Positions 1-64,000 of a DNA stretch of 64,000 nucleotides are shown here, piece by piece. Position 1 is the first letter of the stretch; every line of letters begins with the position of its first letter. The stretch comes from Thermococcus cleftensis. Lineage in GTDB: Archaea > Methanobacteriota_B > Thermococci > Thermococcales > Thermococcaceae. Made by a program: the position numbers and the translations under genes. The stretch spans positions 1,090,322-1,154,321 of the forward strand of contig NC_018015.1 of NCBI RefSeq assembly GCF_000265525.1. The letters are read 5' to 3'. Below the pieces are notes generated by a model. The model did not search any database. It was not told the origin of the DNA and was given only the letters and a program-made list of their open reading frames with translations.

Positions 1-240
<240 letters not shown>

Positions 241-284
241 TTAGCCGGCGCTTAGCTTTTAAACCTCCCCCCGAACCTTCTCAC

Positions 285-593
285 ATGGACTGGAAAAGGA
301 AGCTTCGCGAGGAAGGCTACATCGAGCTTGAGGGTTTCAGGGTAGAACTTACCCTTGACAACACCTTCATGGACCTGGATTACATTCCGAGGATAATAGT
401 GTACGACGAGGAGACGGGGAGGTGGCACGTGCTCCGGAATCCTATTCCAAAGGGAAAAACGCTAGAGGAGAGCTGGGACAACGCGGTTGGTGTACTGGAG
501 AGGATAGCCAGCGGGGAGGAAGAGCCCGTTTTTGGGGAGGAGGGTGTTGGGGAGAGGTTTCTCCGTGCCTTGGGGGATCTGGTGGAGAGATAA
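285..593 (+). CDS. Conserved-looking hypothetical protein, 102 aa
   Basis: I do not recognise the family. The protein is small, acidic and soluble, with no signal peptide or membrane segment. The N-terminal half looks like an alpha/beta domain (IELEGFRVELTLDNTFMDLD, then an IIVYDEETGRW strand pair); the C-terminal half looks helical (SWDNAVGVLERIAS, RFLRALGDLVER). A TATA-like CTTTTAAACC at 256-265 lies about 25 bases before the ATG at 285 and no Shine-Dalgarno is visible, so the mRNA is probably leaderless. It is divergent from eno. A longer reading frame begins at 63 but runs through the eno promoter and is not credible. Confidence 0.7.
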   Translation: MDWKRKLREEGYIELEGFRVELTLDNTFMDLDYIPRIIVYDEETGRWHVLRNPIPKGKTLEESWDNAVGVLERIASGEEEPVFGEEGVGERFLRALGDLVER

Positions 594-771
594 TTTTCGT
601 TTAAATTCCTGATCCCTTAGACGGAGAGTGAGGCTTTCCTTGCGGTGCCCTCTTGGAATTTTTACCAAGACTCCGAAACTTCTACTCGTTGCTGGAGATG
701 TGTCCAAAAATTGTTTAGATTTCAAAACAGGATCCGCATATTTTCCGAAGACCTACGCATTTTTGGGGAGA

Positions 772-817
772 AAAACTCTAAATACATTGGTGCGGAGTAG
801 TCACGGGGTGATGGAAA
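772..817 (+). promoter_or_regulatory. deoC promoter and ribosome binding site
   Basis: An AT-rich TATA-like element, AAACTCTAAATAC, at 772-784 is followed about 20-25 bases later by the likely transcript start and by GGGGTGATGG at 805-814. That places a good Shine-Dalgarno four bases before the GTG start of deoC at 818. The stretch from 594 to 771 holds no recognisable gene or RNA. Confidence 0.5.
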
Positions 818-1495
818 GTGGTTGATCGCATCGATGTTGCCAGGTACATTGACCACACCAATCTCAAGCCATACGCGACTAAAGATGATATAATCAAGCT
901 CTGCGACGAGGCGATAGAGTACAACTTCTACGCTGTCTGCGTCAATCCTTACCGTGTCAGACTCGCGAAAGAGTATCTGAAGGAGAAGAAGGCCGACGTC
1001 AAGGTCGCCAGCGTCATAGGCTTCCCCCTCGGGGCGACGCCGACCGAGGTGAAGGTCTTCGAGGCGAAGAGGGCACTTGAGGACGGTGCCGACGAGCTGG
1101 ACATGGTCATCAACATCGGCGCGCTCAAGGATAGGGACTACGACTACGTCAAGAGGGATATAGAGGAAGTCGTCAAGGTCGCCCATGAGAAAGGCGCCAA
1201 GGTCAAGGTCATAATCGAGACCTGCTACCTCACCGAGGAGGAGAAGGTGAAGGCCTGCGAGCTGGCAAAGGAGGCCGGGGCTGACTTCGTGAAAACTTCA
1301 ACCGGCTTCGGAACCGGCGGGGCAACTGTGGAGGACGTCAGGCTCATGAGGAAGGTGGTCGGCCCGGAGATGGGCGTTAAGGCCGCTGGAGGAATTAGAA
1401 CCTACGAGCAGGCCCTGGCGATGATAGAGGCCGGGGCGACGAGGATAGGCACGTCGAGCGGGGTAAAGATCGTGGAGGGGTCCCGTGATGGATGA
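818..1495 (+). CDS. deoC: Deoxyribose-phosphate aldolase (DERA)
   Basis: DERA is a class I aldolase that reversibly splits 2-deoxyribose 5-phosphate into acetaldehyde and glyceraldehyde 3-phosphate, linking deoxynucleoside breakdown to central metabolism. The 225-residue product has the family landmarks: IDHTNLKP near the N-terminus, [10 protein letters not shown] around 92-101, the Schiff-base lysine K159 in [14 protein letters not shown], and the proton-relay lysine K188 in VKAAGGIRT. The length is normal for archaeal DERA. The GTG at 818 is chosen because GGTGAT ends a few bases before it. The next gene overlaps its 3' end by 8 bases, so the two are translationally coupled. Confidence 0.96.
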
Positions 1496-1772
1496 GCTGA
1501 GGGACCTTCTCAATAAGGCGGTGGAGGAGCTCAGGGAAGAGGGTCTCGAACCGGACATACTTCTCGTTGGTCCCCGCTTCATAGAGTATGCCGTTGAACT
1601 GCTCCGCGAGTGCAGGTTCAAGATATACAAGATAGAGGAGCTCGGTTATGACGCCGTCATAGCCGACTCCACGTACCTCGGCCAGATGAAGCGCGCTTCA
1701 AGGAGGATATCCATAGAACCGCTCCTCGTCGAGAACGAGATGTGGGAAGAAATAAAGAACCTGGAGATTTAG
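1488..1772 (+). CDS. A-domain (family 4) encapsulin-like protein, DUF1884
   Basis: This 94-residue protein resembles P. furiosus PF0899 (PDB 2PK8, DUF1884), which has been classed with the family 4 or A-domain encapsulins, a truncated HK97 capsid A-domain. The shared core is [18 protein letters not shown], then [17 protein letters not shown], then a small loop and RRISIEPL, in the same order as in PF0899 as I remember it. The ATG at 1488 follows GGAGGGG (1474-1480); a GTG at 1485 is the alternative. It overlaps deoC by 8 bases. Family 4 members are reported beside single metabolic enzymes, DERA among them, so a DERA-coating or organising role is a reasonable inference. Assembly is not shown here. 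Confidence 0.8.
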
Positions 1773-2368
1773 ACGAGGTCCTCGACCTCTGGGTACCTCT
1801 TCTTTATCACCCTCGCGAGGGCGGTGCCAACGATAACACCCGTAACCGCCTGGAGCATGTTCACCGGAACCTCTGTGAGCGCCGCGGGGACGCCGAACAT
1901 GTAGGCCTCGAAGGCAAAGTAGCCGGAGACCATTATTATTCCGCCGACGAGACCGGCTATGACCAGGGTGGAAACGTTGTCGCTCCTCCTGGCGAGGTAT
2001 CCAACCGCGAGGCCCTCTAGGCCCTTCACGACGAGCGTTATCGGCGCCCAACCGGGGTACCCGGCTATTATGTCACCAAGGGCCGAACCGACGCCGCCGG
2101 CGAAGACTCCGACGACCGGTCCGAAGACCATTGCCGAGAACATGACCATGGTGTCGCCGAAGTTGAGGTAGCCGCCGGTGGCGGGGGTGGTTATTGTGAT
2201 GAAGGCCGTCGTCACACCGGTCACCGCTGCCATGACCGCTGATATGGCAAGAACGCTGGCGCTTCTGAACTTCTTCCTGTTGATGTAGAGGTAGGCGATG
2301 TAGATGACAGTCACCGCCGCGAGAACGTACGGTCCGTATGGTTTGAGCATCTCTGTCAGGTCGCTCAT
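1769..2368 (-). CDS. ECF transporter S component (substrate unknown)
   Basis: This 199-residue membrane protein has about six hydrophobic segments. The stretch ATGGYLNFGDTMVMFSAMVFGP followed by GGVGSALGDIIAGYP is typical of the substrate-binding S component of energy-coupling factor vitamin transporters (ECF-type riboflavin/thiamin superfamily). It would work with a shared EcfAAT module encoded elsewhere. The ATG at 2368 is chosen because GGTGAT ends four bases upstream; the frame extends to 2398 without a ribosome binding site. Its last 4 bases overlap the convergent DUF1884 gene. A TATA-like TTTTTAAAG lies near 2399-2409. The substrate cannot be read from the sequence. Confidence 0.82.
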   Translation of the reverse strand: MSDLTEMLKPYGPYVLAAVTVIYIAYLYINRKKFRSASVLAISAVMAAVTGVTTAFITITTPATGGYLNFGDTMVMFSAMVFGPVVGVFAGGVGSALGDIIAGYPGWAPITLVVKGLEGLAVGYLARRSDNVSTLVIAGLVGGIIMVSGYFAFEAYMFGVPAALTEVPVNMLQAVTGVIVGTALARVIKKRYPEVEDLV

Positions 2369-2459
2369 CACCATCACCGGGAGAATTTCAAGCTGCAACT
2401 TTAAAAACTTGACTTTTCGGGGATTACAACTTGAGCAAACGGATAAGAAAAGGGAGAAA

Positions 2460-3797
2460 TCACTGGAGAGCGGCCTTGAGGCTCTCCTCGAATATCTCCA
2501 TGGCGACGTCGATTTCCTCCTTCGTTATTGTCAGCGGCGGTATGAAGCGTATGCTGTTGTCGCCGCAGCCGAGGAGGATAAGGCCGCGCTTGACGGCTTC
2601 CTTGACTATCCTGTCCCTCAGCTCGGGGTTCTTCTCCTTGGTGTCCTTGCTCTTGACGATCTCGACCGCCTGGGCAAGTCCAAGGCCGCGTGCATCGCCG
2701 ATGACCTCGTACTTCTCCTCGAGCTCCTTGAGGTACCTGTGGAGGTAGTCTCCAACTTCCTGGACGTGCGGGAGGAGCTCCTTGACTATCTCGACGACCT
2801 CTATACCTGCCGCTATTGCCACCGGGTTGCCGCCGAAGGTCGAGGCGTGCCTGCCCGGCTTGTCGAAGGCTATGTCGGCCCTGTGGACGACACCCGCGAG
2901 CGGGATTCCGCCGCCTATGGCCTTGCCGAACTGTATGGTGTCCGGGGCAACGTCGAAGTGCTCGATGGCCCAGAACTTTCCGGTCCTTCCGACGCCCATC
3001 TGAACCTCATCGTCCGCGAGGAGTATGCCGTAGTTGTCGGCGAGCTTCTTCAGCTCCTTGAAGAAGTTCTTCGGCGGGACGACGTAGCCGCCCTCACCCT
3101 GTATCGGCTCGAAGACTATGGCTCCAACCTCGTGGGGCGGGACGTGGCGGAAGACGTACTCCTCGATGAACTCTATGACCCTGTTAACGAGCTCGTCCGG
3201 CTCGGCGTAGCCGTCTATGTGCCAGGGGTTCCTGTAGGGGTTCGGGTAGGGTATGTGTTCAACTCCCGGCATTGTCGGGAAGAACCTGTCCTGCTGGACC
3301 CACTTGCTGGCGGTGAGGCTGAGAACGGCCTGGGTCCTGCCGTGGAAAGCGTGGTAGAAGGCGATAAACCTCTTCCTGCCGGTGCCGTACTTGACGAGCT
3401 TCATCATGGCCTCGTTTGCTTCCGCACCGCTGTTCTGGTAGACGACCTTCTTCGGGAAGTCTCCGGGGGCGAGTTCGGCGAGCTTGTTGGCGAGTACTAT
3501 GGCGTTCTCGTAGAAGAAGTCGTTGAGGGCGAAGTGGGTGAACTTCTCGGCCTGCCTCTTGATCGCCTCGACGACCCTCGGGTGGGCGTGGCCGACGTTA
3601 AGAACACCGACGCCGCTTCCGAAGTCATAGAAGGTGTTTCCATCGACGTCGTAGACGAGAATTCCATCGCCGTGGTCGATGACTATCGGAAGGGTCTCTG
3701 GATCCTGGGTGGTAACGGCTAAAGCCTCGAAGTTCTTCTCTATTATCTCCCTTGCCTTGGGTCCGGGGAGTTCCTTAACGTTCGGCCTAACCACCAT
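2460..3797 (-). CDS. Class III aminotransferase, probably ornithine aminotransferase
   Basis: This is a PLP-dependent enzyme of the omega-aminotransferase group (445 aa). Visible landmarks are the phosphate-binding NSGAEANEA near 122-130, the FYHAFHGRT segment near 147-154, [16 protein letters not shown] near 261-276 with the PLP-contacting aspartate, and the Schiff-base lysine K292 in [11 protein letters not shown]. It is close to the Thermococcus/Pyrococcus proteins studied as ornithine aminotransferase (my recollection of TK2101/PH1423); related paralogues are amino acid racemases or GABA aminotransferases, so the exact substrate is inferred. The ATG at 3797 follows GGTGAT with a 4-base gap. 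The minus-strand promoter has GGCTTATATAGG at about 3827-3838. It is a single-gene unit. Confidence 0.9.
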
Positions 3798-3956
3798 GTG
3801 CATCACCGGTGGGGGATCGTGCTTCTCCTATATAAGCCTGTGTTCATCGATGAACATATTTGGCCGAAAAATTTTCGGAAAATCCTGGGGAGGGGTCGAT
3901 TTGGAAAGGTAAGGCACTGGGAATGTCGGGAACAAAGAAGAGGGGGCGTGGGGAAC

Positions 3957-4949
3957 TCACTCCACGGTCTTCGAGTTCCACTCCTCGAGGAGCTCCTTGG
4001 CGGAGTTCGCAGCGATGGCTCCCTGACCTACAGCTACCGCTATCTGCTTGAAGACGTTGGTTATATCCCCTGCCGCGAAGATGCCCTTGACCTTGGTGCG
4101 CATCTGCATGTCCACCGGAATGTAGCCGTACTCGTCGGTTATGCCGAGGTGCTTGACGAAGTCGGTTTTGGGCTCGTAGCCGATGAAGATGAACACTCCA
4201 TCGACCTTCATCTCGGTCTCTTCCCCGGTTACGCGGTTCTTCAGCTTGACCGCCTCGACCTTATCCTTTCCGATTATCTCCGTCACGACGGTGTTGAGTA
4301 TCGCCGGAATGCCGCTCTCCTTGAACCTGTCCTGCAGTATCTTGTCGGCCCTGAACTTGTCGCGCCTGTGAACGAGCGTTACATCGACGCCGATGCTCTT
4401 GAGGTAGAGCGCCTCCTGGAGGGCAGTGTTTCCACCACCGACGACGATGACCTTCTTGCCCTTGAAGAGCGGGCCGTCGCAGGTGGCGCAGTAAGAGACG
4501 CCCCTCCCCGTGAACTCCTCTTCACCCGGAACGTGGAGCTTCCTCGGCGCGGCTCCAACCGCTATGATTATCGTTTTGCCCTTGTACTCCTTGCCGTTCT
4601 TGGTTCTGACGGCGAACTTGCACGGGCCTTCGTAGTAGGCGCACTCCGTCGGGTCTATGCGCTCGACCTCGTCGAAGACGATATCAACGCCCAGCTTCTT
4701 GACCTGCTCGTGCATCTTGCTGGTCAGCTCCGAGCCACTTATTCCCTCGGGGAAACCGGGGTAGTTCTCTATGAGGTCAGTCAGCGCCATGTTGCCCCCG
4801 AGGTCCTTGCTGATGATCAGCGTCTCGAGGCCGAAGCGCGCCGCGTATATGGCGGCGGTGAAACCCGCTGGACCGGCGCCGATGATGAGCACGTCCCAGG
4901 TCTTGTTCTCGTACTCTCCCCCGCGCGAGAATCCTCCAAGGCTGAACAT
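3957..4949 (-). CDS. trxB: Thioredoxin reductase
   Basis: This FAD/NAD(P)H disulfide oxidoreductase of about 330 residues passes electrons to thioredoxin-like proteins in the cytoplasm. It shows the FAD-binding GAGPAG at 24-29, the redox-active CATC (C154, C157), the nucleotide-binding VVGGGNTA at about 169-176, and the C-terminal GIFAAGDIT FAD motif. The ATG at 4949 follows GGAGGTGGGAG; an upstream GTG at 4958 would sit inside that ribosome binding site. A promoter element CCTTTTAAATG is near 4982-4992. In T. onnurineus the frhAGB hydrogenase has been reported to reduce thioredoxin reductase, so the frh genes in the same window make this gene a plausible partner. Confidence 0.94.
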   Translation of the reverse strand: MFSLGGFSRGGEYENKTWDVLIIGAGPAGFTAAIYAARFGLETLIISKDLGGNMALTDLIENYPGFPEGISGSELTSKMHEQVKKLGVDIVFDEVERIDPTECAYYEGPCKFAVRTKNGKEYKGKTIIIAVGAAPRKLHVPGEEEFTGRGVSYCATCDGPLFKGKKVIVVGGGNTALQEALYLKSIGVDVTLVHRRDKFRADKILQDRFKESGIPAILNTVVTEIIGKDKVEAVKLKNRVTGEETEMKVDGVFIFIGYEPKTDFVKHLGITDEYGYIPVDMQMRTKVKGIFAAGDITNVFKQIAVAVGQGAIAANSAKELLEEWNSKTVE

Positions 4950-5016
4950 CTCTCCCACCTCCGGGCTTTCCTAACTTGGGTCATTTAAAAGGATTATTGC
5001 CCAAAAATGGGCAAAG

Positions 5017-5556
5017 CTAAACCAGCTTAACCGAGCCGTCGAGGAGCAGGTGAAGGGTGTAGCCGAGGAATGCACTAAGTCCAACGAACAGGCCCTCACC
5101 AGTCCTCATGCCCAGGCCGTACTCCACCATCAGGAACGCCAGCCCACCGTAGATTGCCGCGAAGAGGAGGGAATGCACTATGCCCCTGTGCCTCGGCATC
5201 AGCCAGGTGAAGGCGAACCACGCCATGACCCCGGCGAGGGCCGCCACCACCCACTCCACGGCCGTGTTGAGCCAGGGCTGTCCGAGGTCGATGGAGCCGG
5301 CTATGTTGGTGTACACCGCCCCGCCGGCCGCGACGCTGACTATTGGCTTGGTCCCGCGGTGAATGAGAGCGTTGGGGTGGTCCATGTCCGGCAGATCGCT
5401 GCCCAGGACGTAGAATGCGTAACCTATGATTAGAGCCATAGTGCTCAGCTCAAGGGGGGCGCCGTGGTCCGCCAGCAATCCGGCCAGGGCGACGGCCACG
5501 GGATAACTGAGTACCCCGCTCAGCACGTGAGTGTCGTAGTTCGGCACCTCACTCAC
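5017..5556 (-). CDS. Membrane-bound metal-dependent hydrolase, YdjM/LexA-like family
   Basis: This is an integral membrane protein of about 179 residues with four or five hydrophobic helices. Metal-ligand motifs of the YdjM (PF04307) family are visible: an early YDTHVLSGV, GSDLPDMDHPNALIHRG in the middle, MPRHRGIVHS, and a C-terminal GYTLHLLLD. The biochemical role of the family is poorly defined. It begins at a GTG (5556) inside the end of the upstream AAA ATPase gene, overlapping by 8 bases, so the two are coupled; GTG 5547 is the alternative start, with GGTGAG just upstream. A second, larger member of this fold occurs at 50545. Confidence 0.78.
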   Translation of the reverse strand: MSEVPNYDTHVLSGVLSYPVAVALAGLLADHGAPLELSTMALIIGYAFYVLGSDLPDMDHPNALIHRGTKPIVSVAAGGAVYTNIAGSIDLGQPWLNTAVEWVVAALAGVMAWFAFTWLMPRHRGIVHSLLFAAIYGGLAFLMVEYGLGMRTGEGLFVGLSAFLGYTLHLLLDGSVKLV

Positions 5557-6757
5557 CCTTCAGCTCCTCGGCTTGGCCCTCCTCTAAAAACTTTCTGACG
5601 TAGTCCGGGACCTTGTAGTTGCCCTTGGGGTCGCCCACTAGGAAGCCGAGCCTTATCAGCTCGTTGAGCTGGTCGTAGACCTGTATGCCGGGTCTCTTGA
5701 CGGCCTTCGCGACCTGAATGTAGCTCACTGGCCCTCCGTTGAACTCGAAGACTATCGCCTCCACGAGATCACGGTACTCCTTCGGAATCCTCGTCAGGTA
5801 CTCCTCGAGGCTCTTTGGTTCCTCGAGTATTGTCGTCACGACGTAGTCGTCTATGGGGTCGAACTTGTGCTTTGCCGCTTCGCTCAGGACGTAGTGGAGG
5901 AGCCTCAAAATCTGCCTCGGGTTGCCCTTCCCGAGCTGGTGGATCAGCCTTATCGCCTCCTCCGTGAAGGGGTAGAGCGGGTCGTCGGTGTCCCTCACCC
6001 TCACCCTGTTGAGCCTCTTCTTCACCAGCTCGTAGGCCTCGTCCAGGCTCATCGGCCTGAGCTTGAACTCGTAGTGGAGGCGCATGAAGAAGGCCGGGAA
6101 GATCCTGGAGTACTCCTCATACGCCTCGGGTATTGAGGCGAAGGCCACTATGCAGCCCTTGGGCATCGTGCTTATGAAGTGCCTCAGCATCTCGAAGAAC
6201 TGTATCTTCTCCCTCTCGCTCGCGCTCCCCATGTTCTCCAGCTCGTCGAGTAGGAGGGCGCAGTAGGGGTACCTGCTCATCTGCTCGACCAGGAGCTCGG
6301 CTATGTCCCTGCTCTTGTACTCGTTCCTGTCGCTGAGCATCTTTTCGAGCCTGTCTATGAAGCCGAGCTTCCTGGAGAGGTTCTCGAGGAATATGTTGGT
6401 CCTGCTCTTGGGCGGCTTGAGGGAGTAGAATATGTCGCGGGTGAGCTTGAGTATGTCGTTGGTATCGACCTTGACGTATATCGCCTTCCCCCTGTTCTCT
6501 TCAATGGCCTTGGCTATGGTCTTGAGCCTCTGGGTCTTTCCCATTCCCAGCGGGCCGACGATGCTCAGCGCTATCGAGCTCTTGTTGCCTATGACCTCCG
6601 AAACTATCATCTGAAGGCGCATGTCCACCTCCTGGTAAACGTGAATGCTCTCCACGTCGGTTATTCCCTCGCTTGCGAGCTGTTCGAAGGGGTTGCGAGA
6701 AAGGCCGTAAACCTCGTATGACTGGTAGGGATAAAGCTTAAGGCCGCTTGCTCCCAT
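5549..6757 (-). CDS. AAA family ATPase, Orc1/Cdc6-like architecture
   Basis: A 402-residue P-loop ATPase. Walker A is GPLGMGKTQ at 68-76, Walker B is LLLDE at 168-172, and a sensor-type segment (CIVAFASIPEAYEEYSR) lies beyond. A helical lid with GNPRQILRLLHYVLSE follows, then a C-terminal winged-helix-like part (GGPVSYIQVAKAVKR, ELIRLGFLVGD). This layout resembles the STAND/Orc1-type ATPases of archaea, but it lacks clear origin-recognition signatures, so a replication role should not be assumed. The ATG at 6757 has GGTGAG upstream. It is co-transcribed with the downstream membrane hydrolase, which suggests a membrane-linked process. Confidence 0.75.
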   Translation of the reverse strand: MGASGLKLYPYQSYEVYGLSRNPFEQLASEGITDVESIHVYQEVDMRLQMIVSEVIGNKSSIALSIVGPLGMGKTQRLKTIAKAIEENRGKAIYVKVDTNDILKLTRDIFYSLKPPKSRTNIFLENLSRKLGFIDRLEKMLSDRNEYKSRDIAELLVEQMSRYPYCALLLDELENMGSASEREKIQFFEMLRHFISTMPKGCIVAFASIPEAYEEYSRIFPAFFMRLHYEFKLRPMSLDEAYELVKKRLNRVRVRDTDDPLYPFTEEAIRLIHQLGKGNPRQILRLLHYVLSEAAKHKFDPIDDYVVTTILEEPKSLEEYLTRIPKEYRDLVEAIVFEFNGGPVSYIQVAKAVKRPGIQVYDQLNELIRLGFLVGDPKGNYKVPDYVRKFLEEGQAEELKGE

Positions 6758-6818
6758 TTTAACTCACCGCTTAGTTTAGGAACGCGAAATATAAAAACCT
6801 GTCCATTGGTGAGCAGAG

Positions 6819-7301
6819 ATGATTCTCCTAGTCACGGCACCGCAGGGGCGCGAGGGCGACGCGATACTCGAACTCGAGTGGGCCCTTGGGAAGGTTCGGG
6901 TTAGGGGAACCGACTGGAGGGGCGTTCTTCTCGCAGAGACTCCCCTCTCAAAGGAAGAAGCTCTTGAAAGGCTCAAAAACTTTGAGACGCAGGCCATTCA
7001 GAGGGTGGTTCCCCTCGAGAGGCTCGTCCCCGCGAGGTGGGAGGAGATAGAGAAGGCCGTCCTTGGAGTGGGGGAGAGGATAGACGGAACCTTCGCGGTT
7101 CGGGCCAAGGTCAGGGGAAACAGAAAACTGTCCCAGAGGGAGCTTGAGGTGAAGCTCGGCTCACTCCTCGTGGAGCGCTTTGGCCTTGGGGTGAACCTGG
7201 GCGACCCGGACTTCACCGTGGTTGTCGAGGTTTTAGGTAAGAAAGCCGGGATCGGACTGGTGAAGAGGGGAGAACTGCTTCGCTTCGAGGTTTCCGACTG
7301 A
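6819..7301 (+). CDS. THUMP-domain RNA-binding protein
   Basis: This 160-residue protein has the features of a stand-alone THUMP domain: an N-terminal alpha/beta part (MILLVTAPQGREGDAILELE), the central GTFAVRAKVRGNRKLSQRELEVKLGSLL stretch split over residues about 89-116, and VNLGDPDFTVVVEVLGKKAGIGL. The NL-DPD-V-VEV pattern is the THUMP hallmark. THUMP domains deliver RNA-modification enzymes to tRNA; alone, as in Tan1-type proteins, they act as adaptors. A TATA-like AAATATAAAAACC at about 6787-6799 lies just upstream. The partner enzyme is not adjacent. Confidence 0.8.
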   Translation: MILLVTAPQGREGDAILELEWALGKVRVRGTDWRGVLLAETPLSKEEALERLKNFETQAIQRVVPLERLVPARWEEIEKAVLGVGERIDGTFAVRAKVRGNRKLSQRELEVKLGSLLVERFGLGVNLGDPDFTVVVEVLGKKAGIGLVKRGELLRFEVSD

Positions 7302-7398
7302 AAGCTGAGAAGGGGTGTCATCGAACCCTCTGACCCGCTTTCGTGGCACTCCCTAAAGGTTTATTTGGGGGAGCACCTTTGGGTTATGGGGGTGAAAG

Positions 7399-7881
7399 AT
7401 GTACGACGTTGAGGGGGTCGTCGAGGCCCTGTCAAAGCTGAGCTACGAGGAGGTCCTGGCCTACTGGATAGCGAGCGAGCTCGAGGAGGCTAGGTTTTAC
7501 CGCGAGCTGGCCAGGCGCGCGAGGAACCTGGGTCTAGGTGAGGAGCTTGTGAAAACCTTCGAGAAGCTCGCCCAGGATTCTATCTCCCACGCCAGGGATC
7601 TTGAGTCCCAATTCAAGTCCTCCTATGGTAGGAACCCAAGGAGTGACGTCCCTCCCCTTGAGGTGCTCCCGGTTCTCGATAAGTTCGAGAGGGCCGACCA
7701 GCTGGAGGATGTCTTGAAGGCGGCCATGGAGAGCGAGCTGATAGCCCACGAGGCGTACAAGCTGCTCGCCGAGAAGGTGAATGGGGGTAAACTTCGGGAG
7801 TTCTACCTCAAGCTGGCTGAAGTCGAGCGCGGCCACTACGAGGCACTCAGGAAAATGATGGAGGGGCTGGGAAAAAACTGA
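7399..7881 (+). CDS. Ferritin-like diiron-fold protein, copy 1
   Basis: A 160-residue four-helix-bundle protein of the ferritin/rubrerythrin superfamily. Helix motifs with possible iron ligands are ASELEEARFYREL, LAQDSISHARDLE, AAMESELIAHEAY and LAEVERGHYEAL, giving Glu plus ExxH-type positions in each helix pair. No rubredoxin domain is present. Its role could be iron handling or peroxide defence, but activity cannot be read from sequence; in the second helix pair the usual ExxH is SxxH. The ATG at 7399 follows GGGGGTGAAAG. A related gene follows at 8028, so the locus may be a tandem duplication. Confidence 0.8.
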   Translation: MYDVEGVVEALSKLSYEEVLAYWIASELEEARFYRELARRARNLGLGEELVKTFEKLAQDSISHARDLESQFKSSYGRNPRSDVPPLEVLPVLDKFERADQLEDVLKAAMESELIAHEAYKLLAEKVNGGKLREFYLKLAEVERGHYEALRKMMEGLGKN

Positions 7882-8027
7882 GACCAAACGCCGAAATCCG
7901 GTTCAAAAAGGACTTAAGTTTTAAAATACCCTTCTTTCGGCGGTATTTTGTCCCCAAACTCCTTTCATAGACGGTTGTGCCAAAGCCCGTATAAAGCCTT
8001 CCGAGTATAGTTTATTGGGTGATTGGA

Positions 8028-8540
8028 ATGACCGATCTTGAAGGCCTGTCTTTCCTTGAGGAACTTCCGCTGAGGGAGCTTCTCGCCCATTGGATATTCC
8101 TGGAGGGCGACAAGGCTCTTCTTTACCTTAGGCTTTCCAGAAAGGCGAAGAACCTGGGTCTCGACGATGCTTATGATATGTTCAAGCTCCTCTCCCGTGA
8201 GGCGGAGAGGCATGAGAGGAAGCTGAGAACTCTGTACACCCGGAAGTTCGGGGCGGAAATTCCAGAAGTCCACGGCCCATCTCTGGAGGAACTCTCGGAT
8301 ATAGGGGAGCTTGAGAGCGAAAACGACGTTTTTGCCGTTCTTAAATGTGCCCTTGAGCTGGAGGAAGTCGCTGAGAGGGTTTACTCAATTCTGACCGGGA
8401 AGGCTGACGACGATTTCCTGAGGGCGGTCTTTTCATACCTTGGCTCCACCGAGAAGCTTCATGAGAGAGCCATAGAGTCGCTGATGAGGGACTACGGCTA
8501 TGCGGAAGGGGTAAGAAAAGGTGAAATTGGGGCCAGCTGA
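8028..8540 (+). CDS. Ferritin-like protein, copy 2 (degenerate ligands)
   Basis: This 170-residue helical protein is colinear with the gene at 7399: both share LLAHWI/VLAYWI, a LSRKAKNLGL/LARRARNLGL helix, a central ExxxHERKL region (AERHERKLRTLY), an acidic linker, and two C-terminal helices (ALELEEVAERVYS, STEKLHERAIESL). The first-helix glutamate pattern is changed (IFLEGDKALLYL), so iron binding may be altered. The ATG at 8028 follows GGGTGAT by 4 bases; a GTG at 8019 is inside that ribosome binding site. A TATA-like CCGTATAAAGCC is near 7988-7999, so it has its own promoter. It ends 11 bases from the convergent mbhN stop codon. Confidence 0.72.
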   Translation: MTDLEGLSFLEELPLRELLAHWIFLEGDKALLYLRLSRKAKNLGLDDAYDMFKLLSREAERHERKLRTLYTRKFGAEIPEVHGPSLEELSDIGELESENDVFAVLKCALELEEVAERVYSILTGKADDDFLRAVFSYLGSTEKLHERAIESLMRDYGYAEGVRKGEIGAS

Positions 8541-8551
8541 CGCTGCCTCCT

Positions 8552-8980
8552 TCACTTTTTCTCTACCTTGGCTTTAGCCCGCTCCTTGGCCTTCTTCTGC
8601 TCCTCGAGCTTCCGCCTTATCTCTTCGATTTTCTCCTCCTTGAGCGGGATAAATTTGTCGTCGCCGTTGTCGTAGCTGGCCAGGAGGAACTCGTCGCTCA
8701 TCTCCAAAGCCCCTGTCGGGCAGACGTCAACGCACTGGGAGCAGTAGACGCAACGGGCGGTCCAGAGGGCCACCTTCCTGATGTCGGGTAGATAGACAAA
8801 AACACCGGCCGGGCAGACGGTGACGCACATTCTACAGCCGACGCACTTATCGACGTTGTACTTCAGCTGGCCCCTGAAGTCCTCCGGAACCGGCACTGGC
8901 TCGGTCTTGGGGAAGAGGTTGGTCGCTGGCTTCCTCGCCAGGTTCCTGAGCACCGTTGGGACGAGTATAGGTGCCCTCAC
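8552..8980 (-). CDS. mbhN: Membrane-bound hydrogenase subunit MbhN (NuoI-like ferredoxin)
   Basis: This 142-residue subunit carries two [4Fe-4S] clusters that take electrons from ferredoxin towards the NiFe site of the Mbh complex on the cytoplasmic face. Two cluster motifs are visible, CVGCRMCVTVCPAG and CVYCSQCVDVCPTGA. A Lys/Glu-rich coiled tail (EEQKKAKERAKAKVEKK) ends the protein. It is the last gene of the mbh operon: GTG 8980 overlaps the mbhM stop as GTGA and is preceded by GGAGGTGATAAT. It is the homologue of NuoI in complex I. Confidence 0.95.
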   Translation of the reverse strand: MRAPILVPTVLRNLARKPATNLFPKTEPVPVPEDFRGQLKYNVDKCVGCRMCVTVCPAGVFVYLPDIRKVALWTARCVYCSQCVDVCPTGALEMSDEFLLASYDNGDDKFIPLKEEKIEEIRRKLEEQKKAKERAKAKVEKK

Positions 8981-9969
8981 ATTATCACCTCCATCGCTAT
9001 GAGGAGCGAGCCGACGAGCGACGCTAAGAAGACGTTCTTCCAGAGGAAGTCAACGGCCTGCGTTATCTTCAGCCTTCCCGTCACTGCTCTAAAGACGCTC
9101 TCGACGACGAAGAGCAGTATGAAGACCTTCAGCGTGTGGAAGAGCAGGTTCACAACCTCTGCTGAAAGGCCGGTGAGGTTGAAGTAGTCAGCTATCCCCC
9201 AGGGGAAGAATATCGCGACCACGAGGGAAGCGGCTATATAAGCTTTGAGAGCCTTCGTCAGCTTGAGCAGGGCAAGGTACCTTCCGCTGTACTCCACGAG
9301 CAGTCCCTCGGCTATTTCCTCCTCTGCATCGGGTATGTTGAAGAACCCGACCTCTATCTCGCTCGCCAGCCAGACGCAGAAGACGTAGAGGAGTATTATC
9401 GCCCCAACGAAGCTCATGGGCGTCCCTATCTCCCAGATGTTGTGCTGGTAGAAGATGCCCATGCTGAACGGCCTGTCCACGCCGAGCTTACCGAGGCGCC
9501 ACATTATGGCGAAGATAGCGAGCATCATCGCGGGCTCTCTGGAAACCATCACCGTCGCTTCCCTCGCGGCTCCTATCTTCGCGTACGGACTGCCAGAGCT
9601 TATCGCTCCCACTATCTTGAAGAAGCTTATCAGGGCGAGGAGGTAGATGAAGACGATGACGTCGCCCTTGCTCGCCATAATGGGCGTGAATCCCATCGGC
9701 GTGTAAGCCAGGAGCGCTATGGCAGTCGCCAGGGCTAAAACCGGCGCGGCCCGGAACATGTAGTTGGCAGTGTTTGGAACTATCGTCTCCTTGCTCATCA
9801 GCTTGAGGAAGTCGTAGAACGGCTGTATCAGCGGCGGCCCAACGCGCCTCTGCATCCTCGCTACCAGCTTCCTGTCTATCCCCTCCCAGAGGAGTGAGGC
9901 GAGTGAGACGAAACCGTAGAGGCCGAGCAGTCCCGCGACCGGGTAAACGATGTTGCCCATAACGTCCAT
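8977..9969 (-). CDS. mbhM: Membrane-bound hydrogenase subunit MbhM (NuoH-like)
   Basis: An integral membrane protein of 330 residues with about eight helices. It anchors the peripheral hydrogenase arm to the membrane arm, like NuoH of complex I. Family features include RRVGPPLIQPFYDFLKL near the N-terminus and the acidic loop IPDAEEEIAEGLLVEYSGRY, which corresponds to the NuoH loop near the quinone cavity. The ATG at 9969 is chosen because GAGGTGAT ends four bases upstream; in-frame ATG/GTG codons at 9975/9978 lie within the ribosome binding site. It follows mbhL by 5 bases. Confidence 0.95.
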   Translation of the reverse strand: MDVMGNIVYPVAGLLGLYGFVSLASLLWEGIDRKLVARMQRRVGPPLIQPFYDFLKLMSKETIVPNTANYMFRAAPVLALATAIALLAYTPMGFTPIMASKGDVIVFIYLLALISFFKIVGAISSGSPYAKIGAAREATVMVSREPAMMLAIFAIMWRLGKLGVDRPFSMGIFYQHNIWEIGTPMSFVGAIILLYVFCVWLASEIEVGFFNIPDAEEEIAEGLLVEYSGRYLALLKLTKALKAYIAASLVVAIFFPWGIADYFNLTGLSAEVVNLLFHTLKVFILLFVVESVFRAVTGRLKITQAVDFLWKNVFLASLVGSLLIAMEVIM

Positions 9970-9974
9970 TCCCA

Positions 9975-11252
9975 TCACCTCGAACAGCCGAGACCGACCG
10001 GGGTCGGGTCGCCCTTTACATCTGGGTTAATCTCGCGCGTCTTCTTTATCGAGGCCTTCAGGAGGTCCTTCTCGGTTAAGATTCTCTTCCTGCCGTCGCT
10101 GAGGACGGCAACCCTGTCCGTACAGCTCAGGCATGGGTCAATCGAGGCGACCGCAACGACGAAGTCAGCGACCTGGTCTCCCTTAACTCCCTCAGCAACC
10201 GCGAAGAGGTTCGGGAAGGTCGGCTCCCTCGGCTTCCAGCGGAGGGGCTTGTCGCTTCCCTTCTTTCCGCGGACGTAGTGAATCAGCTCTCCCCTCGGGG
10301 CCTCGTACCTTCCAACCCCCTCTTCGTCCACCATTATCCTGAGCTTCGCGACCAGAACGTTGTCCTTGGGGAAGAGCTTGATTTTCCCGTCCGGCATCTG
10401 ATCGAGGGCGTGCTCTATAAGCTCAAGGCTCTGCCACAGCTCGCCTATCCTGACTGCCATTCTGTCGAAGACGTCCCCCCTCGGCCTCTCGCCCGTAACG
10501 TCCCCGGGCATCACCGGTTTTATCCCGAGGTCGGGGTAGACGCCGAGCCTCTCGCTCCACCTCGCGTCGTCCCTGATTCCGCTTCCCCTTCCGGTCGGGC
10601 CGACCGCGCCCTGCTCCATCGCGACGCGCTTGCTTATCACAGCACAGTCCCTGAAACGGGCCTCTATCGTCGGGTCGTGGAGGAAGATATCCTCAATCTG
10701 CGGGAGAACCTCGCGGTAGTACTTTATCATGTCGAGGATTATCCGCCTCCTCTTCTCGTCTATGTCCCTCCTCACTCCCCCTATCGTCACCATCGAGTAG
10801 TTTACGCGGTTTCCGGCAACTGCCTCAAGGGTGTCCATGACCTTCTCACGGGCCAGCCAGGTAAGGTGTAGCACCGTGTCGTAGCCTATGTCGTGGGCCA
10901 GAACTCCGAGGTTGAGCAGGTGGGAGTGGATTCTCTCCAGCTCGCCGATTATAACCCTGATGTACTCGGCCCTCTCCGGCACCTCTATCCCGGCCGCTTC
11001 CTCGACGGCCCTAGTGTAGGTGTGGTTGTGGGAGAAGGAGCAGATTCCGCACATCCTCTCCGCCAGGTACATTATCTGGACGTAGTTCCTCCTGAGGGCT
11101 ATCCACTGGATTCCGCGCAGGTTGTATCCGAGCTTGACGTCCACATCGACTATCCTCTCGCCGTCGAGGGTGAGTATGAACTTCTCCGGCTCCTCCAGGC
11201 CGGGGTGAATGGGTCCGAAGGGTATCTTGACCCAGTACTCGACTTTGGTCAT
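9975..11252 (-). CDS. mbhL: Membrane-bound [NiFe] hydrogenase large subunit MbhL
   Basis: The catalytic subunit (425 aa) reduces protons to H2. The four nickel-iron ligands are present as C68/C71 in RMCGICSFSHNH and C374/C377 in DPCLSCTDR, the same positions as I recall for the P. furiosus enzyme. A C-terminal extension of about 43 residues follows the last ligand motif (ending PVGLGCSR), as expected for a precursor trimmed by a maturation peptidase. It is homologous to NuoD. The ATG at 11252 overlaps the mbhK stop by 4 bases. Confidence 0.97.
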   Translation of the reverse strand: MTKVEYWVKIPFGPIHPGLEEPEKFILTLDGERIVDVDVKLGYNLRGIQWIALRRNYVQIMYLAERMCGICSFSHNHTYTRAVEEAAGIEVPERAEYIRVIIGELERIHSHLLNLGVLAHDIGYDTVLHLTWLAREKVMDTLEAVAGNRVNYSMVTIGGVRRDIDEKRRRIILDMIKYYREVLPQIEDIFLHDPTIEARFRDCAVISKRVAMEQGAVGPTGRGSGIRDDARWSERLGVYPDLGIKPVMPGDVTGERPRGDVFDRMAVRIGELWQSLELIEHALDQMPDGKIKLFPKDNVLVAKLRIMVDEEGVGRYEAPRGELIHYVRGKKGSDKPLRWKPREPTFPNLFAVAEGVKGDQVADFVVAVASIDPCLSCTDRVAVLSDGRKRILTEKDLLKASIKKTREINPDVKGDPTPVGLGCSR

Positions 11253-11797
11253 TTCTTTGCACCTCCTTTGAGGTAGTACGGGTGCCCTGCGTTGTGCACC
11301 ATCTCCTCGGGAACGCCCTTCTCATCGAGGCGGAGCGGGTAGATTCCCTCCGGGAAGTCCTCTGGTAAGAAGAGCCTCCTCTTGTCTGGCGCTCCCTCGA
11401 AGTCTATGCCGACCATTTCCATGCCTTCCCTTTCGTATTGCGCTGCTATTGGAAAGATATCACTGATGTCCGGAATCACCGGGTCGTCCTTGGGCGCGTG
11501 GACGTCTATGAGCAGGGAAACGGCCGGGGCGTCGTCGTAGTAGATCACGAGGTGGCTCAGGAAGCCGAGCTCCTCTCCAAGGTCCTGCTCGATGCCTATC
11601 GAGTAGTGGGCCTCGCCGTCGAGTTCCTTTATGAACTTCATCAGCTCGCGGTACTCGCTTTTCTCAACGCGAACCCACACTCTCTCGCGCCCCCACTTGT
11701 TGGTCTTCACTTCAACTTGGGCGTTTGGAAAGCGCTCCGCTATTGCCTCCGCGACCTTCCCGGCCTTGGTGGGCTCCTTAACCTCGGTCTCGCTCAT
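11249..11797 (-). CDS. mbhK: Membrane-bound hydrogenase subunit MbhK (NuoC-like)
   Basis: A 182-residue soluble subunit homologous to NuoC, which sits beside the large and small subunits in the hydrophilic arm. The signature is in the C-terminal half: PVIPDISDIFPIAAQYEREG followed by EMVGIDFEGAPDKRRLFLPEDFPEG. The N-terminal 40 residues are Lys/Glu-rich. It has no metal centre. ATG 11797 overlaps the mbhJ stop (ATGA) and the 3' end overlaps mbhL, so translation is probably coupled through J-K-L. Confidence 0.94.
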   Translation of the reverse strand: MSETEVKEPTKAGKVAEAIAERFPNAQVEVKTNKWGRERVWVRVEKSEYRELMKFIKELDGEAHYSIGIEQDLGEELGFLSHLVIYYDDAPAVSLLIDVHAPKDDPVIPDISDIFPIAAQYEREGMEMVGIDFEGAPDKRRLFLPEDFPEGIYPLRLDEKGVPEEMVHNAGHPYYLKGGAKK

Positions 11798-12312
11798 TCT
11801 TTCACCTCCGGGACCTCACCCTTCAGGATTTTAGCCAGCTTTTCGAGGGCCAAAACGACGCCGTGGAGTATAGCTTCGGGCCTCGGCGGACAGCCGGGGA
11901 CGTAAACATCTACCGGAATGACGTTGCTCAGCGGTGCGTTGGTGAAGGGGCTCTCGTAGAAGACGCTCCCGCCGGTGGGGCAGGAGCCGACCGCTATCAC
12001 TATCTTCGGGTCTGGAGTTTGCTCGTAGACCAGCTTGACCCTCTCAAGGCTCTGGTTGGTTACAGGCCCGGTAACGAGGAGTATATCCGCGTGCCTCGGA
12101 CTGCCGACGAGCTTGACTCCGAAGCGCTCCGCGTCGTATCTTGGGGTCAGGGCCGCTATTATCTCGATGTCGCAGCCGTTGCACGAGCCGCTGTTCACGT
12201 GGAAGACCCAGGGTGACTTTCCTATGTAGCGGCACAGCTGGGCGATTCTCTTCTCAAGCCCCTCGCGTTCCGGTGAGTTTGAACCTCCGTTAGCGGGAAC
12301 TTTGATGCTCAT
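11794..12312 (-). CDS. mbhJ: Membrane-bound hydrogenase small subunit MbhJ (NuoB-like)
   Basis: A 172-residue NuoB-like subunit that carries the proximal [4Fe-4S] cluster next to the NiFe site. Cysteines lie in NSGSCNGCDIE, AVGSCPTGG and VPGCPPRPEA, the standard pattern. The first 20 residues (NGGSNSPEREGLEKR) are variable. The ATG at 12312 has GGGGGTGAAGTAAG upstream. Unusually, a 36-codon reading frame with its own ribosome binding site lies between mbhI and this gene. Confidence 0.96.
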   Translation of the reverse strand: MSIKVPANGGSNSPEREGLEKRIAQLCRYIGKSPWVFHVNSGSCNGCDIEIIAALTPRYDAERFGVKLVGSPRHADILLVTGPVTNQSLERVKLVYEQTPDPKIVIAVGSCPTGGSVFYESPFTNAPLSNVIPVDVYVPGCPPRPEAILHGVVLALEKLAKILKGEVPEVKE

Positions 12313-12318
12313 CTTACT

Positions 12319-12429
12319 TCACCCCCTATGAGCCCTTGCCTCCGCAAGCGCTCGCGGAAGTTTTTGGGTTCCCTCAAGTGCCCGCCCCGTGATTGGGTTT
12401 CTCACGGTTTTTCTTTCAAACCCGCCCAT
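12319..12429 (-). CDS. Micro-gene between mbhI and mbhJ, 36 aa
   Basis: A 36-codon frame encoding a basic soluble peptide that begins MGGFERKTVRNPITGRAL and ends ALAEARAHRG. Its ATG at 12429 is preceded by GGAGGTGACGCTC, a near-perfect Shine-Dalgarno at normal spacing. It starts 15 bases after the mbhI stop and ends 6 bases before the mbhJ ATG, so it fills the only substantial gap in the mbh operon. I recognise no family. Codon use (CGA, CGG, GCA) is less typical than in its neighbours. Alternatives: a chance frame in a spacer with a regulatory role, or a translated leader that tunes mbhJ. The known Mbh structure has 14 subunits, A to N, and this is not one I can match. Confidence 0.55.
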   Translation of the reverse strand: MGGFERKTVRNPITGRALEGTQKLPRALAEARAHRG

Positions 12430-12444
12430 GAGCGTCACCTCCCT

Positions 12445-12792
12445 TCACCCCCATATCAACAGCACTCCCATGACGAAGGCGGTAACTATGACGAGGTAGC
12501 TCACGTAGTCGGTCAGCAGTCCGGTGTGCTCTTTTCTTAAGGCGGTGAAGAAGCGCTTGAGCGCGTAGGTCAGCCCCCACATGACGTTTTTTCCGGTGTA
12601 GTGGCCTTCAAGGTGCTCGAAGCCCGGAATCACCTTGTCGGGGTCCTCACCGCTTATGAATATCTTCGCCCCGTCGCCGACTTCCCTCGTCCCCATTCCG
12701 CTCCTCTTGGCCCACTTGTCGAGGAGGTAAGCCAGGATTAGGCCGATGATGAAGACAAAGACGAAGTAAAGCGCATCCCAGTAGCCGAACAT
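12445..12792 (-). CDS. mbhI: Membrane-bound hydrogenase subunit MbhI
   Basis: A 115-residue subunit with one N-terminal helix (YFVFVFIIGLILAYLLDKWA), a polar middle (SGEDPDKVIPGFEHLEGHYTGKNVMWGLTY) and a C-terminal helix (DYVSYLVIVTAFVMGVLLIWG). It links the Mrp-like sodium/proton antiporter arm to the hydrogenase arm of the complex. The ATG at 12792 is chosen because GGGGGTG lies six bases upstream; the GTG at 12801 has poorer spacing. It begins directly after the mbhH stop. Confidence 0.92.
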   Translation of the reverse strand: MFGYWDALYFVFVFIIGLILAYLLDKWAKRSGMGTREVGDGAKIFISGEDPDKVIPGFEHLEGHYTGKNVMWGLTYALKRFFTALRKEHTGLLTDYVSYLVIVTAFVMGVLLIWG

Positions 12793-12793
12793 T

Positions 12794-14341
12794 TCACGCA
12801 CCCCCTAAGACGGCGCTTACGTAGGCCAGCTGGTTCTCAAGGGCCTTCACGGCTGGAATCATGACCTTGTCGCTTATCTGCCACGGGAAGAGCCCCATGA
12901 CGATTATGGCAACCACCAGGATTATTATCGGCCAGAGCATCGTTCCCTCGGGGTCTTTGGCCTTCATGACCCTCTCGCTGGGCCTTCCAAAGAAGGTGTA
13001 GAGCACCTTGACGTAGGCAGCGGTACAGAATGCCGTTCCTATTATTGCTATCGCGCCGAGTATCGGGTTGAATATTGCCGAGCTCTCGTAGATGAGCCAT
13101 TTGCTCGCGAAGCCGTTCAGCGGGGGCATTCCTATTATCGCGGCCGCTCCGATCAGGAAGGCAAAGGTCGTCTTCGGCATCGCCTTAGCCAAGCCGCTCA
13201 GCTCGTTGAGGTCCCTCGTGCCGAGTTGATGAATGACCACACCGGCAATCAGGAAGAGGAGTGCCTTCATGAGGGCGTGGTTGAAGGTGTGGTAAATCGC
13301 TCCCGCCATCGCTATCTCTCCGGTCTGGCTTCCGTAGGCCGCTAAACCGATTCCGAGGCCGAGGAGAATGTATCCTATCTGCCCGACTGAAGAGTAGGCC
13401 AGGAGCCTCTTCATGTCGTTCTGGATTACCGCCATCGCGTTGCCGACGATGAGGGTTATGCAGGCGAAGATGATGACCACCCAGCCGACGGTCTTAACGC
13501 TTATGCTTGCCCCGTAGATGCTGAAGAGTATCCTCGTGAGGGCGTAGATTCCGCCTATCTTGATGACGAGACCGGAGAGCATGGCACTTATCGAGCTCGG
13601 CGCGGCCGGGTGAGCATCGGCAAGCCACATGTGGACTGGAGAAGCACCGCTCTTGAAGAGGAGCCCCGCTATGAAGAGTGCCAGGGCAACCTTGGCCGTA
13701 ACGCTCGGGCTTTGGGCGAGCTTTAAAGCGAGATAGCTCATAGTGAGCGTTCCGTACTGGCCGTAGAGGAGCGCTATACCGAGGAGCACGAAGGAACTCG
13801 CTATCGAGCCGACGAACATGTACTTGATGCCGGCTTCAATGCCCTCCCAGGTGTCGTTCCTGAAGGCGACGAGCGCGTAGCTGGCGATGCTCATTATCTC
13901 CAGGAAGACGTAGAAGTTGAAGAGGTCGCCGGTTATGGCTATGCCGAGCATTCCGAGCTCGAGGATTATGATGAGGGTGTAGTACTTGTCGAGGCCGGTG
14001 TCGTGCTTCATGTAGCCGAGGGAATAAAGCACGGCCAGGAAGCTCACGAGAGTTACCATCAGCACCATTATCGCGCCGAAGAGGTCAACCTCCCAGACTA
14101 TCCTTATTGGAAAGCCCACGCCCTGGCCGAGTGGGCTCTTGGCACCGAGTGTGTAGACGAGGATTTTCTTGGTATCCCAGACGTAGTAGAAGATTGCGGA
14201 GCCGACGGCGAGCGTTGCGCCGGAAATCATGACGGCCCACGCTTCCCTGGCCTTTCTTCCGAGCAGATTGACTATCGGCATCGAGAACGCTCCGAAGAGC
14301 GGAATGATTATGAGGTATGGAAGTATCGCCTCGCCGTTCAT
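12794..14341 (-). CDS. mbhH: Membrane-bound hydrogenase antiporter subunit MbhH (MrpD-like)
   Basis: The largest subunit (515 aa), with about fourteen membrane helices of the proton-antiporter (NuoL/M/N, MrpD) family. Landmarks: SLGYMKHDTGLDKYYTLIIILELGM-type sequence near 110-135 including the conserved helix-5 glutamate, FKSGASPVHMWLADAHPAAP with the helix-7 lysine near 230-250, and SSVGQIGYILLGLG near 315-330. It is the main ion-translocating unit that turns H2 evolution into an ion gradient. The ATG at 14341 overlaps the mbhG stop by 4 bases. Confidence 0.95.
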   Translation of the reverse strand: MNGEAILPYLIIIPLFGAFSMPIVNLLGRKAREAWAVMISGATLAVGSAIFYYVWDTKKILVYTLGAKSPLGQGVGFPIRIVWEVDLFGAIMVLMVTLVSFLAVLYSLGYMKHDTGLDKYYTLIIILELGMLGIAITGDLFNFYVFLEIMSIASYALVAFRNDTWEGIEAGIKYMFVGSIASSFVLLGIALLYGQYGTLTMSYLALKLAQSPSVTAKVALALFIAGLLFKSGASPVHMWLADAHPAAPSSISAMLSGLVIKIGGIYALTRILFSIYGASISVKTVGWVVIIFACITLIVGNAMAVIQNDMKRLLAYSSVGQIGYILLGLGIGLAAYGSQTGEIAMAGAIYHTFNHALMKALLFLIAGVVIHQLGTRDLNELSGLAKAMPKTTFAFLIGAAAIIGMPPLNGFASKWLIYESSAIFNPILGAIAIIGTAFCTAAYVKVLYTFFGRPSERVMKAKDPEGTMLWPIIILVVAIIVMGLFPWQISDKVMIPAVKALENQLAYVSAVLGGA

Positions 14342-14697
14342 CCCCTCAACCTCCTCAGGGCTCTCACGTCAAGGGTTCCGTAGTGGCGGTAGGCGTTTAT
14401 TGTGAGCGCAACCGCGAGCGAGAGCACACAGACGCCGATGACTATGCTCGTGAGGACCAAAGCTTGGGGAAGCGGTCCGACCATCGGGCTTTTCAGCGTC
14501 TCGTAGCCGGTGTAAATCGGCGCGGTCGGGATCTGGTCCAGCTCTATGCGATAGCCGAGGCTGATGAGGAGCAGGTGTATCCCCGAGTCTATGATGTCGA
14601 GCGCCAAAATCAGCTTGATTAGGTTCCTCTTTGCCAGAAAGGCGTAGATTCCGAGGGCTATGAGCAGGAACGCGGTGATGAACTGGAACTGAATCAC
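14338..14697 (-). CDS. mbhG: Membrane-bound hydrogenase subunit MbhG (MrpC/NuoK-like)
   Basis: A 119-residue membrane subunit with three helices, homologous to MrpC and NuoK. The conserved acidic residue in LIKLILALDIIDSGIHLLLIS and the C-terminal helix LPQALVLTSIVIGVCVLSLAVAL fit the family. The GTG at 14697 is chosen because GGAGGTGGAAGTC lies directly upstream; this GTG overlaps the mbhF stop as GTGA. A start at 14706 would fall inside the ribosome binding site. Confidence 0.92.
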   Translation of the reverse strand: MIQFQFITAFLLIALGIYAFLAKRNLIKLILALDIIDSGIHLLLISLGYRIELDQIPTAPIYTGYETLKSPMVGPLPQALVLTSIVIGVCVLSLAVALTINAYRHYGTLDVRALRRLRG

Positions 14698-15140
14698 GAC
14701 TTCCACCTCCTGTAGAGGGCTATCGCCGTCAGCGCGCTGACGAGGCCGGTAAACACCTTCAGACCCACCGCTAAGTTCATTATCGGCAGGAACCCCGCCG
14801 AGAGGAGCGTTCCCGGTTCTCCGTTGAAGAAGGGCCCGTTGTGCCAGAGCGTGTTGTAGAAGAAAGCAACGCCCATGCCGAGCATCGCCGCGCCGAGGAA
14901 GGCCAGACCGCCCACTCCCTCCAGGACCGAGTAGAGGCTCTTGTTGTAGTGCTTCTTCATCTCGTCGAGGCCGAAGGCGACCAGGAACAGTATCCCCGCC
15001 CCCGCTATCGTCGCTCCACCCTGGAATCCGCCTCCTGGGGTAAGGTGACCGTGCATCACTATGTAGGCACCGAAGATTCCGATGAGTGGGATTATGGCTC
15101 TGGCAGTGGTCTTCACGATGAGCCCCATATCCTCTCTCAT
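14694..15140 (-). CDS. mbhF: Membrane-bound hydrogenase subunit MbhF (MrpB-like)
   Basis: A 148-residue membrane protein with four helices of the MrpB family, shown by GAYIVMHGHLTPGGGFQGGATIAGAG near residues 19-45. It belongs to the sodium/proton antiporter-like arm of Mbh. The start ATG at 15140 overlaps the mbhE stop (ATGA) and is preceded by GGAGGAGGG; ATG 15128 is a weaker alternative. Confidence 0.93.
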   Translation of the reverse strand: MREDMGLIVKTTARAIIPLIGIFGAYIVMHGHLTPGGGFQGGATIAGAGILFLVAFGLDEMKKHYNKSLYSVLEGVGGLAFLGAAMLGMGVAFFYNTLWHNGPFFNGEPGTLLSAGFLPIMNLAVGLKVFTGLVSALTAIALYRRWKS

Positions 15141-15433
15141 GCCCTATCCCTCCTCCAGGGCCTTAGAAGGGCTATCGCGCCGGCTATGGCCGTGAAGAGA
15201 ACCGTCGCCTCACCTATGGTATCGTAGCCACGGTAGTCAAAGACTATGTCGGTGACTATGTTCGTACCGCCGACCTCCTCGAGGCCGTGGGTGATGTAGT
15301 AGTTGTCCGTGTAGCGGAGCGAGAGCCACTCGCTGCCGCCCGGGCCGAACTTGAGGCCGTAGTCGGGGTTCGCTATGTAGAGGAGCACGCCGAGGATAAA
15401 CAGCAGTGAGAGGTAAGCTATTGTTCTCTTCAC
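15137..15433 (-). CDS. mbhE: Membrane-bound hydrogenase subunit MbhE
   Basis: A 98-residue membrane subunit with an N-terminal helix (RTIAYLSLLFILGVLLYIA), an exposed loop (GGSEWLSLRYTDNYYITHG) and a C-terminal helix (TVLFTAIAGAIALLRPW). It corresponds to the C-terminal part of MrpA-type proteins. The GTG at 15433 is chosen because GGGAGGTGGAACC is immediately upstream and the codon overlaps the mbhD stop as GTGA. The frame could extend to an ATG at 15448, but that lies before the ribosome binding site. Confidence 0.9.
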   Translation of the reverse strand: MKRTIAYLSLLFILGVLLYIANPDYGLKFGPGGSEWLSLRYTDNYYITHGLEEVGGTNIVTDIVFDYRGYDTIGEATVLFTAIAGAIALLRPWRRDRA

Positions 15434-15693
15434 GGTTCCACCTCCCATCTCTCGGTCTTCGCTATGCCGTAAACTACGACGGCCGTGACAACACCGGCCC
15501 CGACGGCAGCCTCTGCTATCGCCACGTCAGGTGCGTGGAGCATGTAGAACTCAAGGCTCAGGAGAAGGCTCATCGCAGCCGACATGAGGGCAGCGGCCAG
15601 CAAATCCCTGAAGCGAATCGTGAGGTAGGCCGTGATCAGGACGCCGATGAGAATAATCGCCTGAATCGCCATGTCAACCGTCAGGGCGTTCAT
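15430..15693 (-). CDS. mbhD: Membrane-bound hydrogenase subunit MbhD
   Basis: An 87-residue membrane subunit with three helices, matching the DUF4040/MrpA C-terminal-type module. The segment LEFYMLHAPDVAIAEAAVGAGVVTAVVVYGIAKTE contains the conserved acidic and alanine/glycine-rich helix of the family. The ATG at 15693 overlaps the mbhC stop by 4 bases and the 3' end overlaps mbhE. Confidence 0.92.
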   Translation of the reverse strand: MNALTVDMAIQAIILIGVLITAYLTIRFRDLLAAALMSAAMSLLLSLEFYMLHAPDVAIAEAAVGAGVVTAVVVYGIAKTERWEVEP

Positions 15694-16055
15694 TCCTCCT
15701 CACCCCCGAGCTTCTCCTCGTAGGCATCGATGACCGCTCTGGCCGGCTTGTAGCCGCTCAGGTGGGCGGCCTTGGCTATTGCGTGTGCCCCGACCGGGTT
15801 CGTCAGGAGGAGAGCCACCAGGGCCACGAAGCTGTGGAGGGCCATCTGGAGGTACTTCGGGTCGCCAGTGACGTGAAGCCTGTAAAGGGCGTGGGTGACG
15901 ACCGCTAAAACCGCGAATATCGTTCCAAACGTCGTGCACTTTGTCGCCCCGTGGAGCCTCGTGTAGACGTCGGGGAAGCGGTGGAGGGCTATGCTCCCGA
16001 GGAGGTTGAAGGTTATATTTATCGCGAGGAAGGCGTAAATCAGGTACTCAATCAT
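15690..16055 (-). CDS. mbhC: Membrane-bound hydrogenase subunit MbhC (MrpG-like)
   Basis: A 121-residue membrane protein of the MrpG/PhaG family, recognised by NLLGSIALHRFPDVYTRLHGATKCTTFG near residues 18-45, with three helices. It is part of the antiporter-like arm. The C-terminal DAYEEKLGGEEE tail is acidic. ATG 16055 overlaps the mbhB stop by 4 bases. Confidence 0.94.
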   Translation of the reverse strand: MIEYLIYAFLAINITFNLLGSIALHRFPDVYTRLHGATKCTTFGTIFAVLAVVTHALYRLHVTGDPKYLQMALHSFVALVALLLTNPVGAHAIAKAAHLSGYKPARAVIDAYEEKLGGEEE

Positions 16056-16315
16056 TTCAATCCCCCCTGAAGGTATCTCGCGACTATCAGCGTTCCTATG
16101 TAGCTGAGGAGCGCGTAAACGATGGCTATGTCGATGTAAATCGTCCTGTCGTATGCCGCGCCGAGGAGAACCATGCCGGCAACGACGAGGGTGTTGAGAG
16201 TATCGACGCCGACGACCCTGTCGGGAACAGTTGGACCGAGTAGAATCCTGAGTATGGCTAAGAACGCGCCTATTGAGATTATCAGCGCCGCGTAGAAGAA
16301 CACCGGTTCGATCAT
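16052..16315 (-). CDS. mbhB: Membrane-bound hydrogenase subunit MbhB (MrpF-like)
   Basis: An 87-residue, three-helix subunit of the MrpF family. The diagnostic segment is RILLGPTVPDRVVGVDTLNTL near residues 22-42, followed by YDRTIYIDIAIVYALLSYIGTL. The ATG at 16315 overlaps the mbhA stop as ATGA and has AGGAGG upstream. A GTG 21 bases earlier (16336) lacks a good ribosome binding site. Confidence 0.93.
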   Translation of the reverse strand: MIEPVFFYAALIISIGAFLAILRILLGPTVPDRVVGVDTLNTLVVAGMVLLGAAYDRTIYIDIAIVYALLSYIGTLIVARYLQGGLK

Positions 16316-16818
16316 CTTCCCAGCCTCCTGGCCCACTTTTCGAAGGGACCTGAAACCGGCTCCGAGTTCTCCGGCCTCTCTAAGCCGGGAGGAATGTCAA
16401 TCCAGTGGACGTAGAGGGCCTTCTCCTTGGGGCATGCATCCACTGTGAGCGTTCCCGGCGTGAGGGTTATCGAGTTGCTCAGAATGGTGTACTGGGCGTC
16501 GTTCTCGAGGTCAACGGGGACTCTAACGATGCCCGGCCTTATCTTCCCGGTTATGACGAGCCAGGCAACGTGGAAGTTGGCCTTAACCATGCCCCAGAAG
16601 AGCGGCCCAACGCTGTAAACCGCGAACTCGAGCCACTTTATCGGGTTGAGAAAGCGCGTCGATTTCTCGCCGATTACGTCTTTCGTCGTGTAGGCAACTA
16701 CTCCGGCAAATATCAGTCCCGCTATCAGCTCCCCCGTGCTCCAGAGCAGTCCGTTAGTTCCAGCTGTCAAGACGAGCCACAGGAGGTACGCGAAGACGAA
16801 CGCGACCATGAAGGGCAA
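16312..16818 (-). CDS. mbhA: Membrane-bound hydrogenase subunit MbhA (MrpE-like)
   Basis: The first gene of the mbh operon: 168 residues, MrpE-like. N-terminal helices (MVAFVFAYLLWLVLTAG, LIAGLIFAGVVAYTT) are followed by the soluble MrpE part with NSITLTPGTLTVDACPKEKALYVHWIDIP, split at about 125-153. The TTG at 16818 is the preferred start because GGAGGTGGTAGC lies immediately upstream; an ATG nine bases later is possible but its ribosome binding site would be too far away. Expression is probably under SurR control (site at 16929). Confidence 0.93.
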   Translation of the reverse strand: MPFMVAFVFAYLLWLVLTAGTNGLLWSTGELIAGLIFAGVVAYTTKDVIGEKSTRFLNPIKWLEFAVYSVGPLFWGMVKANFHVAWLVITGKIRPGIVRVPVDLENDAQYTILSNSITLTPGTLTVDACPKEKALYVHWIDIPPGLERPENSEPVSGPFEKWARRLGR

Positions 16819-16875
16819 GCTACCACCTCCGCATTAACGCTTTTGTTTACTCTCGTTTTTGACTTCTCCTCTCGG

Positions 16876-16883
16876 CTTAAAAC
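16876..16883 (-). promoter_or_regulatory. TATA-like element of the mbh operon
   Basis: On the minus strand GTTTTAAG lies about 60 bases before the mbhA start codon and about 45 bases downstream of the SurR-like operator. A transcript start near 16855 would give a leader of roughly 35-40 bases that includes GGAGGTGG. No other TATA-like sequence in this spacer fits as well. Confidence 0.5.
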
Positions 16884-16928
16884 GGTTTTTCAAAGCTCAG
16901 TTTGCCAAAAAAAGGTAAGAAACACCTT

Positions 16929-16945
16929 GTTGTAAACCAAAGGTT
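16929..16945. promoter_or_regulatory. SurR-type operator upstream of mbh
   Basis: The plus strand reads GTT-GTA-AAC-CAAAG-GTT, an exact match to GTTn3AACn5GTT, the extended site of SurR, the sulfur-responsive regulator of Thermococcales that activates hydrogenase genes and loses DNA binding when sulfur oxidises its CxxC. It lies upstream of the mbh TATA box, an activator position. The same extended motif occurs exactly at 22523 and nearly so at 25412. Confidence 0.75.
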
Positions 16946-17014
16946 TAGGAGCATTCATGATCTAATCTATGCTGCAATGTACTTTAACGGTTTCGGCCAC
17001 AAAAAGAAGAAAAA

Positions 17015-17467
17015 CTAACGCTCCCGGGAAATGGCCTCCGTAACGCGTTTTCTCTTCTCCTCCCCTCCGTCGGGCCCGTAGTAGATGGCGTTAGCGGGGC
17101 ACATCTCGTGGCAGGCAGGTTTCAGTCCCTCCGCCCTCCTCTCTGCGCACATGTCGCACTTGCAGACGACCTTAACCACGGGTTCGTAGCTTATGGCCCC
17201 GAAGGGGCAGACCGAGAGGCACATTAAACAGCCTATGCATTTCTCATGGTTTATCACCACTGCCCCGTCTCTATCGCGGGTTATCGCGTTCACTGGACAG
17301 ACCGCCATGCAGGGGGCGTCGTCGCAGTGCCGGCAGTTTATTGGAACTCCCACCCCGTTGCTCGCGAAGACCACCCTTATGTTGGGCCTGCCGTCGTGAA
17401 TGAAGTCACACACCGCTTCGCAGGTCTCGCAGCCTATGCAGGTGTTGAAATCGACGAGGAGCTTCAT
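17015..17467 (-). CDS. Four-cluster ferredoxin-type subunit, HycB/HydN family
   Basis: A 150-residue electron-transfer protein with four [4Fe-4S] motifs: CIGCETCEAVCD, CRHCDDAPCMAVCP, CIGCLMCLSVCP, and a fourth made of CKCDMC with CHEMCP. This is the DMSO-reductase-type iron-sulfur subunit layout (HycB, FdhB, HydN). It probably moves electrons between the GltD-like flavoprotein and the formate dehydrogenase. The ATG at 17467 overlaps the upstream flavoprotein stop by 4 bases. It is the last gene of the fdh unit; the 200-base spacer after it carries the mbh promoter. Confidence 0.88.
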   Translation of the reverse strand: MKLLVDFNTCIGCETCEAVCDFIHDGRPNIRVVFASNGVGVPINCRHCDDAPCMAVCPVNAITRDRDGAVVINHEKCIGCLMCLSVCPFGAISYEPVVKVVCKCDMCAERRAEGLKPACHEMCPANAIYYGPDGGEEKRKRVTEAISRER

Positions 17468-18519
17468 GCCCTCACCCCCGTCAGCCAGAGGTGTATGTCC
17501 CGCCCGGCGTAGAGGCCGTCCTTTGTTGCCCTCCCAACGAGCGACGGGCCAAGAACTACATCGCCTGCCGCGAAGATACCTTCCCTGCTCGTCATGTGCC
17601 TCGAATCAACCACAATCCTGCCCTTCCTGTCGGTGGCGATGCCCTCGATGAAGGGTGGCGTCGGTGTCTGGCCTATCGCAAAGACGACGTAGTCCACCTC
17701 AACGGTGAACTCGCTTCCTTCAATCGGTATCGGCTTCCTCCTTCCGCTCGCGTCGGGTTCGCCGAGCCTGCACTTCTTCAGCTCTATTCCCTTCACTTTT
17801 CCGTTTTCGCCGATTATCCTCACCGGAACCGTCAGCTCGAGCCACTCAACGCCCTTCTCGCGGAGCAGGTTTATCTCGTAGCTTCCAGCTGGAGCCTCCC
17901 TTATCGTCCTGCGGTAGCTCATGTAGACCTTCTCCGCTCCCATAAGGAGGCTCTCCATGGCCGCGTCGCAGGCGGTATGCCCGGCTCCGATGACAATCAC
18001 CCGCTTGCCCTCTATTTCTGGAACCTCTTTCCAGTCCATGTGGCCGAGCTTGGCGCTCTTTATCCTGAAGAGGTACTCCAGGGCCTTGAAGACGCCTTCG
18101 AGCTCTATTCCCGGAATATCTGCCACCCAGGAGCGCCAGGTTCCCGTCGCTATCAGAACCGCGTCGAAGTCCCTTACTAGCTCCTCGAATGGAAGGGTTT
18201 TCTCGACGAACTCATCGCCCTCGTCACCTCTCTCCCCCGAGATTACCTTGACGCCCGTGTGGAACTTCACGCCCATTCTCTTCGCGAGGTCGAAGTAGCC
18301 GAGGCGGACCCTCTCGACCGGAATCCTGAAGTCCGGAATTGCGAAGAGCATTAAGCCCCCTGGCTCCGGCAGTTTGTCGTAGACGTGGACCTCATGCCCC
18401 TTGCAGGCCAAATAGCCGGCCGCGGCCAATCCCGCCGGTCCAGCGCCTATGATTGCCACCCTCTTTCCGGTCGGCTCCGGTCTCTCAAGGCAGTGGAAGG
18501 CGAAGTTCATGCCGTTCAT
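17464..18519 (-). CDS. GltD-like FAD/NAD(P) oxidoreductase of the fdh unit
   Basis: A 351-residue flavoprotein like the beta subunit of glutamate synthase. It has the FAD motif GAGPAGLAAAGYLA near 23-36, the linking segment YDKLPEPGGLMLFAIPDFRIP (about 47-67), the NAD(P) motif VIGAGHTACDAAMES near 180, and the C-terminal GIFAAGDVV FAD motif. It would exchange electrons between NAD(P)H and the iron-sulfur subunits encoded beside it. The ATG at 18519 overlaps the stop of the formate channel gene; the reading frame stays open upstream only because it runs antisense through that channel gene. Confidence 0.88.
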   Translation of the reverse strand: MNGMNFAFHCLERPEPTGKRVAIIGAGPAGLAAAGYLACKGHEVHVYDKLPEPGGLMLFAIPDFRIPVERVRLGYFDLAKRMGVKFHTGVKVISGERGDEGDEFVEKTLPFEELVRDFDAVLIATGTWRSWVADIPGIELEGVFKALEYLFRIKSAKLGHMDWKEVPEIEGKRVIVIGAGHTACDAAMESLLMGAEKVYMSYRRTIREAPAGSYEINLLREKGVEWLELTVPVRIIGENGKVKGIELKKCRLGEPDASGRRKPIPIEGSEFTVEVDYVVFAIGQTPTPPFIEGIATDRKGRIVVDSRHMTSREGIFAAGDVVLGPSLVGRATKDGLYAGRDIHLWLTGVRA

Positions 18520-19505
18520 TTTTCCACCCCCGGCTTGGCGATTTTGGCCAGGGCGAAGGTTCCGGCTATGTAGTAGGCGCTGAGGACGAGCGGGAAGGCG
18601 TAGAGGTTCCCCTTGAGGACCGTCGCTATCCCGGCCGGAATGAGGGTCGCGGTAACCCAGAACGCTATGAAGACTGCCGTGAAGTCCACTATTTCCTTTG
18701 CGAGCCTCTTCGCGGTCAGCTCCGGGTGGCTGAGGTACCAGTAGTAGAAGCTGACGAAGAGGAAGCCGCCTATGGCGTTTCCGAGCGTCACCGGAATCAG
18801 GTTGTGGAAGAAGTTTGCCCAGTTTATTGCCCCGTCGCTGAGGAATATTCCAGCTGGAATCGCCCACATGTTGGCTATGGCGTGCTCGAAGCCTATCGCC
18901 ACGAAGGCGAATATCGGGAACCATATCGCCAGTATCTTGCCTGCACCGTCCTGGACCCTCGCGGACTGCCAGATTGCAACGTTCACGAGCCAGTTACAGC
19001 CTATTCCGAGGAAGAGCAGAGCCATGAAGTCCTTCGAGACCTTACCTTGGGCTATCGCTACTATCGTGCTCCCGAAGGTGTTCGGGTCGCCGACGTGGCC
19101 GAAGAGCCCGGTAAGCTGAACTGCCAGGAGCGCTATGAAGACCGAGCCTATGAAGTTGCCGCCGTAGCTCCCGAACCAGTTGTAGAGGACGCACCTGAAG
19201 TCCGCGTAGCCCTTGGCCTTGGCCGAGCTCAGGAACTGGACGTTCCCGGTCCAGAGGTCAGCTCCAGCTAGGATTACCGCTATGAGTCCGACTGGGAAGA
19301 CCGCACCGAGGAGAAGCTTGAAGGCCGAGGGGTTGTCGTGGAAGCCCGTCGCCGCGATAACCGCTAAGACGAAGCCGAAGGCTATGTAAGCTCCGGCCAT
19401 GAAACCGGCGAAGAGCAGCCTTCCCGGCGTTGTCCTAAACTTCGGGGTGGCCTTCCTCGCTATCCCCTCGAAGGTCGAATCAACTCCATAGAGCACCTCG
19501 CTCAT
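18516..19505 (-). CDS. Formate/nitrite transporter family channel
   Basis: A 329-residue membrane protein of the FNT family with six main helices. Landmarks: RLLFAGFMAGAYIAFGFVLA near 30-48, GAVFPVGLIAVILAGADLWTGN, and a central VSKDFMALLFLGIGCNWLVN that contains the selectivity-filter region. In this operon it is expected to import or export formate. A C-terminal extension adds further helices compared with a typical FocA of about 285 residues. ATG 19505 follows GGGAGGGATTGGA and overlaps the upstream gene by 4 bases. Confidence 0.88.
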   Translation of the reverse strand: MSEVLYGVDSTFEGIARKATPKFRTTPGRLLFAGFMAGAYIAFGFVLAVIAATGFHDNPSAFKLLLGAVFPVGLIAVILAGADLWTGNVQFLSSAKAKGYADFRCVLYNWFGSYGGNFIGSVFIALLAVQLTGLFGHVGDPNTFGSTIVAIAQGKVSKDFMALLFLGIGCNWLVNVAIWQSARVQDGAGKILAIWFPIFAFVAIGFEHAIANMWAIPAGIFLSDGAINWANFFHNLIPVTLGNAIGGFLFVSFYYWYLSHPELTAKRLAKEIVDFTAVFIAFWVTATLIPAGIATVLKGNLYAFPLVLSAYYIAGTFALAKIAKPGVEK

Positions 19506-19873
19506 TCCAATCCCTCCCCAATCTTTTGGGCTGATTTGAGCCGTCTGCAGGTTGAGCAGAGGAAAAGGTCGAAATGGCCCATCTTCCGGCCCCATTCGAC
19601 CTCCTTGAGGGTGAACTCCGTCAGCTTTCCGCAGTTCTCACAGCGGGCGAGCTCGAAGGTGGCCGAGCTTTCTCCGCTCTCGTGGTTGGGCACGCCCCTG
19701 ACGGCGTTCACCGGGCAGGCCTCGACGCAGAGCAGGTCGCCGTCGCAGAGCCTCGGCTCGAAGGTTATCGTCCGCCTGCCGTTTTCGTCACGGTAGCTCA
19801 AAGCCCCGCCCCTGCAGACCCTCACGCAGGCCCCACAGCCTATGCACCTCTCCCAGTCAAAGGCCGGGCGCAT
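19502..19873 (-). CDS. Two-cluster ferredoxin with extra zinc-like Cys motif
   Basis: A 123-residue electron carrier. Its ferredoxin part has CIGCGACVRVC near 15-25, paired with a second, incomplete motif (CDGDLLCVEACP), so one of the two clusters may be unusual. The C-terminal half has CENCGK and CSTCRR, which look like a zinc ribbon or an added redox centre. It lies between the FdhB-like subunit and the formate channel, overlapping the former by 17 bases. Its specific role in formate oxidation is inferred from position only. Confidence 0.8.
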   Translation of the reverse strand: MRPAFDWERCIGCGACVRVCRGGALSYRDENGRRTITFEPRLCDGDLLCVEACPVNAVRGVPNHESGESSATFELARCENCGKLTEFTLKEVEWGRKMGHFDLFLCSTCRRLKSAQKIGEGLE

Positions 19874-20327
19874 TTTCAGCCCTCCTGAGGGCGAGCCTTT
19901 CGGCGTAGGCTTTTCTTCTGCTCATTGAGAACTCACTTGGCTCCTCGTAGGTCAGCGCGCCTGTTGGACACGTCTGGACGCAGAGGGGGAGCTTTCCTTC
20001 AGCCCTCCTGTCCGGGCAGAGGTCGCACTTGACCATGATTTTTCCGGCTATCTCCGGGATTCCGAAGGGACAGGCTAGGACGCACATGTTGCAGCCTATG
20101 CACTTCTTCACATCAACGAGGACCGCCCCGTCCCCGTCCCTGAAGAGCGCCCCCGTCGGGCAGGCCTCTACGCAGGGAGCCCTCTCGCAGTGACGGCAGT
20201 TGAGGGGAACGGCGGAAGTTTCGAACTCGAAGACGGTGATGAAGCTCCGTCCGTGCTCCCTCTCACAGGCCACCTCGCAGGCCCTGCAGGCTATGCACTT
20301 GCCCGGGTCGATGAGGATTCCGCTCAT
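19857..20327 (-). CDS. Formate dehydrogenase iron-sulfur subunit (FdhB/HydN-like)
   Basis: A 156-residue protein with four [4Fe-4S] motifs: CIACRACEVACE, CRHCERAPCVEACP, CIGCNMCVLACP and CDLCPDRRAEGKLPLCVQTC (the last two Cys pairs about 16 residues apart). It is the likely direct electron acceptor of FdhA, because its ATG at 20327 overlaps the fdhA stop as ATGA. It is paralogous to the subunit at 17015, so the complex may carry two such proteins. Confidence 0.9.
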   Translation of the reverse strand: MSGILIDPGKCIACRACEVACEREHGRSFITVFEFETSAVPLNCRHCERAPCVEACPTGALFRDGDGAVLVDVKKCIGCNMCVLACPFGIPEIAGKIMVKCDLCPDRRAEGKLPLCVQTCPTGALTYEEPSEFSMSRRKAYAERLALRRAENAPGL

Positions 20328-22426
20328 GCGACCACCCCCATCTCCCTCAGCTCGTCGAGTAGCTTTCTCGCCTCGGCCTCGCTAACGGGTCTCACCCTGC
20401 AGGCACAGGCTTTCGTGTCCGGAATCTTCGAGACAGGGTCTATGGCGTCGTTTGTGAGGACGTTGGCACCCCAGTGCCATGGAATGGCAACGACGCCCCT
20501 CTTGACGGCCTTCGTAACCTTCGCCCTGACAGGGTACCTCCCGCGTCTCGTCTCGACGACGGCCCATTCCCCGTCCTTTAGCTTGAAGCGCTCCGCGTCG
20601 TCCGGGTGAACTTCGAGGAACGGCTCCCTCCAGCGCTTCCTCAGAAGCTCGCTCCTCCCCGTCATCGTCAGCGTGTGGAAGTGTCCCACGTAGCGCATCG
20701 TCGTCAGAATCAGCGGGTAGTCCTTGTCTGGTATCTCCGCCGGTCCACTGTGCTCCACGGAAGCCAGATGGGCTTTACCGTCTGGGGTAAGGAACCTCTC
20801 GGTGTAGAGTAGCGGTGTTCCCGGGTGGTCTTCGCTCGGACACGGCCAGTGGATTCCGGCAAGGTTCTCCTTGAGCCTCTCCGGCGTTATGCCCCTGTAC
20901 TGGGGCGTGCAGGCGTTTATCTCCCTAAGTATCTCCTCCGGCGAGCGGTAGTTGAAGCCCCTTGCCCCGCTTCCGGTGAATCCGATGGCCTTCCCGATTT
21001 CGCTCACTATCCACCAGTCGGGCCTGGCCTCCCCCGGCGGATTCAGCGCTTTGAAGCTCCACTGCACGCGCCTCTCGGTGTTGGTGAGCGAGCCCTCGTT
21101 TTCGAGCATCGAAGTCGCCGGAAGAACGATGTCCGCCAATCTCGCGGTTTCCGTCGGGAAGATGTCCTGAACGACGAGGAACTCAAGCTTTCTGAGCGCT
21201 CTGATAGCCCTTTTTGAGTTGGCCTCGCTTATGGCCGGGTTCTCTCCCATTATGTAGTATGCCTTCACCCTGCCCTTCTCGGCCTCGTGGGTTGCCTCGA
21301 TCGTCGTCAGGCCGACCTCACCGCTCAGCTCCGCTCCCCAGAACTCCTCGAAGAACCTCCTCTTCTCGGGGTCGGTTACCGCCTGGTAGCCAGGGAAGAC
21401 GTTCGGCAGAACGCCGAGGTCGCAGGCACCCTGGACGTTGTTCTGGCCCCTCATTGGAGATGCCCCGTTTCCGGGCCTTCCTATGTGGCCGGTGATGGCT
21501 ATGAGCGTCGCGACGGCTCTAACGTTGTCGTAGCCGTGAACCGACTGCGTTAATCCCATTGCCCAGGTGATGACGGCGTTTTCAGCCCTGGCAAACGTTA
21601 CAGCGGCTTCCTCTATGAGTTCAGCCGGAACGCCAGTTATCTCCTCGACCCTCTCAGGCGTGTACTTCTCAACGGTCCTCTTGAGCTCTGAGAAGCCGAC
21701 CGTTCTCTTCTCAACGAACTCCCTGTCGTAGAGGCCGTGCTTGATTATCACGTGCATTATTCCGTTGGCGAGGGCTATGTCCGTTCCCGGATAAAGCTGA
21801 AGGAACAGGTCGGAGAACCACGCCGTTCTGGTGAACCTTGGATCAACGACGATTACCTTCGCGCCCCGCTCCTTTGCCTTGATGACGTAGCGGAAGCCGA
21901 CCGGGTGGGTTTCAGCGTAGTTGTGTCCCCAGATCATTATCACGTCCGCCATCTCGATGTCCCGGTAGGTGTTGGTCATGGCTCCGGCCCCAAAGACGGC
22001 CTTCAGGCCGGCGACGGTCGAGGAGTGGCAGAGCCTTGCGCAGTGGTCGATGTTGTTGGTGCCCAGCATTCTGGCGAGCTTCTGAATCAGGTAGTTGGGC
22101 TCGTTGAAGGTCTTCGCCGAGCCGAAGAACATGAGCTGCCTTGGGTCGTCCTTAGCTATCTCCCTCAGCCTCTCGGCGACTTCCTTTATCGCTTCTCCCC
22201 AGCTCACCTCGACGAACTTACCTTCCTCCTTCGCCTTCAGCGGTTTCCTGAGCCTGTCCTTCGAGAGCAGGTCGAGAACCGCGTTTCCCTTCGGACAGAG
22301 CCTCCCGTTCTCGTTGGGAATCCCCGGAATATCGTCGGCGTACTCAAGCCTGTAACCGCTCGGGGTTCTCTCGATGTACAGCCGGCACCCCACCCCGCAG
22401 TAGGGGCAGACGACGGGAACCTTCAA
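20324..22426 (-). CDS. fdhA: Formate dehydrogenase catalytic subunit, Mo/W-bis-PGD type
   Basis: This 700-residue molybdopterin oxidoreductase oxidises formate to CO2 (or the reverse). An N-terminal [4Fe-4S] site is formed by C7, C10, C14 and C44 (CPYCGVGC, RLCPKGN). The active-site metal ligand is C133 in HCARLCHSSTVAG, at the position of selenocysteine in E. coli FdhF, so this is the cysteine form. The next residue is the conserved histidine. The C-terminal cofactor domain has HPDDAERFKLKDGEWAVVET. The TTG at 22426 is preferred because GGGGGTGGAAGC precedes it, giving a start MKVPVVCPYCG; ATG 22462 is an alternative with no ribosome binding site. Confidence 0.94.
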   Translation of the reverse strand: MKVPVVCPYCGVGCRLYIERTPSGYRLEYADDIPGIPNENGRLCPKGNAVLDLLSKDRLRKPLKAKEEGKFVEVSWGEAIKEVAERLREIAKDDPRQLMFFGSAKTFNEPNYLIQKLARMLGTNNIDHCARLCHSSTVAGLKAVFGAGAMTNTYRDIEMADVIMIWGHNYAETHPVGFRYVIKAKERGAKVIVVDPRFTRTAWFSDLFLQLYPGTDIALANGIMHVIIKHGLYDREFVEKRTVGFSELKRTVEKYTPERVEEITGVPAELIEEAAVTFARAENAVITWAMGLTQSVHGYDNVRAVATLIAITGHIGRPGNGASPMRGQNNVQGACDLGVLPNVFPGYQAVTDPEKRRFFEEFWGAELSGEVGLTTIEATHEAEKGRVKAYYIMGENPAISEANSKRAIRALRKLEFLVVQDIFPTETARLADIVLPATSMLENEGSLTNTERRVQWSFKALNPPGEARPDWWIVSEIGKAIGFTGSGARGFNYRSPEEILREINACTPQYRGITPERLKENLAGIHWPCPSEDHPGTPLLYTERFLTPDGKAHLASVEHSGPAEIPDKDYPLILTTMRYVGHFHTLTMTGRSELLRKRWREPFLEVHPDDAERFKLKDGEWAVVETRRGRYPVRAKVTKAVKRGVVAIPWHWGANVLTNDAIDPVSKIPDTKACACRVRPVSEAEARKLLDELREMGVVA

Positions 22427-22494
22427 GCTTCCACCCCCATGAACACATATGTCCACATGCACATTTTTGTCCCCTCGATTGAAACTTGAATCTG

Positions 22495-22539
22495 GGATTT
22501 AAAACGCTTTTCTAAATGCCCAGTTCCAAACAAAAGGTT
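22495..22539 (-). promoter_or_regulatory. fdhA promoter with SurR-type operator
   Basis: At 22523-22539 the plus strand reads GTT-CCA-AAC-AAAAG-GTT, a second exact match to the extended SurR site GTTn3AACn5GTT. About 15 bases downstream in the direction of fdhA, the minus strand has GTTTTAAATCCC (about 22497-22508) as a TATA-like element. A transcript start near 22475 agrees with the TTG start at 22426. The operator therefore occupies an activator position just upstream of BRE/TATA, and fdhA can be transcribed independently of frhAGB. Confidence 0.72.
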
Positions 22540-22645
22540 TTATATGGCCTTCTTTTCGGAAAAGGAGTCCTGAAAAAGCTTTTTTGTATTCCCTTTTGAG
22601 GATATAAAACAAAAGCGTTTAACAAAGTGGCAGAAAAATAAAGGC

Positions 22646-23476
22646 TCACAGGAGCTGGGCCATGTTCCTCTGGGCCCTCGCGAGCTTCTCCCTCGCCCCC
22701 TTGAGAACCTCGCCGAGGACGTGGGAGCCGTCGCGTAGCTCGAGGTAGCCATCATTCTCAGCTCCTCTAACGAGCTCCTCCCCGCGCTGGTTTCTCGTTA
22801 TGATGACAGTCCAGCCGGGTTCGCTCTCGACGAAGCCAGCAGAGATATCGCTCCACACGCCGGTGTAGTCGGAGCAGACCAGACAGCCAGTCTGGAGGTA
22901 GGAGAAGGCCTCCCTAAGTGGTATCGTGAGGACCCCGCTCTCCCTGTGGATTTCGAGGAAGTCCCTTGTGAGCTTTATGTCTACTATCTCCTCCGCCCTG
23001 ACCCCGTACTTAACGCGCAGGTAGTTGAGGAAGGCCTCGAAAGCGAAGGTGCCCATGCAGAAGAGACTCACGATGTAGCGAATCCTGTTCCCGAAGTCTG
23101 CCTCGAGTATCGGGAAGTCCCTCATCTGGCCGAAGAACTGGGCCTGGCAGGGCAGGCAGACGACTGCAACCTTCTTTAAGTCCTCTTCCTCTATTTTCGC
23201 CTTTATTCTCGCGGCAAAGGGTACGATGCTCCAGCGATTCCCTGCCGTCTCGAGGAGCTCCTCCTTCGTTCTCGCGACCACAGCTTCGCCCTCAAGTCCC
23301 TTGGTTCTCTTCGAGGTGACGATGCCGTCTATCAGGCCCTTCTCCAGGGCGTAGGTCAGCATTGCGGTAACAGCGCCTCCGCTGGCAACTTTCCTTCTCA
23401 GTATCTCCTTGTCGGTTCCCCTACCGAGGTAGACGGCCCTAATCTGGCCGAGCAGGCTTTCTCCAAACGGCATCAT
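22646..23476 (-). CDS. frhB: FrhB-like hydrogenase beta subunit
   Basis: A 276-residue iron-sulfur flavoprotein of the coenzyme F420 hydrogenase/dehydrogenase beta family. Conserved features are RRKVASGGAVTAMLTYALEKG near 26-46, a cysteine motif VVCLPCQAQFFGQ, LFCMGTFAFEAF, and GCLVCSDYTGVWSDIS. Thermococcales lack F420-dependent methanogenesis, so the partner is probably a flavin or disulfide system; in T. onnurineus the homologous complex was reported to donate electrons to thioredoxin reductase and to work with Fdh. ATG 23476 overlaps the frhG stop by 4 bases. Confidence 0.9.
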   Translation of the reverse strand: MMPFGESLLGQIRAVYLGRGTDKEILRRKVASGGAVTAMLTYALEKGLIDGIVTSKRTKGLEGEAVVARTKEELLETAGNRWSIVPFAARIKAKIEEEDLKKVAVVCLPCQAQFFGQMRDFPILEADFGNRIRYIVSLFCMGTFAFEAFLNYLRVKYGVRAEEIVDIKLTRDFLEIHRESGVLTIPLREAFSYLQTGCLVCSDYTGVWSDISAGFVESEPGWTVIITRNQRGEELVRGAENDGYLELRDGSHVLGEVLKGAREKLARAQRNMAQLL

Positions 23477-24153
23477 GACTTAACACCCCCGAGGCAGATT
23501 ATCTGGCTCGCGCGCGGACAGCGGATGTAGCAGGTTCCGCACCTGATGCACCTCTCCTGGGCCAGGGTAGGCCTCTTGTCTATGAGCTTGATGGCCCCAG
23601 TTGGGCAGGACAGCTCGCAGGCACCGCAGCCTATGCAGAGGCCAGTCAGGACGATGTCGTCTATGAGGTCGAACCCGCTGAGCTTCTTGACCTGGGCCGT
23701 CACCTTGAAGAGCCTAAGCCTCGTCTCGTTGCCGGCTGTGAAGTACTTGAAGAAGGACTGGAGCATCTGGGGCGTTGGTGGACAGCCGGGTATCGAGTAA
23801 TCAACCTCAATTACGCTGTTTATCGGCTGGAAGTTCCTGTGGTCCGGCCTCGGCGCTTGGCCTCCCCGGCAGAAGCGCAGTATCCCGCCTAGGGCCGAGC
23901 ACGAGCCGAAGGCGACAACAACCTTCGCCTTCTCCCTCACCTCCTTCAGCTCCTCGATGACCCTCGGCTCGTTCATGCAGACCCCGCCGGTTACGAGAGC
24001 CACATCGTACTCGTCGTACTTGTAACCCCCGTTGCGGAGGTATGAGATGTCGAGTTCTACGCTCTCCATGAGCTTCGGATACGCCCTGATTATGCTGACG
24101 TTACAGCCCTCGCAACCGCCTATATCAACGTGGAGGACCTTGAGCTTCTCCAT
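23473..24153 (-). CDS. frhG: FrhG-like [NiFe] hydrogenase small subunit with ferredoxin domain
   Basis: A 226-residue protein. Its hydrogenase small-subunit domain has GGCEGCNVS near 12-20, FGSCSALGG, and YSIPGCPPTPQ for the proximal cluster. A C-terminal ferredoxin domain adds two clusters: CIGCGACELSCPTGA and CIRCGTCYIRCPR. Electrons would pass from the NiFe site in FrhA to FrhB. The ATG at 24153 follows GGGGTGATTGGT; the GTG at 24162 falls inside the ribosome binding site. The frhA stop is just upstream. Confidence 0.92.
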   Translation of the reverse strand: MEKLKVLHVDIGGCEGCNVSIIRAYPKLMESVELDISYLRNGGYKYDEYDVALVTGGVCMNEPRVIEELKEVREKAKVVVAFGSCSALGGILRFCRGGQAPRPDHRNFQPINSVIEVDYSIPGCPPTPQMLQSFFKYFTAGNETRLRLFKVTAQVKKLSGFDLIDDIVLTGLCIGCGACELSCPTGAIKLIDKRPTLAQERCIRCGTCYIRCPRASQIICLGGVKS

Positions 24154-24158
24154 ACCAA

Positions 24159-25331
24159 TCACCCCAACCTAACGACGTGGGTCGTGCAGGGGATGCAGGG
24201 GTCGTAGAGCCTCATAACCGTCTCAGCGGCCCTGACGCTCAGCCCCTTCGCCATCTCCTCCATGACCGGAATGTTGAACATCGTCGGAACCACAATCTTC
24301 GAGCTCACAACGCGCCCCTCCTCGCCGAGCTCGATGTAGTGTATCAGCGTTCCCCTAGGAGCCTCGTAAACGCCGACGCCCCTGCCCGGGCCGAAGGTTA
24401 TGTTCTTGACCCTGAAGGCTTCCTCCATGTTAATCTCGTCGAGAATCTCCGCGAGCCTGAGGAGGGCAAGCTCCGTATCTTCGACCCTCGCGAGGTGCAG
24501 GCCGTAGAGGGAATCGTCTTTGAACTCGCGGTAGGTCTTCATTCTGGCCCTCGGGCCGGTCTCGACCTTCTTCCCGTCGTAGAAAGCCACCAGCGTCGTT
24601 GATTCCCTCGCGGGCTCTTCCTTCCTGAACTCGTAGTACGGCATCGTCTCAACCCTGTCGGTCCTTATGTTGTAGCGGTCGCCGTAGAAGAAACTGCTCG
24701 TTAAATAGGGCATCTCCCTCCTCGCCCCTCTGAGCTCCTCGGCGACTTCGGTCTGAACGTCCTCGTCGAGGAGAATTTCTCTCAGCTCCTCCCAGCTCTT
24801 TATGAGGTTCGGAAACCTCGCCTTGAGGTTGTTGAAGACGCTCCACTTGGGAACGCGGAGCATTCCCCCTATCGTGAGGTTCGGCGGGTGAGTCGCAGCA
24901 CCACCAAGCTTCAGCAGGTAGTCGCTGACCTTGGCGTGGAAGTCCATCAGCTTGAAGAGAACCTCGTTCCGCTTCTCCTCCTTTATCAGGTCGCCCGCTA
25001 TCATGAGGAACTGGAGGGCGTGACTCTGAGTCCTGTTTATCAGCCCCAACGCCTCCCTCATGAGGAGCCCGTTCCTCGGCGGGGCTATGCCTATCGCGTG
25101 CTCCACCGCCTCGACCGCCGCTATGCCGTGGGACGCGTGGCAGAGTCCGCAGATTCTCATCACCGCCTCTACCGCGAACAGCGGGTTCTTTCCGATGACC
25201 ATCTTCTCGAAACCCCTGACCGGGGCCGTTGTGATGAAGAGCGCGTCCGTCACCGTCCCGTTCTCCTCATAGAGGACGAGCTTTGCCTCCCCAGCGACGC
25301 GGCACATCTTGTTAATGGCTATCTCACCCAA
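24159..25331 (-). CDS. frhA: FrhA-like [NiFe] hydrogenase large subunit
   Basis: The catalytic subunit of a soluble group 3 hydrogenase, about 390 residues. Nickel-iron ligands are C61/C64 in RICGLCHASHG and C379/C382 in the C-terminal DPCIPCTTH. Only VVRLG follows the final histidine, so the processed tail is very short, similar to the VVRL tail that I recall for P. furiosus soluble hydrogenase. The TTG at 25331 is preferred: GGGGGTGGTACC is upstream, and the TATA box near 25385-25394 puts the transcript start at about the ATG of the longer frame (25367), leaving no room for its leader. Confidence 0.92.
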   Translation of the reverse strand: MGEIAINKMCRVAGEAKLVLYEENGTVTDALFITTAPVRGFEKMVIGKNPLFAVEAVMRICGLCHASHGIAAVEAVEHAIGIAPPRNGLLMREALGLINRTQSHALQFLMIAGDLIKEEKRNEVLFKLMDFHAKVSDYLLKLGGAATHPPNLTIGGMLRVPKWSVFNNLKARFPNLIKSWEELREILLDEDVQTEVAEELRGARREMPYLTSSFFYGDRYNIRTDRVETMPYYEFRKEEPARESTTLVAFYDGKKVETGPRARMKTYREFKDDSLYGLHLARVEDTELALLRLAEILDEINMEEAFRVKNITFGPGRGVGVYEAPRGTLIHYIELGEEGRVVSSKIVVPTMFNIPVMEEMAKGLSVRAAETVMRLYDPCIPCTTHVVRLG

Positions 25332-25381
25332 GGTACCACCCCCAAATTTGAATTTTATCTCCCCCATTAGGTAATCGTCGG

Positions 25382-25428
25382 CTTTTGATAAAAGGGTTTC
25401 CTGAACCGAAGGTTTGGAACCGTCAATT
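25382..25428 (-). promoter_or_regulatory. frhAGB promoter with SurR-like operator
   Basis: On the minus strand CTTTTATCAAAAG at about 25382-25394 serves as TATA box. At 25412-25428 the plus strand reads GTT-TGG-AAC-CGTCA-ATT, matching GTTn3AAC exactly and the distal GTT at two of three bases. A second inverted pair, GTTTCCTGAAC, sits at 25396-25406 between them. The element order and spacing resemble the fdhA promoter. CCGTCAATT is directly repeated (about 25420 and 25441). The divergent TRAM gene has its own TATA, CCTTTATATACC, near 25513-25524. Confidence 0.55.
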
Positions 25429-25601
25429 TCTCGTGAAGGGCCGTCAATTGCCTGCTTTTTGAGAAACAGTTTTGTTTGCCTTTTTTACGACGGCAAACGG
25501 CCTCACCCAAACCTTTATATACCCTCGAACTGACCCACCATTGGGACTCTTCTCGGAGTCTTTCGGAAGAGCCCTGAAAGTTGAAAGAGTTGGTGTTAGA
25601 T

Positions 25602-25811
25602 ATGTATGGAGATGGATTTGGCGGCTACGAAGCCCCCGTTAAGGTTGGAGAAAGGTATAGAGTTAGGATTGAGAGCCTCGGTAAGGGCGGTGACGGCATC
25701 GCCAAGATAAAGGGCTTCGTTATCTTCGTCCCGAACACCCAGGTCGGCGACGAGGTTGAGATCGTCATTAACTCGGTCAAGAGGAAGTTCGCTTTCGCGG
25801 AAGTCATCTGA
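25602..25811 (+). CDS. TRAM-domain RNA-binding protein
   Basis: A 69-residue single-domain protein. After a short GDGFGGYEAPVKVGERY lead comes the TRAM core: RVRIESLGKGGDGIAKIKGF, then VIFVPNTQVGDEVEIVI and NSVKRKFAFAEVI. Archaeal stand-alone TRAM proteins bind RNA non-specifically and act as cold-shock-like RNA chaperones. The ATG at 25602 is preferred; a TTG at 25581 would extend the protein by seven residues. It has a strong TATA box (CCTTTATATACC) and is divergent from frhA. Confidence 0.9.
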   Translation: MYGDGFGGYEAPVKVGERYRVRIESLGKGGDGIAKIKGFVIFVPNTQVGDEVEIVINSVKRKFAFAEVI

Positions 25812-25893
25812 TTTCCCTTTCCTTCCTATTCTTACCCTCCGAGTCTTTTGAAGAACGTTTTTAAGGCTTTGAGCCAATTCCTGCCGTGGTCTC

Positions 25894-26112
25894 ATGGACG
25901 AGAAGTCCGTGATGATTGGGGTTATAGTTGGAGTTCTGTCTGCCTCACCCAATCCTGCTCTACCGGACGGTGGCGCTTCTCGATACATCGGGTATCTATA
26001 CCTGCTTCCCGGCGCGCTTTTCACGGCGGTATCGTCGTTGGTTCCGGTCCTGATCGTCTGCCTTCTCTCGTTTCTCATTATGAGGCGCAGCAACGGCCTT
26101 GGGAGTGGATAA
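25894..26112 (+). CDS. Small membrane protein, 72 aa, function unknown
   Basis: I do not recognise this family. Two hydrophobic segments are visible (VMIGVIVGVLSAS, then LLPGALFTAVSSLVPVLIVCLLSFLIM), with a Pro/Gly-rich loop between them and a basic RRSNGLGSG tail. A TATA-like GTTTTTAAGGC at about 25857-25867 lies 25-30 bases before the ATG and there is no ribosome binding site, so the gene may be leaderless. No neighbour suggests a role. Confidence 0.5.
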   Translation: MDEKSVMIGVIVGVLSASPNPALPDGGASRYIGYLYLLPGALFTAVSSLVPVLIVCLLSFLIMRRSNGLGSG

Positions 26113-26240
26113 AAGGAACTAACGTTTGTGGCCGTTTTTCTTTTCGTGATGCCCTACGTGCTCCTGAGCGTTATATGTTTTGTGTGAGTTCCCGGACTTG
26201 AACCGCACCCTTTTTAAACCCCTTGGCCCAGCCGGCACCG

Positions 26241-27515
26241 ATGGTAAGGGTTCACGTTGAGACCTACGGTTGCACGAGGAACAGGGCCGATGCGGAGATG
26301 ATGGAGGCAATCCTCCTTAGAGCTGGCTATGAGCTAGTGGAGACCCCAGAAAGTGCTGACTACGTTGTTGTGAACACCTGCGCGGTTAAAGACCCCACCG
26401 AGAAGCACATGCGCGAGAGGATAAAGGAGCTCCTCGATTCCGGGAAAAAAGTCATCGCCACTGGCTGTCTCGTCCACGTGAACCCTGGGGCCATAGATCC
26501 ACGAGTCTCGGGAATTCTCGGCGTCAAGAGCATAGACAGGATAGCGGAGGCGATAAGCGTAGCGGAGCGCGGCGGAAAGCTGATCAGCGTCGAAGGCTGG
26601 CGCGAGAGGAGCATAGACAAGCTCGAACTTCCGAGGCTCTGGAAGAACGGCGTCGCCTTCGTCGTCCCGATAAGTGAGGGCTGCCTCAACGCCTGCACCT
26701 ACTGTGCCACGCGCTTCGCCAGGGGTGTTCTGAAGAGCTACAAACCGGAGCTCGTCGTCAGGTGGGTCAAGGAGGCCCTCGCCAGGGGATACAAGGAGAT
26801 ACAGCTGTCGAGCGAGGATACAGGCTGCTACGGCTTCGACATCGGGACGAACTTGGCCAAGTTACTCGACGAGATAACGGCCATCGAGGGCGATTTCAGG
26901 GTCAGGGTCGGCATGATGAACCCGAACCATGCAATAAAGTTCCTCGACGAGCTGGTGGAGGCTTATCGGGACGAGAAGGTCTACAAGTTCCTCCACCTTC
27001 CGGTCCAGAGTGGGGACGATGAGGTCCTGAGGAGAATGGGGAGAACGTACACCGTGGAGGAGTTCGAGGAGATAGTGCGGACCTTCAGGAGGAGAATTCC
27101 CCACTTGAACCTCAACACGGACATCATCGTCGGATTTCCCGGCGAGACGGAGGAGGCCTTCCAGAACACCGCCGAGCTGGTAAAGCGCGTCCGGCCCGAC
27201 AAGATAAACGTTTCCCGCTATTCTCCCAGACCGGGAACGGTAGCGGCGAGGTGGAAGCAGCTTCCCGGCTGGAAGGTCAAGGAGCGCTCGAGGCTTTTGC
27301 ACAGGCTGAGGCTGCAGATAGCGTACGAGATAAACAGGACCTACGTTGGGAAGACCGTCGAGGTCCTCGTCCACGGCGAGGGCAAGAAAGGTGGGATCGA
27401 GGGCAGGACTTCCAACTACAAGGATATAATCTTTGACTCCGGTAGGCCGGGAGAATTCCTGGAGGTTAAGGTGGATTGGGCCGGCTCGACCTACCTGAGG
27501 GGGACGGTGGCGTGA
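26241..27515 (+). CDS. tRNA (N6-threonylcarbamoyladenosine-37) methylthiotransferase, e-MtaB type
   Basis: A radical SAM methylthiotransferase (424 aa) that adds a 2-methylthio group to t6A37 of tRNAs. Its N-terminal MTTase domain holds the second cluster through C11 (ETYGCTRNRADAE), C46 (VVNTCAVKD) and C76 (ATGCLVH). The radical SAM CxxxCxxC is C148/C152/C155 in SEGCLNACTYCATRFARG. A C-terminal TRAM-like part (VEVLVHGEGKKGGIEGRT) completes the usual order. TATA-like CCTTTTTAAACC lies about 25 bases before the ATG at 26241, so the mRNA is probably leaderless; a TTG at 26223 is less likely. It is the archaeal/eukaryotic CDKAL1-type subgroup. Confidence 0.93.
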   Translation: MVRVHVETYGCTRNRADAEMMEAILLRAGYELVETPESADYVVVNTCAVKDPTEKHMRERIKELLDSGKKVIATGCLVHVNPGAIDPRVSGILGVKSIDRIAEAISVAERGGKLISVEGWRERSIDKLELPRLWKNGVAFVVPISEGCLNACTYCATRFARGVLKSYKPELVVRWVKEALARGYKEIQLSSEDTGCYGFDIGTNLAKLLDEITAIEGDFRVRVGMMNPNHAIKFLDELVEAYRDEKVYKFLHLPVQSGDDEVLRRMGRTYTVEEFEEIVRTFRRRIPHLNLNTDIIVGFPGETEEAFQNTAELVKRVRPDKINVSRYSPRPGTVAARWKQLPGWKVKERSRLLHRLRLQIAYEINRTYVGKTVEVLVHGEGKKGGIEGRTSNYKDIIFDSGRPGEFLEVKVDWAGSTYLRGTVA

Positions 27516-27729
27516 ACCTGAACTTTGTCCAACCCCCTTTGTGGTTCACCCAAGAGATTCCAGTTATGTTCGTTGACTTTTCAATATGTTAAGATTCGTA
27601 GTCCTTATCGACGTTGTGCCTGCTTTTCGCCTCGGAGGTTTGGGTAAGCATCTGCTTAAATTTGGGTAACAAACCTTAAATACCCGAGGGCGACTTATTT
27701 TACAAGCAGTATCATGGAGGTGAAACCCC

Positions 27730-28233
27730 ATGAGGAGGGCCAATAAGAAGAGGTTAATCCCGCTGGCGCTCGCACTCGCGCTGGCGATGGTTGGAGCCGC
27801 GCTGGCTGTGCCGTATATCACCGTCACTGTTCAGGGCATTGGTGCTGGCAGCAATGTCATAGACAATCCGATACTTTCCACCGACGTTACGTGGTCACTA
27901 AATGCTGGTGATCCAGACATTCTAGATGACATTGTCATTAACGTTACCTCAACTAGGGATCTTAGTGTGGAAAATGGGAACATTATTGTGAAGTTCTACG
28001 ATGACAATGACGTTCTTGTCTATACGAAAGTGGTTCCGGTTAATAGTCTTACCTGGACTCAGGACACAAACACTGGCAACTACTGGGCGGTAATTCCGTT
28101 AGGTACTTCTATAACCCTAGATGACGGTACCGGGACTCTAACGATCACCTTCGGAACCACAACGCTTGAGCAGATCTTTACGTCGTCCCACGTCTGGATA
28201 AACAAGATAGCCGTTGTCTACCAGGGTCCATGA
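27730..28233 (+). CDS. Secreted beta-rich protein, TasA/camelysin-like
   Basis: A 167-residue exported protein. A basic start (MRRANKKRL) precedes a hydrophobic signal segment (IPLALALALAMVGAALA), then a Thr/Asp/Asn-rich beta-strand body (VTWSLNAGDPDILDDIVINV, VLVYTKVVPVNSLTW). The combination with a dedicated signal peptidase one gene downstream resembles the SipW-TasA arrangement and archaeal camelysin-like proteins, but I see no protease motif, so a surface or fibre-type role is inferred. GGAGGTGAAACCCC precedes the ATG and TATA-like ACCTTAAATACCC is at about 27671-27683. Confidence 0.72.
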   Translation: MRRANKKRLIPLALALALAMVGAALAVPYITVTVQGIGAGSNVIDNPILSTDVTWSLNAGDPDILDDIVINVTSTRDLSVENGNIIVKFYDDNDVLVYTKVVPVNSLTWTQDTNTGNYWAVIPLGTSITLDDGTGTLTITFGTTTLEQIFTSSHVWINKIAVVYQGP

Positions 28234-28289
28234 CCCCTTAGCGGGTCTCCTTTCCCACTTTTCTCTAGTTTTGAGGTTTCTCCGCTGAC

Positions 28290-28580
28290 ATGCCATGCCA
28301 TCTCATCGTCGGTAGACTTGGGATCATCGGCCTTATGTTCGTCCTGGTGTTTGCCTTAGCCATGGCCCCGACCTTTTCGGTGCCGTCCATCTGGCTGAGC
28401 GTCAGGGTCAGTGACGGGAGTGAGTCGTACGTCCAAAACCTCCCCGTCGGCTTCGGCCAGGCAATCAGCCGCTCCGGAACCGTCAACCTTTTAGCTTACA
28501 TAGGCTGGGTTTACATAGTGCGTCACGTCGATTATAGCTTCGAAGTGGTTGAAATGGGCACAGAATGCGGCTTTAATTAG
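28290..28580 (+). CDS. Small exported protein between surface protein and signal peptidase
   Basis: A frame of 96 codons with an N-terminal hydrophobic stretch (LGIIGLMFVLVFALAMAPTFS) followed by a short polar beta-like region (SIWLSVRVSDGSESYVQNLP). No family is recognised. It ends 11 bases before the signal peptidase gene and lies in the same direction, so it may be a second substrate. The start is uncertain: ATG 28290 has GAGG about 13 bases upstream; ATG 28335 would leave a bare signal peptide. Confidence 0.5.
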   Translation: MPCHLIVGRLGIIGLMFVLVFALAMAPTFSVPSIWLSVRVSDGSESYVQNLPVGFGQAISRSGTVNLLAYIGWVYIVRHVDYSFEVVEMGTECGFN

Positions 28581-28591
28581 GTGGTGGTTCA

Positions 28592-29158
28592 ATGGACAAG
28601 CGTCGTCCCGACGTCCTCACGGTCGTCTCGTACTTCCTCCTGTTCTTCACCGTCCTAATCGTGCTTCTCCACTTCGTTTTCGGCTTCCAGTACGTGGTCA
28701 TACTCACCGATTCTATGGAGCCGAACATCAACCCCAACGACCTCGTGGTGACGAGGCCCGTCGATCCCGACCAGCTCCGCGTCGGCGACGTTATCCTCTA
28801 CAGGGTCACGATAGGCAACTCAACCTACCGGATCACCCACAGGATAATAGCCATCGAGAACACATCGAACGGCTATTATTTCAGAACCAAGGGTGACAAC
28901 AGGAACTACCCCGACCCCTGGCAGGTCTACCCCGACCAGGTTATTGGAAAGGTTGTTCTGGTAATTCCAAAAATAGGGATCATCTGGTATTATACCCCAC
29001 TCATAGTCCTCGGCATTTTCCTTTTCATAATAGCCTCCATTGCCTACGACTTGGCGTGGCTTCTCCTCGAGGAAGAACCGATACGTCCCAAGTCACGAAA
29101 GGCCGATCTCCTTGTCTTGAGGAGGAAGAAGATAAAGGTTTACCATCACCGGCGCTAA
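28592..29158 (+). CDS. Signal peptidase I, archaeal/ER type (SipW-like)
   Basis: A 188-residue membrane protease that removes signal peptides outside the membrane. The catalytic serine is S41 in ILTDSMEPNI, a histidine replaces the bacterial lysine (H83 in YRITHRII), and D102 is in TKGDNRNYPDPW; this Ser-His-Asp set defines the SEC11/SipW branch. Membrane helices flank the domain at about 9-30 and 131-156. A basic tail follows. AGGTGGTGGTTCA precedes the ATG. Its natural substrates are probably the exported proteins encoded just upstream. A second such enzyme is at 55451. Confidence 0.88.
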   Translation: MDKRRPDVLTVVSYFLLFFTVLIVLLHFVFGFQYVVILTDSMEPNINPNDLVVTRPVDPDQLRVGDVILYRVTIGNSTYRITHRIIAIENTSNGYYFRTKGDNRNYPDPWQVYPDQVIGKVVLVIPKIGIIWYYTPLIVLGIFLFIIASIAYDLAWLLLEEEPIRPKSRKADLLVLRRKKIKVYHHRR

Positions 29159-29511
29159 GCCCACTCGTCCTCCGGTATGGCCTCCTTCTTGGCGGGGATT
29201 ATGCAGAGGAACTCGAAGGTGTCGGTTAAGGCCTTGTAGCCGTGGGGCTCGTTGGGCGGGACGTAGAGGAAGTTCCCTGCTTTGACGTGGTACTCCTCCT
29301 TTCCGTTGGTTATTACCCCCTCGCCCCTCATGATGAAGATTTCATGCTCCCAGTCGTGCTGGTGGATCGGGATCTCCGAGTTCTTCCTGAGGACGAAGTA
29401 GCGCATGGCGAAGTTCTTGGCCCCGAGCTTCGGGGAGACGAGCCATCTAATGGTTACTCCTTCAAAACCGGTGTCCTTCTCGGGGACCTCCGTGTAGTGT
29501 CCGACGAACAT
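29155..29511 (-). CDS. Cupin-domain protein
   Basis: A 118-residue single-domain beta barrel. Cupin motif 1 is IPIHQHDWEHEIFIMRGEG with the metal ligands H-x-H and E/H, and motif 2 is GNFLYVPPNEPHGY with the second histidine. Such small cupins bind a divalent metal and act as isomerases, dioxygenases or sensors; the substrate cannot be read here. GGTGATACC precedes the ATG, and a TATA-like AGATTTAAATATTCC is at about 29537-29551. It is convergent with the signal peptidase gene and overlaps it by 4 bases. Confidence 0.85.
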   Translation of the reverse strand: MFVGHYTEVPEKDTGFEGVTIRWLVSPKLGAKNFAMRYFVLRKNSEIPIHQHDWEHEIFIMRGEGVITNGKEEYHVKAGNFLYVPPNEPHGYKALTDTFEFLCIIPAKKEAIPEDEWA

Positions 29512-29618
29512 GGTATCACCGAGGGACTCTCGATCCTGGAATATTTAAATCTGCCGAGTCTGAACCGCAATCAAAAGGGCTTTAAGCTTCCCGTTCAACC
29601 TCCTTGAAGGTGGAGCTT

Positions 29619-31226
29619 ATGAGGAAAGTTGCTTTTGGAATCCTGCTGGTTTTTATGGTGCTGGCCGCGGGATGCATCAGCTCCAGCGGACCGGGCCAGA
29701 CATCGAGCACTACTACCACCGCATCGGGTGGAATAGACTTCGGGAGCTACGAGAAGGGTCAGGTCCTGGCCCAGTGGGAGGGCCTTGCGGACGTTTCGAA
29801 GGTCTACGTGAGTGAGGGCTACGAGGATCTTGCAAAACACTACTTCCCGGACGCTCAGATTCTCCCGGCTAGCCAGTACGGTGGGGGCGTCGCGGTGCTC
29901 TCGCCGGCGGACGCGAGGGAGATACTCAGGGGTAAGCCGATCCTTATAACGGTCAACGATTACTTTGGCTACATTGTTTACAAGCTCGGCGTCAAGTTCG
30001 TGGGGAAGGACAAGGGAATATTCGCGGCTTTCAACAATGATGGAAAAGCGTACTTCGTCTTCACCGGTACGAGCAGGGCCGGAACAGGGGCGGCGATTGA
30101 GTACGCGATGGAGCTGAAGGACGGGAGGAAAATCAGGGCCGATGACGTCGTGAGGAGCGGGGAGTTCGAGGGAATAGTGGTCAAGGTCATAGGCGACAAC
30201 GACTGGGACGGGGTTCCTGATGACGGCGAGCACTGGTACCTTGACTCCTTCAGGACTGAGGAGCCCTTCATCTACTACTGGCGCGTCGTCGATGGTGCGA
30301 ACGTTACCGTGAAGGGCGGCTTCATAAGGCTCGTGAACGGCTCCACCGTTTACATTCACGCCCTCGGCTTCAACGTGAGCGCAACCGTGGACGGGGACGT
30401 CGAGCTCACCTACGTCATCGAGAACATCAATCCCTCGATACTCGACCTGCCCGAGGGCGCAGAAACCGGCGACACCTGGGTCAGGTTTAGGGCTCCCTCA
30501 TTCCGGCTGGCTGCCGAGGACGTCGGCAACTACACCGTTTTAGCCCTCGGTGACCACAGGCCGGACGGAGGGAAAGAGATTCCACCGGTGTTCCTCAAGA
30601 TACGGGACGAGATCAACGAGGACGACGGGCTGTTCATTATAGATGGCGGTGACCTCGTTTACTCCGGCAGGGTGGACGAGTGGGGCGAGCTTCTCAAGGA
30701 GTGGAAGTGGAACAAGCCGATATTCGTCGCGCCAGGCAACCACGAGTACAGGGGTGAGGGAATAAACGTCTATCACCAGGTGTTCGGTCCTGACGACTAC
30801 TCCTTTGCCCTGGGCGATTATTACTACGTTATCATCAACAACATCGAGCACGACTACGGACTGAGCGATGAGACCTTCTATTGGCTCGAGAAGGAGCTGG
30901 AGAAGGCGAAGAATGCCGGAAAGAGGCCTGTCCTGGTTCTCCACGCGCCCCCGATAGACCCGAGACCGGACGGTGATCACGCGATGAACCCAGAGGACGC
31001 CAGAAAGCTTTTGACCCTCATGAAGAAATACAACGCCTTCGGGGTCTTCAGCCACATTCACATCTACTGGTACGGTGAAGAGGACGGGGTTCAGATGGTC
31101 ATCACTGGCGGTGGTGGAGCTCCCCTCTACGCCCCAGAGGACGAGGGGGGTTTCTACCACTACGTCAGGCTCAACATGCTCTCCAACGGCACGATACAGG
31201 TCGAACCGGTCAAGGTCGAGCCCTGA
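29619..31226 (+). CDS. Membrane-anchored lipoprotein with calcineurin-like phosphoesterase domain
   Basis: A 535-residue secreted protein. A signal peptide ends in the lipobox LAAGC (C near residue 19), followed by a Ser/Thr linker. Residues about 40-290 form an unfamiliar N-terminal region with an EF-hand-like DNDWDGVPDDGE. The C-terminal metallophosphoesterase has motifs in order: ALGDHRP, IIDGGDLVYSG, APGNHEYRG, VLHAPP and FSHIHIYW. The first motif has GDHR in place of the usual GDxH. It may release phosphate outside the cell, which would fit the phosphate transporter encoded downstream. ATG 29619 follows GAAGGTGGAGCTT. Confidence 0.85.
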   Translation: MRKVAFGILLVFMVLAAGCISSSGPGQTSSTTTTASGGIDFGSYEKGQVLAQWEGLADVSKVYVSEGYEDLAKHYFPDAQILPASQYGGGVAVLSPADAREILRGKPILITVNDYFGYIVYKLGVKFVGKDKGIFAAFNNDGKAYFVFTGTSRAGTGAAIEYAMELKDGRKIRADDVVRSGEFEGIVVKVIGDNDWDGVPDDGEHWYLDSFRTEEPFIYYWRVVDGANVTVKGGFIRLVNGSTVYIHALGFNVSATVDGDVELTYVIENINPSILDLPEGAETGDTWVRFRAPSFRLAAEDVGNYTVLALGDHRPDGGKEIPPVFLKIRDEINEDDGLFIIDGGDLVYSGRVDEWGELLKEWKWNKPIFVAPGNHEYRGEGINVYHQVFGPDDYSFALGDYYYVIINNIEHDYGLSDETFYWLEKELEKAKNAGKRPVLVLHAPPIDPRPDGDHAMNPEDARKLLTLMKKYNAFGVFSHIHIYWYGEEDGVQMVITGGGGAPLYAPEDEGGFYHYVRLNMLSNGTIQVEPVKVEP

Positions 31227-31326
31227 CCTTCTGTCTATTTATTCTATTTTGGCCTATATAGATGTGGCCACCGCGATATATTCTACTGCGACAAGATATT
31301 TATAGAGCGCACCTTAGCGGGTTCCG

Positions 31327-32547
31327 GTGGTGAGCGTGGACGTGTGGCTATTGATAACGGTTCTCCTGGGTTTCGCGATGGCTTGGGCGATAGGTGCCAA
31401 CGACGCCGCCAACTCGATGAGCACCGCCGTCGGTGCGAAGGCGATAACCCCGAAGCAGGCGGTTATAATAGCTGGCCTCCTTGAGTTCACGGGCGCGTAC
31501 TTCTTTGGGAAGAGCGTCACTGAAACTATAAGGAAGGGAATCCTCGACCCTACGATGATAACCGACCCGATGGTCCTCGTGTATGGCTCCGTTGCGGCCC
31601 TTCTCGCGGCCACGATATGGCTAATAGTGGCCACCAAGTTCGGCCTACCGGTCTCGACTACCCATTCCATCATCGGCGGCATAGCGGGCTACGGAATAGT
31701 CTACGCTGGCACGGCGATAGTGAACTGGGGCAAGATGGGTCAGGTGGTTCTCAGCTGGATTCTCTCACCGATAATCGGCGCCATAATGGCCTACTTCATC
31801 TTCAAGGCCTTCACCAAGAGCATCTTCGAGAGAAAGGACCCCGTCAGGAGCGCCAGGATATGGTCCCCGTTCTGGATCGGCTTGGCTTTCGTGGTCATTG
31901 GAACCATGTTCTACATCAAGGTTCTCCATGGAAAGGACCTAAAGACGGGAGTTCTCATGTACGGTATTCCGCTGGGTATTATCGTGTTCGTGGTGACTTA
32001 CTTCCTCATAAAGCTCCGCTTCCCGAGCAGCGACCCGTTCGTCGGGGTTGAAGCGATATTCCGGAAGGCGCAGGTGGTGACTTCCGGCTACGTTGCATTG
32101 GCCCACGGTGCCAACGACGTTGCCAACGCCATCGGTCCCGTCGCTGCCGTCTACGCGGTAGCCACGATGGGTCTCGGCGGAATGGAAGTGCCGGTCCCTA
32201 GGTGGATTCTGGCCCTCGGCGGTCTCGGGATAGCGGTTGGCGTTGCGACCTACGGCTACAGGGTGATGGAGACGGTGGGAAAGAAGATAACCGAGCTCAC
32301 CAACACGCGCGGCTTCACCATCGACTTTTCAGCGGCAACCGTTGTCCTCGCCGCCAGCTGGCTTGGACTTCCAATCTCGACCACCCACACCGTCGTCGGC
32401 GCGGTCATTGGAATAGGCCTCGCGAGGGGGGTAAAGGCAATAAACAAGGACATAGTGAGGGATATAATAATCTCCTGGTTCGTCACCGTTCCGGTGGCCG
32501 GTCTAATCAGCGCGGCCATATTCAAGGTTTTGATGGTGGTGGGGTGA
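31327..32547 (+). CDS. PiT-family inorganic phosphate transporter
   Basis: An ion-coupled phosphate permease of about 406 residues. The two inverted PiT repeats show as AIGANDAANSMSTAVG near 19-34 and AHGANDVANAIGPVAA near 259-274, each with the paired GLPxSTTHxxxG motif (FGLPVSTTHSIIGG, LGLPISTTHTVVGA). About ten helices. The start is unclear: GTG 31327 lies 25 bases after TATA-like GATATTTATAG and could be leaderless; GTG 31330, 31336 and 31342 are also in frame. The next gene follows by 4 bases. Confidence 0.92.
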   Translation: MVSVDVWLLITVLLGFAMAWAIGANDAANSMSTAVGAKAITPKQAVIIAGLLEFTGAYFFGKSVTETIRKGILDPTMITDPMVLVYGSVAALLAATIWLIVATKFGLPVSTTHSIIGGIAGYGIVYAGTAIVNWGKMGQVVLSWILSPIIGAIMAYFIFKAFTKSIFERKDPVRSARIWSPFWIGLAFVVIGTMFYIKVLHGKDLKTGVLMYGIPLGIIVFVVTYFLIKLRFPSSDPFVGVEAIFRKAQVVTSGYVALAHGANDVANAIGPVAAVYAVATMGLGGMEVPVPRWILALGGLGIAVGVATYGYRVMETVGKKITELTNTRGFTIDFSAATVVLAASWLGLPISTTHTVVGAVIGIGLARGVKAINKDIVRDIIISWFVTVPVAGLISAAIFKVLMVVG

Positions 32548-32551
32548 TAGT

Positions 32552-33226
32552 ATGCAGGTTTGGACTAAGCTCTTCGCCAAAAGCCCCTTCAAGCCCCTCA
32601 TAAAGCACTCGGAAGTGGTTCTCAACACCGTTGAGACCCTCGAGAGGGCCCTTCAGGCCTGGCACTCCGGGAATTACGGGGAGATGGAGAGGCTTGCCAT
32701 TGAAGTGGACCGCCTTGAGGACGTTGCCGACAGGATAAAGGAGGAGATAAGGGATTCCCTCAGCTCGAAGCTGATGATGGCCGTGGCGAGGGAGGACGTT
32801 CTCATCTACCTCCACATGCAGGACAAGGTGGCAGATGCCGCCGAGGACACCGCCAAGTGGCTCCTGGTGAAGAGGCCCGGCGAGCTCCCGGCGGAGATAA
32901 AGGAGCTCATACTCCAGATGGGCACGGAGAGCATCAAGGCGGCGAAGCTCGTCCACGAGGCGATAGTGCAGATGGATAGGGTTATAGAGAGCGGCTTCGC
33001 CGACGGGGAGATAGAGAAGGAGTACGGGCTTATACGGAAGATAGAGAGCGTCGAGAAGGAGATAGACGGCCTCGACACGAGGCTTATGCAGCTCGTCCTC
33101 GAGAACGCGGAAAATCTGAGCTGGGGCGACGGGTTCTACGTTCTCAACATCGCCAGAACTCTCAGCAACATCTCTGACAAGGCGAAAGATGCGGCGGAAC
33201 GAATAAGGCTCATGATGAACAAGTGA
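32552..33226 (+). CDS. DUF47 PhoU-like protein, PiT partner
   Basis: A 224-residue all-helical protein of the TIGR00153/DUF47 family, a PhoU-like fold that typically accompanies PiT transporters and regulates phosphate uptake. The metal-binding-type patterns (EVDRLEDVADRIKEEIRD and RTLSNISDKAKDAAERIRL) mark the two repeat halves. GGGGTGATAGT, overlapping the end of the transporter gene, precedes the ATG. The pairing makes the transporter assignment firmer. Confidence 0.9.
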   Translation: MQVWTKLFAKSPFKPLIKHSEVVLNTVETLERALQAWHSGNYGEMERLAIEVDRLEDVADRIKEEIRDSLSSKLMMAVAREDVLIYLHMQDKVADAAEDTAKWLLVKRPGELPAEIKELILQMGTESIKAAKLVHEAIVQMDRVIESGFADGEIEKEYGLIRKIESVEKEIDGLDTRLMQLVLENAENLSWGDGFYVLNIARTLSNISDKAKDAAERIRLMMNK

Positions 33227-33270
33227 GCCGATATTCTTTTAAACCTCCCTTCTAACTTTTTTCGGTGGGA

Positions 33271-34068
33271 ATGAAGGACGGTGTTAGAATAGTCCGCGAG
33301 TTCTTCAACATTCAGAGGGAGGTCTTTTTCAGCTACCGCTGGGACGTGGTCAGCTACCTGATAGGCCTTCTAATCCAGGTTGCGGTGATGGGAATCTTTG
33401 CGAGCCTGGTGACGATAGACGCCAACATCGAGCAGTACGGAACCGACTCCTTCCTCCAGTTCTTTCTGATAGGCTTCATCGTGCACAACATAATATTCCT
33501 TCCGCGGGGCAGCCTTTCCAAGCTCCTGATTGGACGGAGCTTCCCGATGCTCTACGCCTCCCCCGCCGGAATGGTGGCGATCTTCGTGGGAATAAACGCC
33601 TGGAACGTCGTCTGGAGCCTTATGATAATGGGCCTTATAACTACAATCTTTGTTCTCTTCTACGGCCTGGTCATACACATCAACCTCGGTGCCCTGCTCG
33701 TTATCCTCGCGGGCTTCACCCTCACCTTCGCCCTTGAACTCTTTTCAGCAGGCTTTCGGGCCGCTACCAAAGCCAGGCAGGACCCGATAAACTGGTTCCT
33801 CAACCTCACCTCCCAGCTCGTGAGCGGTCTCTACTTCCCGCCCGACGCGCTTCCCTGGTGGCTCCAGCCCATTTCCAAGATACACCCAGAGAGGTACATT
33901 CTTGAGATGGCCAGGCTGACGATGGGCGGGGGCTATTCAGTGTCCCAGATCTGGCCCAGCTTCGTGAACCTTGCCCTGACCACTACTATCATGCTCCTCA
34001 TCGGAATCGCGACCTTCCGGTGGGGCGTTGGGAAGGCGATGCAGCTGGGCACCCTCGGGCACGTGTGA
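33271..34068 (+). CDS. ABC-2 type transporter permease
   Basis: A 265-residue membrane protein with six helices of the ABC-2 (drug/polysaccharide exporter) class. N-terminal REFFNIQREVFFSYRWDVV is the cytoplasmic coupling helix and SGLYFPPDALPWWLQPISKIHPERYILE near 190-216 is the conserved loop before the last helix. The ATG at 33271 is preferred over GTG 33265. TATA-like CTTTTAAACC lies at about 33237-33246. The ATPase gene follows 9 bases downstream, giving a two-gene exporter of unknown substrate, upstream of the radical SAM locus. Confidence 0.88.
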   Translation: MKDGVRIVREFFNIQREVFFSYRWDVVSYLIGLLIQVAVMGIFASLVTIDANIEQYGTDSFLQFFLIGFIVHNIIFLPRGSLSKLLIGRSFPMLYASPAGMVAIFVGINAWNVVWSLMIMGLITTIFVLFYGLVIHINLGALLVILAGFTLTFALELFSAGFRAATKARQDPINWFLNLTSQLVSGLYFPPDALPWWLQPISKIHPERYILEMARLTMGGGYSVSQIWPSFVNLALTTTIMLLIGIATFRWGVGKAMQLGTLGHV

Positions 34069-34077
34069 GGTGGTTAG

Positions 34078-35055
34078 ATGATAGAAGCCGAGCATCTCAC
34101 CAAGTACTATCCTCCCCCTTTCAGGGGCTTCTTCGATCTGGGTAGCCTCCGCGATTTTCTCGGAAAGCCCAGGGAAGAGATTCCAGCCCTCATAGACCTG
34201 AGCTTCCGGGTGAGGGAGGGGGAGATATTCGGCCTCCTCGGCCCCAACGGCGCGGGAAAGACAACCCTCTGCAAAATCGCCAACGGCCTCCTCGAGCCGA
34301 GTTCCGGAAAACTGCTCATCGACGGCCACGACAGCTTTAGGGAGCACGGCAAAGTTGCTGGTGAGATGTTCACGGTTTTCACCGGCGAGAGGGATATGTG
34401 GGGCATATTCCAGTGGCGCTTAAGCGTTCAACGAAACCTCCAGTTCATCGCGAGGCTGTGGAAGGTCCCCGAGGGTGAGATAGGGGAGCGCATAGAGTAC
34501 GCGCTCAAGCTACTGAACCTGTGGGAGAAGAGGGACGAGTGGTACCAGAAGCTCTCGGCCGGAATGAAGCAGAAGGTTTACATCGCCTCCGCCCTGGTGG
34601 TGAGGCCGAAGTACCTCATACTCGACGAGCCGACGGTTTTTCTCGACGTGATAACCAAGAGCGAGATACATGACGCAATAATGGCCCTCGTCCGTGACTT
34701 TGGGACGACGGTTATCCTCACCACCCACGACCTTTCGGAGGCGGAGAAGCTGAGCGACAGGGTTCTGCTCTTCAACAAGAGGCCTATCCTGGAAGGAAAG
34801 CCCGAGGAGATAAGCAGGAAGCTCGAGGTGGACTTTGACAGGAAGGTTCTCCTTGTGGTTGAGGGCTCCGCTCCGTGCCCTGGAGGCTACCTCGTCAGGT
34901 GCATCAGGAAGGGTAATTTCACCCACGTCACTGCCTACCTCAAGTCCGGCGAGGTCAATGAGTTCCTCTCCAGGTTCCCCTCAGGCAAAGTGCTGAGCGC
35001 GCGGGTTGAGAACCTGTCCCTGGAGGACGTGTTTATGATTCTGTTTGGCAGTTGA
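34078..35055 (+). CDS. ABC transporter ATP-binding protein (exporter class)
   Basis: A 325-residue ATPase that energises the upstream permease. Walker A is GPNGAGKTT, the signature is LSAGMKQK (a variant of LSGGQ), Walker B is YLILDEPT, and the switch histidine is in TTHDLSE. An N-terminal segment (PPFRGFFDLGSLRDFLGK) precedes Walker A, and a C-terminal extension of about 80 residues follows, both as in DrrA/NatA-type exporters. GAGGTGGTTAG precedes the ATG. It is the only ABC ATPase in the window, while four ABC-type permease genes downstream have none. Confidence 0.92.
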   Translation: MIEAEHLTKYYPPPFRGFFDLGSLRDFLGKPREEIPALIDLSFRVREGEIFGLLGPNGAGKTTLCKIANGLLEPSSGKLLIDGHDSFREHGKVAGEMFTVFTGERDMWGIFQWRLSVQRNLQFIARLWKVPEGEIGERIEYALKLLNLWEKRDEWYQKLSAGMKQKVYIASALVVRPKYLILDEPTVFLDVITKSEIHDAIMALVRDFGTTVILTTHDLSEAEKLSDRVLLFNKRPILEGKPEEISRKLEVDFDRKVLLVVEGSAPCPGGYLVRCIRKGNFTHVTAYLKSGEVNEFLSRFPSGKVLSARVENLSLEDVFMILFGS

Positions 35056-35105
35056 ATTCTATTGTCAGTCCAGTTTATAACTGAGTTTTATTCAACCTTT
35101 TCGAA

Positions 35106-35146
35106 AATTTTATAAATTTTAGTGGTGTTTGTTATTCGGTGATGTA
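35106..35146 (+). promoter_or_regulatory. Promoter of the radical SAM/peptide locus
   Basis: AATTTTATAAATTTT at 35106-35120 is a strong TATA box; a transcript start near 35142 would be at or just before the ATG at 35147. GGTGAT at 35138-35143 lies three bases before that ATG. The surrounding 35056-35150 is clearly more AT-rich than the neighbouring genes. Confidence 0.6.
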
Positions 35147-36607
35147 ATGAAAGTCAGTAACACTACACCCAAGCCTGAGTTATATAATTTCGAAGTGGGT
35201 GGCAAGTACTTTGTTCTACATTCGTCCACGGGAACCCTCTTTGAGGTCGATAAGAAAACCTACGACTTCTGCAGGTTTGTGGCAGAACTGGGCTGGAGTG
35301 ATGCCAGAGAGCGTTTTGTAATGGAGTACTCCGAATCTGACTGGGATTCTTTGATAAATGAGATTAAATCTGATGAAAGTCTTCGCCGTGTGTTTTTTGA
35401 GCCCAAGCCCCCGGTAAAACCATATCTTGGAATTATGAAGTCCAAAATTTCTTCCCTCTCCCTTAATGTTATGGAGGACTGCAACTTTGCCTGCGTTTAC
35501 TGCTATGGAGATAGTGGAACTTATCACACTCCCAACACCAGAATGAGCCCGGAAGTTGGTAAAAGGGCTATTGATTTGCTGATGGGGGAAGGAAAGAAAG
35601 TTGTTAACCTACAGTTCTTCGGTGGCGAACCTTTGTTGAACTTTCCGCTGATTCGGGAGCTTGTTCAATACGCCAAGCAGAAGGCTGAAGAGTATGATAA
35701 AGTCGTCACGTTCAGCATCACCACCAACGGCTACCTCGTGACTGACAAGGTTATTGACTTTTTCCTCGAGAACAACTTCACGGTAACCCTGAGCTTTGAT
35801 GGTCCTGAAGACGTTCAGAACCACAATAGACCCCTGCGCGGCGGGTATCCAACCTTTGATGTTGTTGCGAAGAATGCAAAGAAGATGCTTGAGCGCGGCG
35901 TTAAGGTTAGCGTCCGCGCGACGATTCTGCCCGAACAGCTCGACAGGTACTATGAGATCTATCGGTTCTTCGTTGATTTTGGTTTTAGGAGCGTTCATCT
36001 TGAGCCTGCAACCACTAGCACGCCGCTAACCAAGGAGCATGCTAAACTCGTTGAGTCTGCCCTGAAAAAGATAGTGATGGACGAGCTTGAACACTACAAA
36101 GAGAAGGGAATCGTTTACACGAAGCTCCGTGAGATTGTCCACATGATCTACTCCAACACCTACCGCCATTATCCATGCGGCGTTGCCAGGAGCTACTTTG
36201 GGGTTTCAGCAGATGGGACGATGTATCCCTGCCACAGGTTCGTGGGCATGGAGGAGTTTGTTGTTGGACACGTTGATGATTTCAAGTGGGAGAACGAGTT
36301 CATTCAGAAGATCCTTCATCATACCGTGGATAGGAGGCCGAACTGTTCGAACTGTCCGATAAGGGCCTACTGTGGCGGTGGTTGTATATACAACAACCAC
36401 TACTATAACGGTGATATATTTGCTCCCGACGAGTTCCACTGCGCCTATATGTTTGCTCTCGTGAAATGGGGTTCTTGGCTCTACTCGAATCTTGACGAGG
36501 ATTGGTTGAATAAGGTCTTCTCACGCTCACCCCAGAGAGGGGTGAGGGCCGAGGAGTCCGATGAGGCCAAAACCCAAAAACCAACGGAGGTGATAGAGAG
36601 TGTTTAA
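35147..36607 (+). CDS. SPASM-domain radical SAM peptide maturase
   Basis: A 486-residue enzyme with the layout of SCIFF/ranthipeptide-type maturases. An N-terminal segment (ELYNFEVGGKYFVLHSSTGT, then LFEVDKKTYDF) resembles the peptide-recognition start of that group. The radical SAM cluster is C112/C116/C119 in DCNFACVYCYGD, with FFGGEPLLN after it. The SPASM region has C344, C362, C400, C403, C409, C413 and C432 for auxiliary [4Fe-4S] clusters. Such enzymes form thioether bonds from peptide cysteines. Two Cys-rich micro-genes follow directly, the first overlapping its stop, so they are its likely substrates. Base composition is more AT-rich than the flanks, hinting at acquisition. Confidence 0.88.
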   Translation: MKVSNTTPKPELYNFEVGGKYFVLHSSTGTLFEVDKKTYDFCRFVAELGWSDARERFVMEYSESDWDSLINEIKSDESLRRVFFEPKPPVKPYLGIMKSKISSLSLNVMEDCNFACVYCYGDSGTYHTPNTRMSPEVGKRAIDLLMGEGKKVVNLQFFGGEPLLNFPLIRELVQYAKQKAEEYDKVVTFSITTNGYLVTDKVIDFFLENNFTVTLSFDGPEDVQNHNRPLRGGYPTFDVVAKNAKKMLERGVKVSVRATILPEQLDRYYEIYRFFVDFGFRSVHLEPATTSTPLTKEHAKLVESALKKIVMDELEHYKEKGIVYTKLREIVHMIYSNTYRHYPCGVARSYFGVSADGTMYPCHRFVGMEEFVVGHVDDFKWENEFIQKILHHTVDRRPNCSNCPIRAYCGGGCIYNNHYYNGDIFAPDEFHCAYMFALVKWGSWLYSNLDEDWLNKVFSRSPQRGVRAEESDEAKTQKPTEVIESV

Positions 36608-36728
36608 GAAGCTGAACGCCGGCGGCAACCCTGTGGAGCCGGAGTTCTGTCTCGACATCTGCTGGGACTGGAACATCTGCGGGTTGGATATCTGTGGAGT
36701 AGACAATTCCTGCGGCATTGATTTGTGA
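36600..36728 (+). CDS. Cys/Asp-rich RiPP precursor peptide 1, 42 aa
   Basis: A GTG start at 36600 has a perfect ribosome binding site, GGAGGTGAT at 36586-36594, and overlaps the radical SAM stop by 8 bases. The peptide has a short leader beginning MFKKLNAGGNPVEPEF and a core with five cysteines (17, 21, 27, 32, 38), each followed two or three residues later by aspartate: CLD, CWD, CGLD, CGVD, CGID. Regular Cys-x(1-2)-Asp spacing next to a SPASM enzyme suggests Cys-to-Asp thioether crosslinks, as in QhpD substrates and CX3D ranthipeptides. The final product and activity are unknown. Confidence 0.82.
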   Translation: MFKKLNAGGNPVEPEFCLDICWDWNICGLDICGVDNSCGIDL

Positions 36729-36740
36729 TGGGTGAAGACA

Positions 36741-36911
36741 ATGTTTAGGAGACTAACTCACCAGGAAAACCATGAGCACGAACCTGCATTTTGTATAGTG
36801 TTTGATATTCCATGCGGCGGGCTGGATCTCTGTGGCATAGATCAATGCGCCTTAGACCTGTGTGGAATTGATGCCTGCGGGCTAGACAACACGTGCCTAG
36901 TTGATCTTTGA
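36741..36911 (+). CDS. Cys/Asp-rich RiPP precursor peptide 2, 56 aa
   Basis: A second precursor, ATG at 36741 after GGGTGAAGACA, 12 bases behind the first. The leader starts MFRRLTHQENHEHEPAF and matches peptide 1 in the frame M-F-basic-basic-L ... E-P-x-F-C. The core has seven cysteines (18, 25, 31, 36, 41, 46, 52), each followed by aspartate: CIVFD, CGGLD, CGID, CALD, CGID, CGLD, CLVD. Every cysteine is paired with an aspartate three or four residues on and there are no free aromatic residues in the core. It is the longer paralogue, probably from duplication of the CG(L/I)D unit. Confidence 0.82.
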   Translation: MFRRLTHQENHEHEPAFCIVFDIPCGGLDLCGIDQCALDLCGIDACGLDNTCLVDL

Positions 36912-36946
36912 TTTATTTTTTTACTTTGTGCATTGGGGGGATAACC

Positions 36947-37294
36947 GTGAGAGCTTCATCAACAACACTCCTGGCGATACTCCTGGTCAGCGCCATGCTG
37001 GGAGGGTGCCTTGGCGGTGGGAATTTCGTGTACTCGAAGGGCAAGGTCGTTAAACCGGGCTCTGAGGTGGTATACCCCTTCAAGGGCCCCGTGACCCTGA
37101 ACGTGGACGTCTCTGGGAACGGGCCGTTCACCTTACTCGTGGTCTCCTCGGACGGTTCAAAGGAGATCTTTAAACGGACAAATGTGACCAGAGTGAAGGA
37201 GAAGGTGGAGTTTCCAGAAGGCTCCTGGAAGGTCATCATAAGGAACGAGGGAGAGAGCTCATTAGTTCTCGACATAAGCCTCAGAGGGGAGTAG
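36947..37294 (+). CDS. Small secreted lipoprotein of the RiPP locus
   Basis: A 115-residue exported protein. After MRASSTTLLAILLVSAML comes a lipobox GGC (cysteine near 21), then a beta-sandwich-like domain (KVVKPGSEVVYPFKGPVTLN, PFTLLVVSSDG, VEFPEGSWKVIIRNEGESS). No family is recognised. GTG 36947 has GGGGGGATAACC upstream; an upstream in-frame ATG at 36908 overlaps the end of peptide 2. Position suggests a role in handling, presenting or providing immunity to the modified peptides. Confidence 0.75.
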   Translation: MRASSTTLLAILLVSAMLGGCLGGGNFVYSKGKVVKPGSEVVYPFKGPVTLNVDVSGNGPFTLLVVSSDGSKEIFKRTNVTRVKEKVEFPEGSWKVIIRNEGESSLVLDISLRGE

Positions 37295-37370
37295 CGGGTG
37301 GTTATGAGACAGTCAATGGAATTGTCTAGAAGCCCCCCGGCCCATCCCGGAGACTGGAGGCGGGAAACCA

Positions 37371-38972
37371 GTGAAGCCCCTAAACATATTTCTAACTTTT
37401 TTTGAACTGGAACTAAACCGGCTCAAAGGAAACCCCGTGCTCAGGCTCCAGCACCTTTTCGCTGCCTTAGCCGCCATCGTGTCCATCATAGCTGTCGAGA
37501 TAGACGTTTCCAGATTTACCGCCCACTACCAGGATATTCCGGCAGAGGAGCTTGCCCGCCTTGTCACCGCCGATCTGATCACCAAGTGGCTCCCCAACTT
37601 TCTCAAGTTCCTCTTCATGCCCCTCCTGCTGATCTTACTTCTCTCGCGCTTCGGTTCGGACTTCGAGCGGGGAAACGTTGTGCTAATGTTATCGAAACCC
37701 CTCACGAGGAGGCGCTACTTCCTCGGCTGGACCTCTGAGGGGTTGAAGCTCGTTCTAATTTCCGCCCTTGGAATTGCACTCTCCGGAGCGCTCGCAATGC
37801 TGGCTCACGGCTTCGCGGTTAGGGATTACCTCATCGGCTCGCTCGTCCTTTCGCTCTCGCTGGTCGGCGTTGTTGGAATCGTCCTTTTCCTCCTTCCCTT
37901 CGCCACCTCCCGCGACTCGGGGGTCTTCCTCGGGCTGGGGGCCTTTGTCATGCTCCTACTCCTCGGAAAATCTGACTACTCTTTCGTTCCAACAGTCTAC
38001 CTTGAGAGGGCCGTTTCCATTGGAGGGGGCGTCTCCGTATCCTACAGAGTGATTGCCGAGCTTTTCGCCCTCTCCATTGCTCTATCGCTCGCCGGAATGG
38101 AGCTGTTCCGGAGGAGGGAGCTTAGAAGCCCCGGACCATTGCCGGTTCCGGGAGTTTCCTTCTCTCCCCGTGGGCTTTACGGCGTTTTCCTCGGGTTAAG
38201 CCTTCAGAGCAGGCGCTTCATGGCCTTCGTTGCCTTCACGGCTTTGATGGCACTTCTGAGCAAAGGGACTCTCGATAAGTACTACCTGAACTACGGTAAT
38301 CCGGGCCTTCTCAACGCCCTAATTTCAACTCTGAACGGCTCTCTCCTCCCCTTCGTGGTTCTCCCGCTGGGGGCGCTTTCGATAAGCTCGACCATTGACA
38401 ACGGCACCGTAAGGGTTCTTCTAAGCAAGCCCCTGAGGAGAAAGGACTTCTTCCTTGGAACGCTCCTGAGCGATGCCCTCGCAGTATCTCTTGGTGTGGC
38501 TCTTTACGTTGCCTTGGTTATAGCCTACGCCCTGCATCTTGGCGCCCCGTTAAGTAAAACCCTTGAACTCGGCCTGGTCTTCGGTTCTCTGCTTTTCCTC
38601 TCGCTTCTCCAGTATTTGGCGCTCGGCTACCTGCTGTCAGCTTTCATGAGGGGCAGAAAAGCCCTCATTTTTTCCGTTCTCCTGGCGTTCCTCGTGGGCT
38701 TTGTTGCTCCCCTCCTTGTCATCACGGCCTCTCTGGCGGGGGCCGGGAACGGCAGCCCCATCGAAGTGTTCTCAAGGAACGCCCTGCTTGTCCCAAGCCC
38801 TTCCGCGCAGTACACGGTCCTTAATATGGCCGTCTCCCCAAAGCGTAGCCTTCCGCCGGCGCCGGTCAGTGAGGTTCTGGATTATAAGGCCAATATGGCC
38901 ATGCTGATCCTTCCAACTCTCGCCTACCTCACCGTCTCCTGGGTGAAGTTCAGAAAAGCCGACCTGAGGTGA
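37371..38972 (+). CDS. ABC-2-like membrane permease, fused double unit (533 aa)
   Basis: A large membrane protein made of two similar halves. Each has a cytoplasmic N-terminal helix and the ABC-2 element found just after the second helix (FERGNVVLMLSKPLTRRRYFLG at about 104-125 and DNGTVRVLLSKPLRRKDFFLG at about 343-363). About twelve helices. GTG 37371 follows GGAGGCGGGAAACCA. The repeated LSKPL motif also occurs in the next gene, so three ABC-2 modules stand in a row. No ATPase is encoded in this unit. Confidence 0.8.
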   Translation: MKPLNIFLTFFELELNRLKGNPVLRLQHLFAALAAIVSIIAVEIDVSRFTAHYQDIPAEELARLVTADLITKWLPNFLKFLFMPLLLILLLSRFGSDFERGNVVLMLSKPLTRRRYFLGWTSEGLKLVLISALGIALSGALAMLAHGFAVRDYLIGSLVLSLSLVGVVGIVLFLLPFATSRDSGVFLGLGAFVMLLLLGKSDYSFVPTVYLERAVSIGGGVSVSYRVIAELFALSIALSLAGMELFRRRELRSPGPLPVPGVSFSPRGLYGVFLGLSLQSRRFMAFVAFTALMALLSKGTLDKYYLNYGNPGLLNALISTLNGSLLPFVVLPLGALSISSTIDNGTVRVLLSKPLRRKDFFLGTLLSDALAVSLGVALYVALVIAYALHLGAPLSKTLELGLVFGSLLFLSLLQYLALGYLLSAFMRGRKALIFSVLLAFLVGFVAPLLVITASLAGAGNGSPIEVFSRNALLVPSPSAQYTVLNMAVSPKRSLPPAPVSEVLDYKANMAMLILPTLAYLTVSWVKFRKADLR

Positions 38973-38976
38973 TAGC

Positions 38977-39897
38977 ATGTGGGGATTTGAGCTGGAGCTG
39001 AAGAAGAGCCTGCGGACGAAAAAGTTCTGGCTGATACTGGTTTTGATTTTGCTGATCTACGCCATGGCCTTTAGAGAGGTCAAGGACAACCTCGAAGGGG
39101 CCACCAATCCGGAAGAGGTGCTCGTCACGAGTCTCGTGGGTTACATAGCTGTCAGCGCGTTCCTCTTCATCGGCGTCTACGCCCTCATGGCGGGTGCAAC
39201 TTCGGTGAACTCCGACCTGGAGGACGGAACGGTGAGGGTAGCCCTCAGCAAGCCGCTTGGAAGGACGTCGTATCTTCTCGGCAAGTTCCTCGGCCAGGCC
39301 CTCAGCGTAGTGGTGGCTATGGTCTTCGCCACCCTTCTGTCCTTCGCGATAACGAAGTACTACGGCCTCTCCCTCACCACCTCCCTCGTTGGGGACCTGG
39401 TCCTCTCGAACCTGCTAATCCTGTTCGCCATGCTCCAGCTCCTCGCCCTCGGCCTGCTGATTTCCACGTTCGTGTGTTCCTCCAACACCGCCCTGGGGCT
39501 GGCTCTGGTTCTATTTTTCGTTACCGGCCTCGTCATGCCCCAGGTGATGGACGGCTTCGCCGAGGACAAGGCCAAGGAGGAGTTCGGGATTCAGAAATGG
39601 GGGGACTTCAGCAAGCTTTCGCCGGAGGAGAAAAAGGCCTATCGCGAGCGTCTGGACAAGCTTTACAGGGAATATCACCTCAAATACCTCTTCTACGTCC
39701 CTCAGGTGCTCATGCTCGACATCTTCAAGGGCATAGATAGAACCACCTTCAACGACGACGGCACATACACCGTCGAGTACATTGGGGTTAAGCGAGCCAT
39801 AGCTGACAATCCCGCTCAGATGGCCTTAATAGTTGGGCTTATCCCCGTCTACCTTGGATTGGCTCTCTTCAGGTTCAGAAGAATGGATTTGAGGTGA
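38977..39897 (+). CDS. ABC-2-like membrane permease, single unit (306 aa)
   Basis: A single ABC-2-type permease. It shows the same motif as its upstream neighbour (LEDGTVRVALSKPLGRTSYLLGK at about 80-102), six helices, and a large polar loop (EDKAKEEFGIQKWGDFSKLS, residues about 195-270) between helices five and six. It starts 4 bases after the upstream gene with GAGGTGATAGC as ribosome binding site. Probably it pairs with the double unit as one exporter. Confidence 0.82.
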   Translation: MWGFELELKKSLRTKKFWLILVLILLIYAMAFREVKDNLEGATNPEEVLVTSLVGYIAVSAFLFIGVYALMAGATSVNSDLEDGTVRVALSKPLGRTSYLLGKFLGQALSVVVAMVFATLLSFAITKYYGLSLTTSLVGDLVLSNLLILFAMLQLLALGLLISTFVCSSNTALGLALVLFFVTGLVMPQVMDGFAEDKAKEEFGIQKWGDFSKLSPEEKKAYRERLDKLYREYHLKYLFYVPQVLMLDIFKGIDRTTFNDDGTYTVEYIGVKRAIADNPAQMALIVGLIPVYLGLALFRFRRMDLR

Positions 39898-39957
39898 TGG
39901 CCGTGTTGGAAAGGAAATGTCCCCCAAACTCACCGGGTAGCCTGGCGGGGTGATCCC

Positions 39958-40956
39958 ATGGGCCGGGCTATCTCCCGCGCGCTCCTCAACTACCTCCTCC
40001 TTATCCTTCTCGTGGCGCTTATATCTGGCATCGGGATAAAGGATTACAGCTTCTACCGGGCGGATATGAAGTTCAGCCTGATGCCCCCTGCGGAGAGGGC
40101 TGTGATAGAGGCCAACGCGAGTTCCATGGGAATGGACCCCTACGACTACTACATGCGTTTCGTGGCCCCGAAGGACTACCCGACCCTCGCGATGAACCCC
40201 CTTCATGCGGGGCTTTACGTGCTCTACCACTCCCTCTTCGATCCTGACTACGATTATCCTGTACCGAGGAAGCTCATGGTGGTCAGAACGCTGGTGCTAA
40301 CCCTCCTGGCTGAGATCACGATAATCCTCATCGGCTTCCCCCTCGCAAAGCTCGCCCTCAGGAAAAGGCGCCTCCGCTCTACCGTCCGCTTTCTCGCCAG
40401 GGTCTTCAACGGCCTCCCCGTCTGGGCGGTGGCGGCGCTCTTCTCGCTCCTCATCATAATGAGCGCGCTCCCCAACTACCTGATAAACGGCCTCGGCGCA
40501 TCGACCTCCCTCACCAGGAACCTCGCCTACATGGCCTTTCCGCTGATTTCCATAGTCCTCGTCGCCCTCTGGGAGTTCGTCGAGGCTTTGGTGATACTCC
40601 TCCGGGACGAGTTCGGGAAGGAGTACGTGCGCGCCAAGAGGGCGATGGGGTTGCCAGAGCGCAGGGTCGAGAGGCACGTCCTCCGCGCCGTGATGCCCTC
40701 GTTCCTCGGCTTCCTCTTCCAGCACTTCGTCGAGGTCTCGACGCTCGCCCTCGTGGTCGATGCCTTCTTCGGCCTCTTCGGCCTCGGCAAGATGCTCGAG
40801 TGGGGCTTCCGCATATCGGGCGACCTCTACACCCTCGACCCGGACGTCTTCTTTTATCCCATAGCGGTCTTCATGGTCGTGAACTTCTTCGTCCTCCTGG
40901 CGGTGACCCTCCTGTCGGAACTCCTGACCCCCGGAGGTGGCGGCGTTGAGGCTTGA
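39958..40956 (+). CDS. DppB-like ABC importer-type permease
   Basis: A 332-residue permease of the oligopeptide/nickel transporter class. The EAA loop that contacts an ATPase is present (EYVRAKRAMGLPERRVERHV, about 222-241, then LRAVMPSFLGF), with six helices and a long periplasmic-side loop after helix one (residues 28-95). GGGGTGATCCC precedes the ATG. It pairs with the DppC-like gene that overlaps its 3' end. No solute-binding protein or DppD/DppF ATPase is nearby. Confidence 0.85.
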   Translation: MGRAISRALLNYLLLILLVALISGIGIKDYSFYRADMKFSLMPPAERAVIEANASSMGMDPYDYYMRFVAPKDYPTLAMNPLHAGLYVLYHSLFDPDYDYPVPRKLMVVRTLVLTLLAEITIILIGFPLAKLALRKRRLRSTVRFLARVFNGLPVWAVAALFSLLIIMSALPNYLINGLGASTSLTRNLAYMAFPLISIVLVALWEFVEALVILLRDEFGKEYVRAKRAMGLPERRVERHVLRAVMPSFLGFLFQHFVEVSTLALVVDAFFGLFGLGKMLEWGFRISGDLYTLDPDVFFYPIAVFMVVNFFVLLAVTLLSELLTPGGGGVEA

Positions 40957-42175
40957 TCGGAAGGAAAAAGCCGGAATCGCGCTGATACTGCTGGTGATGC
41001 TCCTCGCGGTCGTTCCAATGCATCTCCTCGTGCCCCCTGAAAAGGCCGCCAACTGGAACTACCTGCCCTACTGGAACGACTATCCCAAGAACGCCAGGCC
41101 CATCTGGCTTCCTTCGGGCTTCAGAACCCTTGAATCGGCTGGAACGAATTTTTCAATGACCTTCACGGTTGATGGGATCGTTCCGGGAAACGTGATGATC
41201 GAGGGCAACTCGACGGTTAGGCTTGTAATTCACCGCCCCGACGGCCTTTCCGTGGTTCTTGGCCCGGTAGAGGTGAACGGGAGGACGAGCATCAACTCCA
41301 ACCCCACCCTCGCCGCGGGGGCTTACGAGTTTGCCGAGTCCCTCGGCTACGGCCCGGAGAGCAGGCCCCTCTTCACGCCCACCCAGCTCCTCTTCATGGG
41401 GTACGGCGGCGAGGTTCTGGAGGGAAGGTACACCCTTGAGGTCGAATCCTCTTCCCCCGTTGCCGTCACGGTCTTTGGCGATTCCTACGGTCTCCTCGGC
41501 ACAGACTCCTACGGCCGCGACCTCTGGGTGGGCTTTGTTCTTGCCGGTAGGAGTACTCTGCTCGTGTCGCTTGAGGTCTCCCTCCTTGTGATGATCATAG
41601 GCCTGCTCCTCGGCCTCTTCGCCGGTTACTATCGGAGCCGGCCCGCGATTCTTCTTGAGAGCCTGCTGAACTCCCTGGGGGCGCTCCCCGTCCTTCCCCT
41701 CGCGATGCTGATGATATTCTCATTCTCAACGACGGGCATAGCGATGACCAGGGAGATAGGGACGGGAACCCTGTCACTGATACTCGCCCTCCTGCTCGCG
41801 GGCAAGTTCGGGAGCGCCGTGAGGGGCTTCGTCGTTCAGGAGAAGGTCAGGGAGCACGTTGCCGCGGCAAGGGCTCTTGGGGCCGGCGACCTCTACATTC
41901 TCAGGAGGCATATTCTGAAGCCTGTAATCCCCTACGCCCTGAGCCACTTCAGCCTCCTGTTCCCCAAGGTGGTCGCGCTCGTGGCGATACTCGGGTTTTT
42001 CAACATGATTCCGAGCGACAACTGGGGCTCCTTCATACTCGAGGGTCTCAACCAGGGCGCCCTATACGCGGGCAGATGGTGGTGGTTTTTAGCTCCTGTC
42101 GTCACGATGGTGCTTTTGAGCGTGGGCTTCGCCCTGCTCTGGGACGATGATGGCCCAGAAGGCGTTCTGGCATAA
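40946..42175 (+). CDS. DppC-like ABC importer-type permease
   Basis: A 409-residue permease. The first helix (AGIALILLVMLLAVVPMHL) is followed by a large extracytoplasmic domain (about 30-190), longer than usual for DppC, then by the membrane domain starting at LGTDSYGRDLWVGFVLAGR, the DppC landmark. The EAA loop is EHVAAARALGAGDLYILRRH. TTG 40946 is the preferred start because GGAGGTGGCGGCG directly precedes it; the frame also has GTG 40937. It overlaps the DppB stop by 11 bases. It ends the RiPP-locus run of permeases. Confidence 0.85.
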   Translation: MRLDRKEKAGIALILLVMLLAVVPMHLLVPPEKAANWNYLPYWNDYPKNARPIWLPSGFRTLESAGTNFSMTFTVDGIVPGNVMIEGNSTVRLVIHRPDGLSVVLGPVEVNGRTSINSNPTLAAGAYEFAESLGYGPESRPLFTPTQLLFMGYGGEVLEGRYTLEVESSSPVAVTVFGDSYGLLGTDSYGRDLWVGFVLAGRSTLLVSLEVSLLVMIIGLLLGLFAGYYRSRPAILLESLLNSLGALPVLPLAMLMIFSFSTTGIAMTREIGTGTLSLILALLLAGKFGSAVRGFVVQEKVREHVAAARALGAGDLYILRRHILKPVIPYALSHFSLLFPKVVALVAILGFFNMIPSDNWGSFILEGLNQGALYAGRWWWFLAPVVTMVLLSVGFALLWDDDGPEGVLA

Positions 42176-42202
42176 GGGAGAACGGAAGAACGGAGAAGAG
42201 GT

Positions 42203-42430
42203 TCAGATGGCTATCATCGTCGAGGTCATCTGGATCTCGGTCATCTTCCTTATCTTCTCGGTGATGAACTGGTCAAGGTCCTTCAGCGTGTCGGTCTCGA
42301 CCTTGACAACAAGGTCGTACTCGCCGTAGACAACGTAGGCCTCCTTAACCTCCGGCATGGCGAGAAGCTTCTCCATAACTTCCCTTTCCTTTCCAGCGGC
42401 CGTAACCATCAAAATAAAAGCCGTCACCAT
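42203..42430 (-). CDS. Stand-alone Lrp/AsnC RAM-domain protein
   Basis: A 75-residue protein made only of the ligand-binding RAM domain of Lrp/AsnC regulators (TAFILMVTAAGKEREVMEKL, then MPEVKEAYVVYGEYDLVVKVE, then LDQFITEKIRKM). The DNA-binding helix-turn-helix is absent. Such SmORF-like RAM proteins form oligomers, bind amino acids and may modulate full-length Lrp proteins. ATG 42430 follows GGTGATAGCC; the open frame continues upstream without another ribosome binding site. It is divergent from the kinase gene with only 52 bases between them. Confidence 0.9.
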   Translation of the reverse strand: MVTAFILMVTAAGKEREVMEKLLAMPEVKEAYVVYGEYDLVVKVETDTLKDLDQFITEKIRKMTEIQMTSTMIAI

Positions 42431-42482
42431 GGCTATCACCAAAAGTATTTTATCGGCGGAGTATTTAAGCTTATCGAGGCAT
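42431..42482. promoter_or_regulatory. Short divergent promoter region
   Basis: Only 52 bases separate the RAM-domain gene (minus) and the kinase gene (plus). The plus strand has GAGTATTTAAGC at about 42459-42470, usable as the kinase TATA box with a leaderless or very short transcript. The minus-strand ribosome binding site GGTGATAGCC is at its other end, with AAAATACTTTTGG as a possible minus TATA. The two promoters must overlap, so they are likely to interfere or be co-regulated. Confidence 0.4.
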
Positions 42483-43130
42483 ATGTTCGACCACCTGATA
42501 AGCAAAGCTCAATTGGAGCGGTTTTACTCCCGCCTGAAATCGCTCGGATTTGAGGAAACCCAGCCCTACGCAAAGGGCACGACCAGCTTAATCTTCCGGG
42601 CCAGATTAGATGAAAAAAACGTCATTATAAAGCTCCAAAGACCCGACTCGCCGAGGCAGAACTTTGAGAGGGAGGCGAGGATAATAAAGACCATCGAGCC
42701 CTTTGGTGTAACGCCGCCCCTCGTAGCCTATGGCCTCTTCGAGGGACTGGAGTATTTAATCCGGGAATTCGCTGATGGGGAGATAATCTTCCACGCCGAC
42801 CTTGAAAAGCGCCATCTGTTCGAGATAGCCGAGAAAGCCGCTTTGCTCGACCGTCTCGGCATCGACCACGGTCAGATTCAGGGGGGCAAGCACATAATCA
42901 TCGGTGAGCGGGTTTACCTAATCGACTTCGAGAAGGCCGGCTGGCGGAAGCCGAAGAACCTCACCTCGGCGATGGCGATGCTTTTCCTCAGTGACAACTA
43001 CATCTCCCGCCGCGTCAGGAGGAGGTTCGGAATAGGGGAGGATTTCTTGGGCGAGATGAGGGAGGCCGTCAGGGAGTACAAGAGAACAGGAAAGCTCTCA
43101 GGCCTTCTGCGCCTTCTTTCTCGCCTTTAG
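42483..43130 (+). CDS. Small protein-kinase-like (RIO/Kdo-type) phosphotransferase
   Basis: A 215-residue minimal kinase fold. The glycine-rich loop region is YAKGTTSLIFRARL, the ATP lysine is in NVIIKLQRP, the catalytic-loop equivalent is LGIDHGQIQGGKHIII, and VYLIDFEKAG supplies the DFE in place of DFG. This matches the archaeal RIO/Bud32-like and lipopolysaccharide-kinase-like family of small kinases, whose targets are unknown. The ATG at 42483 follows GAGGCAT; upstream in-frame ATGs lie within the divergent RAM gene. Confidence 0.82.
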   Translation: MFDHLISKAQLERFYSRLKSLGFEETQPYAKGTTSLIFRARLDEKNVIIKLQRPDSPRQNFEREARIIKTIEPFGVTPPLVAYGLFEGLEYLIREFADGEIIFHADLEKRHLFEIAEKAALLDRLGIDHGQIQGGKHIIIGERVYLIDFEKAGWRKPKNLTSAMAMLFLSDNYISRRVRRRFGIGEDFLGEMREAVREYKRTGKLSGLLRLLSRL

Positions 43131-43424
43131 CCTGTCGGCGTAGAGGGCCAGGAGCGGTATCGCAACGGCCATCGCTATGAGGCCCATTCTCGGGTCCCAG
43201 AGGTAGTTGAAGACGAGTATGACCACCACGGCTATCGCTATCATCAGGAACAGGTCCCTGTCGTAGAGCCTTGACTTCGCGAGTATGTTCTGCTCCCTCG
43301 CGGTGTAGGCCAGGTAAAGGGGTATCCCAACGGCCGCTATCGCTATTCCCACGTAGGTCCTGAAGGCGACTGATATGAATATGCCAACGGCCAGTATGAT
43401 TCCAACGGCGTGCTCTTCCCTCAT
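43098..43424 (-). CDS. Small integral membrane protein, 108 aa
   Basis: A membrane protein with four hydrophobic helices (AVGIILAVGIFISVAF, YVGIAIAAVGIPLYLAY, LFLMIAIAVVVILVFNYLW, LIAMAVAIPLLALYAD) and a short basic tail (RLKARKKAQKA). No family is recognised. ATG 43424 has AGGTGGGAGT upstream; a GTG at 43439 lies before that site. Its last bases overlap the convergent kinase gene by 33. Confidence 0.75.
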   Translation of the reverse strand: MREEHAVGIILAVGIFISVAFRTYVGIAIAAVGIPLYLAYTAREQNILAKSRLYDRDLFLMIAIAVVVILVFNYLWDPRMGLIAMAVAIPLLALYADRLKARKKAQKA

Positions 43425-43542
43425 ACTCCCACCTGTCACCTCGCTATCGGTGAGGGCCTTTTAAAGGTTCTCGCGGTTGTTACCTCAGACAGGAGTTAAG
43501 CTTATATACCTCTCCGACTTAGTATAAATCGGTGATAGCGTT

Positions 43543-45408
43543 ATGAGCGGTATCGAATGGAACGAAAAGACCTTTTCTCGCTTCGCCTACCTGAACGACC
43601 CGCGGATTGAAGGCAGCAAGGTAGCTTACACCCTGACGAAGGTGAACATGAAGGACAACAAGTACGAGAGCACAATCGTCGTTGAAGACCTCGAGACTGG
43701 CTCGAGGCGCTTCATCGAGAACGCCTCAATGCCAAGGCTCTCTCCCGATGGAAGGAAGATAGCCTTCACAAGGGCGAACGAGGAGAAGAAGGAAACCGAG
43801 GTGTGGGTTGCCGATGTTCACACCCTCAGCGCCAAAAAGGTTCTCTCAACCAAAAACGTCCGATCGCTCCAGTGGAACGCTGATTCAAGGCGTCTCTTGG
43901 TTGTCGGTTTCAAGAGGAGGGACGATGAGGATTTAGTCTTCGACAGCGAAGTACCCTTCTGGTTCGATGGCATGGGCTTCCTCGACGGGGAGAAAACGAC
44001 CTTCTGGGTTCTCGACACGGAGAGCGAGGAAATCCTGGAGGAGATCGAGAAGCCTAGGTTTTCGAGCGGAATCTGGCACGGCGATGCCATACTCATGAAC
44101 GTCCCGCACAGCGAGAACGGTAAGCCGACCCTCTTCAAGTTCCACGACATCTACCTCTGGAGGGACGGAAGCGAGGAGAGGCTCTTCGAGCGCGTTTCGT
44201 TTGAGGCCATCGACTCCGACGGGGAAAGGATACTCCTGAGGGGCAAGAGGGAGAAGAGGTTCATGAGCGAGCACGACTGGCTCTACCTCTGGGACGGGGA
44301 GCTTAGGGCCGTCTACGAGGGCCCGCTCGACGTCTGGGGAGCGAAGCTGACCGACGGGAAGGTCTACTTCCTAACGCCTGACGCCGGGAGAGTGAACCTC
44401 TGGCTCTGGGACGGAAAGGCCGAGAGGGTCGTTGTGGGCAACCACTGGATTTACGGGCTGGACGCGAGCGGGGGCAAAGCCCTGCTCCTGATAATGACGG
44501 CAACGCGCATAGGCGAGCTCTACCTCTACGACGGCGAGCTGAAGCAGATAACCGACTACAACGGGCCGATATTCGCCAGGCTGAAGACCTTCGAGCCGAG
44601 GCATTTCCGCTTTAGGAGCAAGGACTTGGAAATAGATGGCTGGTATCTGAGGCCTGAGCTCAAGGAGAATGAGAAGGCCCCGGTGATAGTCTTCGTCCAC
44701 GGCGGACCGAAGGGGATGTACGGCCACCGCTTCGTCTACGAGATGCAGCTGATGGCGAGCAAGGGCTACTACGTCGTCTTCGTGAACCCGCGCGGCAGCG
44801 ACGGCTACACCGAGGACTTCGCGCTCCGGGTTCTGGAGAGGACTGGTTTAGAAGACTTCGAGGACATAATGGCTGGAATCGAGGAGTTCTTCAAGCTCGA
44901 ACCCCAGGCCGACAGGGAGAGGGTTGGCATAACGGGCATAAGCTACGGCGGCTACATGACCAACTGGGCCTTAACCCAGTCCGACCTCTTCAAGGCCGGC
45001 ATCAGCGAGAACGGCATAAGCTACTGGCTGACGAGCTACGCCTTCTCGGACATCGGCCTCTGGTACGACGTCGAGGTCATCGGCCCGAACCCGCTCGAAA
45101 ACGAGAACTACCGCAGGTTAAGCCCCCTCTTCCACGCGGAGAACGTCAAGGCCCCGATACTGCTGATACACAGTCTTGAGGACTACCGCTGTCCCCTCGA
45201 CCAGAGCCTCATGTTCTACAACGTGCTAAAGGACATGGGCAAGGAGGCCTACATAGCGGTCTTCAGACGCGGTGCCCATGGCCACAGCGTCCGGGGAAGC
45301 CCGAAGCACCGCTCAAAGCGCTACAGGCTCTTCATCGAGTTCTTCGAGAGGAAGCTGAGGAGGTACGAGGAAGGCTTTGAGGTTGAGAAGATACTCAAGG
45401 AAAGCTGA
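43543..45408 (+). CDS. S9-family acylaminoacyl-peptidase/prolyl oligopeptidase
   Basis: A 621-residue serine peptidase. An N-terminal beta-propeller (about 20-340, with repeats such as PRLSPDGRKIAFTR) gates an alpha/beta-hydrolase domain. The catalytic triad is S467 in GISYGGYMTNW, D547 in HSLEDYRCP and H579 in RGAHGHS; the oxyanion loop is FVHGGPKGMYG near 384-394. It cleaves short or blocked peptides in the cytoplasm and would support peptide fermentation. GGTGATAGCGTT precedes the ATG, and TATA-like GCTTATATACC is at about 43499-43509. Confidence 0.93.
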   Translation: MSGIEWNEKTFSRFAYLNDPRIEGSKVAYTLTKVNMKDNKYESTIVVEDLETGSRRFIENASMPRLSPDGRKIAFTRANEEKKETEVWVADVHTLSAKKVLSTKNVRSLQWNADSRRLLVVGFKRRDDEDLVFDSEVPFWFDGMGFLDGEKTTFWVLDTESEEILEEIEKPRFSSGIWHGDAILMNVPHSENGKPTLFKFHDIYLWRDGSEERLFERVSFEAIDSDGERILLRGKREKRFMSEHDWLYLWDGELRAVYEGPLDVWGAKLTDGKVYFLTPDAGRVNLWLWDGKAERVVVGNHWIYGLDASGGKALLLIMTATRIGELYLYDGELKQITDYNGPIFARLKTFEPRHFRFRSKDLEIDGWYLRPELKENEKAPVIVFVHGGPKGMYGHRFVYEMQLMASKGYYVVFVNPRGSDGYTEDFALRVLERTGLEDFEDIMAGIEEFFKLEPQADRERVGITGISYGGYMTNWALTQSDLFKAGISENGISYWLTSYAFSDIGLWYDVEVIGPNPLENENYRRLSPLFHAENVKAPILLIHSLEDYRCPLDQSLMFYNVLKDMGKEAYIAVFRRGAHGHSVRGSPKHRSKRYRLFIEFFERKLRRYEEGFEVEKILKES

Positions 45409-45553
45409 GGCCCATCTCTTTCAGCTTTTTCTTCAACCTTTTCCTGCTCCCCCTGAAGTAAAAAACGCACCACCCGTATCTGCAGGCGATTTTGAACTCT
45501 CCATCAACGTCGTCGATGTCCCCTTCCAGCTGGGCTACCCCGACGAAGCACCC
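45395..45553 (-). pseudogene. C-terminal gene fragment without a start codon
   Basis: A 53-codon open stretch that looks coding: it contains AQLEGDIDDVDGEFKIACRY, then GWCVFYFRGSRKRLKKKLKE, and ends MGLSFP. It has no ATG, GTG or TTG in frame, is preceded by a stop codon (45554-45556), and its tail overlaps the 3' end of the S9 peptidase gene by 14 bases. It is probably the surviving end of a decayed gene. It is not in frame with the truncated gene at 45562. Confidence 0.4.
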
Positions 45554-45561
45554 TTATCCCT

Positions 45562-45954
45562 TCAGATTTCGGGTTTCTCCGGCTTTAGAAGCCCCATATA
45601 AAGGGCCTCTCTCAGGGCGAAGAACTCGAAGGCGCAGCTGACTATCCCAAAGCGGTGGTTGTGCTCGAAGAGCCTGAGGAGAAAGGCGATGTAATCCTCA
45701 TCGTTCAGGTCGTAGATGGGGTAGGGCAATCTTTTCACGATTTCCTTTGGGACGGGCTTTCCCTCCAGGAACAGCGTTCCTGCCAGGTAGAAGGGAACGT
45801 AGGGATCGCCGACTTCAATGATGCGGACCCCACCCTTTTCCGCCTCCGCTATCAGCTCCTCCGCTCTATTGAACCCCGCAGTAACTCCCAGAAGAACGTA
45901 CTTCCCGAGGAGCTCAAGGAAAGACTCTCCCCTGTATCTCACCAGCCCCTCCAT
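45562..45954 (-). CDS. Truncated DUF257-like protein, probable gene remnant
   Basis: A 130-residue frame starting at ATG 45954 has protein-like sequence (RYRGESFLELLGKYVLLGVT, RIIEVGDPYVPFYLAGTLFLE, LNDEDYIAFLLRLFEHNHRF) that reminds me of the KaiC-like DUF257 proteins of Thermococcales; this is a weak recollection. Coding-like sequence continues upstream in the same frame for about 80 bases (LLIVKASKALVEGNRAEFEK) but with no start codon, so the true N-terminus and its P-loop are missing. No ribosome binding site precedes ATG 45954. The gene is most likely 5'-truncated and inactive or re-started. Confidence 0.5.
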   Translation of the reverse strand: MEGLVRYRGESFLELLGKYVLLGVTAGFNRAEELIAEAEKGGVRIIEVGDPYVPFYLAGTLFLEGKPVPKEIVKRLPYPIYDLNDEDYIAFLLRLFEHNHRFGIVSCAFEFFALREALYMGLLKPEKPEI

Positions 45955-46246
45955 GAGGTAGTTCCTCTCGAAGTCCCCGAGAACCTTCTCGAATTCTGCC
46001 CTGTTTCCCTCAACGAGAGCCTTGCTTGCCTTGACGATGAGGAGCCGATGGAAAAGATGCCTTTTTTGGTCTGTGACATGATAACGTGTATGACGTGATT
46101 GTGTTCCCTTGATTTAAATTATTTTCTGCCATCGTAAAGTTCTTTCCTGCCCATGTATGCCCTTTTCTGCCTCCATCTGGCACGAAAGCGTTAAAAAGAG
46201 CACCCATCAACTGGATTGCTACGTCAAATAATCCGGAGGTCTGCTC

Positions 46247-49210
46247 ATGTCGGGAAAGAAGGGTGAGAAGAAGCTCTACTATCACGGCCTGAAGGAGCAG
46301 AAGAAGCTGGACGTTTCCAGGCTCAAGTACCTGTCGATTCTGATCTCAGTCATCGGCGTTGCCGTTCTTCTCGTTGCCGCCCAGAGCGCCCAGGCACCGC
46401 TCGTTAGGGTGAGCGACGTCTACGGCAACTACCTGATGAACTACGCCGTCGTCAGGATAAACGGAACGGTCGTTACGGTTCCCTACGTCTCCCAGACCGG
46501 CGGAAAGCTCGGCCTCACCTTCACGGTCGACGATGGAACCGGGCAGATCGACGTCCGCGTTTACTCCCCGCTGGCGGACGAGATGATAAGGAGGGGGCTC
46601 GTTCCCTTCCCCGGCGACGAGATAACGGCCGAGGTCCAGCTCCGCGTGAGGGAGACCTACACCTACTCGATGCTCCAGTACCTCGACGGCCTGAATTTCC
46701 GCTCGAAACTCTACTCCGATAATCCGCCCATCGTCAAGTCCCTCAACGCCAACATGAGCGGCTCCTACGTGGCCGTTGAGGGCATCGTCACCGAGTTCTC
46801 CAACGTCAGTTCCGGGTACCTGATGACCGTCGATACCGGGGATTCCCTCGTTTCGGTGCTCGTTCCGAGGGTCCTCCTCGTCTTCAACAACCTCTCCGTC
46901 AAGGTCGGTGACACCCTCTACGCCCCGGGGATAGTCTACCTCTACAAGGGCACCTCGCCGGAGATAGTCGTCAGGAACCTCACCCAGCTGTCTATAACTC
47001 CCATCGAGGAGGCGCCGCTGGTGCCCATAGGCGAGGCACCCAACTACCCGGGGATGGTCATGGCCGTTGAGGGGACGCTCGCCGGAATAACCTACGAGAA
47101 CGGCCGCTACGTTCTGACCCTCACCGACGGAAGCAGCTACCTCGACGCCCTCGTGCCGCGCGAGGTTCTCGCGAGCCTCAACCCCTTCAACGCCTCGAGC
47201 GAGAGCACGGTCAAGGTTGCGGGAAGAATGGGGGACGACGGCAGGCTCGTCGCGGCTTACCTCGAAGTCGTCAGCCCCGTGAACCCCGAGTTCAGGCCGA
47301 TAGGGACGCTGACCATCGACATGCGCGGCTCGTTGGTGGTGATGAAGGGTAACATCGAGGAGGTTGACAGGATAGGCTCGAACCTCAAGCTGGTCATCGA
47401 CGACGGCACCGGAAGGATGGACGTCTTCATACCCTCGGCCACCCTCGCCGAGCTGTCGAACGAGACCCTGGCCCAGCTCAAGGTAGGCCTCGGCGTGGAG
47501 GTCGGGGGCTACCTGGAGGAGTACCGTGGAAGGCTCGAGGTAGTCGTTTACACCGGGGAAGGGATCAGGGCCCTCGGAGAGCCGCTCCCGCCGGAGGAGA
47601 TAGAGCTCCCGAGGGTGACCGCGGACGAACTCGCTGATTACGAGGGCCAGCTCGTCGATTTCGCCGGCTCCATCGATGGCCTGACCTACGCAAACGGCAC
47701 CTACTACCTCACGGTGGACGGCGTCAAGGCTTCTCTCCCGAGGGAGGCCCTGCTGAACCTCAACCCGCTCGAGGCTGGAACTGGAAGCCAGGTCGTCGTC
47801 AGGGGCCTGGTGGCTGGAGAGAACCTCGTGAAGGGCGAGAACCTCACCATAGAGGTGCCGATAGCCCCGATTCCTCTCAGGCCTGACGAGGTCACGGTCG
47901 AGATGAGGGGAGAGCTGGTTGAGGTGGTGGGCAGGGTCACCGACGTGGCCAACCTCAGTGGCAACCTCAAGATAGTCGTCTGCGAGCTGCCTGTCTTCGT
48001 GCCGCGCTCAACCGCCAACGAGCTAACCTACGTCCCTGCCAAGGGCGACCTGGTGCGGATCGGCGGATACGTTGAGATATACCGCGACGAGCCCGAGGTG
48101 GTGCTCTTCAACCCGGCCTCGATCCAGAGGGTCGAGGAAACCGGCCCGAGGGAGGGCACGGTCTCCGAACTCGCGAACGCCACGGAGCCGCTCCTCCTGA
48201 CGGTCACGTGGGATTCCATATCGTACCAGAAACCAGACTACGCCCTGACCTTCCACGACTCCACCGGAAGCGCAACCCTGCTCGTCGAGCGCTCCCTCCT
48301 GCCCAACCCGCTCGGCGCGGGAACCGGGAGCGAGCTGAGAATCGTAGCCGACCCACTCTCCGGCAGGATAACTTCCCTCAACGTCACCAGGGCCAAGCCA
48401 TCACCGCTGGTCAGGACGGGCTCAATAGACCTCTCGATGAAGGGCAAGACCGTGGCCGTGAACGGGACGGTTTCGAGCGTCTTCACCCTCGGAAGCAACC
48501 TCAAGCTGACGGTAGATGACGGGAGCGGTGGAATAGCGGTCTTCATACCCGGTGGTGCCAACCTGAGCGTCAGGAAGGGCCAGAGCGTCACCGTAGCCGG
48601 CTACGTGGACGAGTACAACGGCGAGGCAGAGGTTATAGTCTACGACCTCGATGCCGTGGTTATCGGGGAGGAACCCGTGGAGGGAATAGAGGAGATAACC
48701 GTCTCGGAGCTTCCGGACGCGACCGGTAAGGTGAACCTCACCGTCACCTGGGACGGGCTGAGCTACGACAATGGCTACGTCATGAAGGTCCACGACTCCA
48801 CCGGAAGCGCTGAGCTCTCGGTTTCGAGGGAGCTCCTCCCGGACCCGAGGGAGGCGGGAACGGGAAGCAGGCTGAGGATAACCTACGACGCCGACGCCGG
48901 CGAGGTGGTTTCCATAACCGTCGTTGAAGCGGTTCCGGCGGAGGAATTAAGGACGGGCGACGTTACCCTCGACCTCCTCGGGGAGACCGTGGTCGTTGAG
49001 GGGACCATCACGGACGTCTACACCGGCAGCACCTTCGTCAAGCTGACCATCGACGACGGAAGCGGGGAGCTGGTGGTCTTCATACCGAAGAGCGTGGCCC
49101 AGCCCGACCTCAGCGAGGGCCAGACGGTCAGGGTTGCTGGCTACGTCGCCGAGTACAAGGGAACCGTTGAGGTCATTCCTTACAGGGCCGACTGCATCGA
49201 GGTGAGGTGA
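46247..49210 (+). CDS. Membrane-anchored tandem OB-fold repeat protein, 987 aa
   Basis: A very large exported protein: a Lys-rich cytoplasmic start (MSGKKGEKKLYYHGLKEQKK), one helix (LSILISVIGVAVLLVAAQSA, about 29-48), then about ten beta-barrel units of 75-95 residues. The best conserved units share VAVEGTV / VVVEGTI, a LKLVIDDGTGRMDVFIP-type strand pair, and V-V-GYV-EY-G-EVIVY; examples are near 368-450, 565-640, 740-815 and 915-985. This is the OB-fold pattern of nucleic-acid-binding (tRNA_anti/YhcR-type) domains. NGT/NLS sites are frequent. It heads a three-gene operon with a TctA-like permease and an OB-containing hydrolase. Its ligand is unknown. Confidence 0.82.
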   Translation: MSGKKGEKKLYYHGLKEQKKLDVSRLKYLSILISVIGVAVLLVAAQSAQAPLVRVSDVYGNYLMNYAVVRINGTVVTVPYVSQTGGKLGLTFTVDDGTGQIDVRVYSPLADEMIRRGLVPFPGDEITAEVQLRVRETYTYSMLQYLDGLNFRSKLYSDNPPIVKSLNANMSGSYVAVEGIVTEFSNVSSGYLMTVDTGDSLVSVLVPRVLLVFNNLSVKVGDTLYAPGIVYLYKGTSPEIVVRNLTQLSITPIEEAPLVPIGEAPNYPGMVMAVEGTLAGITYENGRYVLTLTDGSSYLDALVPREVLASLNPFNASSESTVKVAGRMGDDGRLVAAYLEVVSPVNPEFRPIGTLTIDMRGSLVVMKGNIEEVDRIGSNLKLVIDDGTGRMDVFIPSATLAELSNETLAQLKVGLGVEVGGYLEEYRGRLEVVVYTGEGIRALGEPLPPEEIELPRVTADELADYEGQLVDFAGSIDGLTYANGTYYLTVDGVKASLPREALLNLNPLEAGTGSQVVVRGLVAGENLVKGENLTIEVPIAPIPLRPDEVTVEMRGELVEVVGRVTDVANLSGNLKIVVCELPVFVPRSTANELTYVPAKGDLVRIGGYVEIYRDEPEVVLFNPASIQRVEETGPREGTVSELANATEPLLLTVTWDSISYQKPDYALTFHDSTGSATLLVERSLLPNPLGAGTGSELRIVADPLSGRITSLNVTRAKPSPLVRTGSIDLSMKGKTVAVNGTVSSVFTLGSNLKLTVDDGSGGIAVFIPGGANLSVRKGQSVTVAGYVDEYNGEAEVIVYDLDAVVIGEEPVEGIEEITVSELPDATGKVNLTVTWDGLSYDNGYVMKVHDSTGSAELSVSRELLPDPREAGTGSRLRITYDADAGEVVSITVVEAVPAEELRTGDVTLDLLGETVVVEGTITDVYTGSTFVKLTIDDGSGELVVFIPKSVAQPDLSEGQTVRVAGYVAEYKGTVEVIPYRADCIEVR

Positions 49211-49215
49211 TGGCC

Positions 49216-50538
49216 ATGCTCCCCCTCTCTGACCTTTTAATCTGGTCCCTCGCCGGTGTGCTCTTCGGCGCCCTCATATCCTGGATCCCGGGATTCCACA
49301 TATTCAACATAATGGCCCTACTCGTTGCCGTCTTCGGCGTTGGCGAGCTGATGCCCGTCCAGGCCTTCCCCTTCTTCGCCATCGGCGCCATAGTCGCCTA
49401 CGCCTACGTGAGCGCGATATCGAGCGTCTACTTCAGCGTCGCCGACGAGAGCGCCGTCTTCCTCCTCTTCCCCACACAGCGCTATCTCCTTCTCGGCAGG
49501 GGCCACGAGGCGGTCCTGCTCTACCTCATCGGAGCGGTAGCGGGAACCCTGTTCCTCGTGATTGGAGCGCTCTTCCTCTTCCCGAGGATACTCCCGCCCA
49601 TCTACCAGGCGACCAGTCCGTACATCACCTACTTCCTCGTTGCGATAGTGGTCTTCATGTTCATGAGCGAGTGGCCCAAGGAGGGAGACAGAGGAAGAAC
49701 ACCCGCTGAGAGGCTCTGGCTGGCCTGGAGGCAGATATTCGGTGGAATCTTGGTGTTCTTCCTCTCGGGCCTGCTGGGCTTCATAGTGATGAACACCAAC
49801 CTCCTGCCGACGACGAGCGCCTACACCCGCCTTACCCCGATGTTCATAGGCTTCTTCGGAATGTCCTGGGTGATACTCAACATACTATCCAACCCGCCGA
49901 TGCTCGAGCAGGTTCCCGACGACAGGGTCGAGAGCAGCCTCTACAACACCCTCAAGGCCACCTTCGGCGGCGCCCTCGGAGGAACAATAGCGGCCGTCTA
50001 CCCGATAATCACCGGAGGAATGGGAGCGCTGATAGCGGGCCACATGACCAGCCAGCGCGGAGACGACGCCTTCATCATAAGCCAGGGCGTGAACAGGGTC
50101 ATCTACTACGTCGGAGCCTTCACGCTCCTCTTCCTGCCCCAGCTGAGGCTCACGAGGGGAGCGGCTGCGTGGCTCGTCAGCTCAATCTACACCCCCAAGA
50201 GCTACGCGGAGTACCTGGCCGCGATAGGTGCCATACTGCTCAGCGCGGGCATAAGCTTCCTCTTCACCTACTACCTCTCCAGGTTCCTAGCCAAGAGCTT
50301 CAACGTCGTCCACATCAAGAAGCTCTCCTACGTTGTTGCGGTGACGCTCGTCGTGATAAGCTACCTCCTCACCGGCCCGATGGGGCTGGCGGTGCTCTTC
50401 GTATCGACGGCGATAGGCCTGATGGCGGCTGCCTTCAACACCAGGAGGAGCTACTGCCTCGGCGGACTTATCCTGCCCGTGCTCATCAGCATGACAGGCC
50501 ACACCGGCTACTTCATGCACCTGCTCGGACTGGGGTGA
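49216..50538 (+). CDS. TctA-like membrane transporter (archaeal COG1784 group)
   Basis: A polytopic protein of 440 residues with about twelve helices. The start LLIWSLAGVLFGALISWIPG with a GxxxGxxxxxIPG-like pattern, and GGALGGTIAAVYPIITGGMG near residues 256-275, resemble the tripartite tricarboxylate transporter permease TctA in its archaeal version. No TctB or TctC partner is present. ATG 49216 follows GAGGTGAT by four bases; the longer frames at 49207/49210 overlap the preceding stop. Its neighbours carry OB folds, so its cargo may be different from that of bacterial TctA. Confidence 0.82.
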   Translation: MLPLSDLLIWSLAGVLFGALISWIPGFHIFNIMALLVAVFGVGELMPVQAFPFFAIGAIVAYAYVSAISSVYFSVADESAVFLLFPTQRYLLLGRGHEAVLLYLIGAVAGTLFLVIGALFLFPRILPPIYQATSPYITYFLVAIVVFMFMSEWPKEGDRGRTPAERLWLAWRQIFGGILVFFLSGLLGFIVMNTNLLPTTSAYTRLTPMFIGFFGMSWVILNILSNPPMLEQVPDDRVESSLYNTLKATFGGALGGTIAAVYPIITGGMGALIAGHMTSQRGDDAFIISQGVNRVIYYVGAFTLLFLPQLRLTRGAAAWLVSSIYTPKSYAEYLAAIGAILLSAGISFLFTYYLSRFLAKSFNVVHIKKLSYVVAVTLVVISYLLTGPMGLAVLFVSTAIGLMAAAFNTRRSYCLGGLILPVLISMTGHTGYFMHLLGLG

Positions 50539-50544
50539 TGTGAG

Positions 50545-51942
50545 ATGAGGGGATTCACCCACTACATCTCGGGCCTCGCGGCGGCGACCTTCTTCGCCGC
50601 CCTCGTCGGTGATCTAAGGCTGGGCATACTCATTCCGGTCATCGCGGCCGCCTCCGCCTACTTCCCCGACTTCGTGGACTTCAAGTTCGGAAAGTTCCTG
50701 GCGAGGAGGGACTACGAGATAGACCCCGCCCCCTGGGACGAAAAGAAGCACTACGCGCCGAGGCTCGTCAAGGTAAGCGAGCTGAGCGAGGAAAACCGCT
50801 ACCAGTTCTTTGCCATCGAGGGAACGGTGGAGGATATACTCGCCAGGGGCTCCGGGAAGGTCTCCTACAAGGTCCTCCGCGAGGACGGAAGCGAGGAGAC
50901 CGTCACGGAGGAGTACAACAGCATAGTCTTCACCCTCAACGACGGAACGGGGAAGATAACCGTCGAGGCCTTCGGCGACGACTACGAGTTCTTCGAGGAG
51001 GAGTTCGGAAAGATCGAGGAGGGCAAGAAGCTGCTTGTCTTCGGCTACGTCGATGTCGGAGAGGAGGGCCTCAAGCTCGTCGTCAGCGATGCCCCCCACC
51101 CGCAGGGCATAGCGGACACCATAGCGAGGGCCATCGAGGAGGCCTACCGCGAGGGCGAGAGAATAGTCAAGATACACAACATTCGCCTGCCCGGCGACGT
51201 TTACAGGCGCTTCCTGGTCCACCTCGACCCGCCCAGGAGGGAAGTCCGCGTCGAGATGGGGCCGATAGTAACGCCTGGAGGTGTCGCGATAGGTGGCGAA
51301 GTGCCCGAGTACAGGAAGTACGGCGTGGCCAAGGTGAGCGTGCCCTTCATCAAGACCTACCCCAAGCCCACGAGGATAGACTCCTTTTCGGGCCCGGAGA
51401 TAGCCTTCAGGAGGGCCCAGTTCAGGGGCAAGACGGTCGTCAAGGACCGCTTCCTTCCATGGCACCACGGCTTCAGCCACTCCCTCACGATGGGCATGAT
51501 AATAGGCCTCGTCGTCTTCGCCTTCTTCAAGCTGATCGGCTACGAGCACGCGACGGAGCTGGCACTCGCCTCAATGATCGGCCAGTGGCTCCACGTCTTC
51601 GAGGACCAGCTCGGCTTCATGGGGAGCAACCTGCTTCCTCCCATCACGAAGGACGTCGTTCCGGGCTTCAAGCTCGGAGAAAGCGGCAGCGGCCTGACCA
51701 ACTTCTCAACGGCCTGGCTGATGATAGCCTTCATGATATGGAACTTCAACCGCTTCACCGACCCGAGGCCGATACCGATGAGCGACGCCAAGCTGCTGCT
51801 CCTCCTGGCCTGGCCGTCGATAGTAGGCTTTGCCATAGCGATAGTCAGGAGCTTCAGGCTTAGAAGGGAAATCTCCGAGCTCATGGACTACTACACGAAC
51901 CTCGAAGCCTTTGAGGAGATGGAGGAGGTCGGAGGGATTTAA
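50545..51942 (+). CDS. Membrane metal-dependent hydrolase with inserted OB fold
   Basis: A 465-residue protein with an uncommon arrangement. The N-terminal part (HYISGLAAATFFA, SAYFPDFVDFKFG) and the C-terminal part (LPWHHGFSHSLTMGMIIG, GQWLHVFEDQLG) together give the His/Asp metal-ligand motifs and helices of the YdjM/DUF457 family. Between them, residues about 80-190 form an OB-fold domain (FFAIEGTVEDILARG, NDGTGKITVEAFGDD, LLVFGYVDVGEEGLKLVVSD), followed by another soluble region. GGGGTGATGTGAG precedes the ATG, 6 bases after the permease gene. The shared OB theme ties it to the repeat protein at 46247. Confidence 0.8.
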   Translation: MRGFTHYISGLAAATFFAALVGDLRLGILIPVIAAASAYFPDFVDFKFGKFLARRDYEIDPAPWDEKKHYAPRLVKVSELSEENRYQFFAIEGTVEDILARGSGKVSYKVLREDGSEETVTEEYNSIVFTLNDGTGKITVEAFGDDYEFFEEEFGKIEEGKKLLVFGYVDVGEEGLKLVVSDAPHPQGIADTIARAIEEAYREGERIVKIHNIRLPGDVYRRFLVHLDPPRREVRVEMGPIVTPGGVAIGGEVPEYRKYGVAKVSVPFIKTYPKPTRIDSFSGPEIAFRRAQFRGKTVVKDRFLPWHHGFSHSLTMGMIIGLVVFAFFKLIGYEHATELALASMIGQWLHVFEDQLGFMGSNLLPPITKDVVPGFKLGESGSGLTNFSTAWLMIAFMIWNFNRFTDPRPIPMSDAKLLLLLAWPSIVGFAIAIVRSFRLRREISELMDYYTNLEAFEEMEEVGGI

Positions 51943-52799
51943 TTCTTCCCTCTTTTGTTTTCCGGTTTTCTCGCCACAACTCCAAGCGCTTCCTCCACCC
52001 TTCTAACCCCGACGAAGCCCGCTCTCCTCAGCCTCTCCATGACGCCCCTCTGCAGGTCCTTCCTCCGGTACTTCTTCCCGGGGTTGCCGACGTAGTGGAA
52101 GAGCCTTCCGCCGGGTTTGAGAACCCTGAAGAGCTCGCCGTAGAACTCCTCCGAATAAAGCTGGCCGGCCAGAGAAAAGCGCGGCGGGTCGTGGATTATC
52201 ACGTCAAAGCTCTCGTCCTTGAACTTCTTCACGACCTCGAAGGCGTCGCCCTGAATCACCTGCACCTTCCCGCCGGTGAAGAGCTCCCTGCTCCAGGGGT
52301 TTATTCTGGCAAGCTCAATCACGTTCGGGTCCTTCTCGATGGTTATGACGTACGCTCCCCTCTTCGAGGCCTCTATGGCCGTGTAGCCCAGCCCCATGCA
52401 GGTGTCGAGAACCGTTTCGCCCTCTTTCGGCTTCACCGCGTTCACCTTGTTCCTCGTGTCCTGGAGGGGGTTCACTTCCTTTGTCCTGTGCATTCTGATG
52501 CCGTTTATCTCAATCGTCGGCGGAATCGTCGGGACGAGCTTGTAGAAGTGCTCTCCTGCGATGGCGGCTTTGTAAACCCCACCACCTCTCACGAAGTAAA
52601 CGCTCCCCTCGTCCCTCGCGATCCTCTCCAGGACGTCCCGCGAAACCCTCGTTCCGTCGGGGAAGATGAACTCCTCTCCCTCCCGTTTTATCTCCCACGC
52701 CCTGCTGGTTTTTCTAAGGTCGAGGTTGAGCTTAACGGTTCCCCCTGAAAAGAGCAGTCTCCTGGCTTCCCTCGCTGTCAGGAAGTAGAGCTCATCCAT
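51939..52799 (-). CDS. Archaeal SAM-dependent methyltransferase (COG2521-like)
   Basis: A 286-residue protein. Motif I is VLDTCMGLGYTAIEASKRG, the acidic motif II is ITIEKDPN, and motif IV is IHDPPRFS with the PP pair typical of enzymes that methylate amino groups of RNA or protein. The N-terminal 110 residues (MDELYFLTAREARRLLFSGG) form a separate beta-rich domain that may bind RNA. ATG 52799 follows GGGTGGGAGTT. The 3' end overlaps the convergent hydrolase gene by 4 bases. The substrate is unknown. Confidence 0.85.
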   Translation of the reverse strand: MDELYFLTAREARRLLFSGGTVKLNLDLRKTSRAWEIKREGEEFIFPDGTRVSRDVLERIARDEGSVYFVRGGGVYKAAIAGEHFYKLVPTIPPTIEINGIRMHRTKEVNPLQDTRNKVNAVKPKEGETVLDTCMGLGYTAIEASKRGAYVITIEKDPNVIELARINPWSRELFTGGKVQVIQGDAFEVVKKFKDESFDVIIHDPPRFSLAGQLYSEEFYGELFRVLKPGGRLFHYVGNPGKKYRRKDLQRGVMERLRRAGFVGVRRVEEALGVVARKPENKRGKN

Positions 52800-52839
52800 A
52801 ACTCCCACCCTGCAGTGCTGGGGACGGGGGGATAAAAAC

Positions 52840-53775
52840 CTAACCCACGACCCTCTCAAAGACGCGCTCGAAGTTCTTGAAGGCTATGGCCTCGACCTCT
52901 TTCTCGCTGAAGTTCTCCCTCAGCCTCGCGAGGAGTGCTGGAATCCTTGACTCGTCCTCAAAACCTTCAACGCTCTTTCCGCTCCAGCCCTTGAGGTAGT
53001 AAACGAAGTCGAAGCCCAGGCCAACGTGGCGGTAGCCGATGAGATCTGCCATGTAAATTATGTGTTCAACGTATTTCTCCAGCGTTGGGTTCTCCCTGTC
53101 CACGAAGCCCGGTATCGCGACCGCTCCAACGACGCCGTCCCTCTCCGCTATCGCCTTCAGCTGCTCGTCCGTCAGGTTCCTTGGGTGGTCGCAGAGCTTC
53201 CTCGCGTTGGAGTGCGACGCTATGACGGGGAAGGAGGTCACCTCCAGCGCGTCCCAGAAGCCGGCCTCGTTTATGTGGCTGAGGTCGAGCACTATTCCAA
53301 GCTCCTCGGCCTTGCCAACGACCTCGACTCCGAAGTTGGTGAGCCCGCCGTTGGTTCTCTCGAAGACCCCGTCACCTATGGCATTCCTCAGGCTCCAGGT
53401 GAGCGTCAGAACCCTCAGTCCAAGGCGATGGAAGACCTCGAGGAGGTCGAGGCTCTCTCCGATGGGTTCCCCTCCCTCCAGGCCGAGCCAGAGGGCGACC
53501 CTTCCCTCTCTGATGGCCTTCCCCATCTCTCCAACGTTTTTCACGAGCTCGAAGTGCTCGCTCTCCTCTACGTCCTTCAGAAAAGCGTTGAGGACCTCGA
53601 GGCCGTAAACAGTAGCATCGCCCCGCCTCTCTGGCCTTGTCCATATCGCCATGACCCTCGCGCCTATTCCCGGGGCGAAGAAGCGCCCGAAGTTCTCCTC
53701 CAGGATGCGAGTTTTTTCTGCCTTCCGCTCACCGTAAATAAGTGTGGGCAAATCGGAGTGTGCATCAAAAATCAT
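52840..53775 (-). CDS. Membrane dipeptidase (renal dipeptidase), M19 family
   Basis: A 311-residue zinc peptidase that splits dipeptides. The zinc ligands are visible as DAHSD at 4-8, the bridging glutamate in LWLGLEGGEP, histidines in LDLSHINEAGFWD and VIASHSNARKLCDHPRNLTD, and the C-terminal LGFDFV. It has no signal peptide, so the enzyme is probably cytoplasmic. ATG 53775 follows GAGGTGATCCG. It lies between a TPR-like gene and the methyltransferase gene, all on the minus strand and closely spaced. Confidence 0.92.
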   Translation of the reverse strand: MIFDAHSDLPTLIYGERKAEKTRILEENFGRFFAPGIGARVMAIWTRPERRGDATVYGLEVLNAFLKDVEESEHFELVKNVGEMGKAIREGRVALWLGLEGGEPIGESLDLLEVFHRLGLRVLTLTWSLRNAIGDGVFERTNGGLTNFGVEVVGKAEELGIVLDLSHINEAGFWDALEVTSFPVIASHSNARKLCDHPRNLTDEQLKAIAERDGVVGAVAIPGFVDRENPTLEKYVEHIIYMADLIGYRHVGLGFDFVYYLKGWSGKSVEGFEDESRIPALLARLRENFSEKEVEAIAFKNFERVFERVVG

Positions 53776-53784
53776 CGGATCACC

Positions 53785-54864
53785 TCAGACGCTCTCCTCT
53801 ATGGCCGCGACCTCGGTCAGGGCTTCCGCCTTGATTTCCGGATCTGGAATCCCCTCAACTACCTTTCTGGCATCTTCAAACTCGTGCCTCTTGGCCAGCT
53901 CAACCGCTATGGCCTTGAGTGCCTCGCTCCTCTTGCGGTTGTCCCGTATTTCCATGGCGAACTCAAGGGCCCGGGAGAGGCTGCCTATCTCAGTCAGCAG
54001 GCTGGCTATCTTTTGAACGTTTGCCTCGGTGAAGACGGGGTTCTCGCATTTTACAAAGGCACGGTCCACTACATCTAAGTACTCGGAGTTGTTCACCCTC
54101 TTCATCCAGAGGGAGATCTCAAGTTCCCCGATTAACCTTGTGACTCCATGGTACTTCTTCTCTACTATCGCCAGGGCGTAGTGGTAGCGTCCCTTCAGCA
54201 GGGACTCCCTCACTTCGGGCAATCCAACTTCGTAGACGGTCTTGGCCAGATCGATTTTCTTCTCAACAACCGCCGCGCGCTGGTTCACGTGGAGTTTGTC
54301 AAATATATCAAAGGCCATCTTGTAGAACTCCAGGGCTTTGCTTGAGGGAAGCGCGTCTCCGGCCTTCTCCATCAACTCGGCTATTCTTATTATCCCGTCC
54401 ACCTTGTGGGTGTAGGGTATCTCGGCCCCTATTATCGTGTCAAAGGCGACGTTGAAAACCTCCAGGGCGCTCTCAGGGTAGCCCCCAACGGCCAGATGGT
54501 AGGCCAGGGTCGAGAGAACGATTCCTTTTTCTATCGGGTTCTTTATGTCGTCGGTTATGTCGAGGGCCCTGCCGAAGAAGTCCATGGCGTCGTCTTCGTA
54601 TCCTATTATCCCCAGGGCTGAGGCTATGACAGAATACGCCACGGCCTTCTGGGCCGGATCCTTGAGCTTCTTAGCTATGTACATTGCGTCCTCTATAAGG
54701 CTGGGTATCCAGTCCTCCGGTCCGCCCCTCTGATGAATGACAACAGCGATGTCCGTCAAAACCTCTACCCTGTCCATTGGGTCCTCCAGTTCTTCAACCT
54801 CGGAGAGAGCTTCATCATAATAGCCCCTGCGAATGAGCATCTCTATCTCTTCTCGCGTCGTCAT
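53785..54864 (-). CDS. TPR-like alpha-solenoid protein, 359 aa
   Basis: An all-helical repeat protein. Repeats of about 35-40 residues show the pattern A/G-x-x-x-A-x-x-x-F: for example YDEALSEVEELEDPMDRVEV, GYEDDAMDFFGRALDITDDI, GYPESALEVFNVAFDTI and SKALEFYKMAFDIFD. It is likely a TPR-type scaffold. Its function is unknown; a thermococcal family is likely. A promoter is suggested by the AT-rich 54865-54900, which it shares with the divergent DUF531 gene. The dipeptidase gene begins 9 bases after its stop. Confidence 0.78.
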   Translation of the reverse strand: MTTREEIEMLIRRGYYDEALSEVEELEDPMDRVEVLTDIAVVIHQRGGPEDWIPSLIEDAMYIAKKLKDPAQKAVAYSVIASALGIIGYEDDAMDFFGRALDITDDIKNPIEKGIVLSTLAYHLAVGGYPESALEVFNVAFDTIIGAEIPYTHKVDGIIRIAELMEKAGDALPSSKALEFYKMAFDIFDKLHVNQRAAVVEKKIDLAKTVYEVGLPEVRESLLKGRYHYALAIVEKKYHGVTRLIGELEISLWMKRVNNSEYLDVVDRAFVKCENPVFTEANVQKIASLLTEIGSLSRALEFAMEIRDNRKRSEALKAIAVELAKRHEFEDARKVVEGIPDPEIKAEALTEVAAIEESV

Positions 54865-54920
54865 ACTAACTTTTTGATTCGTTCTAAATCCTTATAAAGG
54901 TTTGTTGGTTATCCCCAACC

Positions 54921-55487
54921 ATGGCAATGCTGACGATGGCTCTGTACAACACCTACGACCCGAAGAGGCTCCACGAGGCCCATCTCCGCGCCATAGCCCG
55001 CGCTGGCCCGATAGCTTACGCTTACGGCTTTCATCTGGCCCTCGTTGGCTTTCCGTTCGAGGGCAGGCCCATAGATGTCGCGGAGGAGATAAGCGGCCAC
55101 ACCACGATAGGCGAGGGTGGGAGGTACCTCCTCGAGCTGGCCGAGGGGAACAGGTTTCACCTCCTCGACTTTCCTAGGAGGGGCTTCCCGCCGCAGTTCG
55201 GAACGCCAGTTGCCACCACGAGGAAGCCCGGTGCTGAGAAGGAGATAACGCCCCTTGAGCTTGCCGAGAGGGCGGTTCGTGGGGAGAGCTTTCTGCTCCT
55301 GATAGGTCTCGGCAGGCATGGCCTTCCGAAGGAAATCTTTAAGTTGGCCCGCTACCACATGGACGTAACGGGGAGAAGGGTGAGCCTTGAAACCTGCACC
55401 GCGATAGGTGCCATACCCGTGAGAATAAGCACGCTGATGGAGGCGCTGAAATGGAGGACTGGAAAAGGGACGCGGCGTGGATACTGA
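54921..55487 (+). CDS. DUF531 archaeal protein
   Basis: A 188-residue soluble protein of the archaea-specific DUF531 family. Features: MALYNTYDPKRLHEAHLRAI at the start, HLALVGFPF, SGHTTIGEGGRYLLELAE, and FLLLIGLGRHGLPKEIFKLA followed by SLETCTAIGAIPVRIS. The glycine/histidine-rich GLGRHGLP motif and the final helix suggest a SPOUT-like or nucleotide-binding fold, which is an inference. TATA-like CCTTATAAAGG is at about 54891-54901 with no ribosome binding site, so the transcript is probably leaderless; ATG 54927 is an alternative. It overlaps the signal peptidase gene by 37 bases. Confidence 0.82.
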   Translation: MAMLTMALYNTYDPKRLHEAHLRAIARAGPIAYAYGFHLALVGFPFEGRPIDVAEEISGHTTIGEGGRYLLELAEGNRFHLLDFPRRGFPPQFGTPVATTRKPGAEKEITPLELAERAVRGESFLLLIGLGRHGLPKEIFKLARYHMDVTGRRVSLETCTAIGAIPVRISTLMEALKWRTGKGTRRGY

Positions 55488-55924
55488 TAGCTATCATAGT
55501 GGTATTCATCTTTCAGTTCGGCCTTAAGGTTGCCCTTCACACGGATTCGCCCTTGGTCATAGTGGTTAGTGGCTCGATGGAGCCGGTTTTCTACCGCGGC
55601 GACGTCGTGTTGCTGAAGGGCATAAGTGAGGAAAACATAGACGACGTTCACGTGGGCGATGTCATAGTCTACAAGCGCCCGGGCTATGAGTACCCGATAA
55701 TCCACCGGGTGAGGGCGATAAGTGAGGTGAATCTCGGAGGTAAGACCGAGAAGTGCTTCCTCACATGGGGCGACAACAACTGGGCGCCCGACCCCGAATA
55801 CCCGACCCCCTACGGTATGGTGCCGTGCGTCCCGGCCTACGCCGTCGAGGACAAAGCTTTGCTGGTGCTTCCGAAGATAGGACTCATACCGCTGGAAATC
55901 CGGGAAAGCCTGGGCCTGGGATGA
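55451..55924 (+). CDS. Signal peptidase I, second archaeal copy
   Basis: A 157-residue membrane protease with one N-terminal helix (AAWILIAIIVVFIFQFGLKV). The catalytic serine is S42 in VVSGSMEPVFYRGD, the general-base histidine is H85 in YPIIHRVRAI, and D108 is in LTWGDNNWAPDP. It is shorter than the enzyme at 28592 and lacks its C-terminal helices, so this is probably the housekeeping peptidase. It starts inside the 3' end of DUF531. Its stop codon lies in the C box of the C/D sRNA that follows. Confidence 0.9.
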   Translation: MEDWKRDAAWILIAIIVVFIFQFGLKVALHTDSPLVIVVSGSMEPVFYRGDVVLLKGISEENIDDVHVGDVIVYKRPGYEYPIIHRVRAISEVNLGGKTEKCFLTWGDNNWAPDPEYPTPYGMVPCVPAYAVEDKALLVLPKIGLIPLEIRESLGLG

Positions 55925-55969
55925 TGTGAGGGTAGGTATCTGATCCGTGATGAGCTAATCGGCCCCTGA
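55921..55969 (+). ncRNA. Box C/D guide sRNA
   Basis: All four boxes occur with archaeal spacing: C box ATGATGT at 55921-55927 (one mismatch from RTGATGA), a 12-base guide at 55928-55939, D' box CTGA at 55940-55943, a 3-base linker, C' box GTGATGA at 55947-55953, a second 12-base guide at 55954-55965, and D box CTGA at 55966-55969. Both guides are exactly 12 bases, the normal value in Thermococcales. Such RNAs direct 2'-O-methylation of rRNA or tRNA at the fifth base upstream of D or D'. The target was not identified. The C box overlaps the stop codon of the signal peptidase gene, so the RNA is probably cut from that transcript. True ends extend a few bases further. Confidence 0.72.
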
Positions 55970-55982
55970 CCTTACGAAAGAC

Positions 55983-56469
55983 AAGGGGGCTCCGCCCCCT
56001 TATCTCTCTGTACTCTTAAACCCCCGGAGTGGGGCTTCGCCCCACGACCCCGCTTTTTCTTAAAACTCCGGGGGGCTTCGCCCCCACACCCCCACGAACC
56101 CTGCCTAACAAATTCTTGATGAAAATCTGCTGCAAAGAGCTACGAACTCTTTGGTGGAGCTTTGTCAAAGCTTGCTTCGTACCCTCAAACCTTTGAAATT
56201 TCTCTGCTTCTTTTGTGGGAGTCGTGATTCTTATTGAGTTTGTCTGGTTAATTTTGGGTTTACTTGACTTGGAGCTTTTTTGGGAACTACTCCATAATTG
56301 GTTCGTGGGGGGGTTTCTATTCCCAGCGCCCGAAGGGCGCTTATCCAAAAAGCAAACCCCTATCAAAAACGAGCGTTGGTAGAGGTTCAGAAAATAAAGA
56401 AAACCCCACTCAAGAGATCTCCACGAAGAAATCACGAACTTTGATGAAACTTTGCGGAGGCAAAGTTTC
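55983..56469. repeat. Hairpin-rich non-coding island
   Basis: Seven near-perfect inverted repeats occur in under 500 bases with no credible gene. GC-rich: AAGGGGGC-TCC-GCCCCCTT (55983-56001), GTGGGGC-TTC-GCCCCAC (56029-56045), GGGGGC-TTC-GCCCCC (56071-56085), AGCGCCC-GAA-GGGCGCT (56325-56341). AT-rich: CAAAGAG-(7)-CTCTTTG (56133-56153), AGCTTTG-T-CAAAGCT (56158-56172), GAAACTTTGC-GGAG-GCAAAGTTTC (56446-56469). A larger pairing, CCCCCGGAGT (56021-56030) with ACTCCGGGGG (56065-56074), encloses the second hairpin. Composition between the hairpins is AT-richer than in the flanking genes. The 56470-56576 remainder holds only the lplA promoter. It may be a structured RNA, a relic of a mobile element or stacked processing/termination sites. 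Confidence 0.65.
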
Positions 56470-56576
56470 TATCCGCTCAGTGGTGACCGCTCTCCTCATC
56501 GTCACCTCGGAAGGGCTTGGGCCTCATCATCGCTGGGCTTAAAAACTTGCTCAACCTTTTAACCTTGGTGGTCGTT

Positions 56577-57326
56577 ATGAGGTTCATTCCACTCATAGTT
56601 GCCCGACCCGAGGTTCAGATGGCGATAGACGAGGCGATAATGCGTGCCAGAATAGAGGGGAAGGTTCCTGACACCGTTAGACTCTACGCCTTCTCGCCGA
56701 GTTCGGTAACTATCGGCCGATTCCAGAGTGTAATACACGACGTGAACCTCGAGGAGGCCAGAGCGCTTGGGATTCCAGTCGTCAGGCGCATAACTGGTGG
56801 AGGAAGCGTCTTCCACGACGAGTTCGGGGAGATAACCTACTCGGTGGTCGTCGGCGAGGACCACCATCCAATGCTCAGGAACGTCGAGGATAGCTACCGC
56901 TATTTAGCTGGCCCCCTGGTAGATGCCCTGAGGGAGCTCGGCCTGAACGCTGGCTTCTCTGGACTGAACGATATAGTCGCCAACGGGAAAAAGATAAGCG
57001 GTTCGGCCCAGACGCGTAGAAAAGGGATAATCCTTCAGCACGGCACATTCATGTACGCGACGCGCGTTGAAGTCCTCGCGAAGGTTCTGAGGGTTTCCAA
57101 AGCAAAGCTCGCCGACAAGGGCGTTTCAAGCATCTGGGAGCGCGTAACAACCCTTGAGCGCGAGGGAGTACGGCTGAACCGCTGGGAGGCCTACGAGCTG
57201 TTGAAGGACAAGTTCTTTACCGCGTTCGAGCTGGAAGAGGGGGAGCTAACGAATTACGAGCTTGAGCTGGCGGAAAAGCTGATAGAGGAGCGCTACGGAA
57301 ACCCCAAGTGGAACGAGATGCGTTAG
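56577..57326 (+). CDS. lplA: Lipoate-protein ligase A, catalytic domain
   Basis: A 249-residue ligase-type enzyme that attaches lipoate to 2-oxoacid dehydrogenase or glycine cleavage H proteins. Visible features: ARPEVQMAIDEAIMR at the start, VVRRITGGGSVFHD with the RRxxGGG lipoyl-AMP motif near 63-76, the catalytic lysine in NGKKISGSAQTRR, and GIILQHGTFMY. It lacks the extra C-terminal domain of bacterial LplA, as in archaeal bipartite enzymes that need a separate LplB, which is not seen nearby. ATG 56577 follows GGTGGTCGTT. TATA-like GCTTAAAAACTT is at about 56537-56548. Confidence 0.9.
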   Translation: MRFIPLIVARPEVQMAIDEAIMRARIEGKVPDTVRLYAFSPSSVTIGRFQSVIHDVNLEEARALGIPVVRRITGGGSVFHDEFGEITYSVVVGEDHHPMLRNVEDSYRYLAGPLVDALRELGLNAGFSGLNDIVANGKKISGSAQTRRKGIILQHGTFMYATRVEVLAKVLRVSKAKLADKGVSSIWERVTTLEREGVRLNRWEAYELLKDKFFTAFELEEGELTNYELELAEKLIEERYGNPKWNEMR

Positions 57327-57327
57327 C

Positions 57328-57966
57328 TCAAGGCAGTTTCCGTTCCTTTTCTATCTCGAACTTCCCGGCCAGCTCGTAGAACAGCTCGTCTTTGCCAAGC
57401 TCTTTCCTCAGTTTTCTGAAGTTTTCCCCAAGCCTCGGAAGCCTGCCCTTTGAGCGTTTCAGCATCGAGTTGCCTACCTCAACCGCGAAGCGTAGGTATT
57501 CTTCGCCTACCAGTATTCTCCCGTCCCTGCCGAGCGGGGCCGTCAAATACTCGGTGGCGTTTATCTCGACGAGGTAGCGGTTTGAAATTACCTTGAAGGT
57601 CGTGTACTTGAAGCCGCTCGCCAGGCCGAGCTCGTGCAGTCTCTTTGCCTTCTCCAGGTCCTCGGCGACGACGTGGAAAATCGGGGGCTGGCTCTTGAGG
57701 AAGATGAGTCCTTTTTCTGCCTTTTTGAGCGCTTCATCTGCCTCTTCAAACGTCATCTCGCGGTGAACCTTTATCAGCCACCTTGAGAGGGGTTTCGCGC
57801 CAAGGGCCGGTTCTTCGAGGATTCCAATCCTCCCCGAGCAGGAGGAGGTGGTGTAGATTCCCTTGATGGAGTTGATGAGCAGGAGAAGGTCTATAATGTC
57901 CTCGTCTACTTTTCCATCTCTCATCGCCGTGAAGAGACTCGTGAGCGCCTCGCGCTTGGCTTTCAT
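57328..57966 (-). CDS. taw3: tRNA wybutosine-modifying protein Taw3 (TYW3-like)
   Basis: A 212-residue SAM-dependent enzyme of wyosine-derivative synthesis at position 37 of tRNA-Phe. The family core is SIKGIYTTSSCSGRIGILEE near 48-67, with a conserved WLIKVHREMTFEEADEAL, then FKYTTFKVISNRYLVEI and RLPRLGENFRKL. Length is normal. ATG 57966 follows GGAGGTTTAGGG; the frame extends upstream without a ribosome binding site. It is convergent with lplA with one base between the stops. tRNA-His and its promoter lie in the opposite direction. Confidence 0.9.
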   Translation of the reverse strand: MKAKREALTSLFTAMRDGKVDEDIIDLLLLINSIKGIYTTSSCSGRIGILEEPALGAKPLSRWLIKVHREMTFEEADEALKKAEKGLIFLKSQPPIFHVVAEDLEKAKRLHELGLASGFKYTTFKVISNRYLVEINATEYLTAPLGRDGRILVGEEYLRFAVEVGNSMLKRSKGRLPRLGENFRKLRKELGKDELFYELAGKFEIEKERKLP

Positions 57967-58105
57967 CCCTAAACCTCCGTACCGTTTTCGTTTTGGTGAA
58001 AGGGACATTAAGCCTGGGATTGGGGTAAGTAAAAGGTCTCTGCTCCCTCTTTCAGCCCGTTCCGTCGAAAACTTTATAAAGCTAACCCAAAAGCTTTTAG
58101 CGATG

Positions 58106-58182
58106 GCCGGGGTGGTGTAGCCTGGTCAGCACAGGGGACTGTGGATCCCCTAGCCCGGGTTCAAATCCCGGCCCCGGCCCCA
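58106..58182 (+). tRNA. tRNA-His (GTG anticodon)
   Basis: A cloverleaf can be drawn: acceptor GCCGGGG (58106-58112) pairs with CCCCGGC (58172-58178), D arm in TAGCCTGGTCAG, anticodon arm GGGGA-CTGTGGA-TCCCC with anticodon GTG, and T arm CCGGG-TTCAAAT-CCCGG. A G at -1 (58105) opposes discriminator C (58179), the identity mark of tRNA-His, and CCA (58180-58182) is encoded. TATA-like AACTTTATAAAG lies at about 58070-58081. Confidence 0.95.
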
Positions 58183-58475
58183 GAATTACTGTTCTCCCCG
58201 AATAAAAAGCTTCCAAAGCCAACTTCACGGGCGTTACTGTCTGAAGGTTTCCAGCACAGGGACCCTTTTGTGGGTGTACCCTTCTAAACTGGCGGATACT
58301 GAAAAAAGTGGGAGAAATGGTGAACACTTTGATGTGTCTAGTACCCGGCCGTCCTACATACTGTGGAAGTGACGGCCCGTCACTAGTGATGGGATGTTCA
58401 CTAGTTTGACCAATTCCCTGAGCATACCCAACACTCTTAAAACCCCTGGCAATTATATCCACCCGGTGAAGGTCA
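58183..58475. other. Intergenic region with no assigned content
   Basis: About 290 bases between tRNA-His and the cobalamin adenosyltransferase gene. There is no credible reading frame. CACTAGTGATGGGATGTTCACTAG contains an inverted CACTAGTG/CACTAG repeat (about 58381-58404), and GTGATGG followed later by CTGA faintly resembles C/D boxes but the middle boxes are absent. ACTCTTAAAACCCC near 58432-58445 could serve as the TATA region for the downstream gene. Confidence 0.5.
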
Positions 58476-59003
58476 ATGTCCTGGAAAGACAAGCTCGGCC
58501 TGGTTCACATTTACACCGGCAACGGGAAGGGGAAGACCACCGCGGCCTTCGGCCTCGCCGTGAGGATGCTCGGCTCCGGCGGAAAGGTGATAATCCTCCA
58601 GTTCATGAAGGCTCCCGATGTGTACGGCGAGCAGAAGAAGATAGCGGAGTGCGGCGCGGTCATAGAGTCCTTTGGCCTTCCAAAGTTCGTCCACGGCAAG
58701 CCCGAGCCCGACGACATAGAGGCGGCCAAAAAAGCTCTCCAGCGCGCGAAGGAAGTTGTCTCGAGCGGGGAATGGGACCTAGTGGTTCTCGACGAGATCT
58801 GCGTCGCCATGGGCTTCGGCATGCTCGATGTGGGGGAGGTTAGGGAGATGATCAAAAACAAGGCCCCCAACACTGAGCTGGTTCTGACCGGCCGCTACTG
58901 TCCTGAGGAGCTGTTCGAGCTTGCCGATTACGTGACGGAGATGAGGGAGGTGAAGCACCCCTACCAGAGGGGGATCCTGGCTAGGAAAGGTGTTGAGTTC
59001 TAA
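58476..59003 (+). CDS. cobO: Cob(I)yrinic acid a,c-diamide adenosyltransferase (CobO/BtuR type)
   Basis: A 175-residue ATP:corrinoid adenosyltransferase that makes the cobalt-carbon bond of adenosylcobalamin during synthesis or salvage. The P-loop is GNGKGKTTAA at about 15-24, followed by VIILQFMKAPDVYGE, DLVVLDEICVAMGFGML (Walker-B-like) and LVLTGRYCPEELFELADYVTEM, all typical of this family. Length is normal. GGTGAAGGTCA precedes the ATG. It stands alone without other cobalamin genes. Confidence 0.93.
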   Translation: MSWKDKLGLVHIYTGNGKGKTTAAFGLAVRMLGSGGKVIILQFMKAPDVYGEQKKIAECGAVIESFGLPKFVHGKPEPDDIEAAKKALQRAKEVVSSGEWDLVVLDEICVAMGFGMLDVGEVREMIKNKAPNTELVLTGRYCPEELFELADYVTEMREVKHPYQRGILARKGVEF

Positions 59004-59113
59004 CCCTTTCCTTCCTCCGGTTTCGACATTGACCGAAAAGCTTTTTAGTTAGGAAAGCTTAAGATAATCCGGGAGGATTTTAGTAACAATTCTTTAGAAA
59101 AGGGGGTGATAGA

Positions 59114-59365
59114 ATGAGCGAGCTGATTCAGCAGATTGTGCAGGTTCTCAAGGAGCAGGTCGTCCAGGACACGGTCGTCCCGAGGAACATCAGGCGCGCC
59201 GCCGAGCAGGCCATCGAGGTCCTCCTCGACGAGAGCAAGGAGCCGGCCGTTAGAGCGGCCGATGCCATAGCAATCCTCGAGGAGATCAGCGAGGACCCGA
59301 ACATGCCGATGCACACGAGGACCATCATCTGGGAGGTTCTCGGCGCCCTCGAGCAGGTGAAGTGA
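59114..59365 (+). CDS. UPF0147 family protein
   Basis: An 83-residue all-helical archaeal protein of the conserved UPF0147 family (function unknown). The sequence around [20 protein letters not shown] and the following [20 protein letters not shown], then [18 protein letters not shown], is characteristic. GGGGGTGATAGA precedes the ATG, and the AT-rich 59085-59100 may hold its promoter. It is soluble, acidic and probably abundant, judging by the strong ribosome binding site. Confidence 0.92.
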
Positions 59366-59404
59366 GCGTTTCCTTTTTACGCTCATTTATGTGTTTCTGC
59401 TCCT

Positions 59405-59968
59405 TCACTTGTCCCTTTTGCTCAGGTACCAGAGCTTCGCGCTCTCCTCAACGAGCTCCGCCTTGTAGAACGCCTCCCTGAGACTTCTCCCGACCGTAAC
59501 CGTGCCGTGCCTCTCCATTATCACCGCATCGGCGTGGCAGAGGGCGTCGGCAACAACCTCCGCCAGCTCCTGGGTTCCCGCGGGTCTGAACGGGACTACT
59601 GGAATCCTTTTTAGGTATATCTCTGCCTCCGGCGTTATTACCGGTAGCTCCACGTCCACCGTGGTGGAGGCCGCTATGGCGTACGGCGGGTGCAGGTGAA
59701 CAATCGCCCTGACGTCGGGCCTCCTCCTGTAGACCTCCAGGTGGAGCCTGTACTCGGAGGAAGGCCTAACTCCCGAAATCTGGTTTCCATCTATGCTCAC
59801 CACCGCCACCTGTTCTCCAGTCATCTCGTCCATCACTGCCCCTGTGGCCTTGATAAAAACGAGACCCCCGCTCCTGACGCTCAGGTTTCCGCCAAAGGCG
59901 GCCGTCAAACCGCGCTCGTGGGCCTTTCTGGAGTACCTAACGAGCTGGGTTTTGATTGCCCTGCTCAT
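59405..59968 (-). CDS. Class II aldolase/adducin family protein, FucA-like
   Basis: A 187-residue zinc aldolase related to L-fuculose-1-phosphate aldolase. Landmarks: AAFGGNLSVRSGGLVFIKATG near 23-43, EYRLHLEVYRRRPDVRAIVHLHPPYAIA with the zinc HxH at about 93-95, ITPEAEIY with the catalytic glutamate, and IMERHGTVTVG with the third histidine. The true substrate in Thermococcales is uncertain: fuculose phosphate, a lactaldehyde-forming reaction or 5-deoxyribulose phosphate salvage. ATG 59968 overlaps the upstream stop by 4 bases. Confidence 0.87.
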   Translation of the reverse strand: MSRAIKTQLVRYSRKAHERGLTAAFGGNLSVRSGGLVFIKATGAVMDEMTGEQVAVVSIDGNQISGVRPSSEYRLHLEVYRRRPDVRAIVHLHPPYAIAASTTVDVELPVITPEAEIYLKRIPVVPFRPAGTQELAEVVADALCHADAVIMERHGTVTVGRSLREAFYKAELVEESAKLWYLSKRDK

Positions 59969-60543
59969 TCTCCCACCACCTTCACCCCATAGCCGCAGTC
60001 CCTGCAGTAGGCTTTCTTCCCCTTCCAGGCGAGCTCTCCACCGCAGATGGGACAGACGTGGACGTCTCCCTCGCTCTTCCAGCGCTCGTGGGTCTTTGGG
60101 TCTATGACAAGGAAGAGGCCCTCACCGTCCTCCTCGAAGTGGCCCAGAACAGGGTTGCTCTCAAGCGTGAGGTTTTTCTCGTTTATTATCACGGGCTCGA
60201 TCCCTATGTTTCCCTCGTACTCGAGGTCGTTGGCAGGAACTATCTCGACGATGAACGATTCCAGCTTCCTATCCCGGTACGCTATGACCTCCAGCGCGTC
60301 GCTCAGCTCTCCGCTCGAGGGTATGACGTCGATGACCACCGTTTCCCTGGGGAACGCTATGGCCACCAGGAATCTGCTCCGGAACACCGCCATGCTCCTG
60401 TCAAGGCAGCTCTCCTCCAGGCCCATCTCGCGAAGAACCGCCCTAAGCTCCTCTCCGTTCGGCAGTCGGCCCTTCTCCACGATGAACTCGCCGAGCTTTC
60501 TTGCCAGGGGCATCGCGAGGGTAACGGGTTCGTAGAGCTTCAT
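59965..60543 (-). CDS. Hypothetical protein with C-terminal zinc ribbon, 192 aa
   Basis: I do not recognise the family. The N-terminal 70 residues are helical (LGEFIVEKGRLPNGEELRAV), the middle is beta-rich (IAFPRETVVIDVIPSSGE, LESFIVEIVPANDLEYEG), and the last 30 residues form a zinc ribbon, CPICGGELAWKGKKAYCRDCG. Zinc ribbons of this kind occur in RNA-related and protein-interaction proteins. It is directly coupled to the aldolase gene (4-base overlap), so a linked role is possible. The gene starts close to the tRNA-Tyr promoter on the other strand. Confidence 0.72.
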   Translation of the reverse strand: MKLYEPVTLAMPLARKLGEFIVEKGRLPNGEELRAVLREMGLEESCLDRSMAVFRSRFLVAIAFPRETVVIDVIPSSGELSDALEVIAYRDRKLESFIVEIVPANDLEYEGNIGIEPVIINEKNLTLESNPVLGHFEEDGEGLFLVIDPKTHERWKSEGDVHVCPICGGELAWKGKKAYCRDCGYGVKVVGE

Positions 60544-60613
60544 GTCCTCACCCCACCTAACTCGGGAGAAAAATTTATAAACCTACCCGGGACACTATGG
60601 AACGGGCACGGGT

Positions 60614-60691
60614 CCCGCGGTAGCCTAGCCTGGGAGCGGCGGCGGACTGTAGATCCGCAGGTCCCCGGTTCAAATCCGGGCCGCGGGACCA
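60614..60691 (+). tRNA. tRNA-Tyr (GTA anticodon)
   Basis: Acceptor CCCGCGG (60614-60620) pairs with CCGCGGG (60681-60687), giving the C1-G72 pair that marks archaeal tRNA-Tyr. The anticodon stem is GCGGA/TCCGC around CTGTAGA with anticodon GTA. The T arm is CCCGG-TTCAAAT-CCGGG, discriminator A at 60688, and CCA is encoded (60689-60691). TATA-like AAATTTATAAAC lies at about 60571-60582. No intron is visible. Confidence 0.95.
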
Positions 60692-60792
60692 CCAGAAATC
60701 GCTTTTTTGAGTCGCTTTCCCGGCAGTCAGCCCTATCCTTTCCGCGGAAAAACTTTTAACCATCGGTGCCTTGTTAAACTGTGGTGTTTAAA

Positions 60793-61254
60793 ATGTCGGC
60801 GAGGAGCTTTCTCACCGAGCAGCAGATTAAGATTCTCCGCCTCCGCGCCAGGGGGCTCAAGCAGAGCGAGATTGCCGAGCTCCTCGGCACGAGCAGGGCC
60901 AACGTTAGCATTCTCGAGAGGCGCGCCCTGGACAAGATCGAGAAGGCCAGGAACACTATCCTCATATGGGAGCAGATAAACGCCAAGGTCAGCGTCGAGG
61001 TGAAGAGGGGAGAGGACATATTCTCCGTCCCTGACAGGCTCTTTGAGAAGGCCGATGAGCTCGGGATAAAGGTTCCCTACAGTACGGCCGAGATAATAGC
61101 CTTCCTCGTTGAGCACGCCCCCATCTCCGACAGGATAGCCAAGAGAGACTTCACCCTCTTCCTCGACGCCAAGGACAGGCTCAGGATAAGCGAGTGCCTA
61201 CTTGAGGATTTCGATGAGATGGGGAAGAAGGAGGGCGGTAAAGACTCCGTTTAG
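60793..61254 (+). CDS. Tfx-family DNA-binding protein
   Basis: A 153-residue transcription regulator. The N-terminal helix-turn-helix (FLTEQQIKILRLRARGLKQS, then EIAELLGTSRANVSILERRA) is the sigma-70-region-4-like Tfx domain; the C-terminal half (GIKVPYSTAEIIAFLVEHAP) is the Tfx-associated domain. In methanogens Tfx binds downstream of the formylmethanofuran dehydrogenase promoter; its target here is unknown. ATG 60793 is preferred; GTG 60781 and 60784 are in frame. TATA-like AAAAACTTTTAACC is at about 60750-60763. Its 3' end overlaps the convergent lrgB-like gene by 57 bases. Confidence 0.9.
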   Translation: MSARSFLTEQQIKILRLRARGLKQSEIAELLGTSRANVSILERRALDKIEKARNTILIWEQINAKVSVEVKRGEDIFSVPDRLFEKADELGIKVPYSTAEIIAFLVEHAPISDRIAKRDFTLFLDAKDRLRISECLLEDFDEMGKKEGGKDSV

Positions 61255-61872
61255 TGCCATCGCCAGTCCGCTCACAGCCCCCGCCAGCTCGTCCTCCAGT
61301 ATTATCCTCGCCGTCCCGAGGCCGTGCGAACTCACTCCCGTCGCGAGACCCCTAGCTATTCTGTCCCTCACCCTGAAAAGGTTGAGGAGCTCCGGGGCAA
61401 AGGCGTTGCCGAGAAGGCCGGTTGTTATGACGAGAACGGCCGTTAAGGAGGGTATCCCGCCGATTTTGTCGCTTATCCCTATCGCTATCGCCGTCGTCAC
61501 GCTCTTCGGTGCTATGCTGAGGAGAACTTCTTCACTTCCGCCGAGGAGCTCGGCGATGTAAAAGGCGCTGAGGATTGCAACAGTGCCACCGACGGCTATC
61601 CCCAGGGCTATCTCCTTTGAGTATGCCCTTATCGTCTCCCTGCCCTTGTAGACCGGAACCGCAAGGCTAACAACGGCCGGCCCGAGGAGGAACTTAAGTA
61701 TAGCCGCGCTCTCCATGTAGCTCCCGTAGGGGATTCCGAACCATTTCAGGATAACCGCTATCGTGATTATGGAGAGGAGAACAGGGTTCGTGTAGAACGC
61801 CCTCCTCCTGGAGTGGAGCTCCGAGAACAGGTAGAAGACCACAAGGGTGAGGGTTATCCCCAGCGGGTTCAT
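61198..61872 (-). CDS. lrgB: LrgB/CidB-family membrane protein
   Basis: A 224-residue membrane protein with about six to seven helices. The LrgB signature is SIAPKSVTTAIAIGISDKIGG near 119-139 followed by TAVLVITTGLLGNAFAP and SSHGLGTARI. LrgAB proteins are holin/antiholin-like; some plant and bacterial members transport glycolate, pyruvate or similar acids, which is the more plausible role in an archaeon without murein. ATG 61872 overlaps the lrgA stop by 4 bases. Confidence 0.9.
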   Translation of the reverse strand: MNPLGITLTLVVFYLFSELHSRRRAFYTNPVLLSIITIAVILKWFGIPYGSYMESAAILKFLLGPAVVSLAVPVYKGRETIRAYSKEIALGIAVGGTVAILSAFYIAELLGGSEEVLLSIAPKSVTTAIAIGISDKIGGIPSLTAVLVITTGLLGNAFAPELLNLFRVRDRIARGLATGVSSHGLGTARIILEDELAGAVSGLAMALNGVFTALLLPHLIEILK

Positions 61873-62216
61873 GGTTCATTCCTCCTGAGGAGTTCAACGG
61901 TCTTCGCCGTGACGAGGAGCGTTATCAGGAAGCTCAGGAGGAGGGAGACGGAGATTGGAAGCAGCTGGCTCTTTATCAGCCCGATGTAGCTCACTATTCC
62001 CACCCCCGGAGGCACGAACATGACGCTCATATTCCTTATGAACAGCTCCGCCTCGTCCTCGACCCAGTCGAGCTTCACGGCACCGGTGAGGAGCGCCCCA
62101 AGGAGGAAGAGCATGCCGAGGACGCTCCCGGGTATCGTGAGGTTGAGCGCGAAGCTCGTGAACTCGCCCAGGGCGTAGAAGCCGAAGATTATGGCAAGTC
62201 CTCGATATGGGTTCAT
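61869..62216 (-). CDS. lrgA: LrgA/CidA-family membrane protein
   Basis: A 115-residue protein with four helices. The LrgA signature is LTIPGSVLGMLFLLGALLTG near 26-45, followed by FIRNMSVMFVPPGVGIVSY with its conserved loop. It pairs with the downstream LrgB protein, together forming one small transporter or holin-like unit. The divergent DUF2139 gene begins 86 bases away, so their promoters share a short spacer. Confidence 0.9.
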   Translation of the reverse strand: MNPYRGLAIIFGFYALGEFTSFALNLTIPGSVLGMLFLLGALLTGAVKLDWVEDEAELFIRNMSVMFVPPGVGIVSYIGLIKSQLLPISVSLLLSFLITLLVTAKTVELLRRNEP

Positions 62217-62301
62217 GGTTTAGCTTAGTGCCATTCTCCTTAAAAGCCCCTCGAACCGAAAGCGGGATAAAACCTCGGCCCCCATTATCACCGGTGGTGT
62301 T

Positions 62302-63759
62302 ATGCTCCTGGGGAACTATCGTTTTCCCGGCAGGTACGGCCCCGAGTGGGGCAGCGGCGGGATCTTCGGCCTGAGGTACCACGACGGTGTGCTTTACTAC
62401 ACGCTCGCCTTCGAGGCGGAGGCGCACTTCATCGACCTGAAGGGCGGGGACGAGAGGGTCTACGACTTCACCCTCGTTGGCCCGGCACCGACCAGCGGTG
62501 GCGACACCTACAACGCCGTCGAGACGGTCGATGAGTTCATATACTTCGGGGGCTGGGTTCACGCTCCGGCCGTTTACCGCGAGAGGAGGATACTCTTCAA
62601 CAACAAGTACTCCCACGTCCACGCCTACGACACCTCCGAGGGGACGGTGAAGCTCCTCTGGAGGGACTCTATACACCACGAGACCGACTGGGCTGGGGAG
62701 GTGAGCGATTTAATCTACGACCCCTACAACGACAGGCTTCTACTCGCGAGGGAGGACGGCCACGCTAACCTCGGCGTCTACGCCCTGGACAGGAGGACCG
62801 GACGGGCCGAGGCGCTCCTTCATGAGCCTTCCCCCAAGGGAACTAGGGTCCACGATTCGGTCTTCTTCGGGGTTGGCAACAACTTCACGGGCGGGCTGAG
62901 GGGGATTAAGGCCCTCGACCTGATAAGCGGCCGCTGGGAGTCCTTCAGAGTGGCCGAAAGTGCCGATGGAAGGCCCTACATAAGGCCCGAGCTGGGGGCG
63001 ATGGCCTCCGCCTACAACCGCGCCTTTGCGTTCGTCCGCGGGGGGATAATAGCGGGTAATCCGTTGATGGGTGAGGAGTTCACCTTCTTCCGCCTCCTCG
63101 ACTTCTACACCTTCTATGCCCCCTTCAGGGTGAACGCGATTAACGTGGGTGGAGGAATACTAACGGCCTTCAACGCCCACCACGACGCGGTTTACAGGCC
63201 TGGCTCCGACGGAATGGACTGGTGGACCACCAACACGGTGGTTGGGCCGAGCGTTCTGCTCTACGTCGCTCCCCCGATGGTGAAGATAGTCGGTGCACTC
63301 GGGGCGAGGGTGACGAGCATCGAGAAGATGGACGGGAAGCTCCTCGTCGCGACGAACAGCGCCCCGAACACCGGGGCAACTGAGGCGACGCCCTTCGACA
63401 CTGGGAACAGGGATATAGTGGTTCTTGACGAAAAAATACTCCAGGAACGGCCGCCATCGGTCAGCTTCTCCCTGCCCCTGTCCCTTCCGAGTGCCGCGAA
63501 AAACCTCGGGGCCGGAACCTTCGGAGGAATCCCCCTCGACGGCCACCGCGAGCCGAGAATGGTTCTCCACCTCCACCGGGACAACCTGCTGACGGTCTAC
63601 GAGTACGACCTGTCCCTGCCGCCTGGGGAGTCCGTTGCCGAGACCTTTGAGGTGAGGGCGGGAAGAAACGTCATTGACCTGAGCGCGTTCAGCGGAATCG
63701 TTAGCTTCGAGCTGAAGAAGCCGGACTTCAAGGGCAGGGCGAGAATAGAGCTGCGCTGA
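62302..63759 (+). CDS. DUF2139 archaeal protein, beta-propeller-like
   Basis: A 485-residue protein of the archaeal DUF2139 family. It is rich in beta strands and short W/Y/D/G repeats (GIFGLRYHDGVLYYTLAFEA, EFIYFGGWVHAPAVY, SDLIYDPYNDRLLLAREDGH), as in a beta-propeller. It has no signal peptide or membrane helix, so it is probably cytoplasmic. The function is unknown. ATG 62302 follows GGTGGTGTT. It is not linked to a recognisable pathway by its neighbours. Confidence 0.85.
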   Translation: MLLGNYRFPGRYGPEWGSGGIFGLRYHDGVLYYTLAFEAEAHFIDLKGGDERVYDFTLVGPAPTSGGDTYNAVETVDEFIYFGGWVHAPAVYRERRILFNNKYSHVHAYDTSEGTVKLLWRDSIHHETDWAGEVSDLIYDPYNDRLLLAREDGHANLGVYALDRRTGRAEALLHEPSPKGTRVHDSVFFGVGNNFTGGLRGIKALDLISGRWESFRVAESADGRPYIRPELGAMASAYNRAFAFVRGGIIAGNPLMGEEFTFFRLLDFYTFYAPFRVNAINVGGGILTAFNAHHDAVYRPGSDGMDWWTTNTVVGPSVLLYVAPPMVKIVGALGARVTSIEKMDGKLLVATNSAPNTGATEATPFDTGNRDIVVLDEKILQERPPSVSFSLPLSLPSAAKNLGAGTFGGIPLDGHREPRMVLHLHRDNLLTVYEYDLSLPPGESVAETFEVRAGRNVIDLSAFSGIVSFELKKPDFKGRARIELR

Positions 63760-63798
63760 TCCCCTTCTGTTCTTAGGGGAAGAAAAAGAGGGCGGGCC

Positions 63799-64000
63799 TC
63801 AGACCTGCCCCATGACGTTGTTCCAGGAGTAGCTCGATTCGATAAGCTCCTCGACGGTGAGGTAGACCTCACCGACAACCTCCGGCTCCAGGCTCTTGAG
63901 CTTCTCGAGCAGCTCCTCCCTCGGCAGGGCTTCCTCGTCGAATACCACGAACCCGTTCTTGGCGTAGCCGTTGATGAAGGCCCTCCAGACCCTCTCGTCC
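63799..64000 (-). CDS. Hypothetical protein, C-terminal part only
   Basis: About 66 residues of a protein that continues past the right edge. The visible end includes RVWRAFINGYAKNGFVVFDE, then helical EELLEKLKSLEPEVVGEVYL and a final SSYSWNNVMGQV. Codon pattern and lack of stops support coding. I cannot assign a family from this fragment. It is convergent with the DUF2139 gene. Confidence 0.75.
   Translation of the reverse strand, partial: DERVWRAFINGYAKNGFVVFDEEALPREELLEKLKSLEPEVVGEVYLTVEELIESSYSWNNVMGQV

What the first reader, a model, noticed from the sequence alone, without database searches (positions are those of the whole stretch)
35106..36911. RiPP locus with a SPASM radical SAM enzyme and two peptides in which every cysteine is paired with an aspartate
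The two micro-genes at 36600 (42 aa) and 36741 (56 aa) have strong ribosome binding sites, follow the enzyme directly, share a leader frame (MF-basic-basic-L...EP-x-F-C), and have five and seven cysteines respectively, each followed by Asp at +2 to +4 (mostly CG[L/I/V]D). Radical SAM/SPASM enzymes form thioether links; QhpD and PapB link Cys to Asp/Glu. The sequence shows the pairing; the chemistry is inferred. I know of no described thermococcal product of this type.
Basis: partly seen in the sequence, partly recalled or inferred. Interest (0 to 1): 0.93.

Follow-up and report, generated by a model that had tools for sequence, protein, structure and literature searches.

The report
Archaeal radical-SAM peptide with swappable Cys-Asp cores
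A heat-loving archaeon (Thermococcus) carries a small gene cassette that very probably makes multi-ring peptides by tying every cysteine to a nearby aspartate; relatives keep the same enzyme and leader but carry completely different peptide sequences, as if the product were exchanged between strains like a toxin with its antidote.

Summary
The enzyme (35147-36607) has a complete SPASM cysteine set and an N-terminal leader-binding (RRE-like) region. It scores nearest PapB, QhpD and NlpM, below each curated cut-off. Two precursors follow (36600-36728, 36741-36911) with 5/5 and 7/7 Cys each followed by Asp.

Nine Thermococcaceae genomes carry the enzyme. All have 1-3 adjacent precursors: 18 peptides, 113 Cys, 111 followed by Asp/Glu before the next Cys (66 expected). 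PapB accepts this spacing range in vitro. Within a core type, p1 is under strong purifying selection (dN/dS about 0.02-0.03).

New here: enzymes 87-92% identical to the window's carry unrelated cores behind a nearly identical leader. Core types are shared across species independently of enzyme relatedness. Duplicated enzyme tails before extra peptides mark recombination. A variable gene slot downstream matches the core type. Some genomes have lost enzyme and peptide but keep the lipoprotein or ABC permeases.

Best reading: a PapB/QhpD-like Cys-Asp(Glu) ranthipeptide, exported by ABC-2 transporters, probably antagonistic, with cognate immunity. The chemistry is well supported but unproven; antagonism and immunity are inferred. 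No thermococcal product of this type was found in the paper library. New variant of a known kind.

The parts
33265..34068 (+). ABC-2 type permease (permUp), probable exporter half
   Evidence: PF01061 E=5e-6, just under the Pfam cut-off; 94-98% identical at the six other close enzyme loci (G081 included) and 77% in G117; scars remain in G001 and G008. Also present without the enzyme in some genomes.
34078..35055 (+). ABC transporter ATPase (ATPup), partner of permUp
   Evidence: PF00005; 83-87% at close enzyme loci, 72% in G117
35108..35119 (+). TATA-like element (TTTTATAAATTT) upstream of the enzyme gene
   Evidence: read directly from sequence; archaeal promoter use is inferred
35147..36607 (+). 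Radical SAM/SPASM peptide maturase, 486 aa, with N-terminal RRE-like region (residues about 12-80)
   Evidence: PF04055, PF13186; NCBIfam nif11 279, PapB 278, QhpD 266, SCIFF 246 bits, all below cut-offs; CteB 5WGG/5WHY best by sequence and by fold of a low-confidence model
36586..36594 (+). Ribosome binding site GGAGGTGAT of precursor 1
36600..36728 (+). Precursor peptide 1, 42 aa: leader MFKKLNAGGNPVEPEF, core CLDICWDWNICGLDICGVDNSCGIDL (5 Cys, 5 Asp followers)
36730..36735 (+). Ribosome binding site GGGTGA of precursor 2
36741..36911 (+). Precursor peptide 2, 56 aa: core CIVFDIPCGGLDLCGIDQCALDLCGIDACGLDNTCLVDL (7 Cys, 7 Asp followers)
36947..37294 (+). Small lipoprotein (lipobox MLGGC), candidate immunity protein
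   Evidence: No family match. In the cassette only with this core type (window, G021, G024). Its >=61% relatives in enzyme-less genomes all lie at this same site (G011, G022, G074, G009).
37371..38972 (+). ABC-2 permease (permD1), candidate immunity/export permease
   Evidence: PF12679; 69-75% in relatives, 95% in G004
38977..39897 (+). ABC-2 permease (permD2). The ATPase that follows it in G024, G034, G096, G090 and G117 is missing here.
   Evidence: PF12679; 77-92% at close loci; missing ATPdown:

Best explanation
This is a RiPP cassette. Shown from sequence: a SPASM radical SAM enzyme with an RRE-like N-terminus and two co-oriented precursors whose conserved leader starts MF[KR][KR]L[NT] and whose cores hold strictly paired Cys...Asp/Glu. 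Inferred chemistry: the leader docks on the RRE; a 5'-deoxyadenosyl radical removes a hydrogen from the beta-carbon of Asp (gamma of Glu); the Cys thiolate, held on an auxiliary Fe-S cluster, adds to that carbon. Each pair becomes a thioether ring with loss of 2 Da: five rings in peptide 1, seven in peptide 2 (a Cys-Asp ranthipeptide, as PapB and QhpD make). Inferred biology: the ABC-2 pair upstream exports the product; it acts on related cells; the lipoprotein and/or the downstream ABC-2 permeases protect the producer, as LanI and LanFEG do for lantibiotics. Shown: the core and a variable downstream gene slot change together while enzyme and leader stay, and duplicated enzyme tails point to recombination at the enzyme 3' end and leader as the route.
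For: Pairing far above chance. Within core types 45/45 Cys and 53/56 acids are kept against 102/156 other residues, p=7e-6. Glu sometimes replaces Asp, as PapB tolerates (PMC9413430). PapB accepts Cys-Xn-Asp with n=0-6; this family uses n=0-4. Enzyme scores nearest NlpM, PapB, QhpD, aligns end to end with CteB, all cluster Cys invariant. Two sister enzyme clades have their own unrelated peptides with Cys-acid pairs; in one the only invariant columns are C, D, C, with E nearly invariant. Peptide and enzyme co-occur in 94 genomes, p=7e-10. Purifying selection on p1. Core types decoupled from enzyme divergence. Slot gene matches core type. Lipoprotein or permeases kept where enzyme and peptide are lost, including G022 with a pseudogene peptide and decayed enzyme tail beside an intact lipoprotein. 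permUp relatives lie 0.7-1.2 kb from other SPASM enzymes in G030 (twice), G028 and G034.
Against: No biochemistry exists. Enzyme scores below every curated cut-off, PapB included (278 vs 340 bits). Spacing (mostly X2-X3, range X0-X4) differs from the fixed CX3D of PapA, and an earlier study reported PapB strict for X3 (review PMC8172795). In repeats an Asp also precedes the next Cys, mostly by two residues, so direction and ring order are not fixed by sequence. The cores are acidic (net -4 to -10), unlike common membrane-active peptides. No leader protease is in the cassette. The lipoprotein family is broad (34 of 94 genomes at 34-100%), and permUp/ATPup also occur without the enzyme, so export and immunity roles are not exclusive. 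The window lacks the downstream ATPase.
Confidence: 0.68

Rival explanations
1. The enzyme makes a different radical SAM link on the same peptides: sactipeptide-type S-to-alpha-carbon bonds, or ranthipeptide bonds from Cys to a non-acidic residue (as CteB does with Thr), or cyclophane/epimer chemistry. The Asp residues then serve something else, such as solubility.
For: Best solved relative by sequence and fold is CteB, a SCIFF maturase; the profile scores of nif11, PapB, QhpD and SCIFF maturases are close together.
Against: Acid residues are kept almost as strictly as Cys while the rest changes. A sister clade with other peptides conserves only Cys and acid. The last Cys is followed by an acid in 17 of 17 distinct peptides.
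Confidence: 0.14
2. Metal-handling peptide: Cys and Asp side chains bind a metal, and the transporters move metal-peptide complexes.
For: Acidic, Cys-rich cores (19% Asp, 17% Cys); several ABC permeases nearby.
Against: Complete core replacement between close relatives, a co-varying slot gene and a gain/loss pattern are odd for a metal-homeostasis function. Thiols would be consumed if cross-linked. No metal-transport family among the cassette genes.
Confidence: 0.1
3. Signalling peptide: the exported cross-linked peptide is a strain-specific signal and the accessory lipoprotein or permease its receptor.
For: Strain-specific core types with a matching accessory gene would also fit signal-receptor pairs; a surface lipoprotein could be a receptor.
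Against: No regulator is linked. Genomes that lost the peptide keep the lipoprotein intact, which favours immunity over a receptor for a lost signal, but not strongly.
Confidence: 0.17
4. The micro-genes are chance open frames and the enzyme acts on something else.
For: Short frames with common start codons are frequent in this DNA (one search lists many).
Against: Strong ribosome binding sites, dN/dS 0.02-0.03 for p1, conserved leader, presence at 9 of 9 enzyme loci and almost nowhere else.
Confidence: 0.01

Closest known systems
PapA/PapB (freyrasin, Paenibacillus polymyxa), NCBIfam NF047865
   Same: SPASM radical SAM enzyme, RRE-leader docking (a leader Asn is proposed to matter in PapA, and a leader Asn stands at position 6 here in most peptides), several Cys...Asp pairs per core, Glu tolerated
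   Different: Enzyme 278 bits against a 340-bit cut-off. Spacing varies X0-X4 instead of uniform X3. 5-8 Cys. Archaeal hyperthermophile. Hypervariable, exchanged cores and a multi-gene transporter cassette. A bacterial enzyme that passes the PapB cut-off (Anaerococcus plasmid, 359 bits) has a nearby small ORF starting MFEKINLGN, reminiscent of MFKKLNAGGN here.
QhpD/PeaB, maturase of quinohemoprotein amine dehydrogenase gamma subunit (TIGR03906)
   Same: Radical SAM/SPASM enzyme making Cys-to-Asp/Glu methylene thioethers; aligned over residues 12-449 with 266 bits
   Different: Acts on an enzyme subunit, not a small secreted peptide; no qhp genes here
CteB and SCIFF maturases (TIGR03974)
   Same: Ranthipeptide thioethers; RRE + radical SAM + SPASM; best solved structure match
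   Different: Substrate family SCIFF and Thr acceptor; 246 bits against a 425-bit cut-off
NlpM, nif11-like peptide maturase (TIGR04064)
   Same: Highest raw score, 279 bits
   Different: Cut-off 519 bits; the precursors here match no nif11 model
CefA/CefB, Cys-every-fifth RiPP (NF038107/8)
   Same: Peptide 2 hits the CefA model weakly (22 bits, cut-off 30)
   Different: Enzyme scores 118 bits against a CefB cut-off of 600
Lantibiotic immunity LanI + LanFEG (from general knowledge)
   Same: Lipoprotein plus two ABC-2 permeases and one ATPase beside a RiPP
   Different: No sequence relationship tested; analogy only
VARTIG hypervariable module of Thermococcales (PMC8416519)
   Same: Hypervariability by recombination between Thermococcales, conflict-like organisation
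   Different: Large Ig-domain proteins; the paper's text has no mention of radical SAM

Membership tests
Radical SAM/SPASM peptide maturase | CX3CX2C plus seven-cysteine SPASM domain | tested here: met
   PF04055 and PF13186 above cut-off; all cluster Cys invariant in 22 relatives
PapB family (NF047865) | Curated score of at least 340 bits | tested here: not met
   278 bits; the best member of this clade scanned one by one, L052, reaches 289
PapB family (NF047865) | Adjacent precursor with repeated Cys...Asp/Glu pairs | tested here: met
PapB family (NF047865) | Uniform CX3D spacing of the native substrate | tested here: not met
   first acid at +1 to +5, mostly +3 and +4; PapB itself tolerates X0-X6 in vitro
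Ranthipeptide (radical non-alpha thioether peptide) | S-Cbeta/Cgamma thioether shown chemically | not testable with these tools
   needs MS/MS and NMR
RiPP maturase with RRE | N-terminal winged-helix leader-binding domain | tested here: inconclusive
   CteB alignment covers residues 12-444 including its N-terminal domain; model shows three strands then helices at 12-75, overall pLDDT only 52
QhpD (TIGR03906) | Score of at least 453 bits and linked qhp/pea genes | tested here: not met
   266 bits; no such genes among the neighbours
SCIFF maturase (TIGR03974) | Score of at least 425 bits and a SCIFF precursor | tested here: not met
   246 bits; precursors do not match any SCIFF model
CefA (NF038108) | Score of at least 30 bits | tested here: not met
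   22.3 bits for peptide 2, none for peptide 1
Bacteriocin-type toxin/immunity system | Product inhibits relatives; cognate gene protects | not testable with these tools
   only genomic hints: co-varying slot gene, retained lipoprotein or permeases in non-producers

The most novel reading that the evidence does not exclude
A polymorphic peptide-antagonism system of hyperthermophilic archaea. One conserved leader-guided Cys-Asp cross-linking enzyme serves many interchangeable cores, and cores travel together with matching immunity genes by recombination at the enzyme 3' end and leader. The result is producers, immune non-producers and empty strains in one genus.
Probability: 0.45. Interest if true: 0.87.

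Novelty: new variant of a known kind. Interest (0 to 1): 0.77.

Why it matters
If the chemistry holds, archaea make multi-ring Cys-Asp ranthipeptides, and nature already uses the leader-only specificity of PapB-like enzymes to mature very different cores with one enzyme. The 18 natural cores are a ready set of substrates for a cross-linking enzyme from a hyperthermophile, useful for making stable cyclic peptides. If the biology holds, it gives Thermococcus, a genetically tractable genus, an antagonism system with a testable immunity logic. The function of the bacterial relative freyrasin is, to my knowledge, unknown.

Tried and rejected
(1) Chance frames: rejected by dN/dS, leader conservation and co-occurrence. 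(2) Straight membership of PapB, QhpD, NlpM, SCIFF or CefB: every curated cut-off missed. (3) dppB/dppC (39958-42175) as part of the system: rejected as a defining part, because 91-95% identical dppB occurs in G001, G013 and G031, which lack the enzyme; dppBC-like pairs do recur beside a sister clade. (4) Lipoprotein as strictly RiPP-specific: the broad family occurs in 34 of 94 genomes; only the >=61% clade is confined to this site. (5) Fast point mutation as the source of core diversity: within a core type p1 is under strong purifying selection, so diversity between types looks like replacement. (6) Direction of pairing from spacing alone: not decided; Asp-to-next-Cys spacing is at least as tight as Cys-to-Asp. 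The acid after every last Cys, and sister peptides whose first Cys mostly has only a downstream acid in reach, favour Cys then acid. (7) Virus carriage of this clade: the viral-contig scan found none; a sister-clade enzyme lies on a Thermococcus nautili plasmid. (8) AlphaFold model: too shallow an alignment (pLDDT 52), used only as weak support. (9) PADLOC hits are generic radical SAM and ATPase matches.

Full report
OBSERVATION. The enzyme frame runs 35147-36607 (486 aa) behind a TATA-like TTTTATAAATTT. Peptide 1 starts with GTG at 36600, 8 nt before the end of the enzyme gene, behind a perfect GGAGGTGAT. Peptide 2 starts with ATG at 36741 behind GGGTGA. Peptide 1 is MFKKLNAGGNPVEPEF-CLDICWDWNICGLDICGVDNSCGIDL. 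Peptide 2 is MFRRLTHQENHEHEPAF-CIVFDIPCGGLDLCGIDQCALDLCGIDACGLDNTCLVDL. Every Cys is followed by an Asp before the next Cys.

ENZYME. Pfam finds the radical SAM and SPASM domains. NCBIfam ranks nif11 (279 bits), PapB (278), QhpD (266) and SCIFF (246) maturases, all below their cut-offs. Relatives give the same picture, while a bacterial homologue on an Anaerococcus plasmid passes the PapB cut-off (359 against 340). All ten cluster cysteines are invariant across 22 homologues. The closest solved structure by sequence is CteB 5WGG, and by fold of a weak model also CteB. The model's N-terminus has three strands followed by helices, as in an RRE.

HOMOLOGUES. Every one has one to three precursors directly downstream, 18 in all. 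A precursor profile finds such peptides in eight of these nine genomes and in one other, G004. The ninth, G081, has its peptide by inspection, below the threshold (Fisher p=7e-10).

PAIRING. Of 113 Cys, 111 are followed by Asp or Glu before the next Cys; shuffled cores give 66 +/- 3.9, never above 81 in 20,000 trials. The first acid is at +1 to +5, mostly +3 and +4. Among seven pairs of same-type cores, 45/45 Cys and 53/56 acids are kept, but only 102/156 other residues (p=7e-6). Glu stands in for Asp in a few places (CNVE, CAFGE). Two sister clades show the same rule with unrelated peptides. One includes the second enzyme of this genome (G000:996173-997585), with peptide ...CGVLDQGGCPFPEDWECWWPEDICYRPEPI. 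The other is linked to an MFS transporter and has short peptides in which C, D and C are the only invariant columns and E is nearly so. The three clades are well separated in a tree.

CHEMISTRY. PapB joins Cys to the beta-carbon of Asp (gamma of Glu) and accepts Cys-Xn-Asp with n=0-6, needing little beyond the leader and a nearby acid (PMC9413430). An auxiliary cluster binds the substrate thiol (PMC10470005). QhpD makes Cys-Asp/Glu methylene thioethers (PMC8172795). The archaeal peptides fall inside that range. The step from pairing to thioether is inference. Direction and ring order are not proven.

CORE REPLACEMENT. Between window, G096, G034 and G090 the enzyme is 88-92% identical to the window's and the p1 leaders are 81-93% identical, but p1 cores are 26-39% identical, 7-21% when C, D and E are ignored. 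At DNA level identity is high to the leader and then falls. The window, G021 and G024 share one core type. G096 and G004 share a p2 core (95%) behind different leaders. G024 p3 and G090 p2 share a third. Enzyme synonymous divergence is larger between window and G021 (0.63, same core) than between G021 and G034 (0.27, different cores), so core type does not follow enzyme descent. Within a type p1 is under strong purifying selection (dN/dS 0.02-0.03; enzyme 0.06-0.13). Diversity between types therefore looks like replacement, not fast mutation. The scar is visible: in G024 and G021 the last 33 codons of the enzyme gene are repeated in front of an extra peptide, and G021 holds two lipoprotein-enzyme tail units.

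CASSETTE. The module is permUp-ATPup-enzyme-peptides-slot gene-permD1-permD2-ATPdown. It sits between pitA-DUF47 and dppBC in the window, G024 and G034, beside an alanyl-tRNA synthetase-like gene in G096 and G090, and at a third place in G117. The slot holds the lipoprotein with the window core type, a 428-aa permease with the G096/G004 core (55% identical between the two), two other permeases in G034, and another permease in G109/G117. In G031 DUF47 runs straight into dppB. G013 and G001 keep permD1-permD2 (G001 also ATPdown) without enzyme or peptides. G008 has fragments of permUp, ATPup and enzyme. In G011, G022, G074 and G009 the same site holds an intact lipoprotein (61-70% identical) and no enzyme of this clade. 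G022 still shows a decayed enzyme tail and a peptide with a stop in its leader. Keeping the lipoprotein or permeases after losing the product is what immunity would predict. It is not proof: the broader lipoprotein family is common, and the upstream exporter occurs without the enzyme too. The window itself lacks ATPdown.

INTERPRETATION. Cys-Asp(Glu) ranthipeptide chemistry: about 0.8. Secreted antagonist with cognate immunity: about 0.5, the best of several uses. LanI/LanFEG is an analogy from general knowledge. The acidic cores argue against a simple cationic membrane-active peptide.

NOVELTY. Radical SAM Cys-Asp peptides are a known kind (freyrasin, QhpC). New are the archaeal host, the variable spacing in natural substrates, and the exchange of cores with a matching downstream gene. 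Searches of the held papers gave no thermococcal RiPP of this type; subscription papers and preprints are largely absent.

Noticed in passing
G000:C1:996173-997585 (L002, L039): Second enzyme of the same group in this genome (41% identical) with a 4-Cys peptide MEFEVVNPGDKTKIWIGPCGVLDQGGCPFPEDWECWWPEDICYRPEPI, followed by dppBC-like permeases; same arrangement in G024, G034 and G073.
   Followed up: partly
L073 (Thermococcus nautili plasmid NZ_OX281346.1, 29270-32309): Sister-clade enzyme with MFS transporter; a short peptide MRAMVKTRPKMEDDMLCSRIGDQWCEASDKAEII lies between them with no CDS listed in the plasmid gene table.
   Followed up: partly
window 39897-39958: The downstream ATPase present after permD2 in most other cassettes is cleanly missing here; G013 shows the same loss.
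   Followed up: partly
L090 (G022:C46) about 4280-4000: Pseudogene peptide (stop in the leader, VLKKLNVGS*SAEPEWNC...) and decayed enzyme tail after an intact lipoprotein.
   Followed up: yes
L078 (G004:C5:4315-4485): Orphan intact precursor with the G096 p2 core and a matching permease; the enzyme is absent and two permease genes stand in its place; possible substrate borrowing or decay.
   Followed up: partly
L045 (G048:C86): Distant relative in another family of the class with three peptides of the same style (MTIRLNGTSEPQPPTCPDDYICPWVDICTIDFDPCAFIDICGIDYH, two near-identical copies, and MMIRLNEGVEEGGIHICLIDYVHCDNIDICIVKDYAALG).
   Followed up: no
L074 (Anaerococcus prevotii plasmid) 3689-3841: Unnamed small ORF upstream of a PapB-cut-off enzyme starting MFEKINLGN, resembling the archaeal leader MFKKLNAGGN.
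   Followed up: no
G048 and G044: These class-level relatives hold about 26-30 SPASM-type radical SAM matches per genome, an unusually large number.
   Followed up: no
window 8552-25367: Large hydrogenase and formate-dehydrogenase type gene region on the minus strand (hydrogenase-like subunits, ferredoxins, a 712-aa molybdopterin-oxidoreductase-like protein), judged from the translated frames only.
   Followed up: no
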